From Rhizobium sp. CC-YZS058 (GTDB taxonomy: Bacteria; Pseudomonadota; Alphaproteobacteria; Rhizobiales; Rhizobiaceae), in NCBI RefSeq assembly GCF_034720595.1, contig NZ_JAYESJ010000001.1:3808001-3872000 (forward strand): 64,000 nt of DNA, in the 5' to 3' direction. A model generated the notes under the pieces. It did not search any database, was not told the DNA's origin, and saw nothing but the letters and a program-made list of their open reading frames with translations. The position numbers were made by a program, and so were the translations under genes. The first letter of the stretch is position 1. Each line of letters opens with the position of its first letter. This document shows, piece after piece, positions 1-64,000 of this stretch.

Positions 1-1
1 C

Positions 2-376
2 TATCGCGCAAATCTGCGCGCCCGCGGCATCCGCATTTTCGCGGATGCGCATGTGAAACACGGCGCGCACGCCATTGTCGGCGATCGGCCGGTGGAAGAG
101 CAGGTGAAGGACCTCGTCTTCTTCGATGCCGATGTCATTATCGCGACCGGCCAGCGCACAGGACACGCGGCGGACTTGGGCTATATCGACATGATCAAAC
201 AAGCGGCTTCGCTGCCGACGCTGGTCGGCAGCGGCGTAACGCATGAAAACGCCAACGATATCCTGTCCGTCGCGGATGGCGTCATCATCGCCAGCGCGCT
301 GAAACATGACGGGGTCTGGTGGAACGCCGTCGAGCCGAACCGCGTGACGCGCTTCATTGCAGGCCTGCATCGATGA
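2..376 (+). CDS. BtpA/SgcQ-family protein, C-terminal part (5' end outside window)
   Basis: The reading frame is open from base 2, so the gene begins upstream of the window. The visible 124 residues contain IFADAHVKH near the start, a GQRTG motif and a VGSGVTHEN segment, which are typical of the C-terminal half of the BtpA/SgcQ TIM-barrel family. BtpA is known as a photosystem I biogenesis factor in cyanobacteria, but homologues in other bacteria sit in sugar or nucleoside catabolic operons and their reaction is unknown. The stop codon overlaps the next start by 4 bp (ATGA), so it is translationally coupled to the amidohydrolase gene. Confidence 0.85.
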   Translation, partial: YRANLRARGIRIFADAHVKHGAHAIVGDRPVEEQVKDLVFFDADVIIATGQRTGHAADLGYIDMIKQAASLPTLVGSGVTHENANDILSVADGVIIASALKHDGVWWNAVEPNRVTRFIAGLHR

Positions 377-1635
377 GTCGTCCCGCTGCGGTCGACGGCG
401 CCCGGCTCCTGCGCTCCCTTGCCGACTTTGCGGCGATCGGCGCGACGCCGGCGGGCGGCGTCAATCGTCAGGCGCTGAGCATTGAGGACCGCAGAGCTCG
501 CAGACTGCTGGCCGAACGTGCATGGGGCCGCGGCTTCTCGGTCTTCCAGGATGAGGCCGCCAACCTGTTCATTCGCCGGGAGGGCGTGCACGTCGATCTG
601 CCGCCGTTGCTCATTGGCAGCCATCTGGACAGCCAGCCGACCGGGGGGCGCTTCGACGGGGCGCTCGGCACGCTCAGCGCATTCGAGGTGCTGGAAGCAC
701 TCGACGATGCCGGCGTCTCGACCGCTCGACCTGTCGAAGTAGTCGCCTTCACCAACGAGGAGGGCAGCCGCTACGCGCCGGGCTGCATGGGCTCCATGGC
801 CTTTGCAGGCGTGCATGCTGTAAGCGCGTGGCACGAGGTAATGGCGCCGGATGGCACGCGGTTGGAAGAAGATCTCGCCGCAACGCTCAAGGCCCTCCCG
901 GAGGCGGTGATGCGGCACGCGCGGCCAGACATCCTCGCCTTTATCGAGCTGCATATCGAGCAAGGGCCGGTTCTGGAGCGCGAGACGGTCCCGATCGGCG
1001 CCGTCACCGCCGTTCAGGGGACGAAATGGCTGGAGGTGACCTTTACGGGGCAGGCAGCCCATGCAGGCACCACGCCGCGCGAGTTCCGCAAAGATGCGAT
1101 GGCGGCAGCGGCCAATGCCATTGCGGAACTTCAGGCCACCGTCATGGCGGCGGACCCGCAGTCGCGGCTGACTGTCGGGCGCCTCACACTTCAGCCGGGC
1201 TCGGTCAATGTCATTCCCGAACAGGTCACCTTCACGATTGATCTGCGCCATCCGGATGGCGCCGCTCTCGCCGTTCTCGAGGCGCTCGTCCGCAAAACAT
1301 GCGCCATTGCGGGAGAACGGTGGGGGTGCACCGCGGCAATCGGTTTGCTTCTCGACATGGCGTCTGGTGTCTTTGACTCAACACTCGTCGACGCGATCGA
1401 AACCGCCTGCCGTAGCCGCAAGATTGCCTGCCGGCGAATGACGTCGGGTGCGTTTCACGACGCGCTCTTCGTCAACCGCATCGCGCCTAGCGCCATGCTC
1501 TTCGTCCCTTGCCGCAATGGTGTCAGTCACAACGAGGCGGAGTTCGTCGAGGATCGTCATGTCCTGCTCGGCGCCGAGGCTCTGCTCGAGTTGACGCTCA
1601 ATCTTGCAGGCCGAAGGACCGCCTCAGAAAATTAA
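373..1635 (+). CDS. M20-family Zn-dependent amidohydrolase (N-carbamoyl-L-amino-acid hydrolase / allantoate amidohydrolase type)
   Basis: A 420-residue cytoplasmic hydrolase of the HyuC/AllC/beta-ureidopropionase group. Metal ligands expected for the family are visible: H84 in GSHLDSQ, D95 in GGRFDGALG and E130 in TNEEGSR, followed by an ELHIEQG motif and a dimerisation-type segment GQAAHAG. These enzymes cleave N-carbamoyl amino acids or allantoate, releasing ammonia and CO2. The start at 373 was chosen because it overlaps the BtpA stop as ATGA; an earlier in-frame start at 319 would lie far inside that gene. The exact substrate cannot be read from the sequence. A hydantoinase-type gene lies about 25 kb away, but nothing here links the two. 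Confidence 0.88.
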   Translation: MSRPAAVDGARLLRSLADFAAIGATPAGGVNRQALSIEDRRARRLLAERAWGRGFSVFQDEAANLFIRREGVHVDLPPLLIGSHLDSQPTGGRFDGALGTLSAFEVLEALDDAGVSTARPVEVVAFTNEEGSRYAPGCMGSMAFAGVHAVSAWHEVMAPDGTRLEEDLAATLKALPEAVMRHARPDILAFIELHIEQGPVLERETVPIGAVTAVQGTKWLEVTFTGQAAHAGTTPREFRKDAMAAAANAIAELQATVMAADPQSRLTVGRLTLQPGSVNVIPEQVTFTIDLRHPDGAALAVLEALVRKTCAIAGERWGCTAAIGLLLDMASGVFDSTLVDAIETACRSRKIACRRMTSGAFHDALFVNRIAPSAMLFVPCRNGVSHNEAEFVEDRHVLLGAEALLELTLNLAGRRTASEN

Positions 1636-2020
1636 TCGTCGCATGACGCACGTTTAGCTACCGGCGGAGAGAATTCGTCAGGCGCCACAGAGGAGCGCCT
1701 GCCCCGTAGAGGCCGTCGGCAAGCACAGTTGCCGCGGCGCACAGGATACCACCATATGGCTCATCGTTTTCGAACGACGACTGATTGTGCCGGCTCCCAG
1801 AGACAATCGGACATTGGCGTCGTTCCTTTCATGATCTGGTTTGATGGTGTTCAAGGGTTGGCGAGGCGGATCCAAGTCGGCCCTCGCTCCACGCCAAATC
1901 AGTTTGCTTCCGGGCGACTGATACCCCGTTTTACAGCGAGGGAATGCATGCCATGCTTAATCCAGAGGCCAGGTTTGTGCATGCCTAACGATCGGGGGTT
2001 CAGACAAATCCAAATTGTTG
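1636..2020. other. Intergenic region without a convincing gene
   Basis: About 385 bases between the amidohydrolase and the small reverse-strand ORF. It contains a 7-bp inverted repeat (CAGGCGC at 1679-1685 with GCGCCTG at 1695-1701) shortly after the amidohydrolase stop, which could be a weak terminator but lacks a T-run. The short open frames here have no recognisable start signal or family. Nothing else was seen. Confidence 0.5.
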
Positions 2021-2200
2021 TCACACAAGGGAGCCGAGGCGCATCTCCGCGGTTTCGGTGAGCGCGACGAGGATTTCCTCGCGCGTCCAGCCGGCCAGAT
2101 GGCCCTCTTCCTCCAGCGTGCGCACGACGCTCACCATGGCGGCCGCGCAGTCCTGCGGGCGGTCGGGATGTTCGGGGGGAAGGCTGGGCGAATCGATCAT
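2021..2200 (-). CDS. Small conserved-looking hypothetical protein (59 aa)
   Basis: A short acidic protein beginning MIDSPSLPPEHPDRP and continuing with a predicted helical segment that includes EEEGHLAGWTREEIL. I do not recognise a named family. The start at 2200 is favoured by a GGAG ribosome-binding site about 7 bases upstream; the frame is open further upstream but that part has a different composition. It stands alone on the reverse strand between two forward genes. Function unknown. Confidence 0.55.
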   Translation of the reverse strand: MIDSPSLPPEHPDRPQDCAAAMVSVVRTLEEEGHLAGWTREEILVALTETAEMRLGSLV

Positions 2201-2548
2201 GAAGGCTCCGGGAAGTCGGGAAGATCGCAAACGGGACGGGTGGGACGCTCGACTGCCATTTCGTTGGCCGCAGGCAGAAACCGGAAAAACTCCTGCGTTC
2301 ATCATCTCCGTCATGTCCGGTTGACACCGTTCACGATCCTCGGCGCGTTAATTATGTCGGGAGCCGAAGGTTCCGGAGAGTGTCTGCCGCGGAACGACAA
2401 CCGAGCCATCGGAAATCTGGGCCTCCACCCTGCCCTCCTCCGGGTCGAGCAAGCCCGATCTGCATTCATCCATATAGATAGTCTAAATTAGCACTACCGA
2501 ATCATGTCTCTGGCTGCTTAAACTCAGCGTGGTCGGCGGGGGTGGTGG
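2201..2548. other. Intergenic region upstream of the restriction-modification gene
   Basis: About 350 bases without a supported gene. It is less GC-rich near 2460-2500, just before the restriction-modification gene, as expected for a promoter region. A TTGACA hexamer near 2323 lacks a correctly spaced -10 box. No repeats, tRNA or attachment-site-like direct repeat were found beside the gene. Confidence 0.4.
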
Positions 2549-5500
2549 ATGCACGGGATTGTCGAGCGGTTCATTGCGCGCTGGCAGGGGCGGGATGGAG
2601 GACAGGAGCGGGCGAATTATGCGCTGTTCCTGACGGAGCTCTGCGATCTTCTGGGGATCGACCACCCCCACCCGGCCTCCGCCCAGCATGAGACGAACGA
2701 TTATGTCTTCGAACGCGTGGTGAAGGAGACCGCGCGCGACGGCGCGATCTCCTCCAAGCGTATCGATCTCTACAAGCGCGACTGCTTTCTCCTGGAGGCC
2801 AAGCAGAGCCGCCTGGACGGCGCCAAGAAGCTCGAGGCGATGGCGCTGCCCGGTCTCGTGCCGGAAACGCCGCGCGGCCGCCGCGCCGGCGCAAACCGCG
2901 CCTGGGATGTGCTGATGATGAACGCCCGCCAGCAGGCAGAGAACTATGTGCGGCTTCTCCCCGCCTCCCACGAGCCGCCGCCCTTCGTGCTGGTCTGCGA
3001 TGTCGGCCATGCCATCGAGGTCTATGCCAATTTCCGTCGCGACGGGAAGGCCTATGACCAGTTTCCCGATCGCCGTTCCTTCCGCATCTATCTGGAGGAT
3101 CTGCGCGATCCGGCGGTGCGCGCGCGGCTGACGGCGATCTGGACCGATCCGCTCTCGCTCGACCCCTCCCGCCACGCCGCCAAGGTCACGCGCGAGATCG
3201 CCCTGCGCATCGCCAAGGTCTCCAAGGCGCTGGAGCAGCAGGGCTATCCGACCGAGGAGGTGGCGATGTTCCTGATGCGCATGCTCTTCACCATGTTCGC
3301 GGAGGATGTGGCCCTCCTGCCGAGGGACTGCTTCAAGCAGCTGCTGAAGGACTGCGCGGAGAAGCCGGAGATCTTCCCCAGCATGATGGAGGATCTCTGG
3401 CGGGCGATGGACGAAGGCGGCTTCACCGCCACGATCCGCGAAAAGGTCAAGCGCTTCAACGGCGAGTTCTTCAAGAGGCGCCGGGCGCTGGCGCTCGCAC
3501 GGGAAGAGATCGGCGAGCTCGCCGCCGCTGCCAACTACGACTGGAAGGATGTGGAGCCGGCGATCTTCGGCACCTTTCTCGAACAGGCGCTCGACCCGTC
3601 CGATCGCCGAAGGCTCGGCGCGCATTACACGCCGCGCGCCTATGTCGAGCGGCTGGTGATCGCCACCGTCATCGACCCCCTGCGCGCCGAATGGGACCAT
3701 GCGCGCTCCACCGCCGACCGCCTGAAGAGCGAAGGCAAGGGCGAGGCCGCCATCCGCACCGTGCAGGCCTTTCACGATCGGCTCTGCGAAATCCGCGTGC
3801 TCGATCCGGCCTGCGGCACCGGCAATTTTCTCTATGTGGCGCTGGAGCTTCTCAAACGGCTGGAAGGCGAGGTGCTGGAGGCGATCAACGATCTCGGCGG
3901 CCAGGAAGCCCTGAGCCTCGACAGCCACACGGTCGACCCGCACCAGTTCCTGGGGCTCGAGATCAATCCGCGCGCGGCGGCGATCGCCGAGCTCGTGCTC
4001 TGGATCGGCCATCTGCAATGGCATTTCCGCAATCGCGGTGTCGCCCCGTCCGAGCCGATCCTGAAAGCCTTCCGCACCATCGAGACGCGCGATGCGGTGC
4101 TGACCTGGGATGGCTACCCGCTGCCGCAGGTGGTGGACGGCAAGGAAGCCTACCCCAATCCCCGCCGGCCCGACTGGCCGAAGGCGGATTATATCGTCGG
4201 CAATCCGCCCTTCATCGGCGGCAAGGACCTGCGCGCCCGCATGGGCAGCGCCTATGCCGAGGCGCTCTGGACGGCACACACGCACATGAACGAGAGCGCC
4301 GATTTCGTCATGTACTGGTGGGATCGCTCGGCCGAAATCCTGCTCAAGCCGAAAAGCGGGCTGAAGCGCTTCGGCTTCGTCACCACCAATTCCATCAGCC
4401 AGGTCTTCCAGCGCCGGGTCATGGAAGCGCATCTCAATGCCAAGAAGCCGCTTTCGCTCGTCATGGCCATTCCCGACCACCCCTGGACCAAGGTCACCCG
4501 CGACAGCGCCGCCGTTCGCATCGCCATGACCGTGGCGGAGGCCGGCAAGCGCGATGGGCGGCTCCTGGAGGTGACGGCGGAGGACGGGGTGGAGACGGAC
4601 AGTCCGGTGATCACGTTTGGAGAGAAGCGTGGGCGAGTAAATTCGGATTTGACAGTTGGGGCCGATGTGACGACGGCTCAGAAACTGAAGGCAAACGAAG
4701 GCATCTGTTCTCCCGGTGTCAAACTCCATGGCGCTGGCTTCATTGTCACTCCCGCGCAAGCTCAATACTTGGGGCTCGGGAAAGTGCTTGGCTTAGAGCT
4801 GCACATAAGACATTACAGAAATGGAAAAGACATCACAGCGCGCCATAGAGGAGTCATGGTAATCGACACATATCCGCTCACCCAGGAACAGATTTTGAAT
4901 AGATTTCCATTTGTCTACCAACATCTGGCGACGAACGTGAAACCAGAGCGGGATCACAACAATATGGATTTTCGTCGGATCAATTGGCATTGGTTTGGCG
5001 CAACCCACGAAACATACCGCTCTTTTTCAAAAGGCCTCGATCGAATCATCATAACTGTTGAGACGATGAAGCATCGGATCTTCCAATTCCTCGACGCCTC
5101 CATCTTGCCCGACAACATGCTCGTCGCAATCGGGGTCAGTGAGGGCCACTGCCTCGGGGTCCTCTCCTCGCGCTATCACATGGTTTGGGCGCTTCGTGCC
5201 GGCGGCTGGCTTGGAATTGGCAACGATCCCCGGTACTCAAAATCCCGCTGCTTCGACCCCTTCCCCTTCCCCGCCGCCACAGAGACCCAGACGGCCGTGA
5301 TCGGCGCCATTGCCGAAGGGCTTGATGCCCATCGCAAGCAGGTGCTTGCCGACCATCCGCATCTGACGCTGACCGGGCTCTACAATGTGCTGGAGCGGCT
5401 GAAGGCGGGTGCGACGCGGGACATGCTGTCCGACAAGGAGCGCCGCATCTTCGACGACGGACTGGTGCCGATCCTGAAGGAGCGCCACGAGCGGCTCGAT

Positions 5501-5974
5501 GCCGCCGTGGCGGACGCCTATGGCTGGCCGGTCGATCTGCCTGAGGAGGAGGTGCTGGCCCGCCTCGTGGCGTTGAACAGGGAACGAGCGAAGGAAGAGG
5601 CGCGCGGGCTGGTGCGCTGGCTGCGCCCGGACTATCAGATCCCGCGTTTCGGCTCGGCCAAGGAAAAGGCCGAGCAGCTGGAAGCGGATCTGGGCGAAAC
5701 GCCCCACCTGCCCACCCCCTTCCCTAGGCCCGCTGTCCCCAAGCCTCCCTTTCCCAAGCCCGCCTTCCCCAGGGACGAGCGCGACCAGACCTTCGTCGTC
5801 CATCAGATGCTGCTCGATTCCAACCAGTCGCTCGATCCCGACATGATTGCCGCCGGCTTCCGGCAGGGGCGGAAATGCCTGCCCGCCGTCTCCGCCGTCA
5901 TGGCCTCCCTCTTCCGCCTGGGCCTCGTCTCCACCACCGACGGCCGCCGCTTTGCACTGCGCCGGGCGGCCTGA
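2549..5974 (+). CDS. Type IIL restriction-modification enzyme (MmeI-like; fused nuclease, methyltransferase and target recognition)
   Basis: A single 1141-residue polypeptide with the order expected of MmeI-type enzymes. An N-terminal PD-ExK nuclease has D73, E83 and K85 in the exact D-X9-ExK spacing known from MmeI. A helical connector follows, then an N6-adenine methyltransferase with AdoMet motif I DPACGTGNF (residues about 419-427) and catalytic NPPF (552-555). A target recognition region of roughly residues 690-900 ends in DNMLVAIGV and GVLSSRYH, and a proline-rich tail region follows. Such enzymes cut a fixed distance from their site and protect the host by hemimethylation. The recognition part is clearly AT-richer: by hand count 40-48% GC per 60-base line over 4801-5040, against 68% at 5401-5460. 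No separate R, M or S gene accompanies it. All nuclease residues are present, so it should be able to restrict. Confidence 0.9.
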   Translation: MHGIVERFIARWQGRDGGQERANYALFLTELCDLLGIDHPHPASAQHETNDYVFERVVKETARDGAISSKRIDLYKRDCFLLEAKQSRLDGAKKLEAMALPGLVPETPRGRRAGANRAWDVLMMNARQQAENYVRLLPASHEPPPFVLVCDVGHAIEVYANFRRDGKAYDQFPDRRSFRIYLEDLRDPAVRARLTAIWTDPLSLDPSRHAAKVTREIALRIAKVSKALEQQGYPTEEVAMFLMRMLFTMFAEDVALLPRDCFKQLLKDCAEKPEIFPSMMEDLWRAMDEGGFTATIREKVKRFNGEFFKRRRALALAREEIGELAAAANYDWKDVEPAIFGTFLEQALDPSDRRRLGAHYTPRAYVERLVIATVIDPLRAEWDHARSTADRLKSEGKGEAAIRTVQAFHDRLCEIRVLDPACGTGNFLYVALELLKRLEGEVLEAINDLGGQEALSLDSHTVDPHQFLGLEINPRAAAIAELVLWIGHLQWHFRNRGVAPSEPILKAFRTIETRDAVLTWDGYPLPQVVDGKEAYPNPRRPDWPKADYIVGNPPFIGGKDLRARMGSAYAEALWTAHTHMNESADFVMYWWDRSAEILLKPKSGLKRFGFVTTNSISQVFQRRVMEAHLNAKKPLSLVMAIPDHPWTKVTRDSAAVRIAMTVAEAGKRDGRLLEVTAEDGVETDSPVITFGEKRGRVNSDLTVGADVTTAQKLKANEGICSPGVKLHGAGFIVTPAQAQYLGLGKVLGLELHIRHYRNGKDITARHRGVMVIDTYPLTQEQILNRFPFVYQHLATNVKPERDHNNMDFRRINWHWFGATHETYRSFSKGLDRIIITVETMKHRIFQFLDASILPDNMLVAIGVSEGHCLGVLSSRYHMVWALRAGGWLGIGNDPRYSKSRCFDPFPFPAATETQTAVIGAIAEGLDAHRKQVLADHPHLTLTGLYNVLERLKAGATRDMLSDKERRIFDDGLVPILKERHERLDAAVADAYGWPVDLPEEEVLARLVALNRERAKEEARGLVRWLRPDYQIPRFGSAKEKAEQLEADLGETPHLPTPFPRPAVPKPPFPKPAFPRDERDQTFVVHQMLLDSNQSLDPDMIAAGFRQGRKCLPAVSAVMASLFRLGLVSTTDGRRFALRRAA

Positions 5975-6098
5975 GAACGCGCGAAAACCGGACGCGACAC
6001 GGCAGGATTTCGCGGGGCCCAGGCTTGCGCAGCGCCATTGATTGCGCCCGGCCTTGGGACTACACCGGCCGCGATTGAATCGGTAAGGCGTTCGTAAC

Positions 6099-6974
6099 AT
6101 GGCAGGGGCGGAGCCGCGGGCCACTCTCGGCATTGCTTTGGCCTCGGCCGGCTATGCCTGCTTTGCGCTGCAGGATGCGGTGGTGAAGCTGCTGGTTGCC
6201 ACCTATGCGGTGCCGCAGATCCTGTTCATGCGCTCGCTGGTCATCGTGCTCATCACCGCGCCGCTGGCCTTCGTTCTTCGCCACCCCTCGGTCTTCAAGA
6301 GCCGCCATCGCGGCACGCTGGTTCTGCGGGCGGCGCTGATGCTGCTGGCCTGGCTGTTGTTCTACAATGCCGCCCGGCATCTCGGCCTCGCGGAGCTGAC
6401 CACGCTTTATTTCTCCGCGCCGATCATCGTCATCCTGCTGTCGATCGTGGTGTTGAAGGAGCGGGTGGGGCCGGCGCGCTGGCTCGCCTGCATCGGCGGG
6501 TTCATCGGCGTCGCCGTGGCGGCCAATCCCACCCATTCGCCCGATCTGCTGCCGGCCCTGATGTGCATCGTCGCCGGCGGCTGCTGGGCCTGGAGCACGG
6601 TGCTGGTGCGGCTGGTCAGCAAGACCGAGACGACGCTGGTGCAGATGGCGGCGACCAGCCTGCTTTTCGCGCTGGCCTGCGCCGCCAGCTTTCCCTGGGT
6701 CTGGGAGACGCCGGATCTGTTCGGCTGGGCGCTGATGATCGGGCTCGGCCTGGTGGCGACGCTGGGCCAGTATCTCCTCTATGAAGGATTTCGCCATGCG
6801 CCGGCCTCGGCGCTGGCGCCGGTGGAATATACCGGGCTCATCTGGGCCTTTTTGTATGGCTACGCGCTCTGGGCCGAGGTGCCGTCGCTGACCGTGGTCA
6901 TCGGCGCGCTGATGATCGTTGCCTCAAGCGGCATTCTGGTGATCGGCGAGCGCCGCCGACCGGCCGAGGCCTGA
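6099..6974 (+). CDS. DMT-superfamily (EamA) transporter
   Basis: A 291-residue integral membrane protein with about ten hydrophobic segments in two repeats, the typical length and layout of drug/metabolite transporters of the EamA family (two EamA domains, roughly residues 12-142 and 152-282). Characteristic pieces include ALQDAVVKL in the first helix and EYTGLIWAFLYG in the second repeat. It would export or import a small metabolite across the inner membrane; the substrate cannot be inferred. It stands alone and follows the restriction-modification gene by 124 bases. Confidence 0.9.
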   Translation: MAGAEPRATLGIALASAGYACFALQDAVVKLLVATYAVPQILFMRSLVIVLITAPLAFVLRHPSVFKSRHRGTLVLRAALMLLAWLLFYNAARHLGLAELTTLYFSAPIIVILLSIVVLKERVGPARWLACIGGFIGVAVAANPTHSPDLLPALMCIVAGGCWAWSTVLVRLVSKTETTLVQMAATSLLFALACAASFPWVWETPDLFGWALMIGLGLVATLGQYLLYEGFRHAPASALAPVEYTGLIWAFLYGYALWAEVPSLTVVIGALMIVASSGILVIGERRRPAEA

Positions 6975-7050
6975 GGCACGCCGCCCGGCGCGGCTGGCCT
7001 TTTTCCGCTTTCAAGCGCATGATGCGCCGGTCTGAGCCGCAGGAGACATC

Positions 7051-7239
7051 ATGTTTCTCAATACGGACCACTACCGCCCCCCGCGCTGGGAAGACCCGGC
7101 GCCCGAACCCAAGCAGCCTGTGCTGACCAAGCGTCAGGAAAAGCTGATGGTTGTCATCGTTCTCGTGAACCTGGCCCTGATGGTGGTGGCGCCGATCGGC
7201 GGCGCCTCTCTCCTCTCCGCCCTCGCGACGCTCTGGTAG
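7051..7239 (+). CDS. Small single-span membrane protein, function unknown
   Basis: A 62-residue protein with a proline-rich hydrophilic N-terminus, a basic stretch (LTKRQEK) and one hydrophobic segment (about residues 33-57) ending at the C-terminus, so a cytoplasmic tail anchored by one helix is likely. The start has a good ribosome-binding site (CAGGAG, 5-6 bases before ATG). It converges with the chemoreceptor gene, the stops being only about 9 bases apart. I recognise no family. Confidence 0.6.
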   Translation: MFLNTDHYRPPRWEDPAPEPKQPVLTKRQEKLMVVIVLVNLALMVVAPIGGASLLSALATLW

Positions 7240-7248
7240 CGCGGCCGG

Positions 7249-9069
7249 TCAGGCCGCCTGGCTGAAGGTCTTCGTTCCCGGCTCGCGGATCGCCTTGCGG
7301 CGGTTCAGCTTGAAGCGCGTCACCAGCTCGGCGAGCAGGGAGGCGTCGGTGGAAAGCGCGCGGCTGATCTCGTTGGTATCGCCCACCATCGAGGCGTTCT
7401 GCTGGGTCATCTGGTCGATGGAGTTCACCGCGGCGCTGATTTCCAGCAGCCCGGCGGATTGCTCGCTCGCGGCAATGGTGATGGCATCCACCTTGGCATC
7501 GATATCCACCACGAACTGCGCGATCTGATCAAGCGCGGCGCCGGTCTGGTCGACCAGCCGTACGCCATTGATGACGTCGCTGGACGAGGTGCGGATCAGC
7601 GCGGAAATGTCCTTGGCGGCCTGGGCGGAGCGCTGAGCAAGCTCGCGCACCTCCTGCGCCACGACCGCAAAGCCCTTGCCCGCTTCCCCGGCCCGTGCCG
7701 CTTCTACCCCGGCATTGAGCGCGAGCAGATTGGTCTGGAAGGCGATCTCGTCGATGACGTGGATGATCTGGCCGATTTGGGTGGAGGATCCCTCGATCCG
7801 CCGCATGGCTTCCACCGCATCGCGCACGATCTGGCCGGAGGACGAGGCGCAGTCATTGGCGGCGCGGACGAGGCTGCGCGTTTCGCCGGCCCGGTCGGCG
7901 GAGGATTTGACCGTGGCGCTCACCTGCTCCAGGGCGGCCGAGGTCTGCTCCAGCGCCGCGGCCTGCTGCTCGGTCCGCCGCGCCAGCTCGTCGGCTGCCT
8001 CGTGCATCTCCTTCGCGCTGCCGGTGAGCGCCGCAGTCTTGCCCAGCACCTGCTCCAGAGTTTCCTGGAAGGTGGCGATCGAATTGTTGAAGTCGCGGCG
8101 CAGCGGGTCGAAGCGCTCGGCAAAGGGCTCGTCGATGGTGATGCGGATATTGCATTGCGACAGCCGTTCCAGCCCGGCGCCGAGCGTCTTGACGACCACC
8201 TGCAGCTCTTCGGCTTCCCGCTCGCGCAGGCGCTGGCGTTCCGCCTGGTCGGCATCCGCCAGAAGCCGCTCGCGCTCGGCGCTTTGCCGCAGCTGCTGGC
8301 GCTCGATGGCGGCGGCGCGGAACACCTCGACCGAGCGGGCCATGGAGCCGATCTCGTCGCTGCGCGTGGCAAACGGCACCTCGTCCGTGTAATCGCCGTG
8401 CGACAGCGTGTGCATGTAGCGTCCGAACTTGACCAGCGGCGCAATGGCGCGCCGACGCACGAACCATAGGCCACCGAGGAAGATGAGCACCGAGACGCCG
8501 CTGCCGAAGGCGGCGGCAAGCGTGTACTCGGTGCTTGCTGCATCCGCCCCTGCAACGGAGCCTTCGAGCGTCGTGGTCGCCTCGGTAGCGAGATCGCGCA
8601 CCTTGGCATCATGGGCGTAGAAGGATTGCTGCACGGTCTGCAGCGAGGGGGCCTTGCCGGCCGCAAGCCCATCCTGATAATCGGACAGCGCCGTCCAGAA
8701 GACTTCCCCCGTGGGTATGACCTCCTCATCCAGCTTGGCGCGCAGATGCGCGTCCAGCGCCGCCGTCTTCCAGAACAGCTTCCGCTCGTCGAACGAGGCC
8801 CGGAGCGACTTGATCTTCGCCTCGTTCCCCTCGGCCAGTTCGGGATGCAGCGCCATTTCATTGACCAGCATATAGGCCTCGATCACATAGAGCGGCGGCG
8901 GCAGGATATCGGCAATCAGGTCCTTGCCGTTGGCGATTTCCGTATAGACCGGTCCGCCGACCTTCAGTTCGCGAAAGGCCATGGTCTGCACGCCGATCGA
9001 GGCCGCCAGGCCCAGCGTCACGATGAGACCGAACACGACGAGCAGGCGCGAAATGGTAAGCTGGCGCAT
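7249..9069 (-). CDS. Methyl-accepting chemotaxis protein (first tandem copy)
   Basis: A 606-residue chemoreceptor. It has an N-terminal transmembrane helix (about residues 9-31), a predicted helical periplasmic sensor domain with a [11 protein letters not shown] segment, a second membrane helix (about 188-210), a HAMP domain, and a cytoplasmic signalling domain carrying the highly conserved hairpin tip [14 protein letters not shown] and [16 protein letters not shown]. It would pass ligand binding to CheA/CheW at the cell pole. No NWETF-type CheR tether is present at the C-terminus. It is a close paralogue of the gene upstream at 9335-11155: same length, same orientation, nearly identical signalling core, more divergent sensor domain. 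Confidence 0.94.
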
Positions 9070-9248
9070 AAGCGAACTCCAGACGACGAGCGGGGATAAA
9101 AGAAAAGCGTCACTTACTGAAGATATAAAAATCCAATCGCTAAAACGTTGTTAATTCAATAAGCGCCAGGTAACGCTTTCCACGTTCCGTCAGAAACTGA
9201 CCAAGTCCTTCATGCAGCGGCATGGACGTAAAATGGGCTCGTGACGCG

Positions 9249-9280
9249 AAAAGGGGGAGGCGCAGACGCCTCCCCCTTTT
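9249..9280 (-). terminator. Strong intrinsic terminator downstream of the second chemoreceptor gene
   Basis: A perfect 14-bp stem (AAAAGGGGGAGGCG at 9249-9262 with its complement at 9267-9280) around a four-base loop. On the reverse strand it ends in a run of T, so it terminates the gene at 9335-11155 and separates it from its tandem copy. Being A/T-flanked on both sides it could act in both directions. Confidence 0.85.
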
Positions 9281-9334
9281 CAAGCTTTCGATGGACGTTT
9301 CGGTCACGGCCGGCGCTGCATGAGCGCCACCGTC

Positions 9335-11155
9335 TCACGCCGCGCTGCTCAAATGCTGTGCTTTTGGGTCGCGAATTTCCTTGCGGCGGTTCAGCTTGAA
9401 GCGGGCCGCCAGTTCGGTCAGCATTGAGGCATCGGCCGAAAGAGTGCGGCTGATGGCGGTCGTCTCGCCCACCATGGCGGCGTTCTGCTGGGTCATCTGG
9501 TCGATCGCATTGACCGCGCTGCTGATTTCCAGAAGCCCGGCCGATTGTTCGCGGGCGGCGGTGGTGATCGCGTCGACCTTCTCGTCGATCTCGACGACGA
9601 ACCGGGTGATCTGGTCCAGCGCCTCGCCGGTCTGGTCCACCAGGCGCACGCCGTTCACGACCTCATGCGAGGATGCCTGGATCAGCCCGGCAATATCCTT
9701 CGCCGCCTTGGCAGACCGCTGGGCCAGTTCGCGCACCTCCTGGGCGACGACGGCGAAGCCCTTGCCGGCCTCGCCCGCCCGCGCCGCTTCCACCCCGGCA
9801 TTGAGCGCGAGCAGGTTGGTCTGGAAGGCGATCTCGTCGATCACGTGGATGATCTGGCCGATCTGGGTGGAGGAACCCTCGATCCGGCGCATGGCCTCCA
9901 CCGCATCGTGCACGATCTGGCCGGAGGAGGTGGCGCATTCATTGGCCGCCTGCACGAGGCTGCGGGTTTCGCTGGCCCGTTCGGCAGACGAATTGACCGT
10001 TACGCTGACCTCCTCCAGGGCCGCCGATGTCTTCTCCAGCGCTGCGGCCTGCTGCTCGGTGCGCTTGGACAGCTCGTCCGCCGCCTCATGCATCGACTTT
10101 GCGCTGGAAGAGAGGGTCGCGGTCTTGCCCAGCACCTCTTCCAGCGTTTTCTGGAAGGTGGCGATCGAATTGTTGAAGTCGCGGCGCAGCGGGTCGAAGC
10201 GATCGGCGAAGGGTTCGTCGAGCGTCATGCGGATATTGCACTGGGCAAGCCGCTCGAGCGCGGCGCCAAGCGTCTCCACCACCACCTGCAGTTCCTGTGC
10301 CTCCCGCTCGCGCAGCCGCTGGCGCTCGATCTGCTCGGCCTCCGAAAGCGCGCGCTCGCGCTCGGCATTCTGCCGCATCTGCTGGCGCTCGATGGCGGCA
10401 GCGCGGAAGACCTCGACCGAGCGGGCCATCGAGCCGATCTCGTCGCTGCGCTCGAGCAAGGGCACATCGTCCTCATAGTTGCCGCTCGACAGCACGCTCA
10501 TATAGTGCCCGATGCGCACGAGCGGCGTGATGGCCCGGCGGCGGACAAACCACAGCCCGACGAGGAAGATCGTCAGCGACACCAGGCTGCCGAGCGAGGT
10601 CGCCAGCATATAATGGGCGCTTGCCGTCTCGGCGGAAGCGACCGAAGCCTCCAGCGTGGTGGTCGCTTCCGCGGCAAGCTCCCGCACCTTGGCATCATGC
10701 GCGTAGAAGGCCTGCTGAACGGTCTGAAGCGAGGGTTTTTCGCCCTTCGAGAGAGCCGCATCATAGGCCGAAAGCGCAACCCAGAAGGCTTCGCCGGCCG
10801 GAACCACCTCGTTTTCCAGCTTGGCGCGCAACTGTTCGTCCAGCCGGGCGGTTTTCCAGAATTCCTTGCGGTCGTCGAAGGCGGTCTTGAGATCCTTCGT
10901 CTTCGCGCGGTTCGTCTCGAGCAGCTCCGGGTGAAGCACGGTCTCGTTGGCGAGCATATAGGCTTCGATCACATAGAGTGGCGGCGGCAGGATGTCGGCG
11001 ATGAGATCCTTGCCATTGGCGATTTCGGTATAGACGGGGCCTCCGACCTTCAGCTCCGTGAGGGCCGCGGTCTGCACGCCGATGGACACGGCGAGACCAA
11101 GGGTGACGATCGATCCGAACAGGACGAGAAGACGCGAAATGGTGAGCCGGCGCAT
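9335..11155 (-). CDS. Methyl-accepting chemotaxis protein (second tandem copy)
   Basis: A 606-residue paralogue of the neighbouring receptor with the same architecture: membrane helix, helical periplasmic sensor, second membrane helix, HAMP domain and methyl-accepting signalling domain with [14 protein letters not shown]. The C-terminus is SSAA, again without a CheR-binding pentapeptide. The signalling and HAMP regions match the other copy closely while the periplasmic region differs more, as expected after duplication and divergence of ligand specificity. The upstream region (11156-11240) is AT-rich and probably carries the promoter. A terminator at 9249-9280 gives it its own transcript. Confidence 0.94.
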
Positions 11156-11390
11156 GAAAGAACTCCGAGCGAGCGTGTCAATGCGTGAAGGTAAATTTGA
11201 ACGTATCCTAAATTTGATAGTTCTAAATTGACGTTAATGCGCGCGAAGAGTGTTGGTTTTCTTATGGACCGGCGGACGCTGCGGGTCCGGCCACCGGATG
11301 GGCCGCAGCCTCGCATGAAGGCGAAGACCGATCCCGGGCGGATGGTCTCCGACCGGGGATCTTCTCGGATGCGGCTGTTGAGGAAGCGGC

Positions 11391-13091
11391 TCAGGCTGCC
11401 TGCCCGGTCCTGGCCAGCGGTTGCGCCACAAACATCGCCCTGCAGTAGGAAACCAGGAGATCCGGCGCATCGGCTGGCCCGCGGAAGGCGATATGGCCAT
11501 CGGGGCGAATGAGAACGAGCGAAGGCCGGGCGCCGATGCCATAGGCCGCGTGGGCAAGGCCATCGAGATCGGAGACGCAGTCGCGCTTTCCGGACAGCGG
11601 CGCCGCGGCAAGGACGAGCCGCGCATGGAGGAACGGCCAGGCCTCGATGTCGGCCGCGGCCGCCTCCAGCAAGGCCAGCGCCGCCTTCTGCCGCCCATCG
11701 AAGCAGAGCAGCGACCAGCGGGTTCCCGGTGCCGTCGAATCATAGAGCTCGTCGAACAGCGAGGCGGACTCCCCGTTTGCGGTGACGATGGCCGCATCGG
11801 GCGCGCGGTCTCCCGCATGCGGTGCGGCGTGCGGGAGGAAGTCCGCCAGTCCCCGCAGGTGATCGACGCTGAGCGGGCTGTCGGGATAGGCCACCGAGAG
11901 CTGCTGGAGATCGTCGCTGCCCTGCAGTAGCGTCCCGATGCTGGGGAGCAGCTTGGCAGCCGCACCGATGGCGGCATCCTTCAGGCGTCCGCGATAGACG
12001 CTGTTGTGGAACCCTTTCCTCTGGCGCTGGTCGAGCGCACGGTGCTCTCCGCCGCGTTCGGCGTCGTAAGAGGCAAGCACCGCTTCGCCTGCCGTGCCCT
12101 CGATCGCCATGGCCAGACGCCAGGCCAGCCCCACGGCATCGTGCAGACCGGCATTCATGCCCTGCCCGCCGATCGGCAGCGTGCGGTGGCCGGCATCGCC
12201 CGCCAGGAACACGCGGTCGCGGGCGTAATGCGCGGCAACGCCATGCTGGAAGCGGTTGTGGGTCAGCCAGATCGGATCGCTCAAGGTCAGCGTCTCGTCT
12301 TCGGTCACGTCGCGCGCGATCGCCTGCATTTCCTCCAGGGTCGGGTCTCGGTCCGGAATGCCCGTGTCGTCGGCCAGGAAGAACAGCCGGTGGTAACCGC
12401 CCCAGACCGGCAGGACGCCGCAGAACCCGTGCGGATAGTAGAAAAACCACAGCGTGTCGAAGGAGGTGCCACGTCGCCAGCTGAGCTTGGCATCCACCTG
12501 CCGGTTCATGCAGTTCGCCAGCTTCTCCGGCTCGAAATCGAGCCCGAGCATCCCGCGCACGAGACTGTCGCCGCCATCGGCGCCGACCAGATAGCGGCAG
12601 CGCACGGTTTCGGTCTGCGCCGCACCTCCCGGCTGAGCCTCGCCATCCGCCGGACCAAGAATGGCCGTCACGCCATCGCCGTCCTGCGTGAAGCTCATCA
12701 GGCGGCGACCACGCTCCACCTGCCCGCCCCGCTCCTCGATCACCGCGGCGAGCGTCGTTTCGATGACATCCTGACCGCTGTAGAGGACCGGCCCATAGGG
12801 GCTTGCGACATCGGCGATCGCCACGGGATCGACCGGCTGACCGTTGATCAGGGTGCGAACTTTCGTGATTGCGAAGGCCTGCTCCGCCAGCCGGTCTCTG
12901 AGGCCGATCCGGTGGAGGAGCTCCTGCGGCCGTGCCCAGAGATTGTTGGCGCGCGAATGGGGCTTGGGCTCCGATCGCTGCTCGACGATGCGGAACCGCA
13001 CGCCGTGATGGGCGAGCGCGCAGGCAGTCACGAGGCCGATCGGCCCGCCACCGGCAATGAGGACGTCGGTGTCATAGTCGTGGGCGGTCAT
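11391..13091 (-). CDS. FAD-dependent aromatic-ring-type monooxygenase (PheA/TfdB family)
   Basis: A 566-residue flavoprotein hydroxylase. It begins with a Rossmann FAD-binding motif (VLIAGGGPIGL, residues about 9-19), has a central RYLVGADGGDS segment (the DG motif) and the second FAD motif FLAGDAGHRTLPIGGQGMN, followed by a thioredoxin-like C-terminal domain of about 170 residues as in phenol hydroxylases. It likely hydroxylates an aromatic or polyketide-like substrate using NAD(P)H and O2. The start at 13091 was chosen for the AAAGGA ribosome-binding site upstream and because the FAD motif follows directly. It lies just downstream of a marR-type gene whose stop is 2 bases away, so the two form an operon and the regulator probably controls it. 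Confidence 0.9.
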   Translation of the reverse strand: MTAHDYDTDVLIAGGGPIGLVTACALAHHGVRFRIVEQRSEPKPHSRANNLWARPQELLHRIGLRDRLAEQAFAITKVRTLINGQPVDPVAIADVASPYGPVLYSGQDVIETTLAAVIEERGGQVERGRRLMSFTQDGDGVTAILGPADGEAQPGGAAQTETVRCRYLVGADGGDSLVRGMLGLDFEPEKLANCMNRQVDAKLSWRRGTSFDTLWFFYYPHGFCGVLPVWGGYHRLFFLADDTGIPDRDPTLEEMQAIARDVTEDETLTLSDPIWLTHNRFQHGVAAHYARDRVFLAGDAGHRTLPIGGQGMNAGLHDAVGLAWRLAMAIEGTAGEAVLASYDAERGGEHRALDQRQRKGFHNSVYRGRLKDAAIGAAAKLLPSIGTLLQGSDDLQQLSVAYPDSPLSVDHLRGLADFLPHAAPHAGDRAPDAAIVTANGESASLFDELYDSTAPGTRWSLLCFDGRQKAALALLEAAAADIEAWPFLHARLVLAAAPLSGKRDCVSDLDGLAHAAYGIGARPSLVLIRPDGHIAFRGPADAPDLLVSYCRAMFVAQPLARTGQAA

Positions 13092-13093
13092 CG

Positions 13094-13591
13094 TCAGTCC
13101 TTTCGGGATGATGCGGAGCCTGCTTCGGCGAAGGCCGGGTGGGCGAGCTCTTCGGTGATGAGGTCGGTCAGTTCGCCGAGAACGGCGAGCGCAGTCGCCA
13201 GCCGGTCGGCGCCGATGCGCTCCAAGAGCCGCTGATCGACCGGTCCCGCTGCCTGTTCGGCAAGCGCGAGCGCGGCACGCCCGGCCTCGGTGATGGCGAC
13301 CAGCTTGGCGCGCTGGTGGTGCGGATTGGGCGTGAAGGCGACGTGGCCATGGGCCGCAAGCAAATCGACGACGCGCTGCACCCCCTGGCGTGTCAGTCCC
13401 ATGGCGCGCGCAATGTCCGAGACGGTCAGAGGCGTTGGCGCATAGCCGAGCGCGCCGAGAACCTGCCACCAGGCGGTGGTCAGGCCGGCCGGACGAACGA
13501 GGCTGTTGCCCATGTCCGTCAGCCGGCCATTGGCGGCGAAGATGGCGATGACGAGGGCGCGGACGGGTGGGAGGAGAACTTGATCTGTCAT
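13094..13591 (-). CDS. MarR-family transcriptional regulator
   Basis: A 165-residue winged-helix regulator. The helix-turn-helix lies around LTVSDIARAMGLTRQGVQRVVDLL, followed by a wing with FTPNPHHQRAKLVAITEAGRAAL, the classical MarR pattern. The start at 13591 (MTDQVLL) is preferred over 13618 because a 20-bp near-palindrome at 13608-13627 lies directly upstream and looks like its operator; the longer start would lie inside it. It is the first gene of a two-gene unit with the flavin monooxygenase and probably responds to that enzyme's aromatic substrate. The inducer is unknown. Confidence 0.88.
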   Translation of the reverse strand: MTDQVLLPPVRALVIAIFAANGRLTDMGNSLVRPAGLTTAWWQVLGALGYAPTPLTVSDIARAMGLTRQGVQRVVDLLAAHGHVAFTPNPHHQRAKLVAITEAGRAALALAEQAAGPVDQRLLERIGADRLATALAVLGELTDLITEELAHPAFAEAGSASSRKD

Positions 13592-13607
13592 GCCCGGGGA
13601 ACTGGAA

Positions 13608-13627
13608 CTTGACAGCATGTTGTCAAG
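13608..13627 (-). promoter_or_regulatory. Probable MarR operator
   Basis: CTTGACAGCATGTTGTCAAG is an inverted repeat (TTGACA, six-base spacer, TGTCAA) placed 17-36 bases upstream of the MarR start. Size and position fit an autoregulatory MarR operator overlapping the promoter. No binding data are available; this is inferred from symmetry and location. Confidence 0.6.
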
Positions 13628-13687
13628 ATGAAGGCTTGCAGATTCCTTGGGATCGCCTGCGAGCCGGCTCCGTGCACGCTCGGGGGG

Positions 13688-13963
13688 TCAGCCGGCGTGC
13701 AGAGCCTCTTCCAGATCCTGCCGCGTCACCGCAAGCAGCGCGGTGTGCATCGAGATCTGGCGGGGCGGCATGTCAGGCAGGAGGATGAGGATCACCGTTT
13801 CCTGCGGCGGGCAATCGGGCAGTGTGCAGGCCAGTTCGCTCACCGTCACGACGGCTGCCTCCGGCAAGGCGAGGATCTCCCGCACCCATGCCTTCAGCGT
13901 CCGCGCCTTTTCCACCGGACCGGGCAGGCCGCGCCCGAGCGGATTGTCGAAGCGCCGGCTCAT
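13688..13963 (-). CDS. Small cysteine-containing protein of unknown function in the zinc locus
   Basis: A 91-residue protein starting MSRRFDNPLGRG, with a conserved-looking core VVTVSELACTLPDCPPQETVI carrying two cysteines (C-x4-D-C-P-P) and ending in a short helical tail. I have seen similar small proteins next to COG0523 GTPases but know no established function. Its start overlaps the stop of the upstream GTPase gene by 4 bp (ATGA), so it is the last gene of the znuCBA operon and made in coupling with that GTPase. A role as metal acceptor or GTPase partner is only an inference from context. Confidence 0.75.
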   Translation of the reverse strand: MSRRFDNPLGRGLPGPVEKARTLKAWVREILALPEAAVVTVSELACTLPDCPPQETVILILLPDMPPRQISMHTALLAVTRQDLEEALHAG

Positions 13964-15099
13964 GCGAAACGCCGTTTGCGCCCGCGCGGCGCCAGCGCCG
14001 AGAACAGGGCCCGGATCTGCGGCTCGGGCATGTTCTGGCCGATCAGCACGACGCGGCTGCGGCGGTCACCATCGGGCCAGCCAGGCAGCCTCTGCAGGGG
14101 CGAAAGCCGATGCTCCACCGCATGGGCGACCGCCGGCCTGAGCGGGTCGTCCGACAGCGCGAACACGCCCTTGAGGCGCAGAAGTCCGGAGCCGGGCGCG
14201 CTGGTGACCGCCTCAAGGAAAACCCGGACTGCACCGGGGTCGAGCGGCTGTTCGCCGGACAGGCAGATCGTTCCCAGCGCGTCTCCGTGGCGGTGCAAAG
14301 CCGGCCGGCCTTCCCCGCCTTCGCCGTGCCGCGGCTCGGCCTCCATCAGCAGCCATCCTTCCACATCCTCGACCTTGCCGGCCAGGGAATAGGACTGGCC
14401 CTCAAACAGGTGAACAAGATCGAACCCGGGCGCGGCGCGGTCGTGATAGCGGGCTGCGGGATTGAGCTCCGTCAGTCCCGCCCAATTCGCCTCGCCCAGG
14501 ACCGTCAAGTCCGTCTTCGTCACGACGACATGGTCGGCGAAGGCTAGCTGCTTCCATCCCTGGACGAAGCGCTCGAGCATCATGGGCCCTGAAAGGGCAT
14601 CGAACACGGTCACCACACCGGCAAGGCGAAACTGGCGCGCCACGATATGATCGCGCAGGCCGAGCGCAGGCGCACCGCCCGGAATGAGGCTGTGGATGAT
14701 CGGCGCAGGGTCGGCAAGCCCCGTCGTTTCGATGATCACGCGCGAGATGGGCGGGATTTCGCCGCGGCAGTGGGCATCATGCAGTTCGTAGAGCGAAACG
14801 CGGATATCGCTGGAGGCCGTGCAGCAGAGGCACCCAGTGCTCGTGCGCAGGATGGACGCCCTGCCGGTCTGCACAAGCGCATGATCGATCGGCATGGCGC
14901 CGAATTCGTTGACGATGACCGCCGTGCCTGCCAGGCGCGGGTCCGCGAGCGCCGCGTTCAGCAGCGTCGTCTTGCCGGCGCCGAGAAAACCGGTGAGAAG
15001 CGTGACCGGAATGGCGTCCGGCACGGCGCCGGTGCGCGTGCCCGCAGCCGGTGGACCGGATAGACCTGTCTTGAACAGTCGATCGAACATGATACCCAT
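13960..15099 (-). CDS. COG0523 (CobW/ZigA-like) GTP-dependent metal chaperone, second copy
   Basis: A 379-residue G3E-family GTPase with Walker A TGFLGAGKTT, the metal-binding motif GCLCC, an [10 protein letters not shown] switch region and TKTDL for guanine specificity, followed by a C-terminal CobW domain. Members of this family transfer metal, often zinc, to client proteins during starvation. It is the fourth gene of the znuC-znuB-znuA operon, placing it under Zur. An alternative start at 15090 would shorten it by three residues. A hairpin (15126-15147) sits between znuA and this gene. It is distinct from the paralogue at 17920-18912; two such GTPases in one zinc locus is notable. Confidence 0.88.
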   Translation of the reverse strand: MGIMFDRLFKTGLSGPPAAGTRTGAVPDAIPVTLLTGFLGAGKTTLLNAALADPRLAGTAVIVNEFGAMPIDHALVQTGRASILRTSTGCLCCTASSDIRVSLYELHDAHCRGEIPPISRVIIETTGLADPAPIIHSLIPGGAPALGLRDHIVARQFRLAGVVTVFDALSGPMMLERFVQGWKQLAFADHVVVTKTDLTVLGEANWAGLTELNPAARYHDRAAPGFDLVHLFEGQSYSLAGKVEDVEGWLLMEAEPRHGEGGEGRPALHRHGDALGTICLSGEQPLDPGAVRVFLEAVTSAPGSGLLRLKGVFALSDDPLRPAVAHAVEHRLSPLQRLPGWPDGDRRSRVVLIGQNMPEPQIRALFSALAPRGRKRRFA

Positions 15100-15125
15100 C
15101 CATGGGGCAACCGAGACCTTTGCCC

Positions 15126-15147
15126 TGCCGGAGGATCGTCTCCGGCA
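15126..15147 (-). other. Intergenic stem-loop between znuA and the GTPase gene
   Basis: TGCCGGAG (15126-15133) pairs perfectly with CTCCGGCA (15140-15147) around a six-base loop. No T-run follows on the reverse strand, so it is more likely an mRNA-stabilising or partial-termination structure that keeps znuA expression above the downstream genes. Confidence 0.5.
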
Positions 15148-15164
15148 GAGCGTGGCAATCGTGC

Positions 15165-16106
15165 TCAGCGTCCGAGAATGGCCGCCTTCATCGTCGCGAC
15201 ATTGTGGTGGAACATGTCGATATAGGTCGCGGCCGGGCCGTCGGGCGGCGACAGCGCGTCGGAGTAGAGCGTACCGCCCACCTTCAGGCCGGTTTCACTC
15301 GCGATCTGTTCGATCAGCCGCGGATTGGTGATGTTCTCGACGAAAACGGCCGAAGCCTTGTCGGCCTTCACCTGATCGACCAGCTTGGCGACGTCGGCCG
15401 CCGAGGCGTCCGCTTCCGTCGAAATGCCTTCGGGCGCCAGGAAGGTCAGGCCATAGGCCTTGGAGAAATAACCGAAGGCATCATGTGACGTGATGATGAT
15501 GCGCTTGTCCTTCGGGATCTCCGCGATCTGGCTGCGCACCTCCGTGTCGAGCGCCACGAGCTTGGCGAGATAGGCTTTCTCGTTGGTCTTGTAGCTCTCG
15601 CACCCGGCCTTGTCGGCCTTGCAGAAGGCCGTGGCGATCGCCCTCACATAGGCCTCGCCATTCTTGATCGACTGCCAGGCATGCGGGTCGAAGGCACCGT
15701 GGTGATGCTCCTCCCCGCCGGCTTCGGCCTCACCCTCCTCGTGAGCCTCTTCCTCGCCCTTGATCGGCTTTACGGCCTTGCTGACGGTGATGACCGGAGC
15801 CTTGGTGCCGCTGGTTTCGATCAGCCGCGACAGGAAGCCTTCCAGGCCGAGGCCGTTGACAAGCACGACATCCGCGTCCTTCAGGGCCACCGCGTCGGCG
15901 GGCTTCGGCTCATAGGTATGGGCGTCGCCATCGACCGGCACGATCATCGACACGGAGACCCGGTCGCCGCCGACATTGCGGGCAAGATCGGCGATGATCG
16001 AGAAGCTGGCGACCACCTTGAGTTCGGCAGCGGAAGCGGCTGGCGCCACGAGACTGCTGAGCGTCAGCAGGCTCGCGGCCGTGACAAGGCGTGAAATCCT
16101 GAACAT
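15165..16106 (-). CDS. znuA: Zinc ABC transporter substrate-binding protein ZnuA
   Basis: A 313-residue periplasmic metal-binding protein (cluster A-I). It has a signal peptide (residues 1-27, cut near AASAAE), metal ligand H63 in DAHTYEP, a charged histidine/glutamate-rich loop at about 117-142 with EEHHH, and H142 in FDPHAW. The His-rich loop is the hallmark of ZnuA as opposed to manganese-binding relatives. It delivers Zn2+ to the permease encoded upstream in the same operon. The region upstream of znuC carries inverted Zur-box-like sequences, so it is expected to be induced by zinc starvation. Confidence 0.95.
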   Translation of the reverse strand: MFRISRLVTAASLLTLSSLVAPAASAAELKVVASFSIIADLARNVGGDRVSVSMIVPVDGDAHTYEPKPADAVALKDADVVLVNGLGLEGFLSRLIETSGTKAPVITVSKAVKPIKGEEEAHEEGEAEAGGEEHHHGAFDPHAWQSIKNGEAYVRAIATAFCKADKAGCESYKTNEKAYLAKLVALDTEVRSQIAEIPKDKRIIITSHDAFGYFSKAYGLTFLAPEGISTEADASAADVAKLVDQVKADKASAVFVENITNPRLIEQIASETGLKVGGTLYSDALSPPDGPAATYIDMFHHNVATMKAAILGR

Positions 16107-16137
16107 GGGAAGGCTCCTTGATGAGGTGGGAGAGGGA

Positions 16138-17004
16138 TCAGGCCGTCCTGTGGCGGGTGCCGCGCAGCAGGCTCTGCAGCATGCCGCGGCGACCGATCAG
16201 GGCAGAGGCGAGGTAAAGCCCGCCGGCAACGAAAATGATGGCCGGCCCCGAGGGCATGGCGGCATGGAAGGAAAGAAGAAGACCGCCAAGAGAGGAAAGC
16301 ACTGCAAAACCCATCGCGATCAGGCAAAGCGAGCGCAGGTCGTTCGACCAGAAGCGGGCCGCCACCGCCGGGAGCATCATCAACCCGACCGACAGGAGCG
16401 TGCCGAGCGCCTGGAAGCCGCCGACCAGATTGAGCACCACCAGCACCAGGAAGACGAGATGGACCGGCCCGCCGATACGGCTGACCGAGCGCAGGAACAG
16501 CGGATCCAGGCATTCGGCCACGAGGCCGCGCCACAACAGGGCGAAGGCGAGGAAGGTCAGAAGCGCGATGCCGGTGATGAGGGTCAGGGCCTCGTCGTTC
16601 AGCGCCAGGACCGAGCCGAACAGCACATGCATGAGATCGACGCTGGAGCCATGCCAGGAGACGAGCAGCACGCCGACGGCAAGAGAGATCAGGTAGAAGG
16701 CTGCCATGGACGCGTCCTCCTTCTGCACGGTGAAGCGGGAGACGAGGCCGGAACCGAGGGCGACCAGAAGCCCGATCAGCAGTCCGCCGATGGTCATGGA
16801 CAGCACATCGAGCCCGAACAGCAGAAAGCCGAGTGCCGCGCCCGGCAGGATTGCGTGCGACATGGCATCGCCCGTCAGGCTCATGCGCCGCACCATGAGG
16901 AACACGCCGACAGGCGCGGAACTGACCGATAGCAGCACGGAGCCGAACAGGGCCCGCTGCATGAATCCGTAATCGAGAAAGGGAGAAACCAGCCAGTCAG
17001 CCAT
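16138..17004 (-). CDS. znuB: Zinc ABC transporter permease ZnuB
   Basis: A 288-residue inner-membrane protein of the ABC-3 family with about eight or nine membrane helices and the motif SLTGDAMSHAILPGAALGF, typical of zinc/manganese permeases. It partners with ZnuC and ZnuA. The start at 17004 (MADWLVSPFLDYGF) overlaps the end of znuC by 8 bases and gives the usual family length; a longer in-frame start at 17052 lies deeper inside znuC and is unlikely. The stop lies 31 bases before znuA. Confidence 0.92.
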   Translation of the reverse strand: MADWLVSPFLDYGFMQRALFGSVLLSVSSAPVGVFLMVRRMSLTGDAMSHAILPGAALGFLLFGLDVLSMTIGGLLIGLLVALGSGLVSRFTVQKEDASMAAFYLISLAVGVLLVSWHGSSVDLMHVLFGSVLALNDEALTLITGIALLTFLAFALLWRGLVAECLDPLFLRSVSRIGGPVHLVFLVLVVLNLVGGFQALGTLLSVGLMMLPAVAARFWSNDLRSLCLIAMGFAVLSSLGGLLLSFHAAMPSGPAIIFVAGGLYLASALIGRRGMLQSLLRGTRHRTA

Positions 17005-17809
17005 GGATGCGGCTCCGAGGGGACGGCAGGACGAGAGGGCCTCCAACCGCATCTGCGGCGCCCGGCTGCAGCGTCACGACCTCATCTTCGCACCACCCGG
17101 CCTTCTCATCCCAAACCTCCTGAAAGTTCCGGGCCTCGGACAGAAGCTGCGGCGTGAGAACCTCCGCCGTCGGCCCCCAGGCAACGACCTTGCGGGCCAG
17201 GAGCAGCGTGCGGGGAAAATGCGCACGGACCAGCGCATGGTCGTGCAACACGCAAAGGACCGTGCGGCCTTCCGCAGCCCAGCCTCCGATCACGCCCAGC
17301 AGATCGCGCACCGTTCGCTCGTCCACGGCGTTGAAAGGCTCGTCGAGCAGGATGAGGTCGGCGTCCTGCAGCACCGTTCGGGCGAAAAGCGCGCGCTGCA
17401 TCTGCCCGCCGGAGAGGCTGTCGAGCGGACGCTGCTCGAATCCCTCGAGCCCGACAGCCTGCAGGCTCCGGCCCAGCGCCTCACGGTCGGCCTTCGTTCG
17501 GCGGCCGAGCAGCCCGTGGGTCTGATAGAAACCGAGCGAGACGAGATCGACGACCCGCGCGGGAAAGCTGCGGTCGATCTCCGACTGCTGGGGCAGGTAG
17601 GCAAGCCGCCGACTGTTCGATACGCACCGACCACCGAGCGGCTTCACCATGCCGGCAATCCCCTTGAGCAGTGTGGATTTCCCCGATCCGTTGGCCCCGA
17701 TGATTGCCAGCAGCGCGCCGCGTTCCACCATCCCGCTGAGATGATGGACGGCAGCATGGCCCTGATAGCCGAGCGTCAGGTCTTCGAAAATGAGGCAAGT
17801 CTCAGGCAT
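16997..17809 (-). CDS. znuC: Zinc ABC transporter ATP-binding protein ZnuC
   Basis: A 270-residue ABC ATPase with Walker A GANGSGKST, a Q-loop YLPQQSEID, signature LSGGQMQR, Walker B LILLDEPFNAVD and the switch histidine in VLHDHAL. It energises ZnuB. The start at 17809 (MPETCLIFEDLTLGY) is chosen because it has a GAGGA ribosome-binding site. A longer frame from a TTG at 17863 would start inside the Zur-box region. First gene of the znuCBA-GTPase-small protein operon, divergent from the second GTPase and zur. Confidence 0.93.
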   Translation of the reverse strand: MPETCLIFEDLTLGYQGHAAVHHLSGMVERGALLAIIGANGSGKSTLLKGIAGMVKPLGGRCVSNSRRLAYLPQQSEIDRSFPARVVDLVSLGFYQTHGLLGRRTKADREALGRSLQAVGLEGFEQRPLDSLSGGQMQRALFARTVLQDADLILLDEPFNAVDERTVRDLLGVIGGWAAEGRTVLCVLHDHALVRAHFPRTLLLARKVVAWGPTAEVLTPQLLSEARNFQEVWDEKAGWCEDEVVTLQPGAADAVGGPLVLPSPRSRIHG

Positions 17810-17841
17810 GGCATCCTCGGGGATTGACAGAGGCTGCTTAT

Positions 17842-17890
17842 GTAATGTTATACCGTTCGTCAACAGGAATCGTAACGGTATAACATTCTG
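17842..17890. promoter_or_regulatory. Divergent promoter region with two inverted Zur-box-like sites
   Basis: GTAATGTTATACCGTT at 17842-17857 and AACGGTATAACATTCT at 17874-17889 are inverted copies sharing 14 identical bases. Each resembles the alphaproteobacterial Zur half-site pattern (AATGTTATA ... TATAACATT). They lie between the divergently transcribed znuC and COG0523 GTPase genes, so one Zur-bound region can repress both operons when zinc is sufficient. The box assignment rests on symmetry, known consensus and gene context. Confidence 0.75.
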
Positions 17891-17919
17891 GCCGCTGCGC
17901 CGGAAGACTGGAGACCCTG

Positions 17920-18912
17920 ATGCTGACGACCGAAACGCCGGCCACGCCGGTCACTGTCCTCACCGGCTATCTCGGCGCTGGCAAGACCACGCTCCTCAAT
18001 CGCATCCTCACCGAGCCGCACGGCCGAAAATTCGCGGTCATCGTCAACGAGTTCGGCGAAGTCGGAATCGACAACGACCTCATCGTCGAGAGCGATGAGG
18101 ATGTCTTCGAGATGAACAATGGCTGCATCTGCTGCACGGTACGCGGCGATCTCATCCGCATCATCGAGAGCCTGATGCGCCGCAGGGATCGCTTCGACGG
18201 CATCCTGATCGAGACCACGGGCCTTGCCGATCCCGCACCGGTTGCCCAGACCTTCTTCGTCGATCCCGACGTGCGCGCCAAGACGCGGCTCGATTCGATC
18301 ATCACCGTGGTCGATGCACTGCATCTCGTCGGTGCGCTGGAAACGGCCCACGAGGCGCAGGAGCAACTGGCCTTTGCCGATACGATCCTTCTCAACAAGA
18401 CCGATCTGGTCGATGCCGCGGCACTGACGTCGGTGGAAGAGCGCATCCGGCGGCTGAACCCGGTGGCCAGCATCCTCCACACGCAGCGGTGCAATGTCGA
18501 CGTTGCCAGCCTCCTCGACCGGCATGCCTTTGATCTCGACCGAATCCTGGATGTGGAGCCCGACTTTCTTCAGGACGTTCACGCGCACGATCATGACGAC
18601 GGCATCACCAGCTTCTCGCTCGTCGAGCGGACGCCGATGGATCCCGAGAAACTCTTCGCCTGGCTGCAAAGGACAGTGCAGACCTTCGGGCAGGACATCC
18701 TGCGCATGAAAGGCATCATTTCCTTTGCGCAGGATGACGACCGGTTCGTGATCCAGGCGGTGCACATGCTGCTGGAGGGGGATCATCAACGCCCCTGGAA
18801 GGACGGCGAAGAGCGGCTGACGCGACTGGTCTTCATCGGTCGGGATCTCCCGCGCGATATCATCACCGCCGGCTTTGCCCGCTGCAGGGCGCTGCCGCTC
18901 GCTGCGGAATGA
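17920..18912 (+). CDS. COG0523 (CobW/ZigA-like) GTP-dependent metal chaperone, first copy
   Basis: A 330-residue G3E GTPase with Walker [11 protein letters not shown] (residues about 15-24), the metal site GCICC (68-72), [15 protein letters not shown] and a C-terminal domain containing a HAHDHDD histidine cluster. It probably hands zinc to essential zinc proteins during starvation. The start has GGAG upstream. The stop overlaps a possible zur start (ATGA), so it and zur form an operon opposite znuCBA with a shared Zur-box region, a classic zinc-limitation arrangement. Confidence 0.92.
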
Positions 18913-18980
18913 GGAGCGATCCGGGGCATGCGGCACGGACGGGCGATGGCGATGGCGATGGAAAAGGGCGGACCACGGCG

Positions 18981-19400
18981 ATGAGCAGGTCGCGGGCCAA
19001 GCCTTCGAGCGAACCGCGCCTGACCCGCAACCAGGGCCTTGTCCTTGCGGTCCTGCAGGCTTCGGCGCAGCCGCTGAGCGCATACAACATTCTCGATCGT
19101 CTGCGAGGCGAGGGTTTGAAGGCCCCGCTCCAGGTCTATCGCGCGCTCGAGAAATTGCTGCAGACAGGTCGGATCCATCGCCTGGAAAGCATGAATGCCT
19201 TCGTCGTCTGCTGCCATGCCCACCATGGGCAGGCAGATCCGCGTATGGCGGCGTTCGAAATCTGCGATTCCTGCGGCAAGGTGAGCGAATTCCACGACGA
19301 AGGGGTCGAGACTGCTCTGATCCGGCACAGCCGCACGAGCGGCTTCACGATCCGCGCCACGACCATCGAGATGCATGGTCTCTGCAAGGCCTGTGGCTGA
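18981..19400 (+). CDS. zur: Zinc uptake regulator Zur (Fur family)
   Basis: A 139-residue Fur-family repressor. The N-terminal winged helix includes TRNQGLVLAVLQ and VYRALEKLL. The metal-sensing half carries CCHAHHG and two CxxC pairs (ICDSCG and LCKACG), the structural zinc site of Zur/Fur. With zinc bound it represses the flanking zinc-uptake operons. An in-frame ATG at 18909 overlaps the upstream gene and would add 24 residues of Gly/Asp-rich sequence not typical of the family, so 18981 is preferred, although its ribosome-binding site is weak. Context makes Zur far more likely than Fur or Irr. Confidence 0.88.
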   Translation: MSRSRAKPSSEPRLTRNQGLVLAVLQASAQPLSAYNILDRLRGEGLKAPLQVYRALEKLLQTGRIHRLESMNAFVVCCHAHHGQADPRMAAFEICDSCGKVSEFHDEGVETALIRHSRTSGFTIRATTIEMHGLCKACG

Positions 19401-19431
19401 CGAGCGCTCGAACGCTGGGAGCGCCCGTGCC

Positions 19432-20883
19432 TTAGGCAGCGCCGCTTGCCGTCAGCGCGGCGGAGGTCGTCGTCAGACGGAAGACGACGCCTTCCGGACG
19501 GTACGCGATCTCTGCGTCGCCGCCGACCGAGGAGATCAGCGCCTTCTCGATCATTCGTGAGCCGAAGCCACGGGCCGAGGGCATCTCGACCGTCGGTCCG
19601 CCACGCTCCTCCCACTGCAGGGTGAAGGCATCGTTGTCGACGGCCCAGCGGATTTCGACATGGCCGACATCGTTGGACAAGGCGCCGTATTTGACGGCAT
19701 TGGTGGCCAATTCGTGGAGAGCGAGCGTCAAGGCGCTGCTTGCCCTATGACTGATCTCCATGTCGCCGCCGGAGATGGCGATGCGCCCCTGGGCATTGAA
19801 GGGTTGAACCGCCTGCTCGATGACGCGGCGCAGGCCGGCAACATTGAGCTCCTTGCCGGTCAGGATGTCATGGGCATTGCTCAGCGCATTGATGCGCTCG
19901 GACACCACATCCCGCAGTTCGACGGCCGGAACATCGGTGCGCAGCGACTGGCTGACGATCGAGCCGACGGTAGCGAGGATGTTCTTGATGCGGTGGCCGA
20001 GCTCGCGATTCATCAGGTCGCGATAGGCCTCCGCCTCGTGCCTCTCCGTCACGTCGATCGAGATCCCGCTCATGCGCAACGGCCGGCGGTTGCTGTCGAA
20101 ATGGGTTTCCGCCCGCACCTCGATCCAGTGGACCGAACCGTCCGGCCAGATCACCCGGTATTCGACATGAAGGTCGCCGTCGCCCGCCAGAGCCTCGCTG
20201 ACCGCCTCCTGCCAGCGCGTGACATCCTCCGGGTGGATGGCGTTCTGCAGGTCGCGGTAGGAAAGCGTATCCACCGGCGATCGGCCGAAATTCGCCTTGC
20301 AGATCGCCGAGGAGACGAGACGCCCCTTGGGCAGATCGAGCGTCCAGGTGCCGAGCTTGCCGGCCTTGAGGGTGAAATGCAGACGCTCCTCGCTGGCGGT
20401 GAGATCGGCGATCCGCTGCTGCAGACGCTCTTCCATCTGCTGCGGATCGGTGGTGAAGCTGGCGGTCCGCTCGCGCGTGACATCGAGCTGCGAGGCGAAG
20501 AAATAGGTCAGCTCGTCGCCATCGAAGACCGGGGACACGAGCAGCCTGTTCCAGAACAGGGTGCCGTCCTTGCGGTAGTTCAAAAGGTCGATTTCGATCG
20601 GGACGCGGTCGTGGATTGCCTGGCGCACGGCGTCGACGTCGGCAATATTCGTGCCTGGCCCCTGCAGGAACCGGCAGTTCTTGCCCAGCGTCTCCTCGCG
20701 GCTGTAGCCGGTCAGGCGGGTGAAGGCATCGTTGACGAAGACGATCGGATTGTCGGGCAGGCGGGGATCGGTGATGACCATGGGCATGCGCGTGGCGCGC
20801 ATGGCGGCGGCAAAAGGATCGGAGCCAGAGCTTCGGCTGCCGATCTCCTGGCTGATGCGCTGCTTCTCGGTAGGGGTCTGCAT
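19432..20883 (-). CDS. LOV-PAS HWE-family sensor histidine kinase (blue-light sensor)
   Basis: A 483-residue cytoplasmic kinase without membrane segments. Residues about 25-135 form a LOV domain with the flavin-adduct motif GKNCRFLQG; the reactive cysteine is C70. A second PAS/PAC domain follows (about 160-285). The kinase core is of the HWE type: phospho-acceptor H297 in ELGHRIKN, HELATNAVKYGALS and the LQWEE motif. Known homologues such as Brucella LOV-HK are light-activated and feed response regulators of stress or attachment. No response regulator gene is adjacent. It is on the same strand as the PLP enzyme upstream but separated by 136 bases. Confidence 0.92.
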   Translation of the reverse strand: MQTPTEKQRISQEIGSRSSGSDPFAAAMRATRMPMVITDPRLPDNPIVFVNDAFTRLTGYSREETLGKNCRFLQGPGTNIADVDAVRQAIHDRVPIEIDLLNYRKDGTLFWNRLLVSPVFDGDELTYFFASQLDVTRERTASFTTDPQQMEERLQQRIADLTASEERLHFTLKAGKLGTWTLDLPKGRLVSSAICKANFGRSPVDTLSYRDLQNAIHPEDVTRWQEAVSEALAGDGDLHVEYRVIWPDGSVHWIEVRAETHFDSNRRPLRMSGISIDVTERHEAEAYRDLMNRELGHRIKNILATVGSIVSQSLRTDVPAVELRDVVSERINALSNAHDILTGKELNVAGLRRVIEQAVQPFNAQGRIAISGGDMEISHRASSALTLALHELATNAVKYGALSNDVGHVEIRWAVDNDAFTLQWEERGGPTVEMPSARGFGSRMIEKALISSVGGDAEIAYRPEGVVFRLTTTSAALTASGAA

Positions 20884-21019
20884 GCGTGTGGCGAAATCTA
20901 TTCAACGTGAGGGGACAGGCTCAAGCGAAGCCGCACGAAACGCGCGCCCGCCTTTCTAGCCTCTTTCTCGTCTTCTTCCTAGAGCCGTCAGTGCAAACTC
21001 ACGCAAGCGTGCGGAGCCG

Positions 21020-22186
21020 TTAGAGTGCGGCGACGGCCTGGAGGAAGCGATCAACCTCGTCTTCGGTGTTGTAATAGTGGGGCGAGGCCCGCAGGAGCGG
21101 CGGCAGACCGCGTGCGGTGGCATCGAGCAAGGTGCTGCCGGGGCCGGAAACGCTGATATTGAAACCCTCTTTCGCCAGCCGAGCCTTGGCGTCATCCGCC
21201 GAAATGCTCCGGTGGGTGAAGGTAACGATCGAGGCGCAGCGCGGGCCGAGATCCCGCACGTCCACGGCGTTTACCGCCCGCAGCCCTTCGCGCAGCCGGG
21301 TTGAGAGCTGCCGGCATCGGGCTTCGATGCTCTCCAGTCCGAGCGACAGTGCCAGATCGATGGCGACCCCCAGGCCCAGCCGCGCCGCATAATTGTTTTC
21401 CCAGGTCTCGAAACGGCGCGCATCCGGCCGCAGCGCATAGCGATCCGGCGCCACCCAGGGCGCGGCGAAGTGGTCGATCATGGCCGGCTCGAGGCTCTGC
21501 AGCAGCGCGCGGCGCATGTAGAGAAAACCGGTGCCGCGCGGTCCGCGCAGGAACTTCCGTCCGGTCGCAGTCAGCACATCGCAGCCGATCGTCTCGACCG
21601 AGACCGGCATCTGGCCGACAGCCTGACAGGCGTCGAGCAGATAGAGGATGTCATGGCGGCGCGCGATGCGACCCACCTCTTCCGCCGGGTTGATGAGGCC
21701 GCCATTCGTCGGAACCCAGGTCATGGCGATCAGCCGCACCCGTCCGTCGATCATCCGCTCCAGCGCAGCCGGATCGAGCACGCCGTCGGCATCGTCAGGG
21801 ATCACCTCGATCACCGCGCCGGTCCGCCGGGCAACCTGCAGGAAGGCCACATAATTGGCGGCGTATTCGGCACGCGCCGTCAGGATCCTGTCTCCCGGCC
21901 TGAAAGCGAGCGCGTAAAAGGCAAGCTGCCAGGCGACCGTGGCATTTTCGACGAGCGCGATTTCGTCGCGCGCCGCGCCGACCAGCCGGGCGACACTGTC
22001 ATAGACGCCGTCGAGCACAGGCGCGGCCTCGGCCGCCGCCTCATAGCCGCCGATCTCCGCCTCACGCGTCAGATAGCCGGTCATGGCCTGAAGCACGCTG
22101 TTCGGCATCAGGCCGGCTCCGGCATTGTTGAGATGCACCCGGTGCGCGACCCCCGGCGTGTCTTGGCGGATTTGCTGCAGATTCAT
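21020..22186 (-). CDS. Class V aminotransferase-fold PLP enzyme (isopenicillin-N-epimerase-like)
   Basis: A 388-residue fold-type I PLP protein. Visible are an N-terminal LNNAGAGLMPNSV, the aspartate segment LLDACQAVGQMPV and the probable Schiff-base lysine in TATGRKFLRGPRG. This pattern fits the selenocysteine lyase / isopenicillin N epimerase group of the class V family. The reaction could be a lyase, epimerase or transaminase step and cannot be decided here. The start at 22186 was chosen because upstream codons are atypical and the enzyme length is then normal. It is divergent from the PQQ dehydrogenase-PEBP gene. Confidence 0.88.
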   Translation of the reverse strand: MNLQQIRQDTPGVAHRVHLNNAGAGLMPNSVLQAMTGYLTREAEIGGYEAAAEAAPVLDGVYDSVARLVGAARDEIALVENATVAWQLAFYALAFRPGDRILTARAEYAANYVAFLQVARRTGAVIEVIPDDADGVLDPAALERMIDGRVRLIAMTWVPTNGGLINPAEEVGRIARRHDILYLLDACQAVGQMPVSVETIGCDVLTATGRKFLRGPRGTGFLYMRRALLQSLEPAMIDHFAAPWVAPDRYALRPDARRFETWENNYAARLGLGVAIDLALSLGLESIEARCRQLSTRLREGLRAVNAVDVRDLGPRCASIVTFTHRSISADDAKARLAKEGFNISVSGPGSTLLDATARGLPPLLRASPHYYNTEDEVDRFLQAVAAL

Positions 22187-22415
22187 CTTGCCCCCGTCCC
22201 TCCGACCTATGTGCCCCGCCCATCTCGATATGTCGGCCGAGCGGGACACGACAAGACTGCAGCACCCTCCCGACAATGGACGACGCCGGCTCAGAATCGC
22301 CGTCCGGGATCAGTTAGACCGACTGCAGCATGCCATGCAATTCGTCGATTGGTTGTATCCCCCGGAACAAAAGAGGAAGGACATAATTGCGCTGGCATCA
22401 CGGAGGCACCCGCAC

Positions 22416-24209
22416 ATGAAATCCGCTCTGCTCAGCACCATCGCGCTGCTCGCTCTTCTTCCTGCCGTCGAGGCTGCGCACGCCCAGCAGGGCGATGGCA
22501 CCGAGCTGCAGATCACCACCAATGTGTTCAAGCCCAACAAGGTGCAGCCGACCAGCGACCGGATCAAGGCGCTGAAGCTGCCGGAAGGCTTCACGGTGGC
22601 GCCCTTCGCACAGGGGCTGGGCAATGCCCGCATCGTTGCGGTTTCGCCGGAAGGCTTTGTCTATGTCAGCCGGCGCGAAGAGGGCGATGTGCTGCTGCTG
22701 AAGGACGAGAACGGCGACGGCAAGGCCGACGGACCGCCGATTACCGTTGCCAACCGTGCGCAGGCACATGGCCTCGCCATCAAGGATGGCACGCTCTATC
22801 TCGCGACCGTCAAGGAGGTCTTTACCGCCAGGATCGAAAAGGACGGGACGCTGGGGCCGCTGACGATGATCATCGGCAACCTGCCCGATGCGGGACAGCA
22901 TCCGAACCGGACACTCGCCTTCGGTCCGGACGGCATGCTCTATATCTCGATCGGCTCCACCTGCAATGCCTGCAACGAGAGCAACCCGGAAAACGCGACC
23001 CTGCTTCGTGCAACGCCGGACGGCAAGAGCCGCACCATCTTCGCCTCCGGCCTGCGCAACACGATCGGTTTCGACTGGAACCCTCAGACAGGCGAGCTCT
23101 GGGGCCTCGACCACGGCATCGACCTTCTGGGCGACGAGGTGCAGCCGGAAGAGCTGAACAGGTTGGAGCGCGGCAAGCAATATGGCTGGCCGCATGTCTA
23201 CGGCGCCGGCGACATCTACCCCCAGTCCACGCCCGTCGGCGGTGTCACGAAGCCGCAATGGCGGGATCAGAGCGAACCGATGGTGATCGGCTACACCGCC
23301 CATGCGGCACCGATGCAGATGGCCTTCCTGAAGGGCAGCGGCTTTCCGGCCCAGTATGAAGGCGACGCCTTTGCCACGATGCGCGGCTCCTGGAACCGCA
23401 ATCCGGCCTCCGGCTACGAGGTGGTGCGCATCCATTTCGAAAAGGGTGAGCCGACGTCGATCGAGCCGTTCCTCGGCGGCTTCCTCACCGATGGGGGCAA
23501 GACCCATTTTGCCCGGCCCGTCGGCCTCGCCTTCGCCAAGGACGGCGCACTGCTGATGAGCGACGATGTCAACGGTGTTCTCTACCGGATCGCCTATGAC
23601 GGCGCTGCCCCGAAGGCCGCAGCGGCAAAGCCGGTGCCGGCGGAGGCCATGACCGCGCAAGGCAAGAAGGGGTTCGACGTGCCGCTGGCGCTGCAGCGCC
23701 CCGAAACCGAGACGAAGGGCGCGCTCGCCGTTTCTTCCACCGCCTTCGAGGCCAAGGGCGATATTCCGCTTCGTCACAGCGAATATGCCGAGGGCGTTTC
23801 GCCGCCCTTGCGCTGGGAGAGCGTGCCGGAGGCGGCCTCTTATGCGATCATCATGGAAGACCCGGATTCCAAACCGGCAAAACCTTTCGTCCACTGGCTC
23901 GCATGGAACATTCCGGCCGGCGTGACCAGCCTGCCGGAGGGGCTGCAGGAGCAATTGCGGCTCAAGGAGCCGGAAGGCGTGCTGCAGGGTCGCACGACTG
24001 CTGGCACGCACGGCTATTCCGGGCCGAAGCCGCTCGCCGGCGATCCCGCCCATTCCTACCATATCCAGGTGCTGGCGCTCGATTCCCTCATCGACCTGCC
24101 GCCGACGGCCGATCGGGACCAGCTGCTTGCTGCGCTTGCCGGCCATGTTCTTGCCAAGGGCGAGCTGGTCGGCCGCTACGCCCAGACCGTTGCGCCGCCG
24201 AAGCCATAA
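22416..24209 (+). CDS. Exported PQQ-dependent sugar dehydrogenase fused to a YbhB/PEBP domain
   Basis: A 597-residue exported protein with a Sec signal peptide (residues 1-24, ending AHAQQ). Residues about 35-410 form a glucose/sorbosone dehydrogenase-type beta-propeller; typical blocks are TLAFGPDGMLYISIGSTCN, GLRNTIGFDWNP, GWPHVYG and FARPVGLAF. From about residue 435 to the end is a complete YbhB/YbcL (phosphatidylethanolamine-binding protein) domain with VSPPLRW, DPDS, FVHWLAWNIP and GYSGPKP. The dehydrogenase half would oxidise sugars in the periplasm with PQQ; the PEBP half may bind a small ligand. The GGAGG ribosome-binding site fixes the start. It is the first of three consecutive exported-protein genes. 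Confidence 0.88.
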   Translation: MKSALLSTIALLALLPAVEAAHAQQGDGTELQITTNVFKPNKVQPTSDRIKALKLPEGFTVAPFAQGLGNARIVAVSPEGFVYVSRREEGDVLLLKDENGDGKADGPPITVANRAQAHGLAIKDGTLYLATVKEVFTARIEKDGTLGPLTMIIGNLPDAGQHPNRTLAFGPDGMLYISIGSTCNACNESNPENATLLRATPDGKSRTIFASGLRNTIGFDWNPQTGELWGLDHGIDLLGDEVQPEELNRLERGKQYGWPHVYGAGDIYPQSTPVGGVTKPQWRDQSEPMVIGYTAHAAPMQMAFLKGSGFPAQYEGDAFATMRGSWNRNPASGYEVVRIHFEKGEPTSIEPFLGGFLTDGGKTHFARPVGLAFAKDGALLMSDDVNGVLYRIAYDGAAPKAAAAKPVPAEAMTAQGKKGFDVPLALQRPETETKGALAVSSTAFEAKGDIPLRHSEYAEGVSPPLRWESVPEAASYAIIMEDPDSKPAKPFVHWLAWNIPAGVTSLPEGLQEQLRLKEPEGVLQGRTTAGTHGYSGPKPLAGDPAHSYHIQVLALDSLIDLPPTADRDQLLAALAGHVLAKGELVGRYAQTVAPPKP

Positions 24210-24241
24210 TGGCTGCCCCCTCCGTCAACGAAGGACCGACC

Positions 24242-25282
24242 ATGATCCGCACCCGTTCCCTCCTGTCCGCAGTCGGCCTGGCGCTGGTTCTGCTGACCCC
24301 TGTGGCCGCCGCCAGCCAGGACGCGAAGCCCGATCCGCAGATGCAGGCGGTGCTCGATGCGCTGAAGGCGCTTGAGGCAAAGCCCTTCCACACGCTTTCC
24401 GTGCCCGAGGCCCGCACCCAGGCAAGCCCGGCGGATGCGGCGCGCACCGTGCAGCGCGACAAGGCCGTCTCCCCCGATCCGGAGGCCAAGGTCGCCACGC
24501 GCGATATCGCCATTCCGAGCCCGGGTGGCGCCTTGCCCGCGCGTGTCTATCTGCCGGAGGGCAAGGGCCCCTTCCCGGTCGTGCTCTATTTCCACGGTGG
24601 CGGATGGGTGGTGGCCGACCTCAACACCTATGATGCGACGCCCCGGGCGATTTCGCTTGGCGCCAAGGCGCTGGTTCTCTCCGTGGACTACCATCACGCG
24701 CCGGAATCGAAATTCCCTGCCCAGCACGAGGATGCCTGGGCCGCCTATCTCTGGACCGTGGAGAACATTCACACGCTGAACGGCGATGCCAGGCGGATAG
24801 CGGTCGCCGGCGAAAGCGCCGGCGGCAACCTTGCCGCCAATGTCGCCTTGATGGCCAAGGAAAAGAAGACCACTGAGCCGGTCCACCAGCTGCTCGTCTA
24901 TCCGATTGCCGGCAAGGACCTGACCACGCCGTCCTATCAGCAGAATGCCGATGCCGCGCCGCTCGGCAAGGCGGATATGGAATGGTTCATCTCCCATGTC
25001 TTCGCTTCCAAGGACCAGACGGCCGATCCGCGCATCGATCTCGTCTCCCGCAGCGACCTTTCCGGCCTGCCGCCGGCGACGGTGGTCACTGCGGAGATCG
25101 ATCCGTTGCGGTCGGAGGGACAGGCCTTCGCAGAGAAAATGCGCGCGGCCGGCGTGGCGGTGAACCTGATCGACGTGACCGGTGTGACCCACGAGTTCTT
25201 CGGCATGGGCAAGGTGGTCGACAAGGCCAAACAGGCGGTCGACGCCGCCAATGCCGATCTCGTCAAGGCTTTTGCAGAATGA
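24242..25282 (+). CDS. Exported alpha/beta hydrolase, hormone-sensitive-lipase family esterase
   Basis: A 346-residue esterase with a signal peptide (about 1-25, ending VAAASQ). The HSL hallmarks are present: oxyanion motif HGGGW, nucleophile serine in GESAGGN, an acidic residue in EIDPLRSEG and the catalytic histidine in VTHEFFGM. It likely hydrolyses short acyl or aryl esters in the periplasm. The start at 24242 has an AAGGA-like ribosome-binding site and yields a proper signal peptide; an ATG at 24209 overlaps the upstream stop but would bury the signal. It lies 32 bases downstream of the dehydrogenase fusion and probably shares its transcript. Confidence 0.9.
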   Translation: MIRTRSLLSAVGLALVLLTPVAAASQDAKPDPQMQAVLDALKALEAKPFHTLSVPEARTQASPADAARTVQRDKAVSPDPEAKVATRDIAIPSPGGALPARVYLPEGKGPFPVVLYFHGGGWVVADLNTYDATPRAISLGAKALVLSVDYHHAPESKFPAQHEDAWAAYLWTVENIHTLNGDARRIAVAGESAGGNLAANVALMAKEKKTTEPVHQLLVYPIAGKDLTTPSYQQNADAAPLGKADMEWFISHVFASKDQTADPRIDLVSRSDLSGLPPATVVTAEIDPLRSEGQAFAEKMRAAGVAVNLIDVTGVTHEFFGMGKVVDKAKQAVDAANADLVKAFAE

Positions 25283-25305
25283 CCGGAGCGCCAAGGAACC
25301 CCGCG

Positions 25306-25854
25306 ATGACCAAGACCGCCTTCAAAGCCGCCGTTCTTTCGCTGTCCTTCGCCCTGGCAGCCCCGTCCGCCTTTTCGGCAACAATCCCGGCCAAGCCGCC
25401 TGGCGATGCCGCGCCTGTCACGACCATGGATCGCGCGACATTCTTGAAGGTTCTGGCCAGCGCCAACGCGTTCGAGATCCAGTCGAGCAGGATCGCGCGC
25501 GAGAAAAGCCGATCGGCGGAGATCAGCCACGTGGCGGAGATGATCATCGCCGACCACACCAAGGCTGCCGACAGGCTGAAGGCGACCCTGACCGGCAAGG
25601 GCGTTCCCATACCGCCGGCGACGCTGTCTCCCAAGCTGAAGACGATGATCGATCAGCTTAACGCCGCGGATTCCAAGGTCTTCGACCGGCTCTATCTCGA
25701 TATGCAGGCGCAGGCGCATCAGGAGGCGGTGGCCCTGTTCCGCACCTATGCCGGTACCGGCGACGATCAGGAGCTTGCAGGCTTTGCCCGGGAGACGCTG
25801 CCGAGCCTCGAAACCCACCTCGCCCATGTGACACGGCTGGTTGCGCAAGGCTGA
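25306..25854 (+). CDS. DUF4142 family exported protein
   Basis: A 182-residue protein with a signal peptide (residues 1-25, ending AFSA) and a helical DUF4142 domain: the FLKVLASANAFEIQSSRIA opening and the ADHTKAADRLKATL segment are characteristic. DUF4142 proteins have a ferritin-like helical look and are often stress-associated in rhizobia, but their function is unknown. The start at 25306 has AAGGA upstream; an alternative at 25279 overlaps the esterase stop as ATGA. Third gene of the exported-protein operon. Confidence 0.85.
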   Translation: MTKTAFKAAVLSLSFALAAPSAFSATIPAKPPGDAAPVTTMDRATFLKVLASANAFEIQSSRIAREKSRSAEISHVAEMIIADHTKAADRLKATLTGKGVPIPPATLSPKLKTMIDQLNAADSKVFDRLYLDMQAQAHQEAVALFRTYAGTGDDQELAGFARETLPSLETHLAHVTRLVAQG

Positions 25855-25906
25855 CGGTCCGGCCGCGTCGGCGCCATGCTGCATCGTGGGGCCGGTCCTT
25901 CGAAGC

Positions 25907-27322
25907 CTAGGCGGCCGGGCGGACGAGCGCCGACTTGCCGCGTGGCAGATAGTGTCCCTGCGGCTGGTCGGCTCCCGCAAGCGCACCATCCTGCATGACG
26001 GTTCGACCCTGCACCAGAAGTCGCACCGGCCAACCTTCCACCTCCAGCCCTTCATAGGGCGTATAGTCCGCCCCGTGCTGAAGGAGATCGTTGCTCAGCG
26101 TCACCCGCTTCTCCGGGTTCCACAAGGCGATGTCGGCATCGGCGCCGATGGCGATCGTGCCCTTGCGCGGATAAAGCCCGTAGAGCTTGGCATGGTTGGT
26201 CGCGGTCAGGGCGACGAACTGATTGAGATCGATCCGGCCCTTGCGCACGCCCTCGGAAAACAGGATCGGCAAACGGGTGCCGACGCCTGGAATGCCGTTC
26301 GGGATCCAGCGGAAATGCCGCTTGCCCTTCTCGTTCAACTTGCCTTCCGCATCATCGAAACGGAAGGGGCAATGGTCGGAGGAGAAGAGGTCGAACACGC
26401 CCTGCTCCAGCCCCTCCCAGCAGGCGTCCTGGCTCGCCTTGTCGCGCGGCGGCGGGGAGCAGACGAACTTTGCTCCTTCGAGCGCTTCCTGGTCGAGATC
26501 GTCGGCCGTCAGTATCAGATATTGCGGGCAGGTTTCACCGGCGATCTTCTGGCCGCGCTGGCGGGCACGGCGGATCTCCTCCATCGCCTCGCGGTTCGAA
26601 ACATGGACGATGACGATCGGGACGTCGACGATTTCCGCCAGAGACAAGGCCCGATGCGTCGCCTCGCGTTCGGCCGCGATCGGCCGGGTGCTCGCATGGA
26701 ACTTCGGCGCGAACTTGCCCTCCTCCTCGTGCCGGCCGATCAGGTAGCGGATCGCGTCCTCGTTTTCGCAATGGACCATGACCAGCGCGCCGGTGCGCCG
26801 CGCCGTGTCGAGCGTGGCGAGGATCTCGTCATCGCGCAGGCGCAGTCCCTCATAGGTCATGAAGACCTTGAGCGAGGTGTAGCCATCCTCCACCAGGGCC
26901 GGCAGCTCCTGGCCCAGCACCTCCGGCGTCGGGTCGGTGATGACCAGGTGGAAGGCAACATCCACATGGCATTTGTTCTCGGCCTTGGCATGATAGACCT
27001 TCAGGGCCTCGCGCAGCGTCTGGCCCTTCTCCTGCATGCAGAAGGCGAGGACCGTGCTGTTGCCGCCGATCGCCGCCGAGCGCGTGCCGCTTGCAAAATC
27101 ATCGGCCATGACGATCCCGTCTCCGGACGGCTGGTCGAGATGGACATGGCTGTCGATGCCGCCCGGCAAAGCGAGGAGGCCGGTGGCGTCGATCACCTCG
27201 TCGGCCTCGGTCAGGCCCAAAGCCAGCGCGACGATGCGCCCGTCCTTGATGCCGATATCGCTGGTGAAGCTGTCGCTGGCCGTCACCACCGTTGCATGTC
27301 GGATCACCGTGTCGAAGCGCAT
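25907..27322 (-). CDS. D-hydantoinase / dihydropyrimidinase
   Basis: A 471-residue cyclic amidohydrolase with the complete binuclear metal site: H59 and H61 in DSHVHLD, carbamylated K152 in SLKVFMTY, H184 in MVHCEN, H240 in VHVSN and D316 in SSDHCPF. It opens dihydrouracil or 5-substituted hydantoins to N-carbamoyl products in the cytoplasm. It is the last gene of a reverse-strand unit that starts with an amino-acid-type ABC transporter and includes a PLP enzyme 23 bases upstream, so it probably processes an imported ureide-like compound. True pyrimidine catabolism would normally have preA/preT nearby; these are absent. Confidence 0.93.
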   Translation of the reverse strand: MRFDTVIRHATVVTASDSFTSDIGIKDGRIVALALGLTEADEVIDATGLLALPGGIDSHVHLDQPSGDGIVMADDFASGTRSAAIGGNSTVLAFCMQEKGQTLREALKVYHAKAENKCHVDVAFHLVITDPTPEVLGQELPALVEDGYTSLKVFMTYEGLRLRDDEILATLDTARRTGALVMVHCENEDAIRYLIGRHEEEGKFAPKFHASTRPIAAEREATHRALSLAEIVDVPIVIVHVSNREAMEEIRRARQRGQKIAGETCPQYLILTADDLDQEALEGAKFVCSPPPRDKASQDACWEGLEQGVFDLFSSDHCPFRFDDAEGKLNEKGKRHFRWIPNGIPGVGTRLPILFSEGVRKGRIDLNQFVALTATNHAKLYGLYPRKGTIAIGADADIALWNPEKRVTLSNDLLQHGADYTPYEGLEVEGWPVRLLVQGRTVMQDGALAGADQPQGHYLPRGKSALVRPAA

Positions 27323-27345
27323 GGCCGTTCTCCTATCCGCCTGTT

Positions 27346-28611
27346 TCAGCTTGCCTTGGCGAGACCGGCCTCGCTAGCCAGAATACGGTCGAGCGCGGCC
27401 GTGAAGCGGTCGACCTCCTCGACCGTGTTGTAATGCACCATCGAGACGCGCAGCATGCCGCCATGATCGGTCAGGCCGAGATATTCGGCCAAGCGACGCG
27501 AGTGGAAATCGCCGAAGCGCATGGCGATCTGTTCCTCGTCCATCGCCTTGCACAGTTCGCCGGCCTCGCGCCCATCGAAGCGGAAGGCGATCGTCGGCAC
27601 GCGCTGGCTGTCCCGGTTGACCGGCTGGCCGACGATCGTGCAGTCGTTGCGGGTCCGCAGATAGGCGAGCAGCCGCTCGGTCAGCGCATCTTCCTGAACG
27701 GTGATGGCGCCATAGGCCGCCTCGATCTTCTCGCGCACCGTGCCGGTCTCGCCGGCCTTTTCGCCGAGCGTTGCGAGGTAATCCAGGATGCCGCAGGTGG
27801 CATAGGCGAGCTCGTAGTTCGGGTTGCCCGGCTCCAGCTTGCCCGGCACTTTGTCCTTGCCGTAGAAATAGTGGTAGAGCGTGTCGAGCTCGAGCAGCAG
27901 CTCATACTTGCCGTACATCAGGGCGTAATGCGGCCCGTAGGTCTTGTAGAGGCTGAAGACATAGTAATCGGCATCGAAGGCCTGCACATCGACGGCGCGG
28001 TGCGGCGCATAGGCCACCGCATCCACGCAGAGTTTCGCGCCGCGGGCATGGACGAAATCGGCGATGGCGCGGACCGGATTGACCGATCCCAGAATATTGG
28101 ACACGTGGGTGACGCAGACGAGCTTCGTGCGGTCGCTCATCAGCGGCGCGAGATCGTCGAGTTCCAGCGTCAGCGTGTCCTTGTTGAGCGGCCAGATCTT
28201 GAGAACGACGCCGATCGCCTGCAGCCGGTCCCAGGGGCCGATATTGCTCTCGTGATCGCTGACGGTGATGATGATCTCGTCGCCGGGCTGCAGCTGGCTC
28301 TGCATGGCGCGGGCCAAATTCTGCAGGAGCGCCGTGGTCGAGGAGCCAAAGACGATTTCTTCAGGGCGGCGTGCATGGACGAGATGCATGGCGGCGGTGC
28401 GAGCCTCGTAGAGTGCCTTGGCCGCAGCCTGGGACACGGCATAGGAGCCGCCGATCTGCACGTTCTTCTCGATCAGGAAGGTGTTGATGCGCTCGAGCGC
28501 GCCCTTGAGGATCTGCGATCCGCCGGCATTGTCGAAGAAGGTCCAGCCGCGGTTGAGACCCGGAAACTGGCTGCGGACATAATCGAGGTCGAGCGGGGTG
28601 TTGGTGGACAT
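27346..28611 (-). CDS. Cysteine-desulfurase-like class V PLP enzyme (VC1184-type subfamily)
   Basis: A 421-residue fold-type I PLP enzyme beginning MSTNTPLDLDYVRSQFPG and NRGWTFFDNAGGSQ, the opening typical of the cysteine desulfurase-like VC1184 subfamily. The PLP lysine is in FSLYKTYGPH, and a conserved aspartate lies in KLCVDAVAYAPH. It lacks an obvious catalytic cysteine loop like that of IscS, so a role in sulfur delivery is doubtful; a lyase or transaminase step on the transported substrate is plausible. It sits between the ABC transporter genes and the hydantoinase gene, 23 bases ahead of the latter. The start at 28611 removes 23 atypical upstream residues. Confidence 0.88.
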   Translation of the reverse strand: MSTNTPLDLDYVRSQFPGLNRGWTFFDNAGGSQILKGALERINTFLIEKNVQIGGSYAVSQAAAKALYEARTAAMHLVHARRPEEIVFGSSTTALLQNLARAMQSQLQPGDEIIITVSDHESNIGPWDRLQAIGVVLKIWPLNKDTLTLELDDLAPLMSDRTKLVCVTHVSNILGSVNPVRAIADFVHARGAKLCVDAVAYAPHRAVDVQAFDADYYVFSLYKTYGPHYALMYGKYELLLELDTLYHYFYGKDKVPGKLEPGNPNYELAYATCGILDYLATLGEKAGETGTVREKIEAAYGAITVQEDALTERLLAYLRTRNDCTIVGQPVNRDSQRVPTIAFRFDGREAGELCKAMDEEQIAMRFGDFHSRRLAEYLGLTDHGGMLRVSMVHYNTVEEVDRFTAALDRILASEAGLAKAS

Positions 28612-28640
28612 TGGGTGAAACTCCCGGACTTTTCTTGTTC

Positions 28641-28684
28641 GAGCATGCTGCCGAAAAGCTTTTGCGGTTTTCGGCATCATGCTC
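28641..28684. repeat. Palindromic intergenic element A (rhizobial REP/RIME-like)
   Basis: GAGCATGCTGCCGAAAA (28641-28657) pairs with a 17-base arm at 28668-28684 with one mismatch around a ten-base loop. Rhizobial genomes carry many intergenic palindromes with this GCATG / GCCGAAAA pattern. It sits just upstream of the PLP enzyme gene, in the gap after the ABC ATPase gene. Confidence 0.7.
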
Positions 28685-28699
28685 TGCTTCTTGGTTCGA

Positions 28700-28745
28700 G
28701 GCCGGATTCAGATTTCAGGTCGATCCGACCTGAAATCATCCGGCC
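28700..28745. repeat. Palindromic intergenic element B, probable terminator of the ABC genes
   Basis: A long hairpin: GGCCGGAT (28700-28707) and GATTTCAGGTCG (28711-28722) pair with CGACCTGAAATC (28726-28737) and ATCCGGCC (28738-28745), a 20-bp stem with a three-base bulge and three-base loop. The arm touches the last base of the ATPase stop codon. It may attenuate or end transcription before the PLP/hydantoinase genes and looks like a dispersed rhizobial repeat. Confidence 0.7.
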
Positions 28746-29485
28746 TAGTGATTGAGCACGGCGCGCAGGAAGCTGCGGGTGCGCTCCTCCTGCGGGGCGT
28801 CAAAGATCTGGGCCGGCGGACCGGCCTCCACCAGCCGACCGCCATCCATGAAGATGACGCGATCGGCCACCTGGCGGGCAAAGCCCATTTCGTGGGTGAC
28901 GACGACCATGGTGACGCCGGTGCCGGCGAGCTTGCGCATGACATCCAGCACCTCGCCGACCATTTCCGGGTCGAGCGCCGAGGTCGGCTCGTCGAAAAGC
29001 AGCACGCGCGGCTCCATGGCGAGCGCGCGGGCAATGGCGACTCGCTGCTGCTGGCCGCCGGAAAGCTGACCGGGGAATTTTTCCGCCTGCTCGCCGATGC
29101 CGACACGGGACAGGAGGTCGCGCGCCTTGCGCTCGGCCTCGGCCTTTGTCGTGCCGCGCACCCGCATCGGCGCCAGCATGACATTCTTCAGCACGCTCAT
29201 ATGCGGAAAGAGGTTGAAGGACTGGAAGACCATGCCGACTTCCGCCCGCACCTTGGCGAGCGCCTTGCCCGGCGCAACGCGGATGCCATCGACATCGATC
29301 GTGCTCTCCGGCGCGAAGGCCTCCAGATGGTTGATGCAGCGGATCAGCGTCGATTTGCCCGAGCCGGACGGCCCGATCACGCAGACGACCTCGCCCTCGG
29401 CGATATCGAGGTCGATGCCGTGGAGCACGGTGAAGGTTCCGTAGGCCTTGGTGAGGCCGCGGATGGAGATGATCGAACCGGACAT
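28745..29485 (-). CDS. Polar amino acid ABC transporter ATP-binding protein (GlnQ-like)
   Basis: A 246-residue ABC ATPase with Walker [11 protein letters not shown]-loop [11 protein letters not shown], signature LSGGQQQR, Walker [12 protein letters not shown] and the H-loop VVVTHEMGF. This is the standard size and sequence style of polar amino acid importers (PAAT family). The start overlaps the permease stop (TGATG), so the two are translationally coupled. A large hairpin repeat follows its stop. Confidence 0.93.
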
Positions 29486-30156
29486 CAGCGCTTCCCCCGG
29501 GCAAAATGCTTCTCGAGCCGGGCGACGACCGCGACCATGGGCCAGAGCAGCGCCACATAGATGATGGCCGCGCCGATGAGCGGCGTCGGATTGGCCTGAA
29601 GCGCCTGGGCTTGGGTCGCCTGCTTGAGCAGGTCCGGCATGGCGACCACGGAGGCGAGCGCCGTGTCCTTCATCACGTTGATGCAGTTGTTGGTCAGCGG
29701 CGGAATGACGATGCGGACCGCCTGCGGCAGGATCACATCGACCATCATGTCCTTGTTCGACAGGCCGAGCGCGGCGGATGCCTCGAACTGGCCATGCGGA
29801 ATGGCCTCGATGCCCGCCCGGAAGATCTCGGCCGTATAGGCGGCGGAGACAAGCGACAAAGCGGTGACGGCCGAGAGAAAGGGCGACAGCCGGATGCCGA
29901 TGAAGGGCAGCGCGTAATAGACGACGATCAGCAGCACGAGCAGCGGGATCGACCGGAAGATATCGATATAGATCCGGATCAGCGTCTTGGCGGCTTGAGG
30001 GGCGTAAAGCCGGGCGATCGCCAGGAACAGGCCGCCGATCAGGCCGACGATGATGCTGGTCACGCCGATCTGCAGCGTGATCAAGAGACCTGACAGGAGC
30101 TGCGGCAGGCTGGCGAGCAGCACCTGCCAATTGAAGAAGGTATTGATGAGCGTCAT
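29485..30156 (-). CDS. Polar amino acid ABC transporter permease
   Basis: A 223-residue inner-membrane permease with about five helices, the EAA-type loop [24 protein letters not shown] and C-terminal [15 protein letters not shown], all typical of HisM/GlnP proteins. It is the only permease in the cluster, so it probably works as a homodimer. It is coupled by TGATG to the ATPase gene and follows the binding-protein gene after a 162-base gap that contains a strong stem-loop. Confidence 0.93.
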
Positions 30157-30275
30157 GGCCGCTAAGGCTCCCCGGGCAGGAGGCGGACCCGCAAGGCGGG
30201 ACCACCCCGTCCGATGCAGGATGGCGAGCAGGTCCGGCTGACGTGCCGGAACCTGCTGTCGTGGCGGGAGGATGA

Positions 30276-30306
30276 ACCGTTCCGGCGAAGGACCCGCCGG
30301 AACGGT
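30276..30306 (-). other. Stem-loop between binding-protein and permease genes
   Basis: ACCGTTCCGGCG (30276-30287) pairs perfectly with CGCCGGAACGGT (30295-30306) around a seven-base loop, 12 bases after the binding-protein stop. Such structures commonly stabilise or partially terminate the binding-protein mRNA so that it is made in excess over permease and ATPase. There is no T-run. Confidence 0.7.
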
Positions 30307-30318
30307 CGGCTAAGCCGC

Positions 30319-31119
30319 TTACTTGGCCTTCGGCATGTCGAGAACGGCGACCGTCGAGGTGGTGTCTTCGGCCTTGGCGCCGAACCAGCTCTCGTGCAGC
30401 TTGGCGATGAAGCCTTCGCCCTTCAGCTTGGTGATGACCTCGTTGACCTCGGTGGCCAGCGGATCGCCCTTGTTGAACATGATCGAGTATTTTTCGCCGG
30501 TCGGGATACGCTCGACGACCTTCAGCTCCGGCTTGTCCTTCACGTAATAGAGAAGGGCCGGAATATCGGAAATATAGCCATCGACGCGGCCGGCCACGAG
30601 GTCGAGCATGGCGGGCTGCAGGCCTTCGAAGCGGCGGATTTCGCCGAGCTTGTATTCGCCCTTGTGAGCTTCGGCCCACATGTCGCCGGTGGAGCCGGTA
30701 TCGACGCCGACGACCTTGTCGCCCATGTCCTTCAGGCCGGTAATGCCGGACGCGGCCGTCACGGTCAACGACTGGTCGCTGTCGTAGTAAGGCTGGGCGA
30801 AGGTGACCGAGGCCAGGCGCTTTTCCGTGATCGTGATCGAGGAGATCGCCATGTTGATGCGGCCGGACTGGACGGCCGGGAAGAGACCGTTGAACGGCGT
30901 GTTGACGAATTCGACCGTCTTGCCGAGACGCTTGGCGATCTCGTTGACGAGGTCGACTTCGAAGCCGGTGACCTTGCCGCTGGCATCTTCGAATTCCCAC
31001 GGCACGTTGCCGATATTGGCGCCGACAGTGAGATCGGCGGCGTTCGCCGCGCCGACCGAGCCGAGGAGCGCGAGGAAGCCGGTCAGCACCGAAAGAGTGC
31101 GGGTGGTTGTGCGTGTCAT
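30319..31119 (-). CDS. Amino-acid-type ABC transporter periplasmic substrate-binding protein
   Basis: A 266-residue periplasmic protein with a signal peptide (residues 1-28, ending GAANAA) and a bilobed SBP_bac_3 domain: [15 protein letters not shown], the [14 protein letters not shown] block, [10 protein letters not shown] and a hinge region with DMWAEA. It is in the size range of GlnH/FliY-type proteins. The downstream hydantoinase and PLP enzyme suggest a ligand that is an amino acid derivative or ureide rather than a common amino acid. The start at 31119 has a strong GGGGAA ribosome-binding site. Its promoter region contains the FadR-type operator. Confidence 0.93.
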
Positions 31120-31165
31120 GAGAGTTCCCCTTGTTTTATGAACGTGACTCATTCACCATGGTCTA

Positions 31166-31180
31166 ACTGGTCAGACCAGT
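31166..31180. promoter_or_regulatory. FadR/GntR-type operator between regulator and transporter genes
   Basis: ACTGGTCAGACCAGT is a perfect 15-bp palindrome around a central A and matches the TGGT-N3-ACCA core used by FadR-subfamily GntR regulators. It lies between the divergent binding-protein gene (start 31119) and the GntR-type gene (start 31267), so it probably controls the transporter operon and perhaps the regulator itself. Confidence 0.75.
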
Positions 31181-31266
31181 CAGGCCAAAAAAGCATGAAG
31201 CTTTCGGCTTGGCAATGGCCTTTGAAAATTAGATTTTGATGGTGACGCCGCCAAACCCCGCACGGG

Positions 31267-31971
31267 ATGAGAATGTTCAACAAGACGCTTGTTCCCCAAT
31301 CGGTCGCCCGGGACCTCCAGACGATGATCCAGACCGGAGCGCTGAAGCCCGGCGAGAAGATCCCCTCGCAGCGCGAGTTTTCCCAGAAGCTCGGCGTCAG
31401 CCGCGCCTCCCTGCGGGAAGCCTTGCTGACGCTGGAAACGTTGGGGCTGTTGAAGACCGAAGCCGGCCGCGGCACTTTCGTCACCGATCCGGCGGAGAGC
31501 GCGCAAGGGGCGTCCGGCGAAATGGCGCCCTGGCGCTATTCCGATCGCTATTCGGTGTTCGACGTCTTCCAGACGCGCATTCTGCTCGAGGGCGAGATCG
31601 CCCGGCTTTCCGCCGGGCGACTGGCGGAGCTGCAGCTCGACCAGATGGAGCGCGCCACGCAAACCATGGAGGAGTGCTGGGCCCGGCAGGACCGGCTCGC
31701 CAATGTCGAGGCCGACCTCGCCTTCCACGGCATCATCGTCTCTGCCTGTTCCAACGCCATGTTGCAGGCGCTCTACCACACGGTGCGCGACCAGGTGACG
31801 GAGACGCAGCGCCAGCCGATCCCGATCACCGATCCCGAGCGGATGAAGGATTCGATCGACGAACATCGCCGCATCATCGCCGCACTGCGCGCCAACAACG
31901 GGCCGGAAGCAAAGCAGGCGATGGAAAGCCATATCCGCAACACCGCCCGCTGCGCCGGTCTCCTTCCCTAA
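31267..31971 (+). CDS. GntR-family regulator, FadR/FCD subfamily
   Basis: A 234-residue regulator. The N-terminal winged helix contains KIPSQREFSQKLGVSRASLREAL and GLLKTEAGRGTFV. The all-helical FCD effector domain carries the metal-ligand pattern of the family (D..H in EADLAFHGII, a later EHRRIIAAL and ESHIRNTARC). It is divergent from the amino-acid-type transporter, PLP enzyme and hydantoinase genes, and a palindromic operator of its subfamily lies between them. It is therefore the likely local repressor, released by the transported compound or an intermediate. No strong ribosome-binding site is visible before 31267; an internal Met at codon 3 is possible. Confidence 0.9.
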   Translation: MRMFNKTLVPQSVARDLQTMIQTGALKPGEKIPSQREFSQKLGVSRASLREALLTLETLGLLKTEAGRGTFVTDPAESAQGASGEMAPWRYSDRYSVFDVFQTRILLEGEIARLSAGRLAELQLDQMERATQTMEECWARQDRLANVEADLAFHGIIVSACSNAMLQALYHTVRDQVTETQRQPIPITDPERMKDSIDEHRRIIAALRANNGPEAKQAMESHIRNTARCAGLLP

Positions 31972-31994
31972 GCCTGCGCTCTCGCGATGTGCTT

Positions 31995-32651
31995 TCAAGG
32001 CAGGAAGGTCGTGGGGATGGGCTGCCACCGGCCATCGATCTTCGTGAATTGCGGGATATGGGCAAGGCTGTGGATCAGCGCTGCATCGTCTTGAAGCGTT
32101 GCTTCCCAGTCCCGCGCTTCGGTCAGGATAACGCCGACCCCGACGACGATTCCCCCTGCCTTTCGCACCAGCTCGATCGAGCCCTTCAGGCTGGAGCCGG
32201 ACGCCACGACGTCGTCCACCACCACGACGCGCTTGCCGGAAAGCAGCGGCGCTGACCGCCGGTCGAGCAGCAGCTTCTGCTCGCCCTTGGAGGTGATGGA
32301 GGAGATGGTCTGGACCAGCGCATCGCCAAGATGGATCTTCGGCGACTTCTGCAGCACCACATAGTCATCAAGCCCGAGCGCGCGGCTGACCTCGATCGCC
32401 ACCGGAATTCCAAGCGTCGCAGCGCCGACGATGACCTCCGGTTCGAGCGGCGCCAGTTTGGCGGCCAGCGCTTGGCCGACATGTTCGCCGAAGCGGACGC
32501 CGAGGTCGATCACCATCATCAGCGAGATGGCGAAGCTGTCGGTGATCGAGACGATCGGCAGCTCGACCGTACGGCCTGCCACATCGACCGACCAGCGTTC
32601 ACCGGTGATGGGAGAGGAGGATGCCGTCGCGGCAGGGGAATCGTCTGTCAT
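31995..32651 (-). CDS. Purine/pyrimidine-type phosphoribosyltransferase
   Basis: A 218-residue type I phosphoribosyltransferase with the PRPP-binding motif VVVVDDVVASGSS and a preceding flexible loop (SSITSKGEQKLLLD). An apt-like opening ITDSFAISLMMVIDLG is unusual. It would convert an incoming nucleobase plus PRPP into a nucleotide, trapping it in the cell. The start overlaps the stop of the ECF T-component gene (ATGA), making it the last gene of the S-A-T transporter operon. Homology is to adenine/xanthine-type enzymes in general; the base cannot be deduced. Confidence 0.88.
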   Translation of the reverse strand: MTDDSPAATASSSPITGERWSVDVAGRTVELPIVSITDSFAISLMMVIDLGVRFGEHVGQALAAKLAPLEPEVIVGAATLGIPVAIEVSRALGLDDYVVLQKSPKIHLGDALVQTISSITSKGEQKLLLDRRSAPLLSGKRVVVVDDVVASGSSLKGSIELVRKAGGIVVGVGVILTEARDWEATLQDDAALIHSLAHIPQFTKIDGRWQPIPTTFLP

Positions 32652-33319
32652 TGTGGTCTGTCCTTGATGGTCAGCGAAGGCTCGACGAGCAAGCCCACAT
32701 GGCGCCAGGTGGTGCGCTTGCGGCGCATGTCGAATCCATAGAGCGAGAGTGAGATGGAGATGGCATGAGCCATGCGGATCGCCTGCACCAAGAGCGGCAC
32801 GCCGCGTGCGAGCGCGAAGCGCAGGCGGGTGGGAAACGGCACGTCGTCGATTTCCATGCCGCGTGCCCGCTGCGCATCGGCGATCCGCTCGAAATCCTCG
32901 CGCAGCATGGGAATGATGCCGAATGTGAGCGAGAGAACCAGGGTGACGACGGGCGGCAGCCGCGCCGCACTGGCAGCTGCCAGAATCGAACCCGGCGAGC
33001 TGGTTTCCATGACGAAGAAGAAAGCCGCCGTGGTTGTCACCAGTCGCGCCGCCATGCCGAGGGCGGTGAGGAGCGCCGGCGCGAGGGCCATGCCCTGGAG
33101 CATGAGATTGAGCATCCAGCTCGCCAAGACAAGAAGCACGAGCAAGACCACGCCGCGCAGATAGGCGTTTAACCCCGGCACATGAATGAGCCAGAGAAAG
33201 ACGAGCGCGCCGAGCGCCAGGGGTACTCCGAAGCGCCAATCCGGTGCAAGCCATGCGGCGAGCATGACGAGAAAGGCGAGGGCAAGCTTGACGAAGAAGT
33301 TAAGCTCATGAAGCTGCAT
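32648..33319 (-). CDS. ECF transporter transmembrane component (EcfT)
   Basis: A 223-residue membrane protein with five or six hydrophobic helices and the two Ala-Arg-Gly coupling motifs of EcfT: ADAQRARGMEI and the later ALARGVPLLVQAIRMAHAIS. It connects the substrate-specific S component to the ATPase. The start at 33319 (MQLHELNFFVKLAL) overlaps the fused ATPase gene by 14 bases. Third gene of the operon, coupled to the phosphoribosyltransferase gene by ATGA. Confidence 0.9.
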   Translation of the reverse strand: MQLHELNFFVKLALAFLVMLAAWLAPDWRFGVPLALGALVFLWLIHVPGLNAYLRGVVLLVLLVLASWMLNLMLQGMALAPALLTALGMAARLVTTTAAFFFVMETSSPGSILAAASAARLPPVVTLVLSLTFGIIPMLREDFERIADAQRARGMEIDDVPFPTRLRFALARGVPLLVQAIRMAHAISISLSLYGFDMRRKRTTWRHVGLLVEPSLTIKDRPQ

Positions 33320-34841
33320 GATGCCACTCCGTCTGCGCAAGGAATCGGGGCTCTGGCCAGCCAAGTGCGCGGTAGGCCGGGCTCCGCCAGGCGGCGATGG
33401 TGTCCCCGTCATAAGTGATCCGCCCCTCATCGAGCAGCAGCACCCGGCCTGCCCGCTCGGCTGCAAGTTCGAGATCATGCGTGATGAGCAGGACGGCTCG
33501 GCCGGAGGCGCAGGCACCGTCGATAAAGCGATCCAGAAGCCGCTTGCCGTTGAGATCGCGGGCCAGAAGGGGTTCGTCGAGGATCGCAAGCGCGGCGCCG
33601 GAAGCCTCTGCACAGGCGAGCCCCAGCAAGGCCTGCTGGCGCGTCGACAAGGCGAAGGGGTTGGTCTGTGCCAGACCGGACAACCCATAGGCCGCAAGCG
33701 CCGTCTCCGCCTTTTCCAGAATGGCTGGGTCCTTCGGCATCACCGGCGAGGCGGTGATTGCGAAGGTGACCTCCTGCAGCACCGTCATGTTGAACAGGAT
33801 ACGCCGCATGATCTGTGGCAGATAGGCGATGGACCGGGCGCGACGGGCCGCTGTCCAGCCGCCGGCATCAGCCCCTCCGATCGCAAGTGTCCCGCCAGTC
33901 ACCGCGGCCAGGCCGAGGATCGACTGGAACAGCGTGGTCTTGCCTGCACCGTTGCGGCCGATCAGCGCCACGCATTCGCCGGCCCGGATGGTCAGGTCGA
34001 TCTCTTCCAGCACCGGACGGCCCGTTGGTCGTTGAAGGGCTGTTCTCAGTTTCTTGACGCAGAGCAGGGTCCGGCCGAGCGGGTAAACCTTCGCCGCCGC
34101 TTGGCGCCTGAAGGGAGGCAGCAGGCCCGCATCGGTCCAGGCCGCCCCGTCTGCCATCAGTCCGGCCTTTGGCTGCAGGGAGGAGAGGACGCCGGACGCC
34201 AGAAGCGCGATCTCGTTGATCGCCGGTGCGATTGCCGCCGCATCCTGTTCGGCAATCAGCAGGGACGGGATCTCGGCACCGAAGGTGGCGAGGCTGCGCA
34301 ACAGGCGCTGACGGGCCGCCGGATCAAGGCCCGTGGTCGGCTCGTCCAGCACCAGAAGGCGGGGCGCCGCCGCCAGTGCGGCCGCAATGGCCACCATGCG
34401 CCGTTCCCCGCCGGAAAGGGTCAGCACCCGCCGCCCCTTGAGATCATGAAGCTCGAGCCCGTTGATCAGGGTCGCAAGGCGGGCACGGATCTCCGCCCGG
34501 CCCACCCCGCGGTTTTCAAGCGGAAAGGCGATCAGATCCTCGACGCTCAGGTCCCAGACCTGATCTTCCACCGCCTGGGCAACGAGGCCGATCGTCTGGA
34601 AGAGGCTATCTTTCGAGACGGTCCGCACCGGTTGGCCGTCGAGCTCGATGCTGCCGGAGATCGTATCGGGTCGCACCAGGCGCGGAATGATGCCGGCTGC
34701 AGCCTGTAGCAGTGTCGTCTTGCCGCTGCCTGCCGCTCCACAGACAAGCAGCCTTTGACCGGCGGCGATGGAAAGATCGGCTCCGGAAAGGGCGAGCGTG
34801 CCATTCCCGTAGCCGACGCTGAGATTGCGGAGATCAAGCAC
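33306..34841 (-). CDS. ECF transporter ATPase with two fused ABC domains
   Basis: A 511-residue protein made of two ABC ATPase halves in tandem, replacing separate EcfA and EcfA'. The first half has Walker A GAAGSGKTT, signature LSGGERR and Walker B LLVLDEPTTGLD. The second half has Walker A GRNGAGKTT, a degenerate signature LSTRQQA and Walker B LAILDEPLLARD, ending with an ITHDLE switch. A GTG at 34841 (V-LDLRNLSVGYG) is taken as start; no ATG is available in frame without running far into the S-component gene, whose stop is 18 bases upstream. It overlaps the T-component gene at its end. Confidence 0.88.
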   Translation of the reverse strand: MLDLRNLSVGYGNGTLALSGADLSIAAGQRLLVCGAAGSGKTTLLQAAAGIIPRLVRPDTISGSIELDGQPVRTVSKDSLFQTIGLVAQAVEDQVWDLSVEDLIAFPLENRGVGRAEIRARLATLINGLELHDLKGRRVLTLSGGERRMVAIAAALAAAPRLLVLDEPTTGLDPAARQRLLRSLATFGAEIPSLLIAEQDAAAIAPAINEIALLASGVLSSLQPKAGLMADGAAWTDAGLLPPFRRQAAAKVYPLGRTLLCVKKLRTALQRPTGRPVLEEIDLTIRAGECVALIGRNGAGKTTLFQSILGLAAVTGGTLAIGGADAGGWTAARRARSIAYLPQIMRRILFNMTVLQEVTFAITASPVMPKDPAILEKAETALAAYGLSGLAQTNPFALSTRQQALLGLACAEASGAALAILDEPLLARDLNGKRLLDRFIDGACASGRAVLLITHDLELAAERAGRVLLLDEGRITYDGDTIAAWRSPAYRALGWPEPRFLAQTEWHHAAS

Positions 34842-34858
34842 GTTGCATGCAATCCGGG

Positions 34859-35431
34859 TCAGAAGCGCTGGAAGCCGGAGGGATGGGCGCTCTTCAGGAT
34901 CTTGAGCGCCGGAATGACGAGCAGCGGCGTTCCGATGATCATGGGGACGATGTCCGAAAGGCCGAGATAGCCGAACGCCCACCAGAAGGGAAAGATGCCG
35001 AGATAGGCAAGGCTGGCTGAAACGGCGAGCACCATGACGATCCCGACCACGAGGCAGGTTGCCGCAATTTTAGCCAAGGTCGTGCGGGTCATCGACACGG
35101 TCTTCGGATCGAAGAGCAGGCCCGGAACGAGGCCGGTGAGCCCCACCATGATGCCATCGACGATCAGCGAATGAGCGGGAATGAACGTGCCGGCCAGAAG
35201 TGACCAGACGATCGTGCCGAGATAGCCACAGATGAAGCCGCTGCGCCAGCCGAGCAGGATGCCGACGAGCGGCGGAAGAAAGGCGAAGATGCGCCACTGA
35301 ATGACCCCGGGGACCAGCTGGATCGGGTTGGCATAGGCCCAGAGCACGCCGGTGGCCGCAGCGGCGACGATGGACAGGACGATGGGAAAGAGCGTGTTGC
35401 CCTCGGTTTCGGCAAGCGCAGTGTTGGACAT
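34859..35431 (-). CDS. ECF transporter substrate-binding S component, ligand unknown
   Basis: A 190-residue membrane protein with about six helices and the size of ECF S components. Segments such as VPGVIQWRIFAFLPPLVGILLG and GYLGTIVWSLLAG fit an energy-coupling factor S unit, but I do not recognise it as BioY, ThiT, RibU, YkoE or another characterised type. First gene of an S-A-T-phosphoribosyltransferase operon. It has a GGGGAA ribosome-binding site and a sigma-54-type promoter 20 bases before that. The coupled phosphoribosyltransferase suggests that the ligand is a nucleobase. Confidence 0.85.
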   Translation of the reverse strand: MSNTALAETEGNTLFPIVLSIVAAAATGVLWAYANPIQLVPGVIQWRIFAFLPPLVGILLGWRSGFICGYLGTIVWSLLAGTFIPAHSLIVDGIMVGLTGLVPGLLFDPKTVSMTRTTLAKIAATCLVVGIVMVLAVSASLAYLGIFPFWWAFGYLGLSDIVPMIIGTPLLVIPALKILKSAHPSGFQRF

Positions 35432-35462
35432 GGAGTTCCCCTTTTTTGTTCAAGGGGATGAA

Positions 35463-35480
35463 CGCAAGTTCCATGCCAGG
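35463..35480 (-). promoter_or_regulatory. Sigma-54-type promoter of the ECF-phosphoribosyltransferase operon
   Basis: On the reverse strand CTGGCATGGAACTTGCG matches the RpoN consensus TGGCAC-N5-TTGCA with the required ten bases between GG (-24) and GC (-12). A transcript from it would start near 35452, leaving about 20 bases before the S-component ATG at 35431, with the ribosome-binding site inside. This predicts NtrC- or other enhancer-dependent control. Confidence 0.65.
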
Positions 35481-35504
35481 ATAAGTTTCGGCTAACCCTC
35501 GCCA

Positions 35505-35522
35505 GCGGGCAGAGCTGCCCGC
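35505..35522. other. Palindrome in the gap between the oxidoreductase and ECF genes
   Basis: GCGGGCAGAGCTGCCCGC is a perfect 18-bp palindrome lying just downstream of the Gfo/Idh gene stop and upstream of the sigma-54 element. It could be the oxidoreductase terminator (no T-run is present) or an activator site; position alone cannot decide. Confidence 0.45.
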
Positions 35523-35540
35523 AGACGAGAGAACGGCGGC

Positions 35541-36839
35541 TCAATCGAGCTTCACCATTGCCGGTGGACCGCGGAAAGCGTCGATTTTGTCGATTTCCGC
35601 GAGGCGGACCGGTTGGCCGGTTTCGGCGGCCTGGTAGATCGCTTCCATCAGGACATGGTCCTGCACGCCCTCCTCGCCCGGCGTGCGGGGCCGTCGATCC
35701 TCAAGAATGCAGGTCGCCATGTGATCGATTTCGGCGGCAAACTGGTTCGGCACCTGCAGCCGCAACTCCGCCTTCTGCGTGGCATTGCCCTCGCGGCTGG
35801 TGATGACGAGGGACTGGCCCTCATAGCTGTAGGCATTCGGCATATCGGCAACGGCGGTCGCGAAGTTCAGCCGCTGATGCTTGTCGTCCCGTGCGCCATA
35901 GCTGGTCAGGCAATTGACCATGACATTCGAGGGAAAACGCAGCGTGAAGGACACCGTCTCCTCCACCTCGGCAAAGCGCGGATCGCCGGGTGGGCTGAAG
36001 AGACTGGCGCTGATTTCCACCGGCTCTTCGCCTGTCAGGAAACGCGCGGTGTTGAGGCAATAGAGGCCGATATCCGGCAAGGCGCCGCCGCCGGACATGG
36101 CCTTCTTATGACGCCATTGTTTCTCGCCATCTTCGGCGACCGTCTGCACATTGGTGGAGGACATGCCGACCAGCCGGCCGAAGCGCTGGCCGCGGACGAA
36201 CTCCGCGAGCCGCAGATTGTACCCTTCATACTGGATGCGATAGGCGATCATCAGCTTGACGGAAGCCTTCTCGCAGGCCTCGACCATCTTGCGCGCTTCG
36301 GCCGAGTTGACCGACATCGGCTTTTCGCAGAGCACATGCTTGCCGGCCGCCGCCGCCCGCTCGGTGTACTCCCGATGCATGCCGTTCGGCAGCACGATAT
36401 AGACGGCCTTGATGGCCGCATTGTCCTTGATCCGGTCGAACTCTTCGTAGCTGTAGCAGGCCGCGGGGTCGATCCCGTATTGGCGCGCCACCGTCTTCAG
36501 CTTTTCCGGAGTGCCGGACACGAGCGCCACCACCTTGGCCTTCGTGCAGTGCGAAAAAGCGGGCAGCAATTGCTCGAGCGACAGGCGCCCGAGCCCCACC
36601 AGCGCAAAGCCGACCCGCTCTTCCGGCGGCAGAGGCGCCGGCGGCGGCGGGGATGGCGTATCGGCGGGCGCGCGCCAGGGATCGAACACCACCGTGTCCC
36701 CTTCCACATGGCCAATATCGACCTCGGACGGGGCGGGATACGTCTCCGCGCCGGCGCGCCCGGCAACCAGAAGACCGGCGGCACCCGCCGTGCTCCATTT
36801 CAAAAGATGGCGTCGATCGAGTGTCGGCGTCTTGGGCAT
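35541..36839 (-). CDS. Tat-exported Gfo/Idh/MocA-family oxidoreductase
   Basis: A 432-residue NAD(P)-dependent oxidoreductase with a twin-arginine signal (DRRHLLKW, residues 8-15, then a hydrophobic stretch ending near AGAE). A proline-rich linker is followed by a Rossmann domain (FALVGLGRLSLEQLLPA) and the catalytic EKP motif in HVLCEKPMSVN, then a C-terminal substrate domain. This resembles periplasmic glucose-fructose oxidoreductase, which keeps NADP tightly bound. The start at 36839 gives the Tat signal. It is on the same strand as the ECF operon but separated from it by that operon's own promoter. Confidence 0.9.
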   Translation of the reverse strand: MPKTPTLDRRHLLKWSTAGAAGLLVAGRAGAETYPAPSEVDIGHVEGDTVVFDPWRAPADTPSPPPPAPLPPEERVGFALVGLGRLSLEQLLPAFSHCTKAKVVALVSGTPEKLKTVARQYGIDPAACYSYEEFDRIKDNAAIKAVYIVLPNGMHREYTERAAAAGKHVLCEKPMSVNSAEARKMVEACEKASVKLMIAYRIQYEGYNLRLAEFVRGQRFGRLVGMSSTNVQTVAEDGEKQWRHKKAMSGGGALPDIGLYCLNTARFLTGEEPVEISASLFSPPGDPRFAEVEETVSFTLRFPSNVMVNCLTSYGARDDKHQRLNFATAVADMPNAYSYEGQSLVITSREGNATQKAELRLQVPNQFAAEIDHMATCILEDRRPRTPGEEGVQDHVLMEAIYQAAETGQPVRLAEIDKIDAFRGPPAMVKLD

Positions 36840-36946
36840 GGTTGTCTCCTCAACGGGCTTTTCAAGAGCTGCAACTTCCAATGGCGAAACCGGTTCGCGG
36901 CATAAGCCGGCAGCGCTTCACGATCCAGTGACATGGGCAGCGTGCC

Positions 36947-37996
36947 TTATGCTCCGGCGCCCTCGTCCACTTCGTCCAGCACCTCGTCCTCCTGCGCTTC
37001 GAGCGCCGCCTCTTCGGACGGTTCCAGCCCGAAGCGGGCGGCGACGTCGGGGGCGTAGCGCAGCAGGTCCGGGCGCAAGCGCAGCAGGGCAAGGTCCTTC
37101 GCCTTGGCCTCCAGCATCACATCGAAGTCCAGTCCTTCGGCCACGCGCATGAAGGTGGCGAACTCGAACGGATTGACGAAATCGGCATGGCCGGTGAAGA
37201 CCGGCGCCACATGGCGAACCGTCTTCTTCCGCGTGGTCTTGTCGAGGCGGATCTGTTCGCGCAGCTCGGTGCGCGGCGAGGAGAAATGGATCTTGGGCTG
37301 CTGCCCGGATGGCCAGCTGGCGAGTACGGCTTCCAGCGTCTGCCTGAGATCGGCGCGTTCCGGATTCAGGCACCAGAAATGCTGATAGTCGAAGATCAGC
37401 CGCACGCCGGTTTCGGCATGGATCCACAAGACATCGGCAGCGGAAAAGCGCAGGTCGTCATGTTCGAGCACCAGGCGCCGGCGCACGGGCTCCGGCAGGA
37501 TCTTCCATGTTTCGGCCCAGCGCGCCCGGCTCGTGGGAACGTCGCCATAGGTGCCGCCGACATGGATGACCATGACCGCCTCGGGCCCGAGCTCCATCAG
37601 GTCCAGCATCTCGGCCTGGGAAACGAGGTCGGCAATGCTCTTCTGCACCAACGCAGGGTCCGGGCTGTTCAGCACGACGAATTGCGAAGGGTGGAAGGAA
37701 AGCCGGATATCGAGCCGCTTGGCCTTGTCGCCGATCGCCCGCAGCTCGTCTGCGCTCTCTTTCACCATGCCGTGGAAGGCCGGCAGATCGGGGTGGGTGG
37801 CATAGGGCGCCAGATCGGAGGACATGCGGTACATGCGGATGTCGTGCCGATCGAGATGATCGAGGATCTGGTCGACATAGCCGAGCGAAACTTTAAGATG
37901 CGGCGCGCTGGCATGGCGGCGCGTGTCGTTGCTCTTCAGGTCGTCGCGCGCCATGACCTTGACCGGGAAACCCAGCCGCGAAATCCGTGTGGTCAT
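36947..37996 (-). CDS. uvsE: UV damage endonuclease UvsE (UVDE)
   Basis: A 349-residue TIM-barrel endonuclease of the UVDE family. Characteristic blocks are RMYRMSSDLAPYATHP, RLSFHPSQFVVLNSP, VIHVGGTYGD, RLVLEHDDLRFSAADVL, GVRLIFDYQHFW and KIHFSSPRTE, containing the histidine and acidic metal ligands. It nicks DNA 5' of UV photoproducts, starting an alternative excision repair. The C-terminal 40 residues are acidic and variable. Its start overlaps the DHH phosphoesterase stop as ATGA, so the two are translationally coupled. Confidence 0.93.
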   Translation of the reverse strand: MTTRISRLGFPVKVMARDDLKSNDTRRHASAPHLKVSLGYVDQILDHLDRHDIRMYRMSSDLAPYATHPDLPAFHGMVKESADELRAIGDKAKRLDIRLSFHPSQFVVLNSPDPALVQKSIADLVSQAEMLDLMELGPEAVMVIHVGGTYGDVPTSRARWAETWKILPEPVRRRLVLEHDDLRFSAADVLWIHAETGVRLIFDYQHFWCLNPERADLRQTLEAVLASWPSGQQPKIHFSSPRTELREQIRLDKTTRKKTVRHVAPVFTGHADFVNPFEFATFMRVAEGLDFDVMLEAKAKDLALLRLRPDLLRYAPDVAARFGLEPSEEAALEAQEDEVLDEVDEGAGA

Positions 37997-39066
37997 GGGG
38001 TCGATCCTTCCTTCACATGCATGTCCGGCCCATAGCCCAGGCGGTCGACGAACAGGTTCCAGTCATCAAAGCGCAATGCGCCGCCGGAGGCGGCCTTGTG
38101 GCCCTTGCCATATTGTTCGTCCGCACCCGGCGGCCGCATCGTTTCGAGAAAAGCGAGGAGATCGGCGCCGCGCGGGGCACGGGCTGCAAAATGCACCCAG
38201 CCCGGCCTGTAGCCGAAATTGGCGGCGATCACGATGTCGCTGCGCAGCCGCCCCGTCCAGCTCTGGGCGATCAGCGGATGGATCTGGCAGGGAGAGGAAA
38301 AGCGGATGAGCGCCACCGGCCCGACGATCTTCGGCGGCGCCCTGCGCGCCTCGTCCACCGCCTGGCGAACCTCGTCGCGCGCGGCAAGCAATTGGGCGGT
38401 TTCGGGGTGCCGGCCATCCAACACGGCCTTGGGGCCGTCGGCCTTCATCAACAGGGCGAGCGCCGGGCCGGCATCGCCGCTTGCCGAGCGGCGCGGCGCA
38501 TTGACCAGCGCCGCTGCCTTGCGCAGTGCCGTGATGCCGAGTGCCCGTGCGGCCTCCATTTCCGCAAAGCCGCTCTGTTCTGCCATGTCGCCGATCAGCC
38601 CGATCGCCGCCAGCCAGAGCAGCGGCTCCGCATCGCCAAGGCTCTGCGCGCAGCGGAAGGCAAGCAGGCTGGAGGTTGGGACCGGATCGTCGGCAATGCC
38701 GCTGATGACCGTCGCCTTTTCCGGAAATCCGGTCGGCTCATGGTGATCGATCAGCACCACCGCCAGATCGCCGACGGAAAGAGCCGAGGAAACGCCGAGA
38801 TCGGCGATGATCAGACCGGTGATCTCGCCTGAGGACTGGCGCGCCTGAACTTCGGCGGCGAAGACGGCGGAGAAGGCGTTCTCCCCCTTGCCGACGATGC
38901 GCGGCACGGGCTTCACCCCGGCCGCCGCAAGGCTCTTGATCAGGATGACGCCGGCAGACAGACCATCGGCGTCGTTATGAAAAGCGAGAAGCGGCCGGGG
39001 CCCGAGGCTTCCGAGCGTTTCGGCGAAGATCGAGGGCGGGGCGATGGACGAGGGCGGCTGGGTCAC
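37993..39066 (-). CDS. DHH-family phosphoesterase
   Basis: A 357-residue protein with DHH motifs: FHNDADGLSAG (metal-binding D residues), IIADLG and the signature LIDHHEP, plus a C-terminal DHHA1-like region with GKGHKAASGGALRF. Relatives include RecJ-like exonucleases and nanoRNases. It probably hydrolyses phosphodiester bonds in DNA or short nucleotides. Coupling by ATGA to uvsE suggests that it works with UV-damage nicking, but that partnership is inferred from gene order only. Confidence 0.88.
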   Translation of the reverse strand: MTQPPSSIAPPSIFAETLGSLGPRPLLAFHNDADGLSAGVILIKSLAAAGVKPVPRIVGKGENAFSAVFAAEVQARQSSGEITGLIIADLGVSSALSVGDLAVVLIDHHEPTGFPEKATVISGIADDPVPTSSLLAFRCAQSLGDAEPLLWLAAIGLIGDMAEQSGFAEMEAARALGITALRKAAALVNAPRRSASGDAGPALALLMKADGPKAVLDGRHPETAQLLAARDEVRQAVDEARRAPPKIVGPVALIRFSSPCQIHPLIAQSWTGRLRSDIVIAANFGYRPGWVHFAARAPRGADLLAFLETMRPPGADEQYGKGHKAASGGALRFDDWNLFVDRLGYGPDMHVKEGSTP

Positions 39067-39253
39067 GCGGCCACAACGTGCTCGCGCCGGCTTTGATCCC
39101 GGCTTTTCTCGCTCATCGACACAGTATTCGACACTCCGATCTCACCTGCTGCGTGCGGAAACGGACTTTACACGTCTGTAACCATCTCCTTTCCAATGCT
39201 CTTAAGGCGAATTCGCTACATTTGACGCAAATCCGAACCAGGATCATGCGGAC

Positions 39254-41428
39254 ATGGACAGACTACAGGCACGTTGGGTTCTCAGATGGGCGCTGCCGGC
39301 GCTTCTCTCGGTGGCGATCTGCGGCCTGCTCTTTGCCGCCCTGACCTGGGCTGCGCGGCAGGCGGACGATGTGGCCGCCGCGCGGCAGCACGATCTCGTC
39401 GCCCTGACTGTCTCCAAGCTGCGGGCGGCGATTGCCCATGATCAGGAAAGTGCGACGGTGTGGGACGATGCCGTGCAGCACACGACCGACCGTGACCTCG
39501 ACTGGCTGGACGGCAATCTCGGCAAGTGGATGCACAGCTATTTCGGCCATGACGCCGCCATCGTCACCACCTCTGCCGGTGCGCCGCTCTATGCCTTCAT
39601 GGCTCCGGGCGCGGACGTGCCAAGCGCCGAAGCGTTTCACCAGGCTTATCTGCCGCTCCTCACGCGCCTGCAGGCGCGGCTTGCAGCCGGCGATACCGAG
39701 GGCACAAGCGACCGGGTTCTTTCGATCGGCGAGGCCGATCTGACCCATGTCGGCGGCCGCCCGGCGATCGTCAGCGTCAAGCCGATCGTGTCGGACTCCG
39801 GCGAGATCGAGCAGGTTCCGGGCAGCGAGGCGCTGCATGTGGCGGTGCGTTTCCTCGATCGCGACCTGCCGGCCGAGATCGGCAAGGAGTATGAGTTCGA
39901 AGACCTGCAGTTCAGCCGCACGCGCACGCAGGATCCACAGCTTTCCGTCATTCCGCTGGCCTCCGCCTCGGGCGAAATCATCGGCTATTTCCAATGGCGG
40001 CCGTTCCGTCCCGGCCACACGGTGCTCGAGACCACCTCGCTGGCGCTCGGGCTGGCGCTTCTCTTCATCTTCAGTGCTTCGAGCTTGGCCGGCAACGCTC
40101 TCTGGCGCCGCTCCAGCCGGCTTGCCGCCAGCCAGACCGCCCTGCGCCACCAGGCATCGCATGACAGCCTGACCGGACTCGCCAACCGCGCCTCTTTCTC
40201 CGAACAGCTGGCAGAGCGGCTGACGGCCTCGCGGGCGGAAACCGCCCATTGCGTTTTGTTCGTCGATCTCGACCGGTTCAAGGAGGTCAATGACACCTTC
40301 GGCCATCCGGTCGGCGACCGGCTGATCACGCTGGCCGCAGCCCGCATGACACGGCTTCTGCCGCAAGCCACGATCGCCCGGATCGGCGGCGACGAGTTCA
40401 CCATTCTTCTCGACCAGGACAGCGTGCCGCGCGCGGAAGAGATTGCCGAGGAGATCGTGAAGGGGCTCAAGCAGCCGTTCGAGATCGATGATGTGCATGT
40501 GGTCATCGGCGCCAGCGTCGGCGTCGCGCTCGAACGCGGCCCCTGCGATCCTGTGGAACTCACGCGCCGCGCCGATATCGCGCTCTACCATGCCAAGGCC
40601 GCCGGCCGGAATGCCTATGCGATCTTCGGCTCCCATATGGACGCGCTGCTGCGCAAGCGCCGCACCCTGGAGCAGGATCTGCGCGACGCGGTGGCCGAGC
40701 GCACGGCGATCGAGGTGGTCTATCAGCCGGTCTATGACGCCGATGGCAGCGGTCCCAAATCGCTGGAGGCACTGGTGCGCTGGAACCATCCGACGATGGG
40801 GCCGATCAGCCCGGCCGAGTTCATTCCGCTTGCCGAGGAAACCGGTCTGATTCACGAGATCGGCGCCATCGTCATAGACGAGGCCTGCAGCACGCTGGCG
40901 GAACTGCCCGGCATCACGCTGTCGATCAACGCCTCCTCGATCGAGCTGCAGACGGCCTCCTATCCGCTGAAAATCCTGACGGCGCTTGCGCGCTGGGGCC
41001 TGCGAGCGGAGCGGCTGGAAATTGAATTGACCGAGAGCGTGGCAGTGGCCGACAAGGCCCAGCTTGCCCGCAGCATCCGCCTGCTGCGGGAGGCCGGCGT
41101 CACCATCGCCATCGACGATTTCGGCACCGGCTACTCGACCTTCTCGCGCGTACAGAGCTTCGATATCGACCGTATCAAGATCGACAAGTCCTTCATCGAC
41201 GAGGTCGATCAGGGCAACAGCCGCGCGCTGGTTGCGGCCATGATCCATATGGCGCAGGCCAAGGGGCTGAAGATTACCGCGGAAGGCGTGGAAACGGCCG
41301 AACAGCAGGAAACGCTGAAAGGGCTCGGATGCGACAATCTCCAGGGCTTCCACCTGTCCCGCCCGCTGTCGCGCGCCGCCCTGCGCGCGCTGGTGCTGGG
41401 CCAGACGACGGAGATCAGGGCCAGCTGA
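39254..41428 (+). CDS. CHASE4-GGDEF-EAL membrane protein (c-di-GMP turnover)
   Basis: A 724-residue protein. It has an N-terminal membrane helix (about 12-33), a periplasmic CHASE4 sensor domain (with ESATVWDDAVQ), a second membrane helix (about 258-282), a GGDEF domain with intact GGDEF at residues 378-382 and an EAL domain with LEALVRW near residue 505, EIELTES, IDDFGTGYS and KIDKSF, all catalytic positions present. It can in principle both make and break cyclic di-GMP in response to a periplasmic signal. A TTACA-N4-TGTAA palindrome lies upstream at 39168-39181. It stands alone. Confidence 0.93.
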   Translation: MDRLQARWVLRWALPALLSVAICGLLFAALTWAARQADDVAAARQHDLVALTVSKLRAAIAHDQESATVWDDAVQHTTDRDLDWLDGNLGKWMHSYFGHDAAIVTTSAGAPLYAFMAPGADVPSAEAFHQAYLPLLTRLQARLAAGDTEGTSDRVLSIGEADLTHVGGRPAIVSVKPIVSDSGEIEQVPGSEALHVAVRFLDRDLPAEIGKEYEFEDLQFSRTRTQDPQLSVIPLASASGEIIGYFQWRPFRPGHTVLETTSLALGLALLFIFSASSLAGNALWRRSSRLAASQTALRHQASHDSLTGLANRASFSEQLAERLTASRAETAHCVLFVDLDRFKEVNDTFGHPVGDRLITLAAARMTRLLPQATIARIGGDEFTILLDQDSVPRAEEIAEEIVKGLKQPFEIDDVHVVIGASVGVALERGPCDPVELTRRADIALYHAKAAGRNAYAIFGSHMDALLRKRRTLEQDLRDAVAERTAIEVVYQPVYDADGSGPKSLEALVRWNHPTMGPISPAEFIPLAEETGLIHEIGAIVIDEACSTLAELPGITLSINASSIELQTASYPLKILTALARWGLRAERLEIELTESVAVADKAQLARSIRLLREAGVTIAIDDFGTGYSTFSRVQSFDIDRIKIDKSFIDEVDQGNSRALVAAMIHMAQAKGLKITAEGVETAEQQETLKGLGCDNLQGFHLSRPLSRAALRALVLGQTTEIRAS

Positions 41429-41434
41429 GCGGCC

Positions 41435-42127
41435 TCAGTCGATCAGGCAGGGGCGACGGTCGCCGCTGAACGCGCGATAGCTGTTGTCGGCAGGATCGTA
41501 GGAGGCATAGCGGGCAGAGCAGCGGCGGATATGATCGTCCGAAAGGCTGGTGCCGCCCATCTGCGGCTCCATGCCGCCAGTCTCGCCCGACATGCTGATC
41601 GTCATGACATCGCCGGTTTCGCTTGCGCCGTCGGAGAGGCCGGTTTCGGCCGCAGCCTGGTCGAGGAAGGGCGACTGGCATGTGCGGCGGCTGCCGCTAT
41701 AGGAGCGGTAGCTGTTGTCCTGCGGGTCGTAGGAGCGGTAGCGCCGTTCGCACCAGGCAAGATGTTCCGGGCTCAAGGCGGGACGATCGGCACTCGCTCC
41801 ATTGTCCGGCTCGATCGAACCCGTGGAATTGCGGTCGATACCGGGCTGGGTCTCGGCGGAGGTGCTGACGTCGATGGAGAGGGAATCGATCGACGCACTC
41901 TCCGCAACCGGCTGCGGCTTCGGGAAGCTCAAGGCTGCGACACGGTCGAGATGCTGCGCCCCCGGTTCGACCACCTTCGGGCTTGTCGTCCACAGATCGG
42001 AAATATCGGCGCTCGCCAGGACCTGCGTCGCCGGTCTCGCCATCAGCACCGTGGCGGTGAAAAAGCCGGCTGCGAAAACGGCTGCCGACGTGTAGATGGC
42101 TGCGGAAACCCACATCAACGTTCTCAT
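41435..42127 (-). CDS. BA14K-family protein with two BA14K motifs
   Basis: A 230-residue protein with one N-terminal hydrophobic segment (about 8-30, signal or anchor), a low-complexity middle and two copies of the BA14K signature: WCERRYRSYDPQDNSYRSYSG (one residue longer than the second core, CSARYASYDPADNSYRAFSG). Brucella BA14K is an immunoreactive lectin-like protein; the family is largely confined to Rhizobiales. It probably acts at or outside the inner membrane. A promoter of the EcfG general-stress type is predicted upstream. Confidence 0.88.
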   Translation of the reverse strand: MRTLMWVSAAIYTSAAVFAAGFFTATVLMARPATQVLASADISDLWTTSPKVVEPGAQHLDRVAALSFPKPQPVAESASIDSLSIDVSTSAETQPGIDRNSTGSIEPDNGASADRPALSPEHLAWCERRYRSYDPQDNSYRSYSGSRRTCQSPFLDQAAAETGLSDGASETGDVMTISMSGETGGMEPQMGGTSLSDDHIRRCSARYASYDPADNSYRAFSGDRRPCLID

Positions 42128-42244
42128 CTGCCCATATCCCTGTCTTGCTACGCCGGCTTGTGCCCGCTGTTTTTTCTTTGGTCTTCATCCTGCTCATGGT
42201 CTTCGGAGAACGCACGACGCGCCACGAGCGGGAGATGCGCGGGC

Positions 42245-42270
42245 AACGTGCTGCCCCGCCCGATGGTTCC
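42245..42270 (-). promoter_or_regulatory. Possible EcfG/RpoE2-type promoter of the BA14K gene
   Basis: On the reverse strand GGAAC (plus positions 42266-42270) is followed after 17 bases by CGTT (42245-42248), matching the alphaproteobacterial general-stress sigma factor consensus exactly. The predicted start near 42238 leaves a 5' leader of about 110 bases before the BA14K ATG at 42127. Confidence 0.5.
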
Positions 42271-42405
42271 CCGGTTTATAGTAAGTCACGACTTTCATAA
42301 GAGCTGCAGACATCCATCGCCCCTCTCCTCCATCCCCGACTTCCTCACGCGCGGATGTTGCAAAGCGCGGGCTTTGCTTTCATGGTCGGCCCTCGCTGAA
42401 GGGGC

Positions 42406-44556
42406 ATGGCAGACGGGATGGCAGGGAAAGTGACATCGCCGCGCAAGGGCGGCGCCGGCCGGGTGGCGGGAGCGGAAAGCGGCGACCTCATTCCGCTGCG
42501 CTATGGCGACGACCCCTATGTCTGGGCCTGCTGGCTCTATTACGAAGACGGGATGACGCAGGGCGAGATCGCCGAAACCATGGGCGTGTCGCGCGCGACC
42601 GTGAACAGCTATCTCGCCGATGCGCGCGAGAAGGGCATCGTCAACATCTCGATCGAGCCGGCCAGGCTTGCCTCCCTCACCGTTGCTCAGGAACTGAAGC
42701 GCCACTTCGGGCTCGCCGATTGCCTGGTCGTGCCCAATGACGACGAGACGCGGCCGCTGATCGATCGCTTGGGCGCCGCGGGTGCGCAGGCGCTCGCCAA
42801 GATGATCAAGTCCGGCGATACGCTGGCGGTCGCCTGGGGACGCACCGTCCTGTCGGTCGGCGAGCATCTTGCCATGAAAGCACTGCAGGATGTCACCGTC
42901 GTCCAGGCGACCGGCGGCACCACGGCGCGCTTCGCCTATACGCCCGAACTGACTGCCGCGGCCGTTGCTCAGGCGATTGGCGCGCGCTGCGTCAACATTA
43001 CCGCGCCGGCGATCGTCTCCTCGCCCGAGATCCACGGCCTTTTGCTCGACGAACCGCTGATCCGCGAACAGTTCGAGACCCTGGCACAGGCCAACCGCGT
43101 CGTCTTCGGCATCTCTTCGCTGCGCCCCAACTCCACCATCCAGACAAGCGGCTTCTTCGATTCCGTGCCGCTGCAGCATTATCTGGCCAAGGGTGCGGCC
43201 GGCGTGCTGGCCGGGCGGTTCATCGACGAGCGGGGCCGGCCGGTGGCAGGGCCGCTGGATGACCGGACCATCGGCATCTCGCTCGACCGGCTGCGCGCCA
43301 TCAGCACCCGGGTAGCGGTCGCAGGCGGGTTCGACAAGGTGCCGGCCCTGCTCGCCGCCCTGCGCGGGGGCTATGTCAGCGTGCTGGTCACCGATGCGGC
43401 CACCGGCGCCGGCATCCTGCGCGCCGATGGCGTCACCGGCCTCGACGCCCGGCTGGCACCGCGCCAGAAGCCCGCACCGGCGCCGAACGGATACCGCACC
43501 CACGTCAAGAAATTCCTGAACAATCCTAACGCCGTGGTCGAGGAGATGCTGGATGGGCTGATCGCCGCCCATTCCGACTTCCTGTCCCCCATCGAAGGAT
43601 CGCGCCGGGCGCTCGCGGCGCGCGAAGGGCCGCGAACCGGCAAGGTCGGGCTGGTGATCGGCGGCGGCGCGGGGCATGAACCCTGTTTCGCCGGCTATGT
43701 GGGCAAGGGGCTGGCCGATGCGGTGGCAATCGGCAACATCTTCTCCTCCCCGCCGCCGGACCCGATCGTCAAATGCGCTGTCGCGGCCTCGGGCGGCCGC
43801 GGCGTACTGTTCGTCTACGGCAATTATGCCGGCGACGTCATGAATTTCGAGATGGCCGCGGAAATGGCGGCCGAACAGGGCATCGAGATCCGCACCGTGC
43901 TGACCACAGACGATGTCGCCTCTTCGCCTGTCGAGGACAAGGACGGCCGGCGCGGTGTTGCGGGCAATGTCTTCGTCTTCAAGATCGCCGGCGCCGCCTG
44001 CGATCTCGGCCTGCCGCTCGAAGCGTGCGAAGCGGTAACGCGCAAGGCCAACGATCGGACCTTCACCGTCGGCGTCGCGCTCGAATCCTGCTCCATGCCG
44101 CAGACGCGGCGGCATAATTTCGAGATCGGACCGGACGACATGGAGGTCGGCATGGGCATCCATGGCGAACCCGGCGTCTCGCGCGAACGCATCCGCACCG
44201 CCGACGAAATCGTCGATACGATCATGGATACGATCTTCAAGGAGATGAAGGCGGAAGCCGGCGACCGGGTTGCCGTGCTCGTCAATTCCTTCGGCGCCAC
44301 GCCCCTGATGGAGCTCTATATCCTCTATCGTCGCGTGGAACAGCGGCTGCTCGCCAAGTCGATCGCGATCGAGGCGAAATGGGTCGGGCATTATTGCACG
44401 TCGCTCGACATGGTGGGCGCCTCGATCTCGATCCTGCATCTCGACGGCGAGCTGAGCACGCTGCTCGCGCATCCCTGCCAGACGCCGATCCTGACCATCG
44501 GCGCCAGGCAGGAAACGATGGACCGAGGCCAGGGTTCGGGAGGCCCGCGGAGCTGA
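42406..44556 (+). CDS. SorC-type sugar-binding regulator fused to dihydroxyacetone kinase subunit DhaK
   Basis: A 716-residue fusion. Residues about 25-350 form a SorC/DeoR-like regulator: a helix-turn-helix with MTQGEIAETMGVSRATVNSYL, then a sugar-binding domain with VAWGRTV and FGISSL. Residues about 360-716 are a complete DhaK domain: GGGAGHEPCFAGYVGKGL with H424, YGNYAGDVMNF, TTDDVASS and GIHGEPG. The protein may sense a ketose and phosphorylate it together with the DhaL encoded next. Such fusions are known in rhizobia, but their substrate is usually unassigned. The stop overlaps a possible DhaL start (TGATG). Confidence 0.9.
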   Translation: MADGMAGKVTSPRKGGAGRVAGAESGDLIPLRYGDDPYVWACWLYYEDGMTQGEIAETMGVSRATVNSYLADAREKGIVNISIEPARLASLTVAQELKRHFGLADCLVVPNDDETRPLIDRLGAAGAQALAKMIKSGDTLAVAWGRTVLSVGEHLAMKALQDVTVVQATGGTTARFAYTPELTAAAVAQAIGARCVNITAPAIVSSPEIHGLLLDEPLIREQFETLAQANRVVFGISSLRPNSTIQTSGFFDSVPLQHYLAKGAAGVLAGRFIDERGRPVAGPLDDRTIGISLDRLRAISTRVAVAGGFDKVPALLAALRGGYVSVLVTDAATGAGILRADGVTGLDARLAPRQKPAPAPNGYRTHVKKFLNNPNAVVEEMLDGLIAAHSDFLSPIEGSRRALAAREGPRTGKVGLVIGGGAGHEPCFAGYVGKGLADAVAIGNIFSSPPPDPIVKCAVAASGGRGVLFVYGNYAGDVMNFEMAAEMAAEQGIEIRTVLTTDDVASSPVEDKDGRRGVAGNVFVFKIAGAACDLGLPLEACEAVTRKANDRTFTVGVALESCSMPQTRRHNFEIGPDDMEVGMGIHGEPGVSRERIRTADEIVDTIMDTIFKEMKAEAGDRVAVLVNSFGATPLMELYILYRRVEQRLLAKSIAIEAKWVGHYCTSLDMVGASISILHLDGELSTLLAHPCQTPILTIGARQETMDRGQGSGGPRS

Positions 44557-44567
44557 TGGAGGAGACG

Positions 44568-45212
44568 ATGGCGGAACCCGCAGCGCGTGCCTTGGCCGCG
44601 ATGTTCGAGCGCATGGCGGCAGCCATCGAGGCGCGCAAGGACGAATTATCCGAACTGGACGGCGCCATCGGCGATGGCGACCATGGCATCACCATGTCGC
44701 TCGGCTTCAAGGCGGTGGTCGAGGCGCTGACCCGGCTCGACCTTGAGACCGCGCAGGCGGACGAGGTGCTGAACACCGCCGCTTCGGCCTTTCTCGATGC
44801 CGTCGGCGCATCCACCGGCCCGCTCTATGCCACCGGCTTTCGCCGCGCCGCCCAGGCGCTGAAGGGCCGCGGCACCATGGACCTCTCCGCCGCGCGCGAT
44901 CTGCTTGCAAGTCTGTCCGAGGGCGTGCGCGAGCGCGGCAAGGCGCAGCGCGGCGACAAGACCATGCTCGACGTCTGGGCACCGGCCGCGGAAGCGGCGA
45001 CCGCTTCGCTGGCGGCAGGCGAGCCAGCGGCTGAATTCTGGAAAGCCGTCAGCACTGCCGCGCATGCGGGAGCGGCGGCCACGGCAACCATGATCGCCGC
45101 CAAGGGGCGGGCCGCACGGCTGCGCGAGCGCTCGCTCGGCGCGCTCGACCCCGGTGCCGTGTCCGCGGCTGCCCTGGTGGAGGCCATGGCCGCGGCGCTC
45201 TGCCGAGCCTGA
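44568..45212 (+). CDS. Dihydroxyacetone kinase subunit DhaL
   Basis: A 214-residue ADP/ATP-binding subunit of the dihydroxyacetone kinase type, with the magnesium-nucleotide motif GAIGDGDHGITM, GASTGPLYATGF and AAAEAATASL. It phosphorylates the ketose bound by DhaK. No DhaM phosphotransfer subunit is adjacent, so either ATP exchange or a distant PTS protein is needed. The start at 44568 has a strong GGAGG five bases upstream; an ATG at 44556 overlapping the upstream stop would add four residues. Confidence 0.9.
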   Translation: MAEPAARALAAMFERMAAAIEARKDELSELDGAIGDGDHGITMSLGFKAVVEALTRLDLETAQADEVLNTAASAFLDAVGASTGPLYATGFRRAAQALKGRGTMDLSAARDLLASLSEGVRERGKAQRGDKTMLDVWAPAAEAATASLAAGEPAAEFWKAVSTAAHAGAAATATMIAAKGRAARLRERSLGALDPGAVSAAALVEAMAAALCRA

Positions 45213-45315
45213 CGAGATCTCGAAGAGAGGCATCGAAACAAACCCCGCATCGGCCCGATGCCCTTGCCTTCCGCACCGCGGGGGCCAGATCCCTGTCGTT
45301 GCGCAGGGAGCGGCT

Positions 45316-45642
45316 ATGAAAACGGTAAACGAACTGATCGTGGCTTTGGTGACCGGGTCCAACGAAGCAAGCCGGCTCGCCCCGGAGGATGTGGCGACCA
45401 TGCTCCGCCTGGCGGCGACCATGGTGCGCCATCTCGAAGACCCTGCCCACCCAGGCGGCGGATCCTCCGCGGCTGAGGCGCTGGACCGCCAGGCCGAGAC
45501 CGCGGCCGGCATGGAGCCCGAGGCATGGCAGGCGGCGCTGCGGGCTGCGGCCGAGCAGTTGCGCCGGCTCCAGCCGGAGGTGGATACCGACCGGGCCATT
45601 CCCACCCATGCGCCGGACGGCGGTGACGGCGGCAATTACTAG
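45316..45642 (+). CDS. Hypothetical small acidic protein (108 aa)
   Basis: A helical, alanine-rich protein beginning MKTVNELIVALVTGSNEAS, with a glycine-rich C-terminal tail. No known domain is recognised and no membrane segment is present. The start has GGGAG upstream. It follows dhaL by about 100 bases, which is too far to assume an operon. Confidence 0.6.
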   Translation: MKTVNELIVALVTGSNEASRLAPEDVATMLRLAATMVRHLEDPAHPGGGSSAAEALDRQAETAAGMEPEAWQAALRAAAEQLRRLQPEVDTDRAIPTHAPDGGDGGNY

Positions 45643-45751
45643 CCCTTGGTCCCGAGCACGCTTCCCCACCTTCACGCCGCCATGCGGCGGCATGCCATCG
45701 GAACAAGCAGTGCGCCCGGCGGTTGAGGAGGATGAAGAGGAGTCTGCAATA

Positions 45752-45916
45752 ATGGACGAGACCACACCGAAGCCTGCCGAGACGACGCAACGAAGCGAGA
45801 CCCGTTCGCCGCCGCAAACTGGCGACGACCGCGCTCCCGCCCAGCCGGGCGGGCCGAAGGCAACGCCGACAGCCGATCCAAATGTCGATCCCGCGAATGA
45901 CTGGCCGGCCGCCTGA
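45752..45916 (+). CDS. Hypothetical small hydrophilic protein (54 aa)
   Basis: A short, proline-, threonine- and alanine-rich, probably disordered peptide beginning MDETTPKPAETTQRSE and ending NDWPAA. A GAGGAG lies ten bases before the ATG. The frame also allows a start at 45692 (MPSEQAVRP). Coding status is uncertain; I recognise no family. Confidence 0.4.
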   Translation: MDETTPKPAETTQRSETRSPPQTGDDRAPAQPGGPKATPTADPNVDPANDWPAA

Positions 45917-45980
45917 GCGCTGCGATTGACCCTCGCGCTTTTCGGCATGACGGTACGAAGCTGCACGCAGGACTGATGGG

Positions 45981-46006
45981 GGAACCCACCTGCCATCACC
46001 CGGTTA
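45981..46006 (+). promoter_or_regulatory. Possible EcfG/RpoE2-type promoter upstream of the Gly/Thr-rich gene
   Basis: GGAAC at 45981-45985 and GTT at 46003-46005 are spaced as in the rhizobial general-stress sigma factor consensus (GGAAC, 18 bases, TT), with one mismatch in the -10 element (GGTT for CGTT). The predicted start near 46012 leaves about 40 bases to the ATG at 46053. Confidence 0.4.
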
Positions 46007-46052
46007 CGCTTCTATCGGACGAACCCTTCGTTCGATCCAAGGAGGAAATTCC

Positions 46053-46514
46053 ATGATGAAGATGACTTTGACAGCGGCTGCGCTGACGCTCGCCCTTGCC
46101 GGTTCCGCACTGGCACAATCCGGCGGTGGTTCGGGCGGCGGCTCTGGCGGCGCGGGCGGCGGTTCCACCGGTGGTGCGACCTCGGGCAGCGGCACCAGCG
46201 GCGGCGCCGGCGGCGCGGGCACAACGACCGGCAGCGGCATGGACACCGGCGGCACTGGCACGAGTGGCACGACAACCGGCAGCGGCACGACGGGCAATGG
46301 CACGACGGGCACTGGCACGACGGGCACTGGCACGACAGGCACTGGCACGATGGGTACTGGCACGATGGGCGGCACCAGTGGGTCCGATAGTTCGGGCGGC
46401 ACCTCCGGCTCTTCGACCAACTGTGCGCCTGGTACGGCTGGAACGACATCCGGCTCGACGACGTCCAGCGGCAGCGCGGGCGGCACCACCAACGGCGCTA
46501 CGCCGGCCTGCTGA
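46053..46514 (+). CDS. Secreted Gly/Thr/Ser-rich repeat protein
   Basis: A 153-residue protein with a signal peptide (about 1-22, ending GSALAQS) followed almost entirely by Gly, Thr and Ser, including a pentapeptide GTGTT/GTGTM repeat (residues about 81-105) and two cysteines near the end (NCAPG, ATPAC). It is probably disordered and exported to the periplasm or surface. The start has an excellent AGGAGG. A second ATG immediately follows (MMKM). A general-stress-type promoter is possible upstream. Function unknown. Confidence 0.7.
   Translation: MMKMTLTAAALTLALAGSALAQSGGGSGGGSGGAGGGSTGGATSGSGTSGGAGGAGTTTGSGMDTGGTGTSGTTTGSGTTGNGTTGTGTTGTGTTGTGTMGTGTMGGTSGSDSSGGTSGSSTNCAPGTAGTTSGSTTSSGSAGGTTNGATPAC
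46293..46367 (+). repeat. Five tandem 15-bp units inside the Gly/Thr-rich gene
   Basis: Five consecutive copies of a 15-base unit, consensus GGCACTGGCACGACG with one to three changes per copy, in frame with the coding sequence and encoding GTGTT/M. In-frame repeat number could vary by slippage without disrupting the protein. Confidence 0.85.
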
Positions 46515-46783
46515 TCCGGCACTTGAATGAAAAAGGCTGCGGTGGGCGTCCCTTGGCGTCCACCGCCTTGCCAGCCCGCCTCAGTTGCGCGCTCTGGCCT
46601 CTCCGCCGCGAAAGCCACGATCCGGGTCCTGCGGCATTGTCCCTTCCCATTTCTTCCAACTTCGTGTCTTGAACCCGGCTCGCGCCCGCTTCCTAGCCAC
46701 GCGGACGTATCCGCAAAGTTGTTAATCGACTTTTTTAGGGTAAACTCAACACACAGTCCTCAGAGTGTCTGAACGGGTCGCGC
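46515..46783. other. Intergenic region before the second GGDEF-EAL gene
   Basis: About 270 bases without a supported gene. The last 70 bases are AT-rich (GTTAATCGACTTTTTTAG at about 46719-46738) and likely hold the promoter of the following gene. No repeat or RNA gene was recognised. Confidence 0.4.
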
Positions 46784-48991
46784 ATGAGAGCGCGCGGCTC
46801 GGCACTCGGTTATGATTTTCCGGCAATCGGATCGCTCATGAGACGTGGCGCGACGACCCTCTACGACAACCAGGCCGCTTTGGTCCTGCGCGTGACCATC
46901 TCCTTTTTCATCGTGGGGCTTTGCTTGGCGGCGCTCATGGCCCATGTCGTGGAGACGATGGTGACGTCTGCCGATCAGATCGACGATCGGCGTGCAACCC
47001 AGGCCGTCTCTTCCGCCATCGAGGCGGTCCAGGACAGGTTGAGCGCGACGCTGCACGACAATTCCGTCTGGGACGAAGCCTATGAGGCCGCACTTGGCCC
47101 AAACGCCGAACGATGGGCCTTTGAAAACTGGGGGCTGACGAAAGCACCCTACCTCCTCTACGATGGATGTATCGTCGCGGACCGGACGGGAACGGTCTAC
47201 CTTGCCGCTTACCACAACACGCGGTTCGATCCGAAAGACATCATCGGACCAGCCTATGAGCGCCTGCTCCATCAGGCGGCATCGGGGGAGACGGCCGTCG
47301 ATCCCGTGCTTTTGAAGCATAACGGCAGACTGTTCGTCGTCGGCGCGAATGCCATTCGCCCGTTCAGCGATCGCCCGACCCAAGCCCCCTATCCCGTCCT
47401 CATGCTTCTCCTGGAGCTCACGCCACAGCGGCTGGTCGACATTGGTGGTGAACAAGGGGTTCATGATCTGCGATGGGACGTCGATCCGTCTCGCGAGGCT
47501 CTCTCGCTTGCTCTTCGCAACCCCGACGGGGCGGTGGTCGCCCGGCTTGCCTGGCAGCCGCGCCATCCTGGCCGGATCCTGTATGAGCGCGTGCGTCCCT
47601 TCCTTCTTGCGGCCGGCACGCTGCTTGTGCTCCTCTTTGCGGCAATCCTGGTTTTTGGCAGCCTCGCGGTCCAGCGTCTTCAAAAGGCAGCCGAAGCCTC
47701 GCGCTTCGAAGCGACCCATGATGCCTTGAGCGGCCTATTGAACCGAAAGGGACTTCTCGAACGGCTGGCCCGGCCCGCCGCCAGGGGGGCGGATCGCGGT
47801 AGCCGAACCCTGCTTCTCGTTGATCTCGATGGGTTCAAGGCGGTCAATGATGCTTGGGGGCATGCGGTCGGCGACGCTCTGATCGTTCGCGTCGGGGCGG
47901 CGCTTGCAGCCGCCCATCCCGACATCCTCGCGGCGGCACGGCTGGGAGGCGATGAATTTGCCCTTCTCCATGCTGGACCGGTCGACACCGCTCTGATCGA
48001 GACGTTGCATGCGCTCTTTCGTCGCCCCTTCATGATCGATGACAGAGAGGTCGAAGTGGGTGCAAGCATCGGGGCGGCCACCGGCGAAAGCTGCATGGAG
48101 GCATCCGAGCTCCTTCGACGCGCCGATCTGGCTCTCTACCGCGCCAAGGACACTGGGCGAAACCGCGCCGTCCTCTATGATGCGGCACTCGAGCGCGATC
48201 GTCATCGCGAGGCAACGCTTGAGGGCGCACTGCGCCGCGCGATCGCGACCGGCGCCGTGACGCTGGATTTCCAGCCGCTAGTCAGGGCTGCGGACGGCAG
48301 GATGACCGGGGTGGAAGCCCTGGCGCGATGGAACGGGCCGGACGGGCCGGTAAGCCCGAACATCTTCATTCCGCTGGCCGAGAAGGCAGGCCTGATCGAA
48401 GCGCTCGGCCGACATCTTCTCCGCTTGGCGATCGACGAGGCGCGCCGCTGGCCCGCCATCGGGCTTTCCGTCAACCTGTCGCCCCTGCAGCTTTGTCTGC
48501 CGGATTTTGCTGGAATGGTCGCAGCTCTGCTCGAAACCAAGGGTTTCGATCCTCATCGCCTGACCTTCGAGGTCACGGAGACGGTGTTTATCGCCAATGC
48601 CGAACAGGCCCGCCAGACGATCGCTGCGCTGCGCGCCATCGGCGTCCGCTTCGCGCTGGACGATTTCGGATGCGGCTATGCGAGCATCGGCGCGCTCCGG
48701 CGCTTCGGCTTCGACCGGATCAAGCTCGACCGCTCGCTCGTCGCCGCACTTGACGCGGAGGCGAGCGGGGCCGAGGTCCTCGACGCGACCATCCGGCTTG
48801 CGGGCGCCCTTAACCTGCCGGTGACGGCGGAGGGGATCGAGACGCCCGCCCAGGCAGATAGTCTTCGCCTGGCTGGCTGCGAGCAGCTGCAGGGCTACTT
48901 CCTCGGGCGTCCTGTTTCAGCAAGCGAGATCGATGCGTTTCTGGCCGATGGCGCCGGCTTCAGTTCGGCCGAGCGCCTCGCCTGGGGTTGA
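46784..48991 (+). CDS. CHASE4-GGDEF-EAL membrane protein, second copy
   Basis: A 735-residue protein with two membrane helices (about 34-58 and 270-292) bracketing a CHASE4-type periplasmic domain (DNSVWDEAYEAAL). The GGDEF domain has an intact LGGDEF near residues 386-391. The EAL domain has VEALARW near residue 510, EVTETV, LDDFGCGYAS and KLDRS. The usual TGYS after DDFG is CGYA here, but the acidic catalytic residues are present. It probably controls cyclic di-GMP. It shares architecture with the protein at 39254-41428 but is not a recent duplicate. An alternative start lies at 46838. Confidence 0.92.
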   Translation: MRARGSALGYDFPAIGSLMRRGATTLYDNQAALVLRVTISFFIVGLCLAALMAHVVETMVTSADQIDDRRATQAVSSAIEAVQDRLSATLHDNSVWDEAYEAALGPNAERWAFENWGLTKAPYLLYDGCIVADRTGTVYLAAYHNTRFDPKDIIGPAYERLLHQAASGETAVDPVLLKHNGRLFVVGANAIRPFSDRPTQAPYPVLMLLLELTPQRLVDIGGEQGVHDLRWDVDPSREALSLALRNPDGAVVARLAWQPRHPGRILYERVRPFLLAAGTLLVLLFAAILVFGSLAVQRLQKAAEASRFEATHDALSGLLNRKGLLERLARPAARGADRGSRTLLLVDLDGFKAVNDAWGHAVGDALIVRVGAALAAAHPDILAAARLGGDEFALLHAGPVDTALIETLHALFRRPFMIDDREVEVGASIGAATGESCMEASELLRRADLALYRAKDTGRNRAVLYDAALERDRHREATLEGALRRAIATGAVTLDFQPLVRAADGRMTGVEALARWNGPDGPVSPNIFIPLAEKAGLIEALGRHLLRLAIDEARRWPAIGLSVNLSPLQLCLPDFAGMVAALLETKGFDPHRLTFEVTETVFIANAEQARQTIAALRAIGVRFALDDFGCGYASIGALRRFGFDRIKLDRSLVAALDAEASGAEVLDATIRLAGALNLPVTAEGIETPAQADSLRLAGCEQLQGYFLGRPVSASEIDAFLADGAGFSSAERLAWG

Positions 48992-49025
48992 CGAACGAAG
49001 TCTCGACAGGCGGGCCCAAACGAAA

Positions 49026-49046
49026 ATGGGCGCCCGCGGCGCCCAT
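49026..49046 (-). terminator. Intrinsic terminator of the rimP-nusA-ylxR-infB operon
   Basis: ATGGGCGCC (49026-49034) pairs with GGCGCCCAT (49038-49046) around CGC, and on the reverse strand the hairpin is followed by TTTTC. It lies 24 bases after the infB stop at 49070. Confidence 0.75.
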
Positions 49047-49069
49047 CTCCAAAGTCCATTGCCGTCCGC

Positions 49070-51733
49070 TCAAAGCGTGCGGGTGACATGCTCCACGCGG
49101 AAGCACTCGATCGTGTCGCCGGCGCGGATGTCTTCGTAGTTCTCGAAGGCCATGCCGCATTCCTGGCCGACATTGACTTCCGACACTTCGTCCTTGAAGC
49201 GCTTGAGCGTCTTGAGCTTGCCTTCGTGGATGACGACGTTGTCGCGCACCAGGCGAACACCGACGCCACGCTCGACCTTGCCTTCGGTGACGCGGCAACC
49301 CGCGACCTTGCCGACCTTGGTGATGTTGAACACCTCCAGGATCTCGGCATTGCCGAGGAAGGTCTCGCGACGTTCCGGCGAAAGCAGGCCCGACATGGCA
49401 GCCTTCACGTCGTCCGTCAGGTCGTAGATGATGTTGTAGTAGCGGATCTCGATGCCTGCACGCTCGGCCGCCTGGCGCGCCTGCGTATTGGCACGCACGT
49501 TGAAGCCGATGATGGCTGCATTCGAGGCTTCCGCCAGCGAAACGTCCGATTCTGTGATGGCGCCCGCGCCAGAGTGAACGATGCGGGTGCGCACCTCGTC
49601 GGTGCCGAGCTTGTCGAGCGCGCCGGAAATGGCTTCGATGGAGCCCTGGACGTCGCCCTTGATGACCAGCGGGAATTCCTTCATTCCCGAGGTCTGCAGC
49701 TGCGTCATCATCTGTTCCAGCGAGCCGCGCTGGCCGGAATGACGGGCGGCAGCCTTGTCGCGCGCCAGACGCTGGCGATATTCGGAAATCTCGCGGGCAC
49801 GGCTTTCGTTCTCGACGACGGCGAAGCGGTCGCCCGCAGCCGGCGTGCCGGACAGACCGAGCACCTCGACCGGCATGGCCGGACCGGCTTCCTTCACATG
49901 CTCGCCCTTGTCGTTGACGAGAGCACGCACGCGGCCCCACTGGTCGCCGGCAACGATGATCTGGCCCGGGCGCAGCGTTCCGGCCTGGACGAGAACGGTC
50001 GCGACCGAACCACGGCCGCGGTCGAGCTCGGCTTCCACCACGGTGCCCTCGGCCGTCCGGTTCGGATTGGCCTTGAGGTCGAGGATTTCGGCCTGGAGCA
50101 GGATCGCTTCCAGCAGCTTGTCGAGATTGGTCTTGTTCTTGGCGGAGACCTCGACGTCGAGCACCTCACCGCCCATGGATTCGACGAAGACTTCGTGCTG
50201 CAGAAGCTGCGTGCGCACCTTCTGCGGATCGGCCGCCGGCTTGTCCACCTTGTTGATCGCCACGATGATCGGCACGTTGGCCGCCTTGGCGTGGTTGATG
50301 GATTCGATCGTCTGCGGCATCACGCTGTCGTCGGCGGCCACCACCAGAATGGCAATGTCGGTCGCCTGCGCACCGCGGGCACGCATGGCCGTGAAGGCGG
50401 CGTGGCCGGGCGTGTCGATGAAGGTGATCTTGTGACCGTTCTGCTCGACCTGGTAGGCACCGATATGCTGGGTAATGCCACCGGCTTCGCCGGCAACCAC
50501 ATTGGCCTGGCGGATGGCGTCGAGCAGCGAGGTCTTGCCGTGGTCGACGTGACCCATGATGGTGACGACCGGCGGACGGGACAGCATTTCGCCTGCCTCG
50601 TCCTTGACGTTGAAGATGCCTTCTTCGACGTCGGACTCGGAAACGCGCTTGACCGTATGGCCGAATTCGCTGGCGATGAGCTCGGCCAGATCGGCGTCGA
50701 TGACGTCGCCCGGCTTCATCATCTGGCCTTCCTTCATTAGGAACTTGATGACATCGACCGCACGTTCGGACATGCGCTGCGACAGTTCCTGAATGGTGAT
50801 GGTTTCGGGAAGCACCACCTCGCGCATGACCTTTTCGCGGGTCTCCTGCATCTGGCTGCGGCGGAACTTCTCCTGCCGGCGACGCATGGAGGCGAGCGAG
50901 CGACCGCGCGCGCCGTTCTCGTCGTCGAGCGCGGCGGTCAGGGTAAGCTTGCCCTTGCGGCGCTCTTCCTCGGTCTTCGGACGGGCAGGAACCTTGGCCG
51001 GTTCGGGCCGCGTGACCTTGCCGCGTGCCGGCAGGGCACCCGGACGTGCCGGGCGATCGTCCTCGTCTGCACCGGTACGGCGACCACGAACCGGGGCAGC
51101 CGGTGCGGCGCCGGGCACTGCCGGACGGGCTGCCGGGCGATCTTCGCCGGCGCGACGGGCAACGACGGGTGCGGCGACTTCCGCAACGGGTTCGACTTCG
51201 GGCTCCGGCTCGACCACCTTCGGGCGGGCAGCCTCTTCGGCCGCGCGCTGGGCAGCCTCTTCGGCCTCGCGCTTCAGCCGTTCGGCTTCCTCAGCCTGGC
51301 GGCGGGCTTCCGCTGCGGCGCGCGCCTTGGCTTCCTCGGCATCGCGGATCTGGGCTTCGGCCAGCGCGCGGCGGCGGGCGTCGATTTCACCCGGCGACAG
51401 CTGGTTCAGCACCACACCGGTGCGCGGGCGGTTACCCTCGGGCCGTGCGGACTGGCCGGTCGGCTGCTGCGGGCGCGGCGGCTGCGGGCGCGCGACCTGC
51501 TGCGGCATGACGCGCGTTTCCGGCTGACGCGGCTGCGGCGAGGCGATCGGCGTGACCGGCTTCTCGTCTTCAGGGCGCGACGGGCGGCGCTTGCGGGTTT
51601 CCACCACGACAGCCTTCGTGCGGCCGCGGCCCATGTCCTGGCGGACAGTGCCCTGGCTCACGCCGGAGGGGCGAAGCGACAACGTCTTCTTGCCGGCTCC
51701 GCTCAGGGTCTTGTCGTCATTGTTATCGGTCAT
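49070..51733 (-). CDS. infB: Translation initiation factor IF-2
   Basis: An 887-residue GTPase that places initiator tRNA on the ribosome. A long charged N-terminal region of about 300 residues rich in Ala/Glu/Arg/Pro is typical of alphaproteobacterial IF-2. The IF2_N domain ([18 protein letters not shown]) and the G domain with [11 protein letters not shown] (about residue 392), DTPGHAAF and NKVD follow, then domains II-IV. It is last in the rimP-nusA-ylxR-infB operon, with the terminator at 49026-49046. Confidence 0.97.
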
Positions 51734-51871
51734 TCCGTTCCGTTCCTCAGAGGGCCGGATGTTTCGTCATCGGACCCCGTCATTCGATTGTCTTGCCATT
51801 GCCGGCGCCGCGGCCTCTGCGCCGGCGCGCCTGTCGTCGTCTTCATCGGCTGGCGAGCACCGCCCGAGGCT

Positions 51872-52543
51872 TCAAGGGGAAGATGGACCCCGATAACGCT
51901 CGAGCGCTTTTGCGCGCTTCACTACACCCTCACCCGCCTGCCCTGCAAGCGCTGCGGCATGGATAAACGAATTACTTCCGAGCCAGCCATCCAGTTCCGC
52001 CGCAGTGAACAAACGAAAGGCCGGTATTTCGGTGCCGTCCGCGACGACAAAACTCATGGCCTTTCGGGCCTGGCTGATCTTGCGGACGCCATCGGGCGCC
52101 GCGTCCAGCGCGTGGAAGGTTGCGAGCGCAGCCTGTCCGCGCACCGCCTGTTCGGTCTTCGAGGCGCCGGTGATGAACTGGGCCGCCTTGCGTGCCATGT
52201 TCATCATGCCGATCAGCTGCTGGGAAAGCAGCCGGTCCACCTCGTCGGCGAGCGAAGGCTCGGCCTTCACATCCCCCTTGAGCGCCCGCGCGAAAAGCTT
52301 GCGGGCGATCGCCTTTTCCAGAACCGGACGCTCCGCGGTGACCCAGCAGCCGCGACCGGGCAGCTTGCCCTTGAGGTCCGGCACCACCTGCCCGTCGGGG
52401 CCGGCGACGAAGCGGATCAGACGGTCCTCCGTCTCGCCGCTTTCGCGCGTCACGATGCACATGCGTCCGTTCACAGGCAGCTCGTCGTCTTTCAGGGCCT
52501 CGGCAGCCTCGGCCGCCGCACCGCTATCCTTGTCGATCGTCAT
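51872..52543 (-). CDS. YlxR-like RNA-binding protein with C-terminal L7Ae-like region
   Basis: A 223-residue protein. The N-terminal DUF448/YlxR domain contains RMCIVTRESG, LIRFVAGPDG, LPGRGCWVT; the C-terminal half resembles ribosomal L7Ae-type proteins, an arrangement common in alphaproteobacteria. YlxR proteins bind RNA and influence transcription or RNase P. The ATG at 52543 is taken as start; an in-frame GTG at 52558 is possible and neither has a clear ribosome-binding site. It lies between nusA (31 bases) and infB (138 bases). Confidence 0.9.
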   Translation of the reverse strand: MTIDKDSGAAAEAAEALKDDELPVNGRMCIVTRESGETEDRLIRFVAGPDGQVVPDLKGKLPGRGCWVTAERPVLEKAIARKLFARALKGDVKAEPSLADEVDRLLSQQLIGMMNMARKAAQFITGASKTEQAVRGQAALATFHALDAAPDGVRKISQARKAMSFVVADGTEIPAFRLFTAAELDGWLGSNSFIHAAALAGQAGEGVVKRAKALERYRGPSSP

Positions 52544-52573
52544 GACGGGAGCGCCCACGGGCGAGGCAGGGCC

Positions 52574-54184
52574 TTACGCCTCTTCCTCGTCCGCACCTTC
52601 CGTTATTTGGAGTGCCTCCTGCTCGCGTGCAAGGTCTTCCTCCGTAATCCAGCCCGCGGCAAGCCGCGCCTGCAGAATCATGGCCTCGGCTTCGGCACGC
52701 GAAACCTCCAGCTTGGAGAACAGGCCTTCAAAGCGCTTGGTCTCGCCGTTCTTGCGTTCCGACCAGCCGACCAGATCGTCGGCCGCACAGCCGGCGAAGT
52801 CTTCCACCGTCTTGATTCCGTCTTCGCCGAGCGCCACCAGCATATGGCCGGTCATGCCGTCGATCGTGCGCAGTTCGTCGGCAACGCCGAGCGCCTTGCG
52901 CTTCTCGTCCATCTCGGCTTCGATCTTCTCCAGATATTCGCGGGCGCGCGTCTGGATCTCGTTGGCCGTGTCCTCGTCGAAACCTTCGATGGAAGCGATT
53001 TCGTCAAGCTCGACATAGGCAAGCTCTTCGACCTGTGCGAAGCCTTCGGAGGCGAGCACCTGTCCGACCATCTCGTCGACATCGAGCGCCTCCATGAACA
53101 GCGCCGTGCGGTCGTTGAATTCCTTCTGGCGGCGCTCGGATTCCTCCTGCTCCGTCATGATGTCGATGTCCCAGCCGGTCAGCTGCGAGGCAAGACGAAC
53201 GTTCTGGCCGCGGCGGCCGATGGCGAGCGACAGCTGCTCGTCGGGCACGACGACTTCGATCCGCTCGGCATCCTCATCGAGAACCACCTTGGAGACTTCC
53301 GCCGGCTGCAGTGCATTGACGATGAAGTTCGCGGGCTCCTGCGACCAGGGGATGATGTCGATCTTCTCGCCCTGCAGCTCGCCGACGACCGCCTGGACGC
53401 GGCTGCCGCGCATACCGACGCAGGCGCCGACCGGATCGATCGACGAGTCGTTGGAGATGACGGCGATCTTGGCACGCGAGCCCGGATCGCGGGCGACCGA
53501 CTTGATCTGGATGATGCCGTCGTAGATTTCCGGCACTTCCATGGTGAAGAGCTTGACCATGAACTGCGGATGGGTGCGCGACAGGAAGATCTGCGGCCCG
53601 CGCTGTTCGCGACGCACATCATAGACGAAGGCGCGAACACGGTCGCCATAGCGCATGTTCTCGCGCGGGATCATCTCGTCGCGGCGAATGATGCCTTCGC
53701 CACGGCCGAGATCGACGATCACATTGCCATATTCGACACGCTTGACCGTGCCGTTGACGATCTCGCCGACGCGATCCTTGTATTCGTCGAACTGCCGGTC
53801 GCGTTCGGCTTCGCGCACCTTCTGCACGATGACCTGCTTGGCCGACTGGGCAGCGATGCGGCCGAAATCCATCGGCGGCAGCGGATCGGCGATGAAATCG
53901 CCAAGCGCCGCATCCGGATTACGGTCGCGCGCCAGCTCGAGCGGGATCTGCGTGGAGTAGTCTTCGGCCTGCTCGACCACTTCGAGGAGCCGCTGAAGAC
54001 GGATCTCGCCGGTCTTGGAATTGATGTCGGCGCGGATATTTGTCTCCGAGCCATAGCGCGAGCGCGCTGCCTTCTGGATCGCATCCGCCATGGCGGCGAG
54101 AACGATCTCGCGGTCGATCACCTTTTCCCGCGCGACGGCATCCGCAATCTGCAGAAGTTCGAGCCGGTTTGCACTCACTGCCAT
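52574..54184 (-). CDS. nusA: Transcription termination/antitermination factor NusA
   Basis: A 536-residue protein with the N-terminal RNA-polymerase-binding domain ([17 protein letters not shown]), S1 domain with [18 protein letters not shown], two KH domains ([30 protein letters not shown]) and two C-terminal acidic repeats ending in EEEA. It modulates pausing, termination and antitermination. The start at 54184 has GGAG nine bases upstream; a longer frame from 54208 begins in non-conserved sequence. Second gene of the operon. Confidence 0.97.
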
Positions 54185-54287
54185 GGTCAGGATCTCCGTA
54201 AAAAGCACTTGCCGGCCCGCGGGAGAAAGCCCCGTCGTCCCACCGGACTAGAAAGAAACGTCATGCCGTGCCCGCACTGTGCGAGCC

Positions 54288-54911
54288 TCACTCCTCGTCG
54301 GACGACGCGTCGTCCTCGAAATTCTCGTTGGCCGCCAGGCGCGCGGCCTTGGCCTTCTTGTCGGCCGCCAGCGCATCGCGGATCAGTTCGTCGGTCAGGA
54401 TCAGGCGCGCCTCGGAGAGCGCCGAGAAGGGAATGACGATCACCGGCTCTTCGCCGGGCGCCGGCTGGTCCCGCTCCAGCGTGAAGCCATCCTGGTCGGC
54501 GGAGACGATCGTGCCGCGGAACCGCTTGCGGCTTTCGACCAGCACGGAGGTCTCGCATTTGACGAGATGCCCGGCCCAGCGCGAAAAATCGGAGCGGCGC
54601 ACCATCGGCCGGTCGATCCCCGGCGAGGAAACCTCCAGATGATAGGCCTTGTCGACCGGATCCTCGACATCGAGCACCGGAGAGACCGCCATGGAGACCG
54701 CTTCGCAATCTTCCACCGTCATCGTGCCGTCGGGCCGCTCGGCCATGATCTGCAGCGTCGCGCCGTTCTGGGCGGAAAGCCGCACGCGCACCAGCCGATA
54801 GCCCAGGGGAATGAGCACGGGTTCGACAATATCGGCAATCCGCCGGTCGAGGCCGGTTTCGGTAATCAGCCGCGTCTCGTAAGCCGTCTCTTCTGCCACA
54901 ATCTCGGACAA
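54288..54911 (-). CDS. rimP: Ribosome maturation factor RimP
   Basis: A 207-residue 30S assembly factor (DUF150). Typical blocks are [39 protein letters not shown] and [13 protein letters not shown]. The start is a TTG at 54911: a strong GGAGAA sits seven bases upstream, and no ATG lies close to the N-terminal conserved region. First gene of the operon, preceded by a leader with a terminator-like hairpin. The C-terminal tail is acidic ([10 protein letters not shown]). Confidence 0.93.
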
Positions 54912-54938
54912 GCGCTCGTTCTCCGGTCAGACGGTAAT

Positions 54939-54970
54939 AAAAAAGAGCGGGTCCTGACGGGCCCACTCTT
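54939..54970 (-). promoter_or_regulatory. rimP leader attenuator hairpin
   Basis: On the reverse strand a hairpin with AAGAGTGGG pairing to CCCGCTCTT is followed by six T residues, i.e. an intrinsic terminator placed in the 5' leader, 28 bases before the rimP start. Leader terminators upstream of rimP are known in alphaproteobacteria and fit control of nusA expression by termination efficiency. Confidence 0.7.
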
Positions 54971-54996
54971 CATCAACCGATCAAGAATTTCGCTGC

Positions 54997-55025
54997 TCTA
55001 TACGCCCCGTTGCCTGCAAATGCAA
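54997..55025 (-). promoter_or_regulatory. Housekeeping promoter of rimP-nusA-ylxR-infB
   Basis: On the reverse strand TTGCAT (55020-55025) and TATAGA (54997-55002) are separated by exactly 17 bases, a good sigma-70 promoter. The transcript would start near 54990, giving a leader of about 80 bases that contains the attenuator hairpin. Confidence 0.7.
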
Positions 55026-55104
55026 GTGTTCGCCTGACTGCATCGTCATGCGCCGTCCCTTCTCGCGAATGGGGATCGTGAAGCATCAAGCTCGGACGAA
55101 GCAG

Positions 55105-55138
55105 AATGCCAGTGCCTTGTCGTCAATGCCAGCACTGG
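55105..55138 (+). promoter_or_regulatory. Possible autoregulatory site of the toxin-antitoxin operon
   Basis: CCAGTGC (55109-55115) and GCACTGG (55132-55138) form an inverted repeat, and AATGCCAG occurs twice in direct orientation (55105-55112 and 55125-55132). A TATATT box follows at 55139-55144. This layout fits operator and promoter just upstream of the proposed start near 55169, and would put the ATG at 55106 inside the operator. Confidence 0.5.
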
Positions 55139-55468
55139 TTATATTACGGGAAACAAGAGGAGGCGGCTATCAGCAAGGCCCAGCAACGTGCGATCCAGAA
55201 CTACCGCTCGCGTCTGGGCGAACGCGGACTTGCGCGCTTCGAAGTGCTGGGTCGGGACACCGACCGCGACCTTGTCCGACTGATCGCACGCAGGCTTGCA
55301 GAAGACACGCCGGAAGCCTTGGAGTTGCGCGCCACTGTCAGCAGGTCGATCTCCGGCGCTCCGCCGCGCAAGGGCGGCATCCTTGCTGCACTTCGGCGCT
55401 CTCCGCTTCTTGATGCTGATCTCGACCTGTTCCGTCCTCGCGAAGAAGGGCGGAAGGTCGAGCTTTGA
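55106..55468 (+). CDS. Antitoxin of a VapBC-like pair; start codon uncertain
   Basis: The recognisable part begins SKAQQRAIQNYRSRLGERGLARFEV and ends DLDLFRPREEGRKVEL, a family I recognise as the antitoxin partner of PIN-domain toxins. Relatives begin MSKAQQRAI. Here that methionine codon position (55169-55171) is ATC, although a strong AGAGGAGG lies just upstream of it. The nearest in-frame ATG is at 55106 and would add 21 atypical residues. The coordinates use that ATG, but the true start may be the ATC or expression may be impaired. The stop overlaps the toxin TTG start by 4 bp. Confidence 0.75.
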   Translation: MPVPCRQCQHWLYYGKQEEAAISKAQQRAIQNYRSRLGERGLARFEVLGRDTDRDLVRLIARRLAEDTPEALELRATVSRSISGAPPRKGGILAALRRSPLLDADLDLFRPREEGRKVEL

Positions 55469-55896
55469 CGCGGTTCCTGCTCGACACGAATGTTATTAGC
55501 AACGTTACGAAGCTGACGCCATCGGTGGCGCTGCTGGAATGGTTGGCGGAACAGGTCGACGAAGACTTATTTATCTCTTCTCTCACGCTAGCGGAAATCA
55601 GTCGGGGCGTGCTCGAGATGCCTGCCGGCAAAAAGCGGCGGGAGCTTGAGACGTGGTTTGGTGGACCGGACGGCCCGCCAGCTCTGTTTGCCGGTCGCGT
55701 TCTTGCTTTCGACGAGAGAGCGGCTCTGGAATGGGCGAGGCTCATGGCGGACGGGAAAGCCCTTGGACGCCCTCGCAGCGCGCTCGACACGATCATCGCC
55801 GCCATCGCCAAAGCAAATGGCTGCATCGTGGTCACCGATAATGAAAGGGACTTCGAAGGCGTCGCGAGCATCAATCCGCTAAGAGGAGCCAAGTGA
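55465..55896 (+). CDS. PIN-domain toxin (VapC/FitB-like)
   Basis: A 143-residue PIN-domain ribonuclease with the four acidic positions: D7 in FLLDTNVISN, E44 in LAEISRG, D108 in ALDTIIAAIA and D125 in VVTDNERDF. It would cleave tRNA or other RNA when free of antitoxin. The start is TTG at 55465, overlapping the antitoxin stop (TTGA), with GGAAGG upstream; translation is therefore coupled to the antitoxin. Confidence 0.88.
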   Translation: MTRFLLDTNVISNVTKLTPSVALLEWLAEQVDEDLFISSLTLAEISRGVLEMPAGKKRRELETWFGGPDGPPALFAGRVLAFDERAALEWARLMADGKALGRPRSALDTIIAAIAKANGCIVVTDNERDFEGVASINPLRGAK

Positions 55897-55993
55897 CCAT
55901 GCAGCGGGAGAAGATTGCGATCAAAGCATCTCAACGATGCTCAAGCGACCCCGGGCAAGCCGCGAAGGCGAGCTATGCCAGCCGAATGAACAC

Positions 55994-56008
55994 CCCATAG
56001 GATATGGG
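55994..56008 (+). other. Short hairpin after the toxin gene
   Basis: CCCATA (55994-55999) pairs with TATGGG (56003-56008) across three bases. It may be a weak terminator for the toxin operon; only a short T-rich stretch follows. Confidence 0.3.
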
Positions 56009-56061
56009 CTGCTTTCGTCATCTTACCGCTCGAACGAGGCGACGCTCGAATCGGCCTCGCC

Positions 56062-57639
56062 TCACTCCCACTCGATCGTCCCCGGCGGCTTGCTCGTCAC
56101 GTCGTAGACGACGCGGTTGATGCCGCGGACTTCGTTGATGATGCGGGTGGCGGTGCGGCCGAGGAAGGCCATGTCGTAGGGGTAGAAATCCGCCGTCATG
56201 CCATCGACGGAGGTCACGGCACGCAGCGCGCAGACGAAGTCGTAAGTGCGGTAATCCCCCATCACGCCGACGGTCTGCACCGGAAGAAGCACGGCGAAGG
56301 CCTGCCAGATCGTGTCGTAGAGGCCGGCCTTGCGGATTTCGTCGAGATAGATCGCATCCGCCTTGCGCAGGATATCGAGCTTTTCGCGCGTCACGCCGCC
56401 CGGGCAGCGGATGGCGAGCCCCGGGCCGGGGAACGGATGGCGGCCGACGAAGCGCTCGGGAAGCCCGAGCTCGCGGCCGAGAGCACGCACCTCGTCCTTG
56501 AAGAGCTCGCGCAGCGGCTCGACCAGCTTCATGTTCATCCGCGCCGGCAGGCCGCCGACATTGTGGTGGCTCTTGATGGTGACGGACGGGCCGCCGGAGA
56601 AGGAGACGCTCTCGATCACGTCCGGATAAAGCGTGCCCTGGGCCAGGAACTGCGGTGCGCCCTTGCCATCCTCGGCGATCTTCTTCGCCTCTCCCTCGAA
56701 GACCTCGATGAAGAGCCGGCCGATCGTCTTGCGCTTGACCTCCGGGTCGGTCTCGCCGGCAAGCTCGGTGAGGAACAGGTCGGAGGCATCCACATGGACG
56801 AGCGGGATGTTGTAATGGTCGCGGAACATGGTCACGACCTCTTCCGCCTCGTTCAGCCGCATCAGGCCGTGGTCGACGAAGACGCAGGTCAGCTGGTCGC
56901 CGATCGCCTCATGGATGAGGACGGCGGCAACGGAGGAATCGACGCCCCCGGAGAGCCCGCAGATCACGCGACCCTCGCCGACATCTTCGCGGATCTTGCG
57001 GATCATTTCGGCGCGATAGGCGGCCATCGTCCAGTCGGACTTCAGCCCGACGATCTTGTGCACGAAATTGGAGAGGAGCTTGGCGCCGTCCGGTGAATGC
57101 ACCACTTCGGGGTGGAACATGGTGGTGTAGTAGCGCCGGCTTTCATCGGCCGCGATCGCAAAGGGGGCATTTTCGGAGGTGGCGACGACCTCGAAGCCGT
57201 GCGGCAGCTGGGTGACGCGATCGCCATGACTCATCCAGACCGGATAGCGCCCGCCGACGTCCCAGAAGCCTTCGAAAAGCGGGCTTGCTTTCTTGATCTC
57301 GACATCGGCACGACCGAACTCGGCCGCATGCCCGCCTTCCACCGTGCCGCCGAGCTGCACGCAGAGCGTCTGCTGCCCGTAGCAGATGCCGAGGATCGGC
57401 ACGCCGCTGTCGAACACCGCCTGCGGCGCCCGCGGGCTGCCCTCCGCCGTCACCGAGGCCGGCCCGCCGGAGAAGATGACCCCCTTCGGCCGCATGCGGG
57501 TGAAGGCCTCTTCGGCCGAATTGAACGGATGGATCTCGCAATAGACGCCAGCCTCGCGCACGCGCCTTGCGATCAGCTGGGTCACCTGGCTGCCGAAATC
57601 AATAATGAGGATGCTGTCGGGATGGGCTATCTCGGTCAT
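56062..57639 (-). CDS. guaA: GMP synthase (glutamine-hydrolysing)
   Basis: A 525-residue enzyme converting XMP to GMP with ATP and glutamine. The class I amidotransferase domain has GGPASV, the nucleophile cysteine in GICYGQQ, and FHPEV. The ATP-pyrophosphatase domain has the PP-loop SGGVDSS, and the C-terminal dimerisation domain includes [10 protein letters not shown] at the end. Full family length, monocistronic in appearance. Confidence 0.97.
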
Positions 57640-57740
57640 GCCAAGCCTTTCGCGCGCGTGTTCATGGCGAGCCTTTAAATAAAGGCTCGCCCAAGTGCAA
57701 CGCTCGGGGCAGCTTTGAGGCAGATTCGGGCGGGAACCGC

Positions 57741-58382
57741 CTAGATGCGGAGACTGCCGGCCGCAAGCCCAGCTTCCAGCCGGTCTACCACGCCGGCCAG
57801 CTTGCCGTCGATCACATCCAGATAGTCCGTCCAGTCGCCGACATGGCGTAGCTCCGCCTTGCCGTCGGAAATGCCGCGCAGCGCGATCAGCGGAATGTCG
57901 AAGCTCTGGCAGGCGCGCAGCACCGCAAAGGTCTCCATATCGACCATATCGGCGGCAATCGCCTCATAGGCTGCGCCTGAGACGATATTCGCCCCGGTCG
58001 ACAGGCTCGCTTCCGGCACGCCCTCGATGCGCAGCGGCAGCGGAACGACGACGGGAAGCGAGAGAAAGGGCGTCGCGCCCTTCTCGAAGCCGAGCGGCGA
58101 GGCATCCATGTCGCGGTAGGAGACGGAGACGGCCTGATAGACTTCCGTCTGCTCGAGCCGCGCCGAGCCGGCCGAGCCGAGCGACACGACGAGATCCGGC
58201 CGCTCGCCCTCGAGCGTCAGCGCCGAGAGCGCGCGGGTAAGCACGACCGCTGCCTCCACCGGACCGACACCGGTCATCAGCGGCGTGAAACGCTCGCGCA
58301 GAGCCGCGCCATATTCTGCCTCCGCCGCCATGGCATAGAGGATCTTCAGCCCGCCGGCGGACTTCAAAGGGGGCAGCATCAT
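57741..58382 (-). CDS. Nucleoside phosphorylase-superfamily protein (MTA/SAH nucleosidase-like)
   Basis: A 213-residue PNP/UDP-superfamily protein. Visible features are [14 protein letters not shown] at the start, [39 protein letters not shown] (the acidic ribose-binding segment) and LRGISDG. It resembles 5'-methylthioadenosine/S-adenosylhomocysteine nucleosidases used in methionine salvage and quorum-signal recycling. Its start overlaps the thioesterase stop (ATGA). Confidence 0.85.
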
Positions 58383-58831
58383 TCGGCAAAACCTTCCCGG
58401 TTGCGCACGACCATCTTGGTCGCGGTCATGGATGCAATCAGCTTGGGCGGCGCATCCTGCGACATGGCATAGCCGCGCCCGTCGGAGACGATGATCGTCG
58501 TGCCGGGCTTGGTCACCTCGCCACGAAACAGGAACCGCTCGCCCCGGCCGGGCGACAGCAGGTTGACCTTGAATTCGATGGTAAGCAGCCCCGCCTCGGG
58601 GTCGAGCACCGAATAGCCGGCATAGGTGCTGGCCGTTTCGAGCGCGGTGGAGATGATGCCGGCATGCAGGATGCCGTGCTGCTGGGTCAGGCCCTCATCG
58701 AAACCGAGCTCGATTTCCACCATGCCCTGTTCGATCCGCGTCAGCTCCGCGCCGATGGTGCGCATGACAGCCTGACGCTCGAAGCTGCGGCGGACACGGG
58801 CACGAAAATCGCTGAATTTGGGCTCGATCAT
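58379..58831 (-). CDS. PaaI-family hotdog-fold thioesterase
   Basis: A 150-residue hotdog-fold protein with the PaaI pattern QQHGILHAGIISTALETASTYAG (catalytic region) and ending in [14 protein letters not shown]. It would hydrolyse an acyl-CoA ester. It is coupled by a 4-bp overlap to the nucleosidase-like gene, although the two reactions have no obvious link. Confidence 0.87.
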   Translation of the reverse strand: MIEPKFSDFRARVRRSFERQAVMRTIGAELTRIEQGMVEIELGFDEGLTQQHGILHAGIISTALETASTYAGYSVLDPEAGLLTIEFKVNLLSPGRGERFLFRGEVTKPGTTIIVSDGRGYAMSQDAPPKLIASMTATKMVVRNREGFAE

Positions 58832-58892
58832 CGTCGTCTCTGGCGCGAAGGGGGCTGCGCGACACTGGCACGCGTCCTTCCAGGCGGCAAGG

Positions 58893-59399
58893 TCAATTGA
58901 GGAGAAGGATGGAACCGTTCAGCAGGCTGGCGAAGGCAACCCAGGCGGCATAGGGCAGGAAGAGAATGGCGGCGAGGCTGTCCGTGCGGCGCACGGTCAG
59001 CATGAAACCGATGATCGAGATCAGCAGCGCCAGGATGATGATCAGCGCCAGCGCGATCTCGTTCAACCCGAAGAACAGCGGCGACCAGGCGAAGTTAAAG
59101 AGCATCTGCGCAAACCAGAAACGCATGGCCTTGCTGTTCGGCTGGCGCAGATAGGTCCGCGCCCCGACATAGCCGATGATGATGTAGAGCACCGTCCAGA
59201 CCGGCGCGAAGATCCAGTTCGGCGGGTTGAAGGCCGGCTTCTGGAGCGACTGGTACCACGCGCCCGGCACATTGGTGATGCCGATCAGCAGGCCGATGCC
59301 GAGCACGAGGAGGATGAAGAGCGTAGTGACGAAGAACGGGCGCATGGGATTGAGATAACGCGGCGGCGGCCGGTCTGACAGGGGTCCGCGCGTCTGCAT
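58893..59399 (-). CDS. TspO/MBR-family tryptophan-rich sensory protein
   Basis: A 168-residue membrane protein with five helices and the TspO motifs WYQSLQKPAFNPPNWIFAPVW, FAQMLFNFAWSPLFF and LLPYAAWV-like LFLPYAAWVAFA. TspO proteins bind porphyrins and heme and modulate tetrapyrrole or stress responses. The ATG at 59399 overlaps the stop of the DUF1513 gene (TGATG), coupling it to the iron cluster; a shorter start at 59345 (MRPFFVTTLF) is possible and would remove 18 hydrophilic residues. Confidence 0.9.
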   Translation of the reverse strand: MQTRGPLSDRPPPRYLNPMRPFFVTTLFILLVLGIGLLIGITNVPGAWYQSLQKPAFNPPNWIFAPVWTVLYIIIGYVGARTYLRQPNSKAMRFWFAQMLFNFAWSPLFFGLNEIALALIIILALLISIIGFMLTVRRTDSLAAILFLPYAAWVAFASLLNGSILLLN

Positions 59400-60505
59400 C
59401 ACACGGCCTGCCCGGCGATGCGGACGATATGCTGGTCCCAGGCAAGCGGGCTCACCGTTTCGGCAAACCGGCCCTCGTAGGAGGAGACGGCAAAGCCATC
59501 GCGTCCCGCCGCTGCAATGCCGGCGGCATCGGTCTCGGTCCGGGTCGCAACGAGCCTGCCGGTCGATGCCTCGACGGTCACCACCGCCCCACCCTTGGGC
59601 GAAGCGAGGCCGACGAGGCCGCTCGCGCGGTTGACGGCGATGGCGCCGACATAATTTGCGAGCATCAGGCTCGCCTCTTCGGGCAGGGTGAGGAAGCGGA
59701 TGTCCTCGCCCGGGCGGAAGGAGCCGGCAAGCGGCGGCAGGTCGTTGCGCGGTCCCTCATACTGGCAGGCAAACCAGATGCGGCCGTCCGCGTCGAGATC
59801 CACATGGCGCGTCGAAAGCTGTTTCAGGTCGGGCGGCATGAGATGACGCTCGATCAGCGCGCCGCTGTCCGTGCTGATCACGGCAAGCGAAGGCTGCATG
59901 CGGTCGAGATTGAGCTTGGTGCGCCCGAAATCCGGATGGGTCTCGATGCCGCCATTGGCGACGACCAGCCTCTGCCCGTCGGGCAGCAGCGTCATGTCGT
60001 GCGGGCCGATGCCATAGGAGGGAAATTCGCCGATGCGGCGAAAGTGATCGGTGCCGTCATACACGCCGATCATGCCCTGGCCCGTTTCGATGTCGTTTTC
60101 CGTGGCAAAAAGCAGCCGGCCATCGCCTGAAAAACAGCCGTGACCGAAAAAATGCCGGCCCTCGGCAGCGGCGATGGTGACGGGCGCTTTGCGCCCGGAA
60201 AGATCGGCCACCAACGCGAAGGTGCCGGGCCGCCGCGCAAAGGCGACGGCCAGGCCGGAGACCGGCGCGTGACACAGGCCATGGGCCCGCGCCGGCAGCC
60301 GCACCCGCTCCAGCACGGCGCCGGCCTCCGTCACCGTCGCAAGCCCATAGGTTCCATCGGGATCGCGAAAGGCGGAGGCATAGACCGCCTCGGCAGCGGC
60401 AAATGCAGAGGCGGCGCGAGGGGCAAGTGCTCCGGCCCAGGCGGCCCCTGCCATGGCGAGAAAGCTGCGGCGATCGAGACAGGGCGATGCGAACGGCACG
60501 GACAT
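59399..60505 (-). CDS. Tat-exported DUF1513 beta-propeller-like protein
   Basis: A 368-residue protein with a twin-arginine signal (DRRSFLAMAG, residues about 11-20) and the DUF1513 repeats, including GHGCFSGDGRLLFATEND, YGIGPHDM and GGIETHPD. DUF1513 genes commonly follow imelysin and di-heme oxidoreductase genes in iron-regulated operons; the protein may be a periplasmic binding or enzyme component. The start at 60505 lies four bases after the imelysin stop. Its stop overlaps the tspO start. Confidence 0.9.
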   Translation of the reverse strand: MSVPFASPCLDRRSFLAMAGAAWAGALAPRAASAFAAAEAVYASAFRDPDGTYGLATVTEAGAVLERVRLPARAHGLCHAPVSGLAVAFARRPGTFALVADLSGRKAPVTIAAAEGRHFFGHGCFSGDGRLLFATENDIETGQGMIGVYDGTDHFRRIGEFPSYGIGPHDMTLLPDGQRLVVANGGIETHPDFGRTKLNLDRMQPSLAVISTDSGALIERHLMPPDLKQLSTRHVDLDADGRIWFACQYEGPRNDLPPLAGSFRPGEDIRFLTLPEEASLMLANYVGAIAVNRASGLVGLASPKGGAVVTVEASTGRLVATRTETDAAGIAAAGRDGFAVSSYEGRFAETVSPLAWDQHIVRIAGQAV

Positions 60506-60509
60506 GGCG

Positions 60510-61646
60510 TCAATCCCCGTCGGCAAAGGAAAAGCCGGCACCGAGCCCCATGGCGGCACCGAAGTCGAGATTGAGCCGCTGCAACAGGTCGTTGGCATGG
60601 CGCAGGAGCTGCGTGAGTTTCATGCGTCCTTCTTCCGAAGCGAGGATCTGCTCGACCGGCGCATCAGCCGCCGCAGCCGAGGCGGAGAACTCGCTCATCA
60701 CCGCGCGGATCGAGGCGGCCATGGGGGCGTCGGCAGGTGGGACCAGATTGTCCATCCGGGCGGCATCGAAGAGGGCCTTCAGCCCATCCACATTGGCCCG
60801 GATCGCGGCGATGGTGAGGCCGGAGCGCCAATAGAGCGCCAGGCGCGGCCGACCGGGATCGGGCTTGCCGTCGACCGTTCCGGCGAAGAAGGGCCGCAAC
60901 CTCTGGTCCTTCAGGGTCTCGACACCATGGACCAGGACGCCGAGCAGCTCCGTCGCCGCTTCCCGTTCGGTGCGATAGAGCGGATTGCCCGGCCCTGGCT
61001 GCGTCCAGGCCTTGGCGACCCCGTCCGGCGCGTCCCATGCCGCCGCGAGATCCTGGCCCAAGCCGGCCAGATTGGCCGCGATCGCGGCGCCATAGCGGCA
61101 ACGGAAGCCGTTCGGCTCTTTGGCGAGATCGTCGGCGCCCGTGCCGTTCAGCACGAAATCCAGCGCACCGAGGCCCTGGACGGCAACGCTCTTGCCTTTC
61201 AGCGTCCCTGCGGAGGTGGCGCTCTCATCTTTTTCGGCCAGCAGCCGCTGGACCTGTTTCAGGCCGAGGCTCTTGCGGTCGGGAAAAAAGAGGATCCGTT
61301 CGAAGCGGTTGTCGTCCAGAACCGGGCCGACCCGCACGATCTCGATGCGCGCCCAGGCCAATGCCGTCTCGCGAAAGGCGGCGCGGAAGGCAGCGACACC
61401 CTTGGCGGAGGGCTTTTCGCACAGACCAGGCGCGATCGACGCCATGGCTGCCGCCTTCTCGGCAAAGGCGCGGTAGCCTGGACGAATGAACCCATCGACC
61501 GCACCGGCCATGGCGGCCGGCACCTGCTCCGCCACGAGCCCCTGCCCGGCCGCCACAAGGCTGGCCCCATCCTCCGCGTCCTGCGCCTGGGCAGGCGCAG
61601 CAAGGCCAAGGGCCGCAGAAAGGATGATGAGGATCGACAGGCGCAT
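60510..61646 (-). CDS. Imelysin-family periplasmic protein
   Basis: A 378-residue protein with a signal peptide (residues 1-21, ending PAQAQ) and an imelysin (peptidase M75-like) domain: LAWARIEIVRVGPV, GLGALDFVLNG and a long helical C-terminal half with LNLDFGAAMGLGAGF. Imelysin-like proteins are iron-regulated periplasmic or surface proteins thought to bind iron; proteolytic activity is doubtful for many. The start overlaps the stop of the di-heme oxidoreductase gene (TGATG). Confidence 0.9.
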   Translation of the reverse strand: MRLSILIILSAALGLAAPAQAQDAEDGASLVAAGQGLVAEQVPAAMAGAVDGFIRPGYRAFAEKAAAMASIAPGLCEKPSAKGVAAFRAAFRETALAWARIEIVRVGPVLDDNRFERILFFPDRKSLGLKQVQRLLAEKDESATSAGTLKGKSVAVQGLGALDFVLNGTGADDLAKEPNGFRCRYGAAIAANLAGLGQDLAAAWDAPDGVAKAWTQPGPGNPLYRTEREAATELLGVLVHGVETLKDQRLRPFFAGTVDGKPDPGRPRLALYWRSGLTIAAIRANVDGLKALFDAARMDNLVPPADAPMAASIRAVMSEFSASAAAADAPVEQILASEEGRMKLTQLLRHANDLLQRLNLDFGAAMGLGAGFSFADGD

Positions 61647-63193
61647 CAGAGCGACTCCAGAAAAGCAAGCAAGGCGCGGCGGTCCCGCGCAGACAGGGCG
61701 GCATAGCGATCACGCGCGGCCTGCCCCTCGCCGCCATGCCAGAGAATGGCTTCCTGCAGCGTCCGCGCCCGCCCATCATGCAGGAAGCCGGCACGCGGAT
61801 CTACCGTGGAAGCCAGGCCGATCGCCCAGAGCGGCGGCGTTCTCCATTCGCCGCTTCCGGCATGTGTGGGGCTGGCCGGGCCGTCGCGGCCCGGATCGGC
61901 AAGATCCTCGCCCATCTCGTGCAGCAGAAGATCGGAATAGGGCCAGATGAGCTGAAAGGCGAGCGGCGGTTGAGCCTGCCGACTGGTGACGAAGCTGGGG
62001 CGGTGGCAATCCGCGCAGCCGATCGTGGAGAAGAGGGCCTTGCCGGACAGCACCTCCGCTCGGCCGACATCGCGCCGGGCCGGCACGGCCAGATGGCTTG
62101 CATAGTCCGCGACGAGAGTGAGCACGGGGTCCGGTGCCTCCACCGGCCCCAGCCGCGGCTGGACGCCGTCCGGCGCAGCAAGGCAGGCGGCCTGATGAAC
62201 CGTGCAATCGCCCGCGCTCTGCGGCCGCGCGGGCGTCGAAATCCCGAGATCGGTGGCAAAGGCGGCCGCGCTTTGGGCACGCACGCTCGACATCTCCGCC
62301 TTCCAGCCGAAGCGGCCGAGCGCAAGGCTGCCGGTTGCCGGATCGCGAACCATGATGGTCCGCCCCCGGATGCCATCGCCGTTTCTGTCGTCCGGATCCG
62401 CGCCGGCGAGGAGATCGGCAGGATGGATCGCCTCGATGAGACCAAGCCCGGTCATGGCCGGTGCCAGGCGCGGCGAAAGATGGGTGGCCGGGTCGAGCGG
62501 TCCGTAGGCGAGATTTTCGATCGAAAACCGCGGACGGCGGAGCGTTACCTGCTCGCCGCCGGCCAGCGAGACGATCCTGGTTTCGAAACGAAGGGACGGA
62601 TGGCCTTCCGCCGGCTGGCCCGGCACCGCGCTGTCCTGCAGCTGCCGGCCATAGACCGGATCGCCGCGGCCATCCGGCTGGACCAGACGCAGCACGAGCG
62701 ACGGCCCGATTGCGCCCTCCTCCGGGGCATGGCCGCGTCCGTCGCGCTGATGGCAGGTGGCGCAGGCCCGCGCATTGTAGAGCGGCCCGAGACCATCGGA
62801 GGCCTGGGTGGACGAGGGCGCGGAAACCCAGAGCTTCTCGAACAGCGCGGTGCCGAGCGCGAAGTCGGCACGACCGGAGGCGTCAAGTGTGGGGATCGGC
62901 TGGGACAGACTGTCTGGTCCCGGCTGGGCGGTGGACGTCGCGCCGCCGCCCGCCATGGCCTCGAAAGGCTGCGGCCTGTCGAACTGGTCCGCAGCCAGGG
63001 TCACGGCGTCGACGCGCGCGCGCTCCGTGGGCGTCAGATCGTCCCGCAGCACCGGTGCCGTTTCGACCATCCCCGTGCTGACGGGCAGCAAGGTCTTCGG
63101 AGAGAGCCCGTAGCCGGACAGCGCTGCGGCGCCGGCAGCCAGCAGGGCTGCGGCGATCGGCAGGCTCGGGCGGGAAACGCGAAACGCGATCAT
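61646..63193 (-). CDS. Di-heme 'thiol oxidoreductase' (DUF1111 family)
   Basis: A 515-residue exported protein with an N-terminal hydrophobic signal or anchor (about 10-27) and two cytochrome c heme motifs, CATCH (about residue 144) and CADCH (about 392). Other family blocks are NARACATCHQRDGRG, GRFGWKAEM and FLHDGRARTLQEAILWHGGE. The annotated name thiol oxidoreductase is traditional; the natural reaction is unknown. It sits between two imelysin genes, an arrangement seen in iron-responsive operons. The start at 63193 directly precedes the signal. Confidence 0.9.
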   Translation of the reverse strand: MIAFRVSRPSLPIAAALLAAGAAALSGYGLSPKTLLPVSTGMVETAPVLRDDLTPTERARVDAVTLAADQFDRPQPFEAMAGGGATSTAQPGPDSLSQPIPTLDASGRADFALGTALFEKLWVSAPSSTQASDGLGPLYNARACATCHQRDGRGHAPEEGAIGPSLVLRLVQPDGRGDPVYGRQLQDSAVPGQPAEGHPSLRFETRIVSLAGGEQVTLRRPRFSIENLAYGPLDPATHLSPRLAPAMTGLGLIEAIHPADLLAGADPDDRNGDGIRGRTIMVRDPATGSLALGRFGWKAEMSSVRAQSAAAFATDLGISTPARPQSAGDCTVHQAACLAAPDGVQPRLGPVEAPDPVLTLVADYASHLAVPARRDVGRAEVLSGKALFSTIGCADCHRPSFVTSRQAQPPLAFQLIWPYSDLLLHEMGEDLADPGRDGPASPTHAGSGEWRTPPLWAIGLASTVDPRAGFLHDGRARTLQEAILWHGGEGQAARDRYAALSARDRRALLAFLESL

Positions 63194-63306
63194 CCGGGCG
63201 ATGCGTCCTTGAGGACAGGCCGGCAGGGCTGCCGCCGGCCGATGGAGAAACGCCGCCCGACCGCCCCCCACCGCGCAAGGCGAAGCAGGGGCGGCGGGCC
63301 AGGTGC

Positions 63307-64000
63307 TTATTGGAAGACGGCGTTCGGATTGTCGAGACTGTCGGACCCTTCCAGTTCGATCTGGCCGAGATCGAGTGCGGCTATCACCCGCTCGACGGTC
63401 TTCGACTGCGCGATCAACCCGTCGATCGCCTTCTGTACGGCGGCATTGCCCTCGGCATTGCCTTCCGCAATCATCTGGTCATAGGCCTCGATCGTGCGGC
63501 CGCGCTCGGCCATGGCCTGCATGGCGGCCACGGTTGCGGCAAGCTTGTCCGTCATCTCCTTGTCGAGCGCCGGATCCTTGGCCGCCACCAGAGCCGAGAG
63601 CGACGGGCCCGTCATCGTGGTGCCATCGACGCGGGTGTAGGTGCCCGTATAGGCCGACTGGATGCCGATCGCGTCATGCAGATGCGAATTGTAGGTGTTG
63701 TCGGAGAAGCAATCCTGCTCCTCTTCCGGATCATGCAGCAGAAGGCCGAGCTTCATGCGCTCGCCGGCGAGCTCGCCATAGGAAAGCGAACCCATGCCCG
63801 TCAGGATCGCGCCGATGCCGGCCTTGGGATCGGCCTCCACCGCCTTGCTCGCCGCGCCCTCCGGCGCCCAGGCCTCGACCATGGTCTTCAGGTCGGAGAC
63901 CAGGAGATCGGTTGCGGCTTTAAGATAGGCGGCGCGCCGGTCGCAATGGCCGTTGGTGCAGGCCTTCGTGTCGTAGTCGGTGTAGGGCCTGTTGCCGGCA
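63307..64000 (-). CDS. Imelysin-family iron-regulated protein (IrpA/ICMP-like), 5' end outside window
   Basis: The reverse frame is open to the end of the window, so the gene starts beyond it. The visible 230 residues include PYTDYDTKACTNGHCDRR (two cysteines, a feature of the larger imelysin subgroup), YLKAATDLLVSDL, MGSLSYGELAGERM and DCFSDNTYNSHLHDAIGIQ, characteristic of IrpA-type imelysins. It is likely the first gene of the iron cluster and 113 bases upstream of the di-heme oxidoreductase. Confidence 0.9.
   Translation of the reverse strand, partial: AGNRPYTDYDTKACTNGHCDRRAAYLKAATDLLVSDLKTMVEAWAPEGAASKAVEADPKAGIGAILTGMGSLSYGELAGERMKLGLLLHDPEEEQDCFSDNTYNSHLHDAIGIQSAYTGTYTRVDGTTMTGPSLSALVAAKDPALDKEMTDKLAATVAAMQAMAERGRTIEAYDQMIAEGNAEGNAAVQKAIDGLIAQSKTVERVIAALDLGQIELEGSDSLDNPNAVFQ

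Follow-up and report, generated by a model that had tools for sequence, protein, structure and literature searches.

ECF importers are known mainly for the uptake of vitamins and metals, and vitamins are the ligands of most ECF S components whose substrate is known. Group I comprises the dedicated transporters, such as BioMNY and CbiMNQO. A purine-like base is imported by the QrtT/QueT queuosine-precursor ECF systems. The abstract of PMC11130926 presents QrtT/QueT as one of two known families of transporters for Q-precursor salvage. A search of open-licence papers for a system combining an ECF transporter, a phosphoribosyltransferase and RpoN (sigma-54) gave nothing relevant among the matches listed, and the four-gene set described here may represent an undescribed scavenging system.

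The window, a stretch of 64,000 nucleotides from Rhizobium sp. CC-YZS058, carries on its minus strand a run of four genes (31995-35431) in the order S component, ATPase (A), T component and phosphoribosyltransferase, which probably constitute a group I ECF importer devoted to a base-like substrate, equipped with a phosphoribosyltransferase of its own and expressed as a single unit through RpoN. The S component, the substrate-binding membrane protein (34859-35431, ATG at 35431, 190 aa), is preceded by the ribosome-binding site AAGGGGAA (35436-35443), read directly, and is followed by the ECF double ATPase A-A' (33306-34841, GTG at 34841, 511 aa), the T component of the CbiQ family (32648-33319, ATG at 33319, 223 aa) and the type I phosphoribosyltransferase (31995-32651, ATG at 32651, 218 aa). 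The ECF transporter-phosphoribosyltransferase operon reported in the preliminary description was confirmed, with Pfam recognising the domains of the ATPase, the T component and the phosphoribosyltransferase; the tight overlap mentioned there applies to A and T (14 nt) and to T and the phosphoribosyltransferase gene (4 nt), whereas S and A lie 17 nt apart.

As in group I ECF transporters, S, A and T are encoded together, the ATPase has two ABC domains and the T component is of the CbiQ type. ABC_tran matched two stretches of the ATPase (165.6 bits), for which the ECF_ATPase models of NCBIfam are among the best-scoring yet remain below their equivalog cut-offs; the first signature of the protein is LSGGE and the second is degenerate (LSTRQ). 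The T component scored 59.2 bits against CbiQ (PF02361, cut-off 25) and did not reach the cobalt-specific equivalog TIGR02454 (41.2 of 111.8 bits). Unlike BioMNY and CbiMNQO, the operon includes a phosphoribosyltransferase gene, its S component falls in no curated S family over cut-off, and S is the most conserved subunit across the six groups of loci compared.

The S component of the window had no match over cut-off in Pfam or NCBIfam, including the curated vitamin S families, and no sequence relative in the PDB (profile A1), in agreement with the earlier statement that it is not assignable to a known vitamin type. Its homologues resemble ECF S profiles weakly: 24 of 70 match PF07155 (E <=0.01, best 1.4e-4) and 7 of 70 match PF12822 (E <=0.01, best 1.1e-4), both ECF S component families, while 21 of 70 match DUF2232 about as well (E <=0.01, best 4.4e-5). 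The five families to which the 70 homologues had matches do not include PF06177 (QueT), and the operon further differs from the QrtT/QueT systems in having no preQ1 riboswitch match in Rfam. Profile alignment with hhalign gave a weak match to one known S group (probability 6.6%, E 0.0055; controls E 0.08-0.4) and results no better than the controls for two further groups. Residues N35, R47, H87 and D92 are invariant across the 70 sequences.

The family to which S belongs is named "aminotriazole resistance protein" by NCBI. No literature joining aminotriazole resistance with Rhizobium or an ECF transporter was found, and a looser search gave nothing on the system among the matches listed. The papers found under the exact name concern fungi, as judged from their titles and abstracts. 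The label is therefore likely to be a misannotation, and aminotriazole resistance was rejected as a genuine function of S.

Import of a vitamin or cofactor precursor (such as a 7-deazapurine or one of the thiamin moieties, pyrimidine or thiazole), with the phosphoribosyltransferase acting on the precursor or being incidental, would fit the preponderance of vitamin binders among ligand-known S components, the weak likeness to the profile of PF07155, whose name derives from riboflavin transport, and the gene for an NMT1/THI5-like binding protein that adjoins the cyanobacterial locus L082. The lack of a vitamin family over cut-off and of a PDB relative argues against such a role, as does the Rfam scan of the window at gathering threshold, whose single match (Atu_At1) is far from the operon and which detected no riboswitch at the operon itself. 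The same holds for the constant company of S, since the phosphoribosyltransferase gene follows it in all 66 alphaproteobacterial loci whose length allows the gene to be seen and in four of five cyanobacterial ones, and for the nearest solved relatives of the enzyme, which act on purines. Precursor import is on this evidence fairly unlikely.

The phosphoribosyltransferase itself scored 52.9 bits against Pribosyltran (PF00156, cut-off 26.3) and contains the PRPP loop VVVVDDVVASGSS, with a DDV that all 17 homologues in the alignment share. In domain, PRPP loop and best sequence scores it resembles adenine/guanine phosphoribosyltransferases (5zgo, 6fsp), adenine phosphopsicosyltransferase (7f06) and xanthine phosphoribosyltransferase, the adenine/guanine enzymes and the phosphopsicosyltransferase being its closest PDB chains. 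It differs from these enzymes in being encoded with an importer and in lying below every curated specificity cut-off (125.5 of 143 bits for PRK07322, 59.7 of 177 for the xanthine model PRK09219 and 30.9 of 185.85 for TIGR01090, apt). The presence of the Pur operon repressor among its PDB relatives, together with the two paralogues found in 30 of 78 loci, might suggest that the protein regulates the transporter or senses PRPP for it instead of acting as an enzyme. This is very unlikely given the intact PRPP loop with its invariant DDV, the higher scores of the adenine/guanine enzymes over the repressor and a Pfam search that found no DNA-binding domain. As an enzyme, it would not be the "energy-independent" trap previously proposed, because phosphoribosylation consumes PRPP.

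A nucleobase-type substrate is plausible in view of the kinship of the phosphoribosyltransferase with purine enzymes and the occurrence of Bacillota S relatives beside adenine deaminase and amidohydrolases, and our best guess for the ligand of S is a purine-like base. Three Bacillota genomes have an S relative inside a microcompartment locus that also carries adenine deaminase and amidohydrolase-type genes; at L084/L115, L113 and L114 the genes beside it encode adenine deaminase and isochorismatase-, creatininase-, cyclase- and UbiD-type proteins. In Cohnella, S is accompanied by creatininase-, isochorismatase- and UbiX/UbiD-type genes and by an adenine deaminase that scores 482 bits against an equivalog cut-off of 472.5. 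The eleven Cohnella proteins tested were all found again in the surroundings of S in L113 and L114. The BUF microcompartment loci are listed as containing amidohydrolases, a deaminase, a carboxy-lyase and an isochorismatase (PMC4207490); the Cohnella locus has such genes, a likeness of gene content only, whereas the operon of the window has no microcompartment genes. Because none of the four Bacillota genomes has a phosphoribosyltransferase gene at the S locus, S may serve catabolism in these organisms; in one of the four (L112) the catabolic genes are absent too.

These Bacillota loci raise the alternative that the operon supports the catabolism of an N-heterocycle as nitrogen source, with phosphoribosylation as the entry step only. 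Peptide-type ABC transporter genes adjoining the operon in L063 and L068/L069 (identified by reading) point the same way, as does a further exact match to the sigma-54 pattern in the genome of the window, located ahead of an amide/urea-type cluster. Against it, most alphaproteobacterial loci share no neighbour besides a LysR gene and a second phosphoribosyltransferase gene. The next commonest flanking gene clusters, outside the operon, occur in 17, 11, 9, 9, 8 and 8 loci (fetched flanks), several of them confined to closely related genomes, and the Bradyrhizobium neighbours resemble housekeeping genes on reading. A catabolic role of the operon thus appears unlikely.

The promoter assigned to the leader gene in the preliminary description is a -24/-12 element, TGGCATGGAACTTGC (35464-35478, minus strand), an exact site with GG-N10-GC spacing located 20 bases upstream of the ribosome-binding site and 32 bases upstream of the ATG of S; it agrees with TGGCAYG-N4-TTGCW at 11 of 12 scored positions. 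A single site proves little by itself, because the exact pattern has eight matches genome-wide and the reversed control pattern four, figures that would be compatible with a chance match and a transcription start elsewhere. Two of the other seven exact matches are also in promoter position (gene names by reading): one precedes a dctA-like gene by 68 nt, and the other precedes, by 45 or 54 nt depending on the start codon, a solute-binding-protein gene whose cluster includes amidase-, formamidase- and urease-like genes.

Absence of the element from homologous operons had been named beforehand as evidence against the promoter, and comparison across relatives (L001, the window itself, was left out of the first conservation comparison) showed that it is kept. 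Among alphaproteobacterial loci devoid of LysR, 43 of 47 have a site scoring at least 10/12 within 150 nt of S, against 15 of the 664 other genes of these loci that served as controls, and in 42 of the 47 such a site lies between -70 and -38 from the ATG. The element starts 39-64 nt before S in 44 of the 47, two of these reaching only 9/12, the score of L065 and L066; the sole site of L075 is at -139, and L063 and L070 have neither LysR nor a sigma-54 site. In 29 distinct sites, picked at >=9/12, GG and TTGC are invariant and the flanks are unconserved (mean 0.13 bits); in 25 of them the -12 box is followed by a T at a position that was not scored. Judged against the control genes, conservation of the element across LysR-less relatives is beyond chance. 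With the narrow range of distances and the distribution described below, this makes a fortuitous match highly improbable, and we disfavour it.

A divergent LysR gene is present in 31 of the 78 alphaproteobacterial relatives, 30 of the 31 also having a second phosphoribosyltransferase gene; L014 and L111, with weak or broken matches, were not counted as relatives. The element occurs in none of the 31 LysR-bearing loci, nor in any of 28 examined within 200 nt of the upstream phosphoribosyltransferase gene. In held-out plasmid loci (five of six matches taken) it was found in both LysR-less loci and in none of the three LysR-bearing ones, as predicted in all five. A Fisher test of LysR against the element gave p 1e-17, a value inflated by kinship among loci and not used alone as evidence, since the tree, built without L085 (whose S match spans 79 residues), reduces the swap to roughly three independent pairs (sign test, p 0.5). 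In some lineages the divergent LysR gene, nearly always with the second phosphoribosyltransferase gene, appears to stand where the RpoN promoter is missing.

The genome has one RpoN gene and seven AAA+ activators (PF00158) over cut-off, five of them strong. NtrC-like 17-mer boxes upstream of 42 loci and the window gave no consistent match, the best (10/12) being limited to L003 and L073, which are nearly identical and have it 328 nt ahead of the element; in the 100 nt preceding the aligned sites no column exceeded 0.55 bits and nothing was conserved. NtrC control, or an enhancer at a fixed distance, was accordingly rejected. The earlier label "nitrogen-regulated" is not supported as stated, in view of this lack of a consistent box and of the 31 of 78 relatives that have LysR and lack the element. 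Nitrogen regulation is a reasonable guess, because another exact site precedes the amide/urea-type cluster. Overall, the operon, the sigma-54 promoter and an S component not assignable to a known vitamin family survive from the initial interpretation, a nucleobase-type substrate stays plausible, and energy-independent trapping does not survive.

Under the reading preferred here, that of a base importer coupled to its phosphoribosyltransferase, the four genes would be transcribed as one unit from the RpoN promoter, opened by an AAA+ activator under shortage of a nutrient, most likely nitrogen. The ligand of S would be a nitrogenous, base-like compound in short supply, most likely a nucleobase of the purine type, and A and T would power its uptake with ATP. 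The phosphoribosyltransferase would use PRPP to convert the base into a nucleotide, which would trap it and supply the nucleotide pools while sparing the cost of de novo synthesis. The module would be portable, with LysR-type control replacing the RpoN promoter in some lineages. More tentatively, S may represent a new ECF S family for a purine-type nucleobase or N-heterocycle within an ECF-plus-PRPP salvage module spread horizontally in alphaproteobacteria and cyanobacteria, with alternation between RpoN and LysR (plus the extra phosphoribosyltransferase), S also feeding a BUF-like microcompartment in Bacillota. If correct, this would extend ECF importers to base salvage under nutrient stress and provide a testable ligand class for a very conserved orphan S family, and the S relatives in the microcompartment locus may help to find the substrate of that compartment.

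An inverted repeat lacking a T run was read from the sequence (35498-35529, minus strand) in the interval that separates the promoter from the Gfo/Idh gene upstream, and may be the terminator of that gene.

The preliminary description of an ECF-phosphoribosyltransferase operon is confirmed by four minus-strand genes: the substrate-binding component S (35431-34859, 190 aa), a fused double ATPase A (34841-33306, GTG start, 511 aa), the CbiQ-type component T (33319-32648, 223 aa) and a phosphoribosyltransferase (32651-31995, 218 aa). S and A are separated by 17 nt, A and T overlap by 14 nt, and T and the phosphoribosyltransferase gene by 4 nt. Two ABC_tran stretches, CbiQ and Pribosyltran exceed their Pfam cut-offs, and the ABC signature reads LSGGE in the first half of A and a degenerate LSTRQ in the second. 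Beside the operon (25907-31971) are encoded a dihydropyrimidinase/hydantoinase, a class V aminotransferase-like protein, an amino acid ABC transporter and a GntR regulator, the gene of the latter being convergent with that of the phosphoribosyltransferase (gap of 23 nt).

The sigma-54 -24/-12 element TGGCATGGAACTTGC occupies positions 35464-35478 of the minus strand, 32 nt before the ATG of S and 20 nt before AAGGGGAA. A single element proves little, since TGGCAYGNNNNTTGC has 8 exact matches in the genome vs 4 for the reversed control. One of the 8 is found 68 nt before a dctA-like gene and about 2.5 kb from dctBD-like genes (named by reading, with no family search). Another exact site, in a further locus of the same genome (C1:3779000-3798900), precedes a solute-binding protein gene by 45 or 54 nt, depending on the start codon, within a cluster of amidase-, formamidase- and urease-like genes (also named by reading, with no family search). 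RpoN is encoded in a single copy, and seven proteins exceed the PF00158 cut-off; the five strong ones we take, from sequence features, to be NtrC, NtrX, DctD, a second DctD-like protein and an orphan response regulator.

Relatives of S were collected from genome searches, from GTDB contigs (72 loci) and from protein searches (best 120 matches listed for each), several loci of the resulting set being near-duplicates. A 12-position consensus was scored over the 150 nt before S in 84 loci, of which 78 are alphaproteobacterial and 6 distant; gene order was derived from a self-trained codon model and checked by tblastn in all 84. A divergent LysR-family gene lies upstream in 31 of the 78 alphaproteobacterial loci (assigned by family search in one and by tblastn in the other 30; cut off by the locus end in four short loci), and 30 of these 31 carry an extra phosphoribosyltransferase gene before S. 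A site of at least 10/12 precedes S in 43 of the 47 loci lacking LysR; in 42 it falls between -70 and -38, and in the remaining one (L075) at -139. The other four are L065 and L066, whose sites score 9/12 (at -49 and -39), and L063 and L070, in which the 150 nt contain no sigma-54 site. None of the 31 LysR loci exceeds 9/12 in that interval, and 28 of them, examined over the 200 nt that precede the first phosphoribosyltransferase gene, likewise have no 10/12 site there. The control, other genes of the same loci, gave 15/664 at 10/12. In 29 distinct site-aligned sequences (28 plus the window, selected at 9/12 or better) GG and TTGC are invariant, information averages 0.13 bits outside the site, and 25 carry T at the unscored position following the -12 box; selection by score flatters the scored bases, but explains neither this T nor the narrow range of distances. 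Five previously unused plasmid loci, out of six matches (the sixth being a second record of the strain of match H3), all behaved as predicted: sites of 11/12 stand at -55 and -62 in the two that lack LysR, and the three with LysR have no site in 200 nt (best 9/12, at -166). The proposal of a sigma-54 promoter is thus strengthened by the frequency of the site in LysR-less loci over control genes and by the held-out loci.

In an S tree of 71 distinct sequences (midpoint root, for drawing only; 29 of 68 forks weakly supported) the promoter class changes few times. The sigma-54 form appears in early branches of the drawing (Inquilinus, Geminicoccus, most of the Bradyrhizobium group, Hansschlegelia and Phyllobacterium); the order of age of the two forms is not settled because the forks are weak and the root serves only the drawing. 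The tree offers three independent pairs only, with the site opposite to LysR in about two, so the exchange of one for the other is not statistically proven by it; that the promoter is conserved across divergent hosts holds independently of this. The module occurs twice in Salipiger mucosus, where one copy (L086) comes with LysR and the other (L070) lacks both LysR and a sigma-54 site.

S gave nothing above cut-off against Pfam and NCBIfam, and a 23-row profile had no match in PDB. Scanned singly, 24 of 70 homologues match PF07155 (best E 1.4e-4), 7 match PF12822 (1.1e-4), both ECF S component families, and 21 match DUF2232 (4.4e-5), all at E up to 0.01. In hhalign, the 70-row alignment matched one PF07155 group with E 0.0055 and a probability of 6.6%, and two other S groups with E 0.08-0.11, no better than five membrane controls (0.08-0.4). 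S therefore counts as an S component chiefly because of its gene context, with weak help from profiles. In each of the six groups compared (35 hand-chosen loci) S shows the highest conservation of the subunits, for instance 86% in ten LysR-less relatives vs 60% for A and 76% each for T and the phosphoribosyltransferase. Residues N35, R47, H87 and D92, invariant in 70 sequences, would fit a polar ligand. The NCBI name of its homologues, 'aminotriazole resistance protein', is probably a misannotation, because the seven papers with that exact name in the open-licence literature searched concern fungi, according to titles and abstracts.

The phosphoribosyltransferase, with an intact PRPP loop, scores best in PDB with adenine/guanine phosphoribosyltransferases (5zgo, 6fsp) and an adenine phosphopsicosyltransferase (7f06), and reaches no cut-off of the curated specificity models. 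Its gene follows S in all 66 alphaproteobacterial loci of sufficient length (12 being too short) and in 4/5 cyanobacterial loci; the match in the fifth (L085) is incomplete. By tblastn, no phosphoribosyltransferase of this type occurs in the five Bacillota loci (L084, L112-L115). In that of Cohnella (L084), S shares its locus with A, T, isochorismatase-family, creatininase-family, UbiX, UbiD, microcompartment shell, cyclase-family and adenine deaminase genes; UbiX and UbiD exceed their cut-offs, adenine deaminase exceeds its equivalog cut-off (482.4 vs 472.5 bits), and the best model of the isochorismatase-family protein, biuret amidohydrolase, stays below cut-off. All eleven proteins of this locus examined are also encoded near S in L113 and L114. 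Such kinds of genes belong to the BUF locus type, for which nitrogen-containing substrates have been inferred (PMC4207490) and which PMC8217296 defines by the absence of the aldehyde dehydrogenase. Taken together, the likeness of the phosphoribosyltransferase, the conserved S residues and the Bacillota neighbours favour a nitrogenous base-like ligand, with no specific compound named, and nitrogen-regulated nucleobase salvage appears plausible as physiology. No description of such a system was among the matches listed for the open-licence literature searched.

Of the Cohnella set, a fourth Bacillota genome (L112) retains just A, T and S; there, A-T-S directly precede genes resembling zinc-homeostasis genes. 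A similar cluster (COG0523-type GTPases, ABC transporter, Zur-like) occupies 13688-19400 of the window, both by reading, which may be either coincidence or a link.

Within the family, 14 of 247 genomes contain an S relative (including the own genome and a weak match, L014); among 385 sampled from the class only the own genome does, and in the order of Cohnella 5 of 392 do, one match being weak and broken. The distribution is therefore patchy. In Rhizobium etli 8C-3 the module is carried by a conjugative plasmid, and a Geminicoccaceae plasmid has it beside genes for a Tn3 transposase and a recombinase; both settings suggest horizontal transfer. LysR and the extra phosphoribosyltransferase aside, no gene is constantly found next to the module: in flanks reaching 8 kb at most, the next most frequent gene clusters occur in 17, 11, 9, 9, 8 and 8 loci, and for several clusters the genomes concerned are close relatives. 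By reading, the operon is followed directly in L063 (5457-10526) by peptide-type ABC transporter genes on the same strand, and such genes immediately precede S in L068 and L069. In two loci LysR and the operon are separated by a SLOG-family (LDcluster4) gene (L045:6634-7233; L076:7379-7975, the latter assigned by clustering). Elsewhere in the window are an Atu_At1 small RNA (RF02496; 2229-2336, minus strand, 110 bits) and two tandem 606-codon genes (7249-11155) that probably arose by duplication, given their very similar N-termini.
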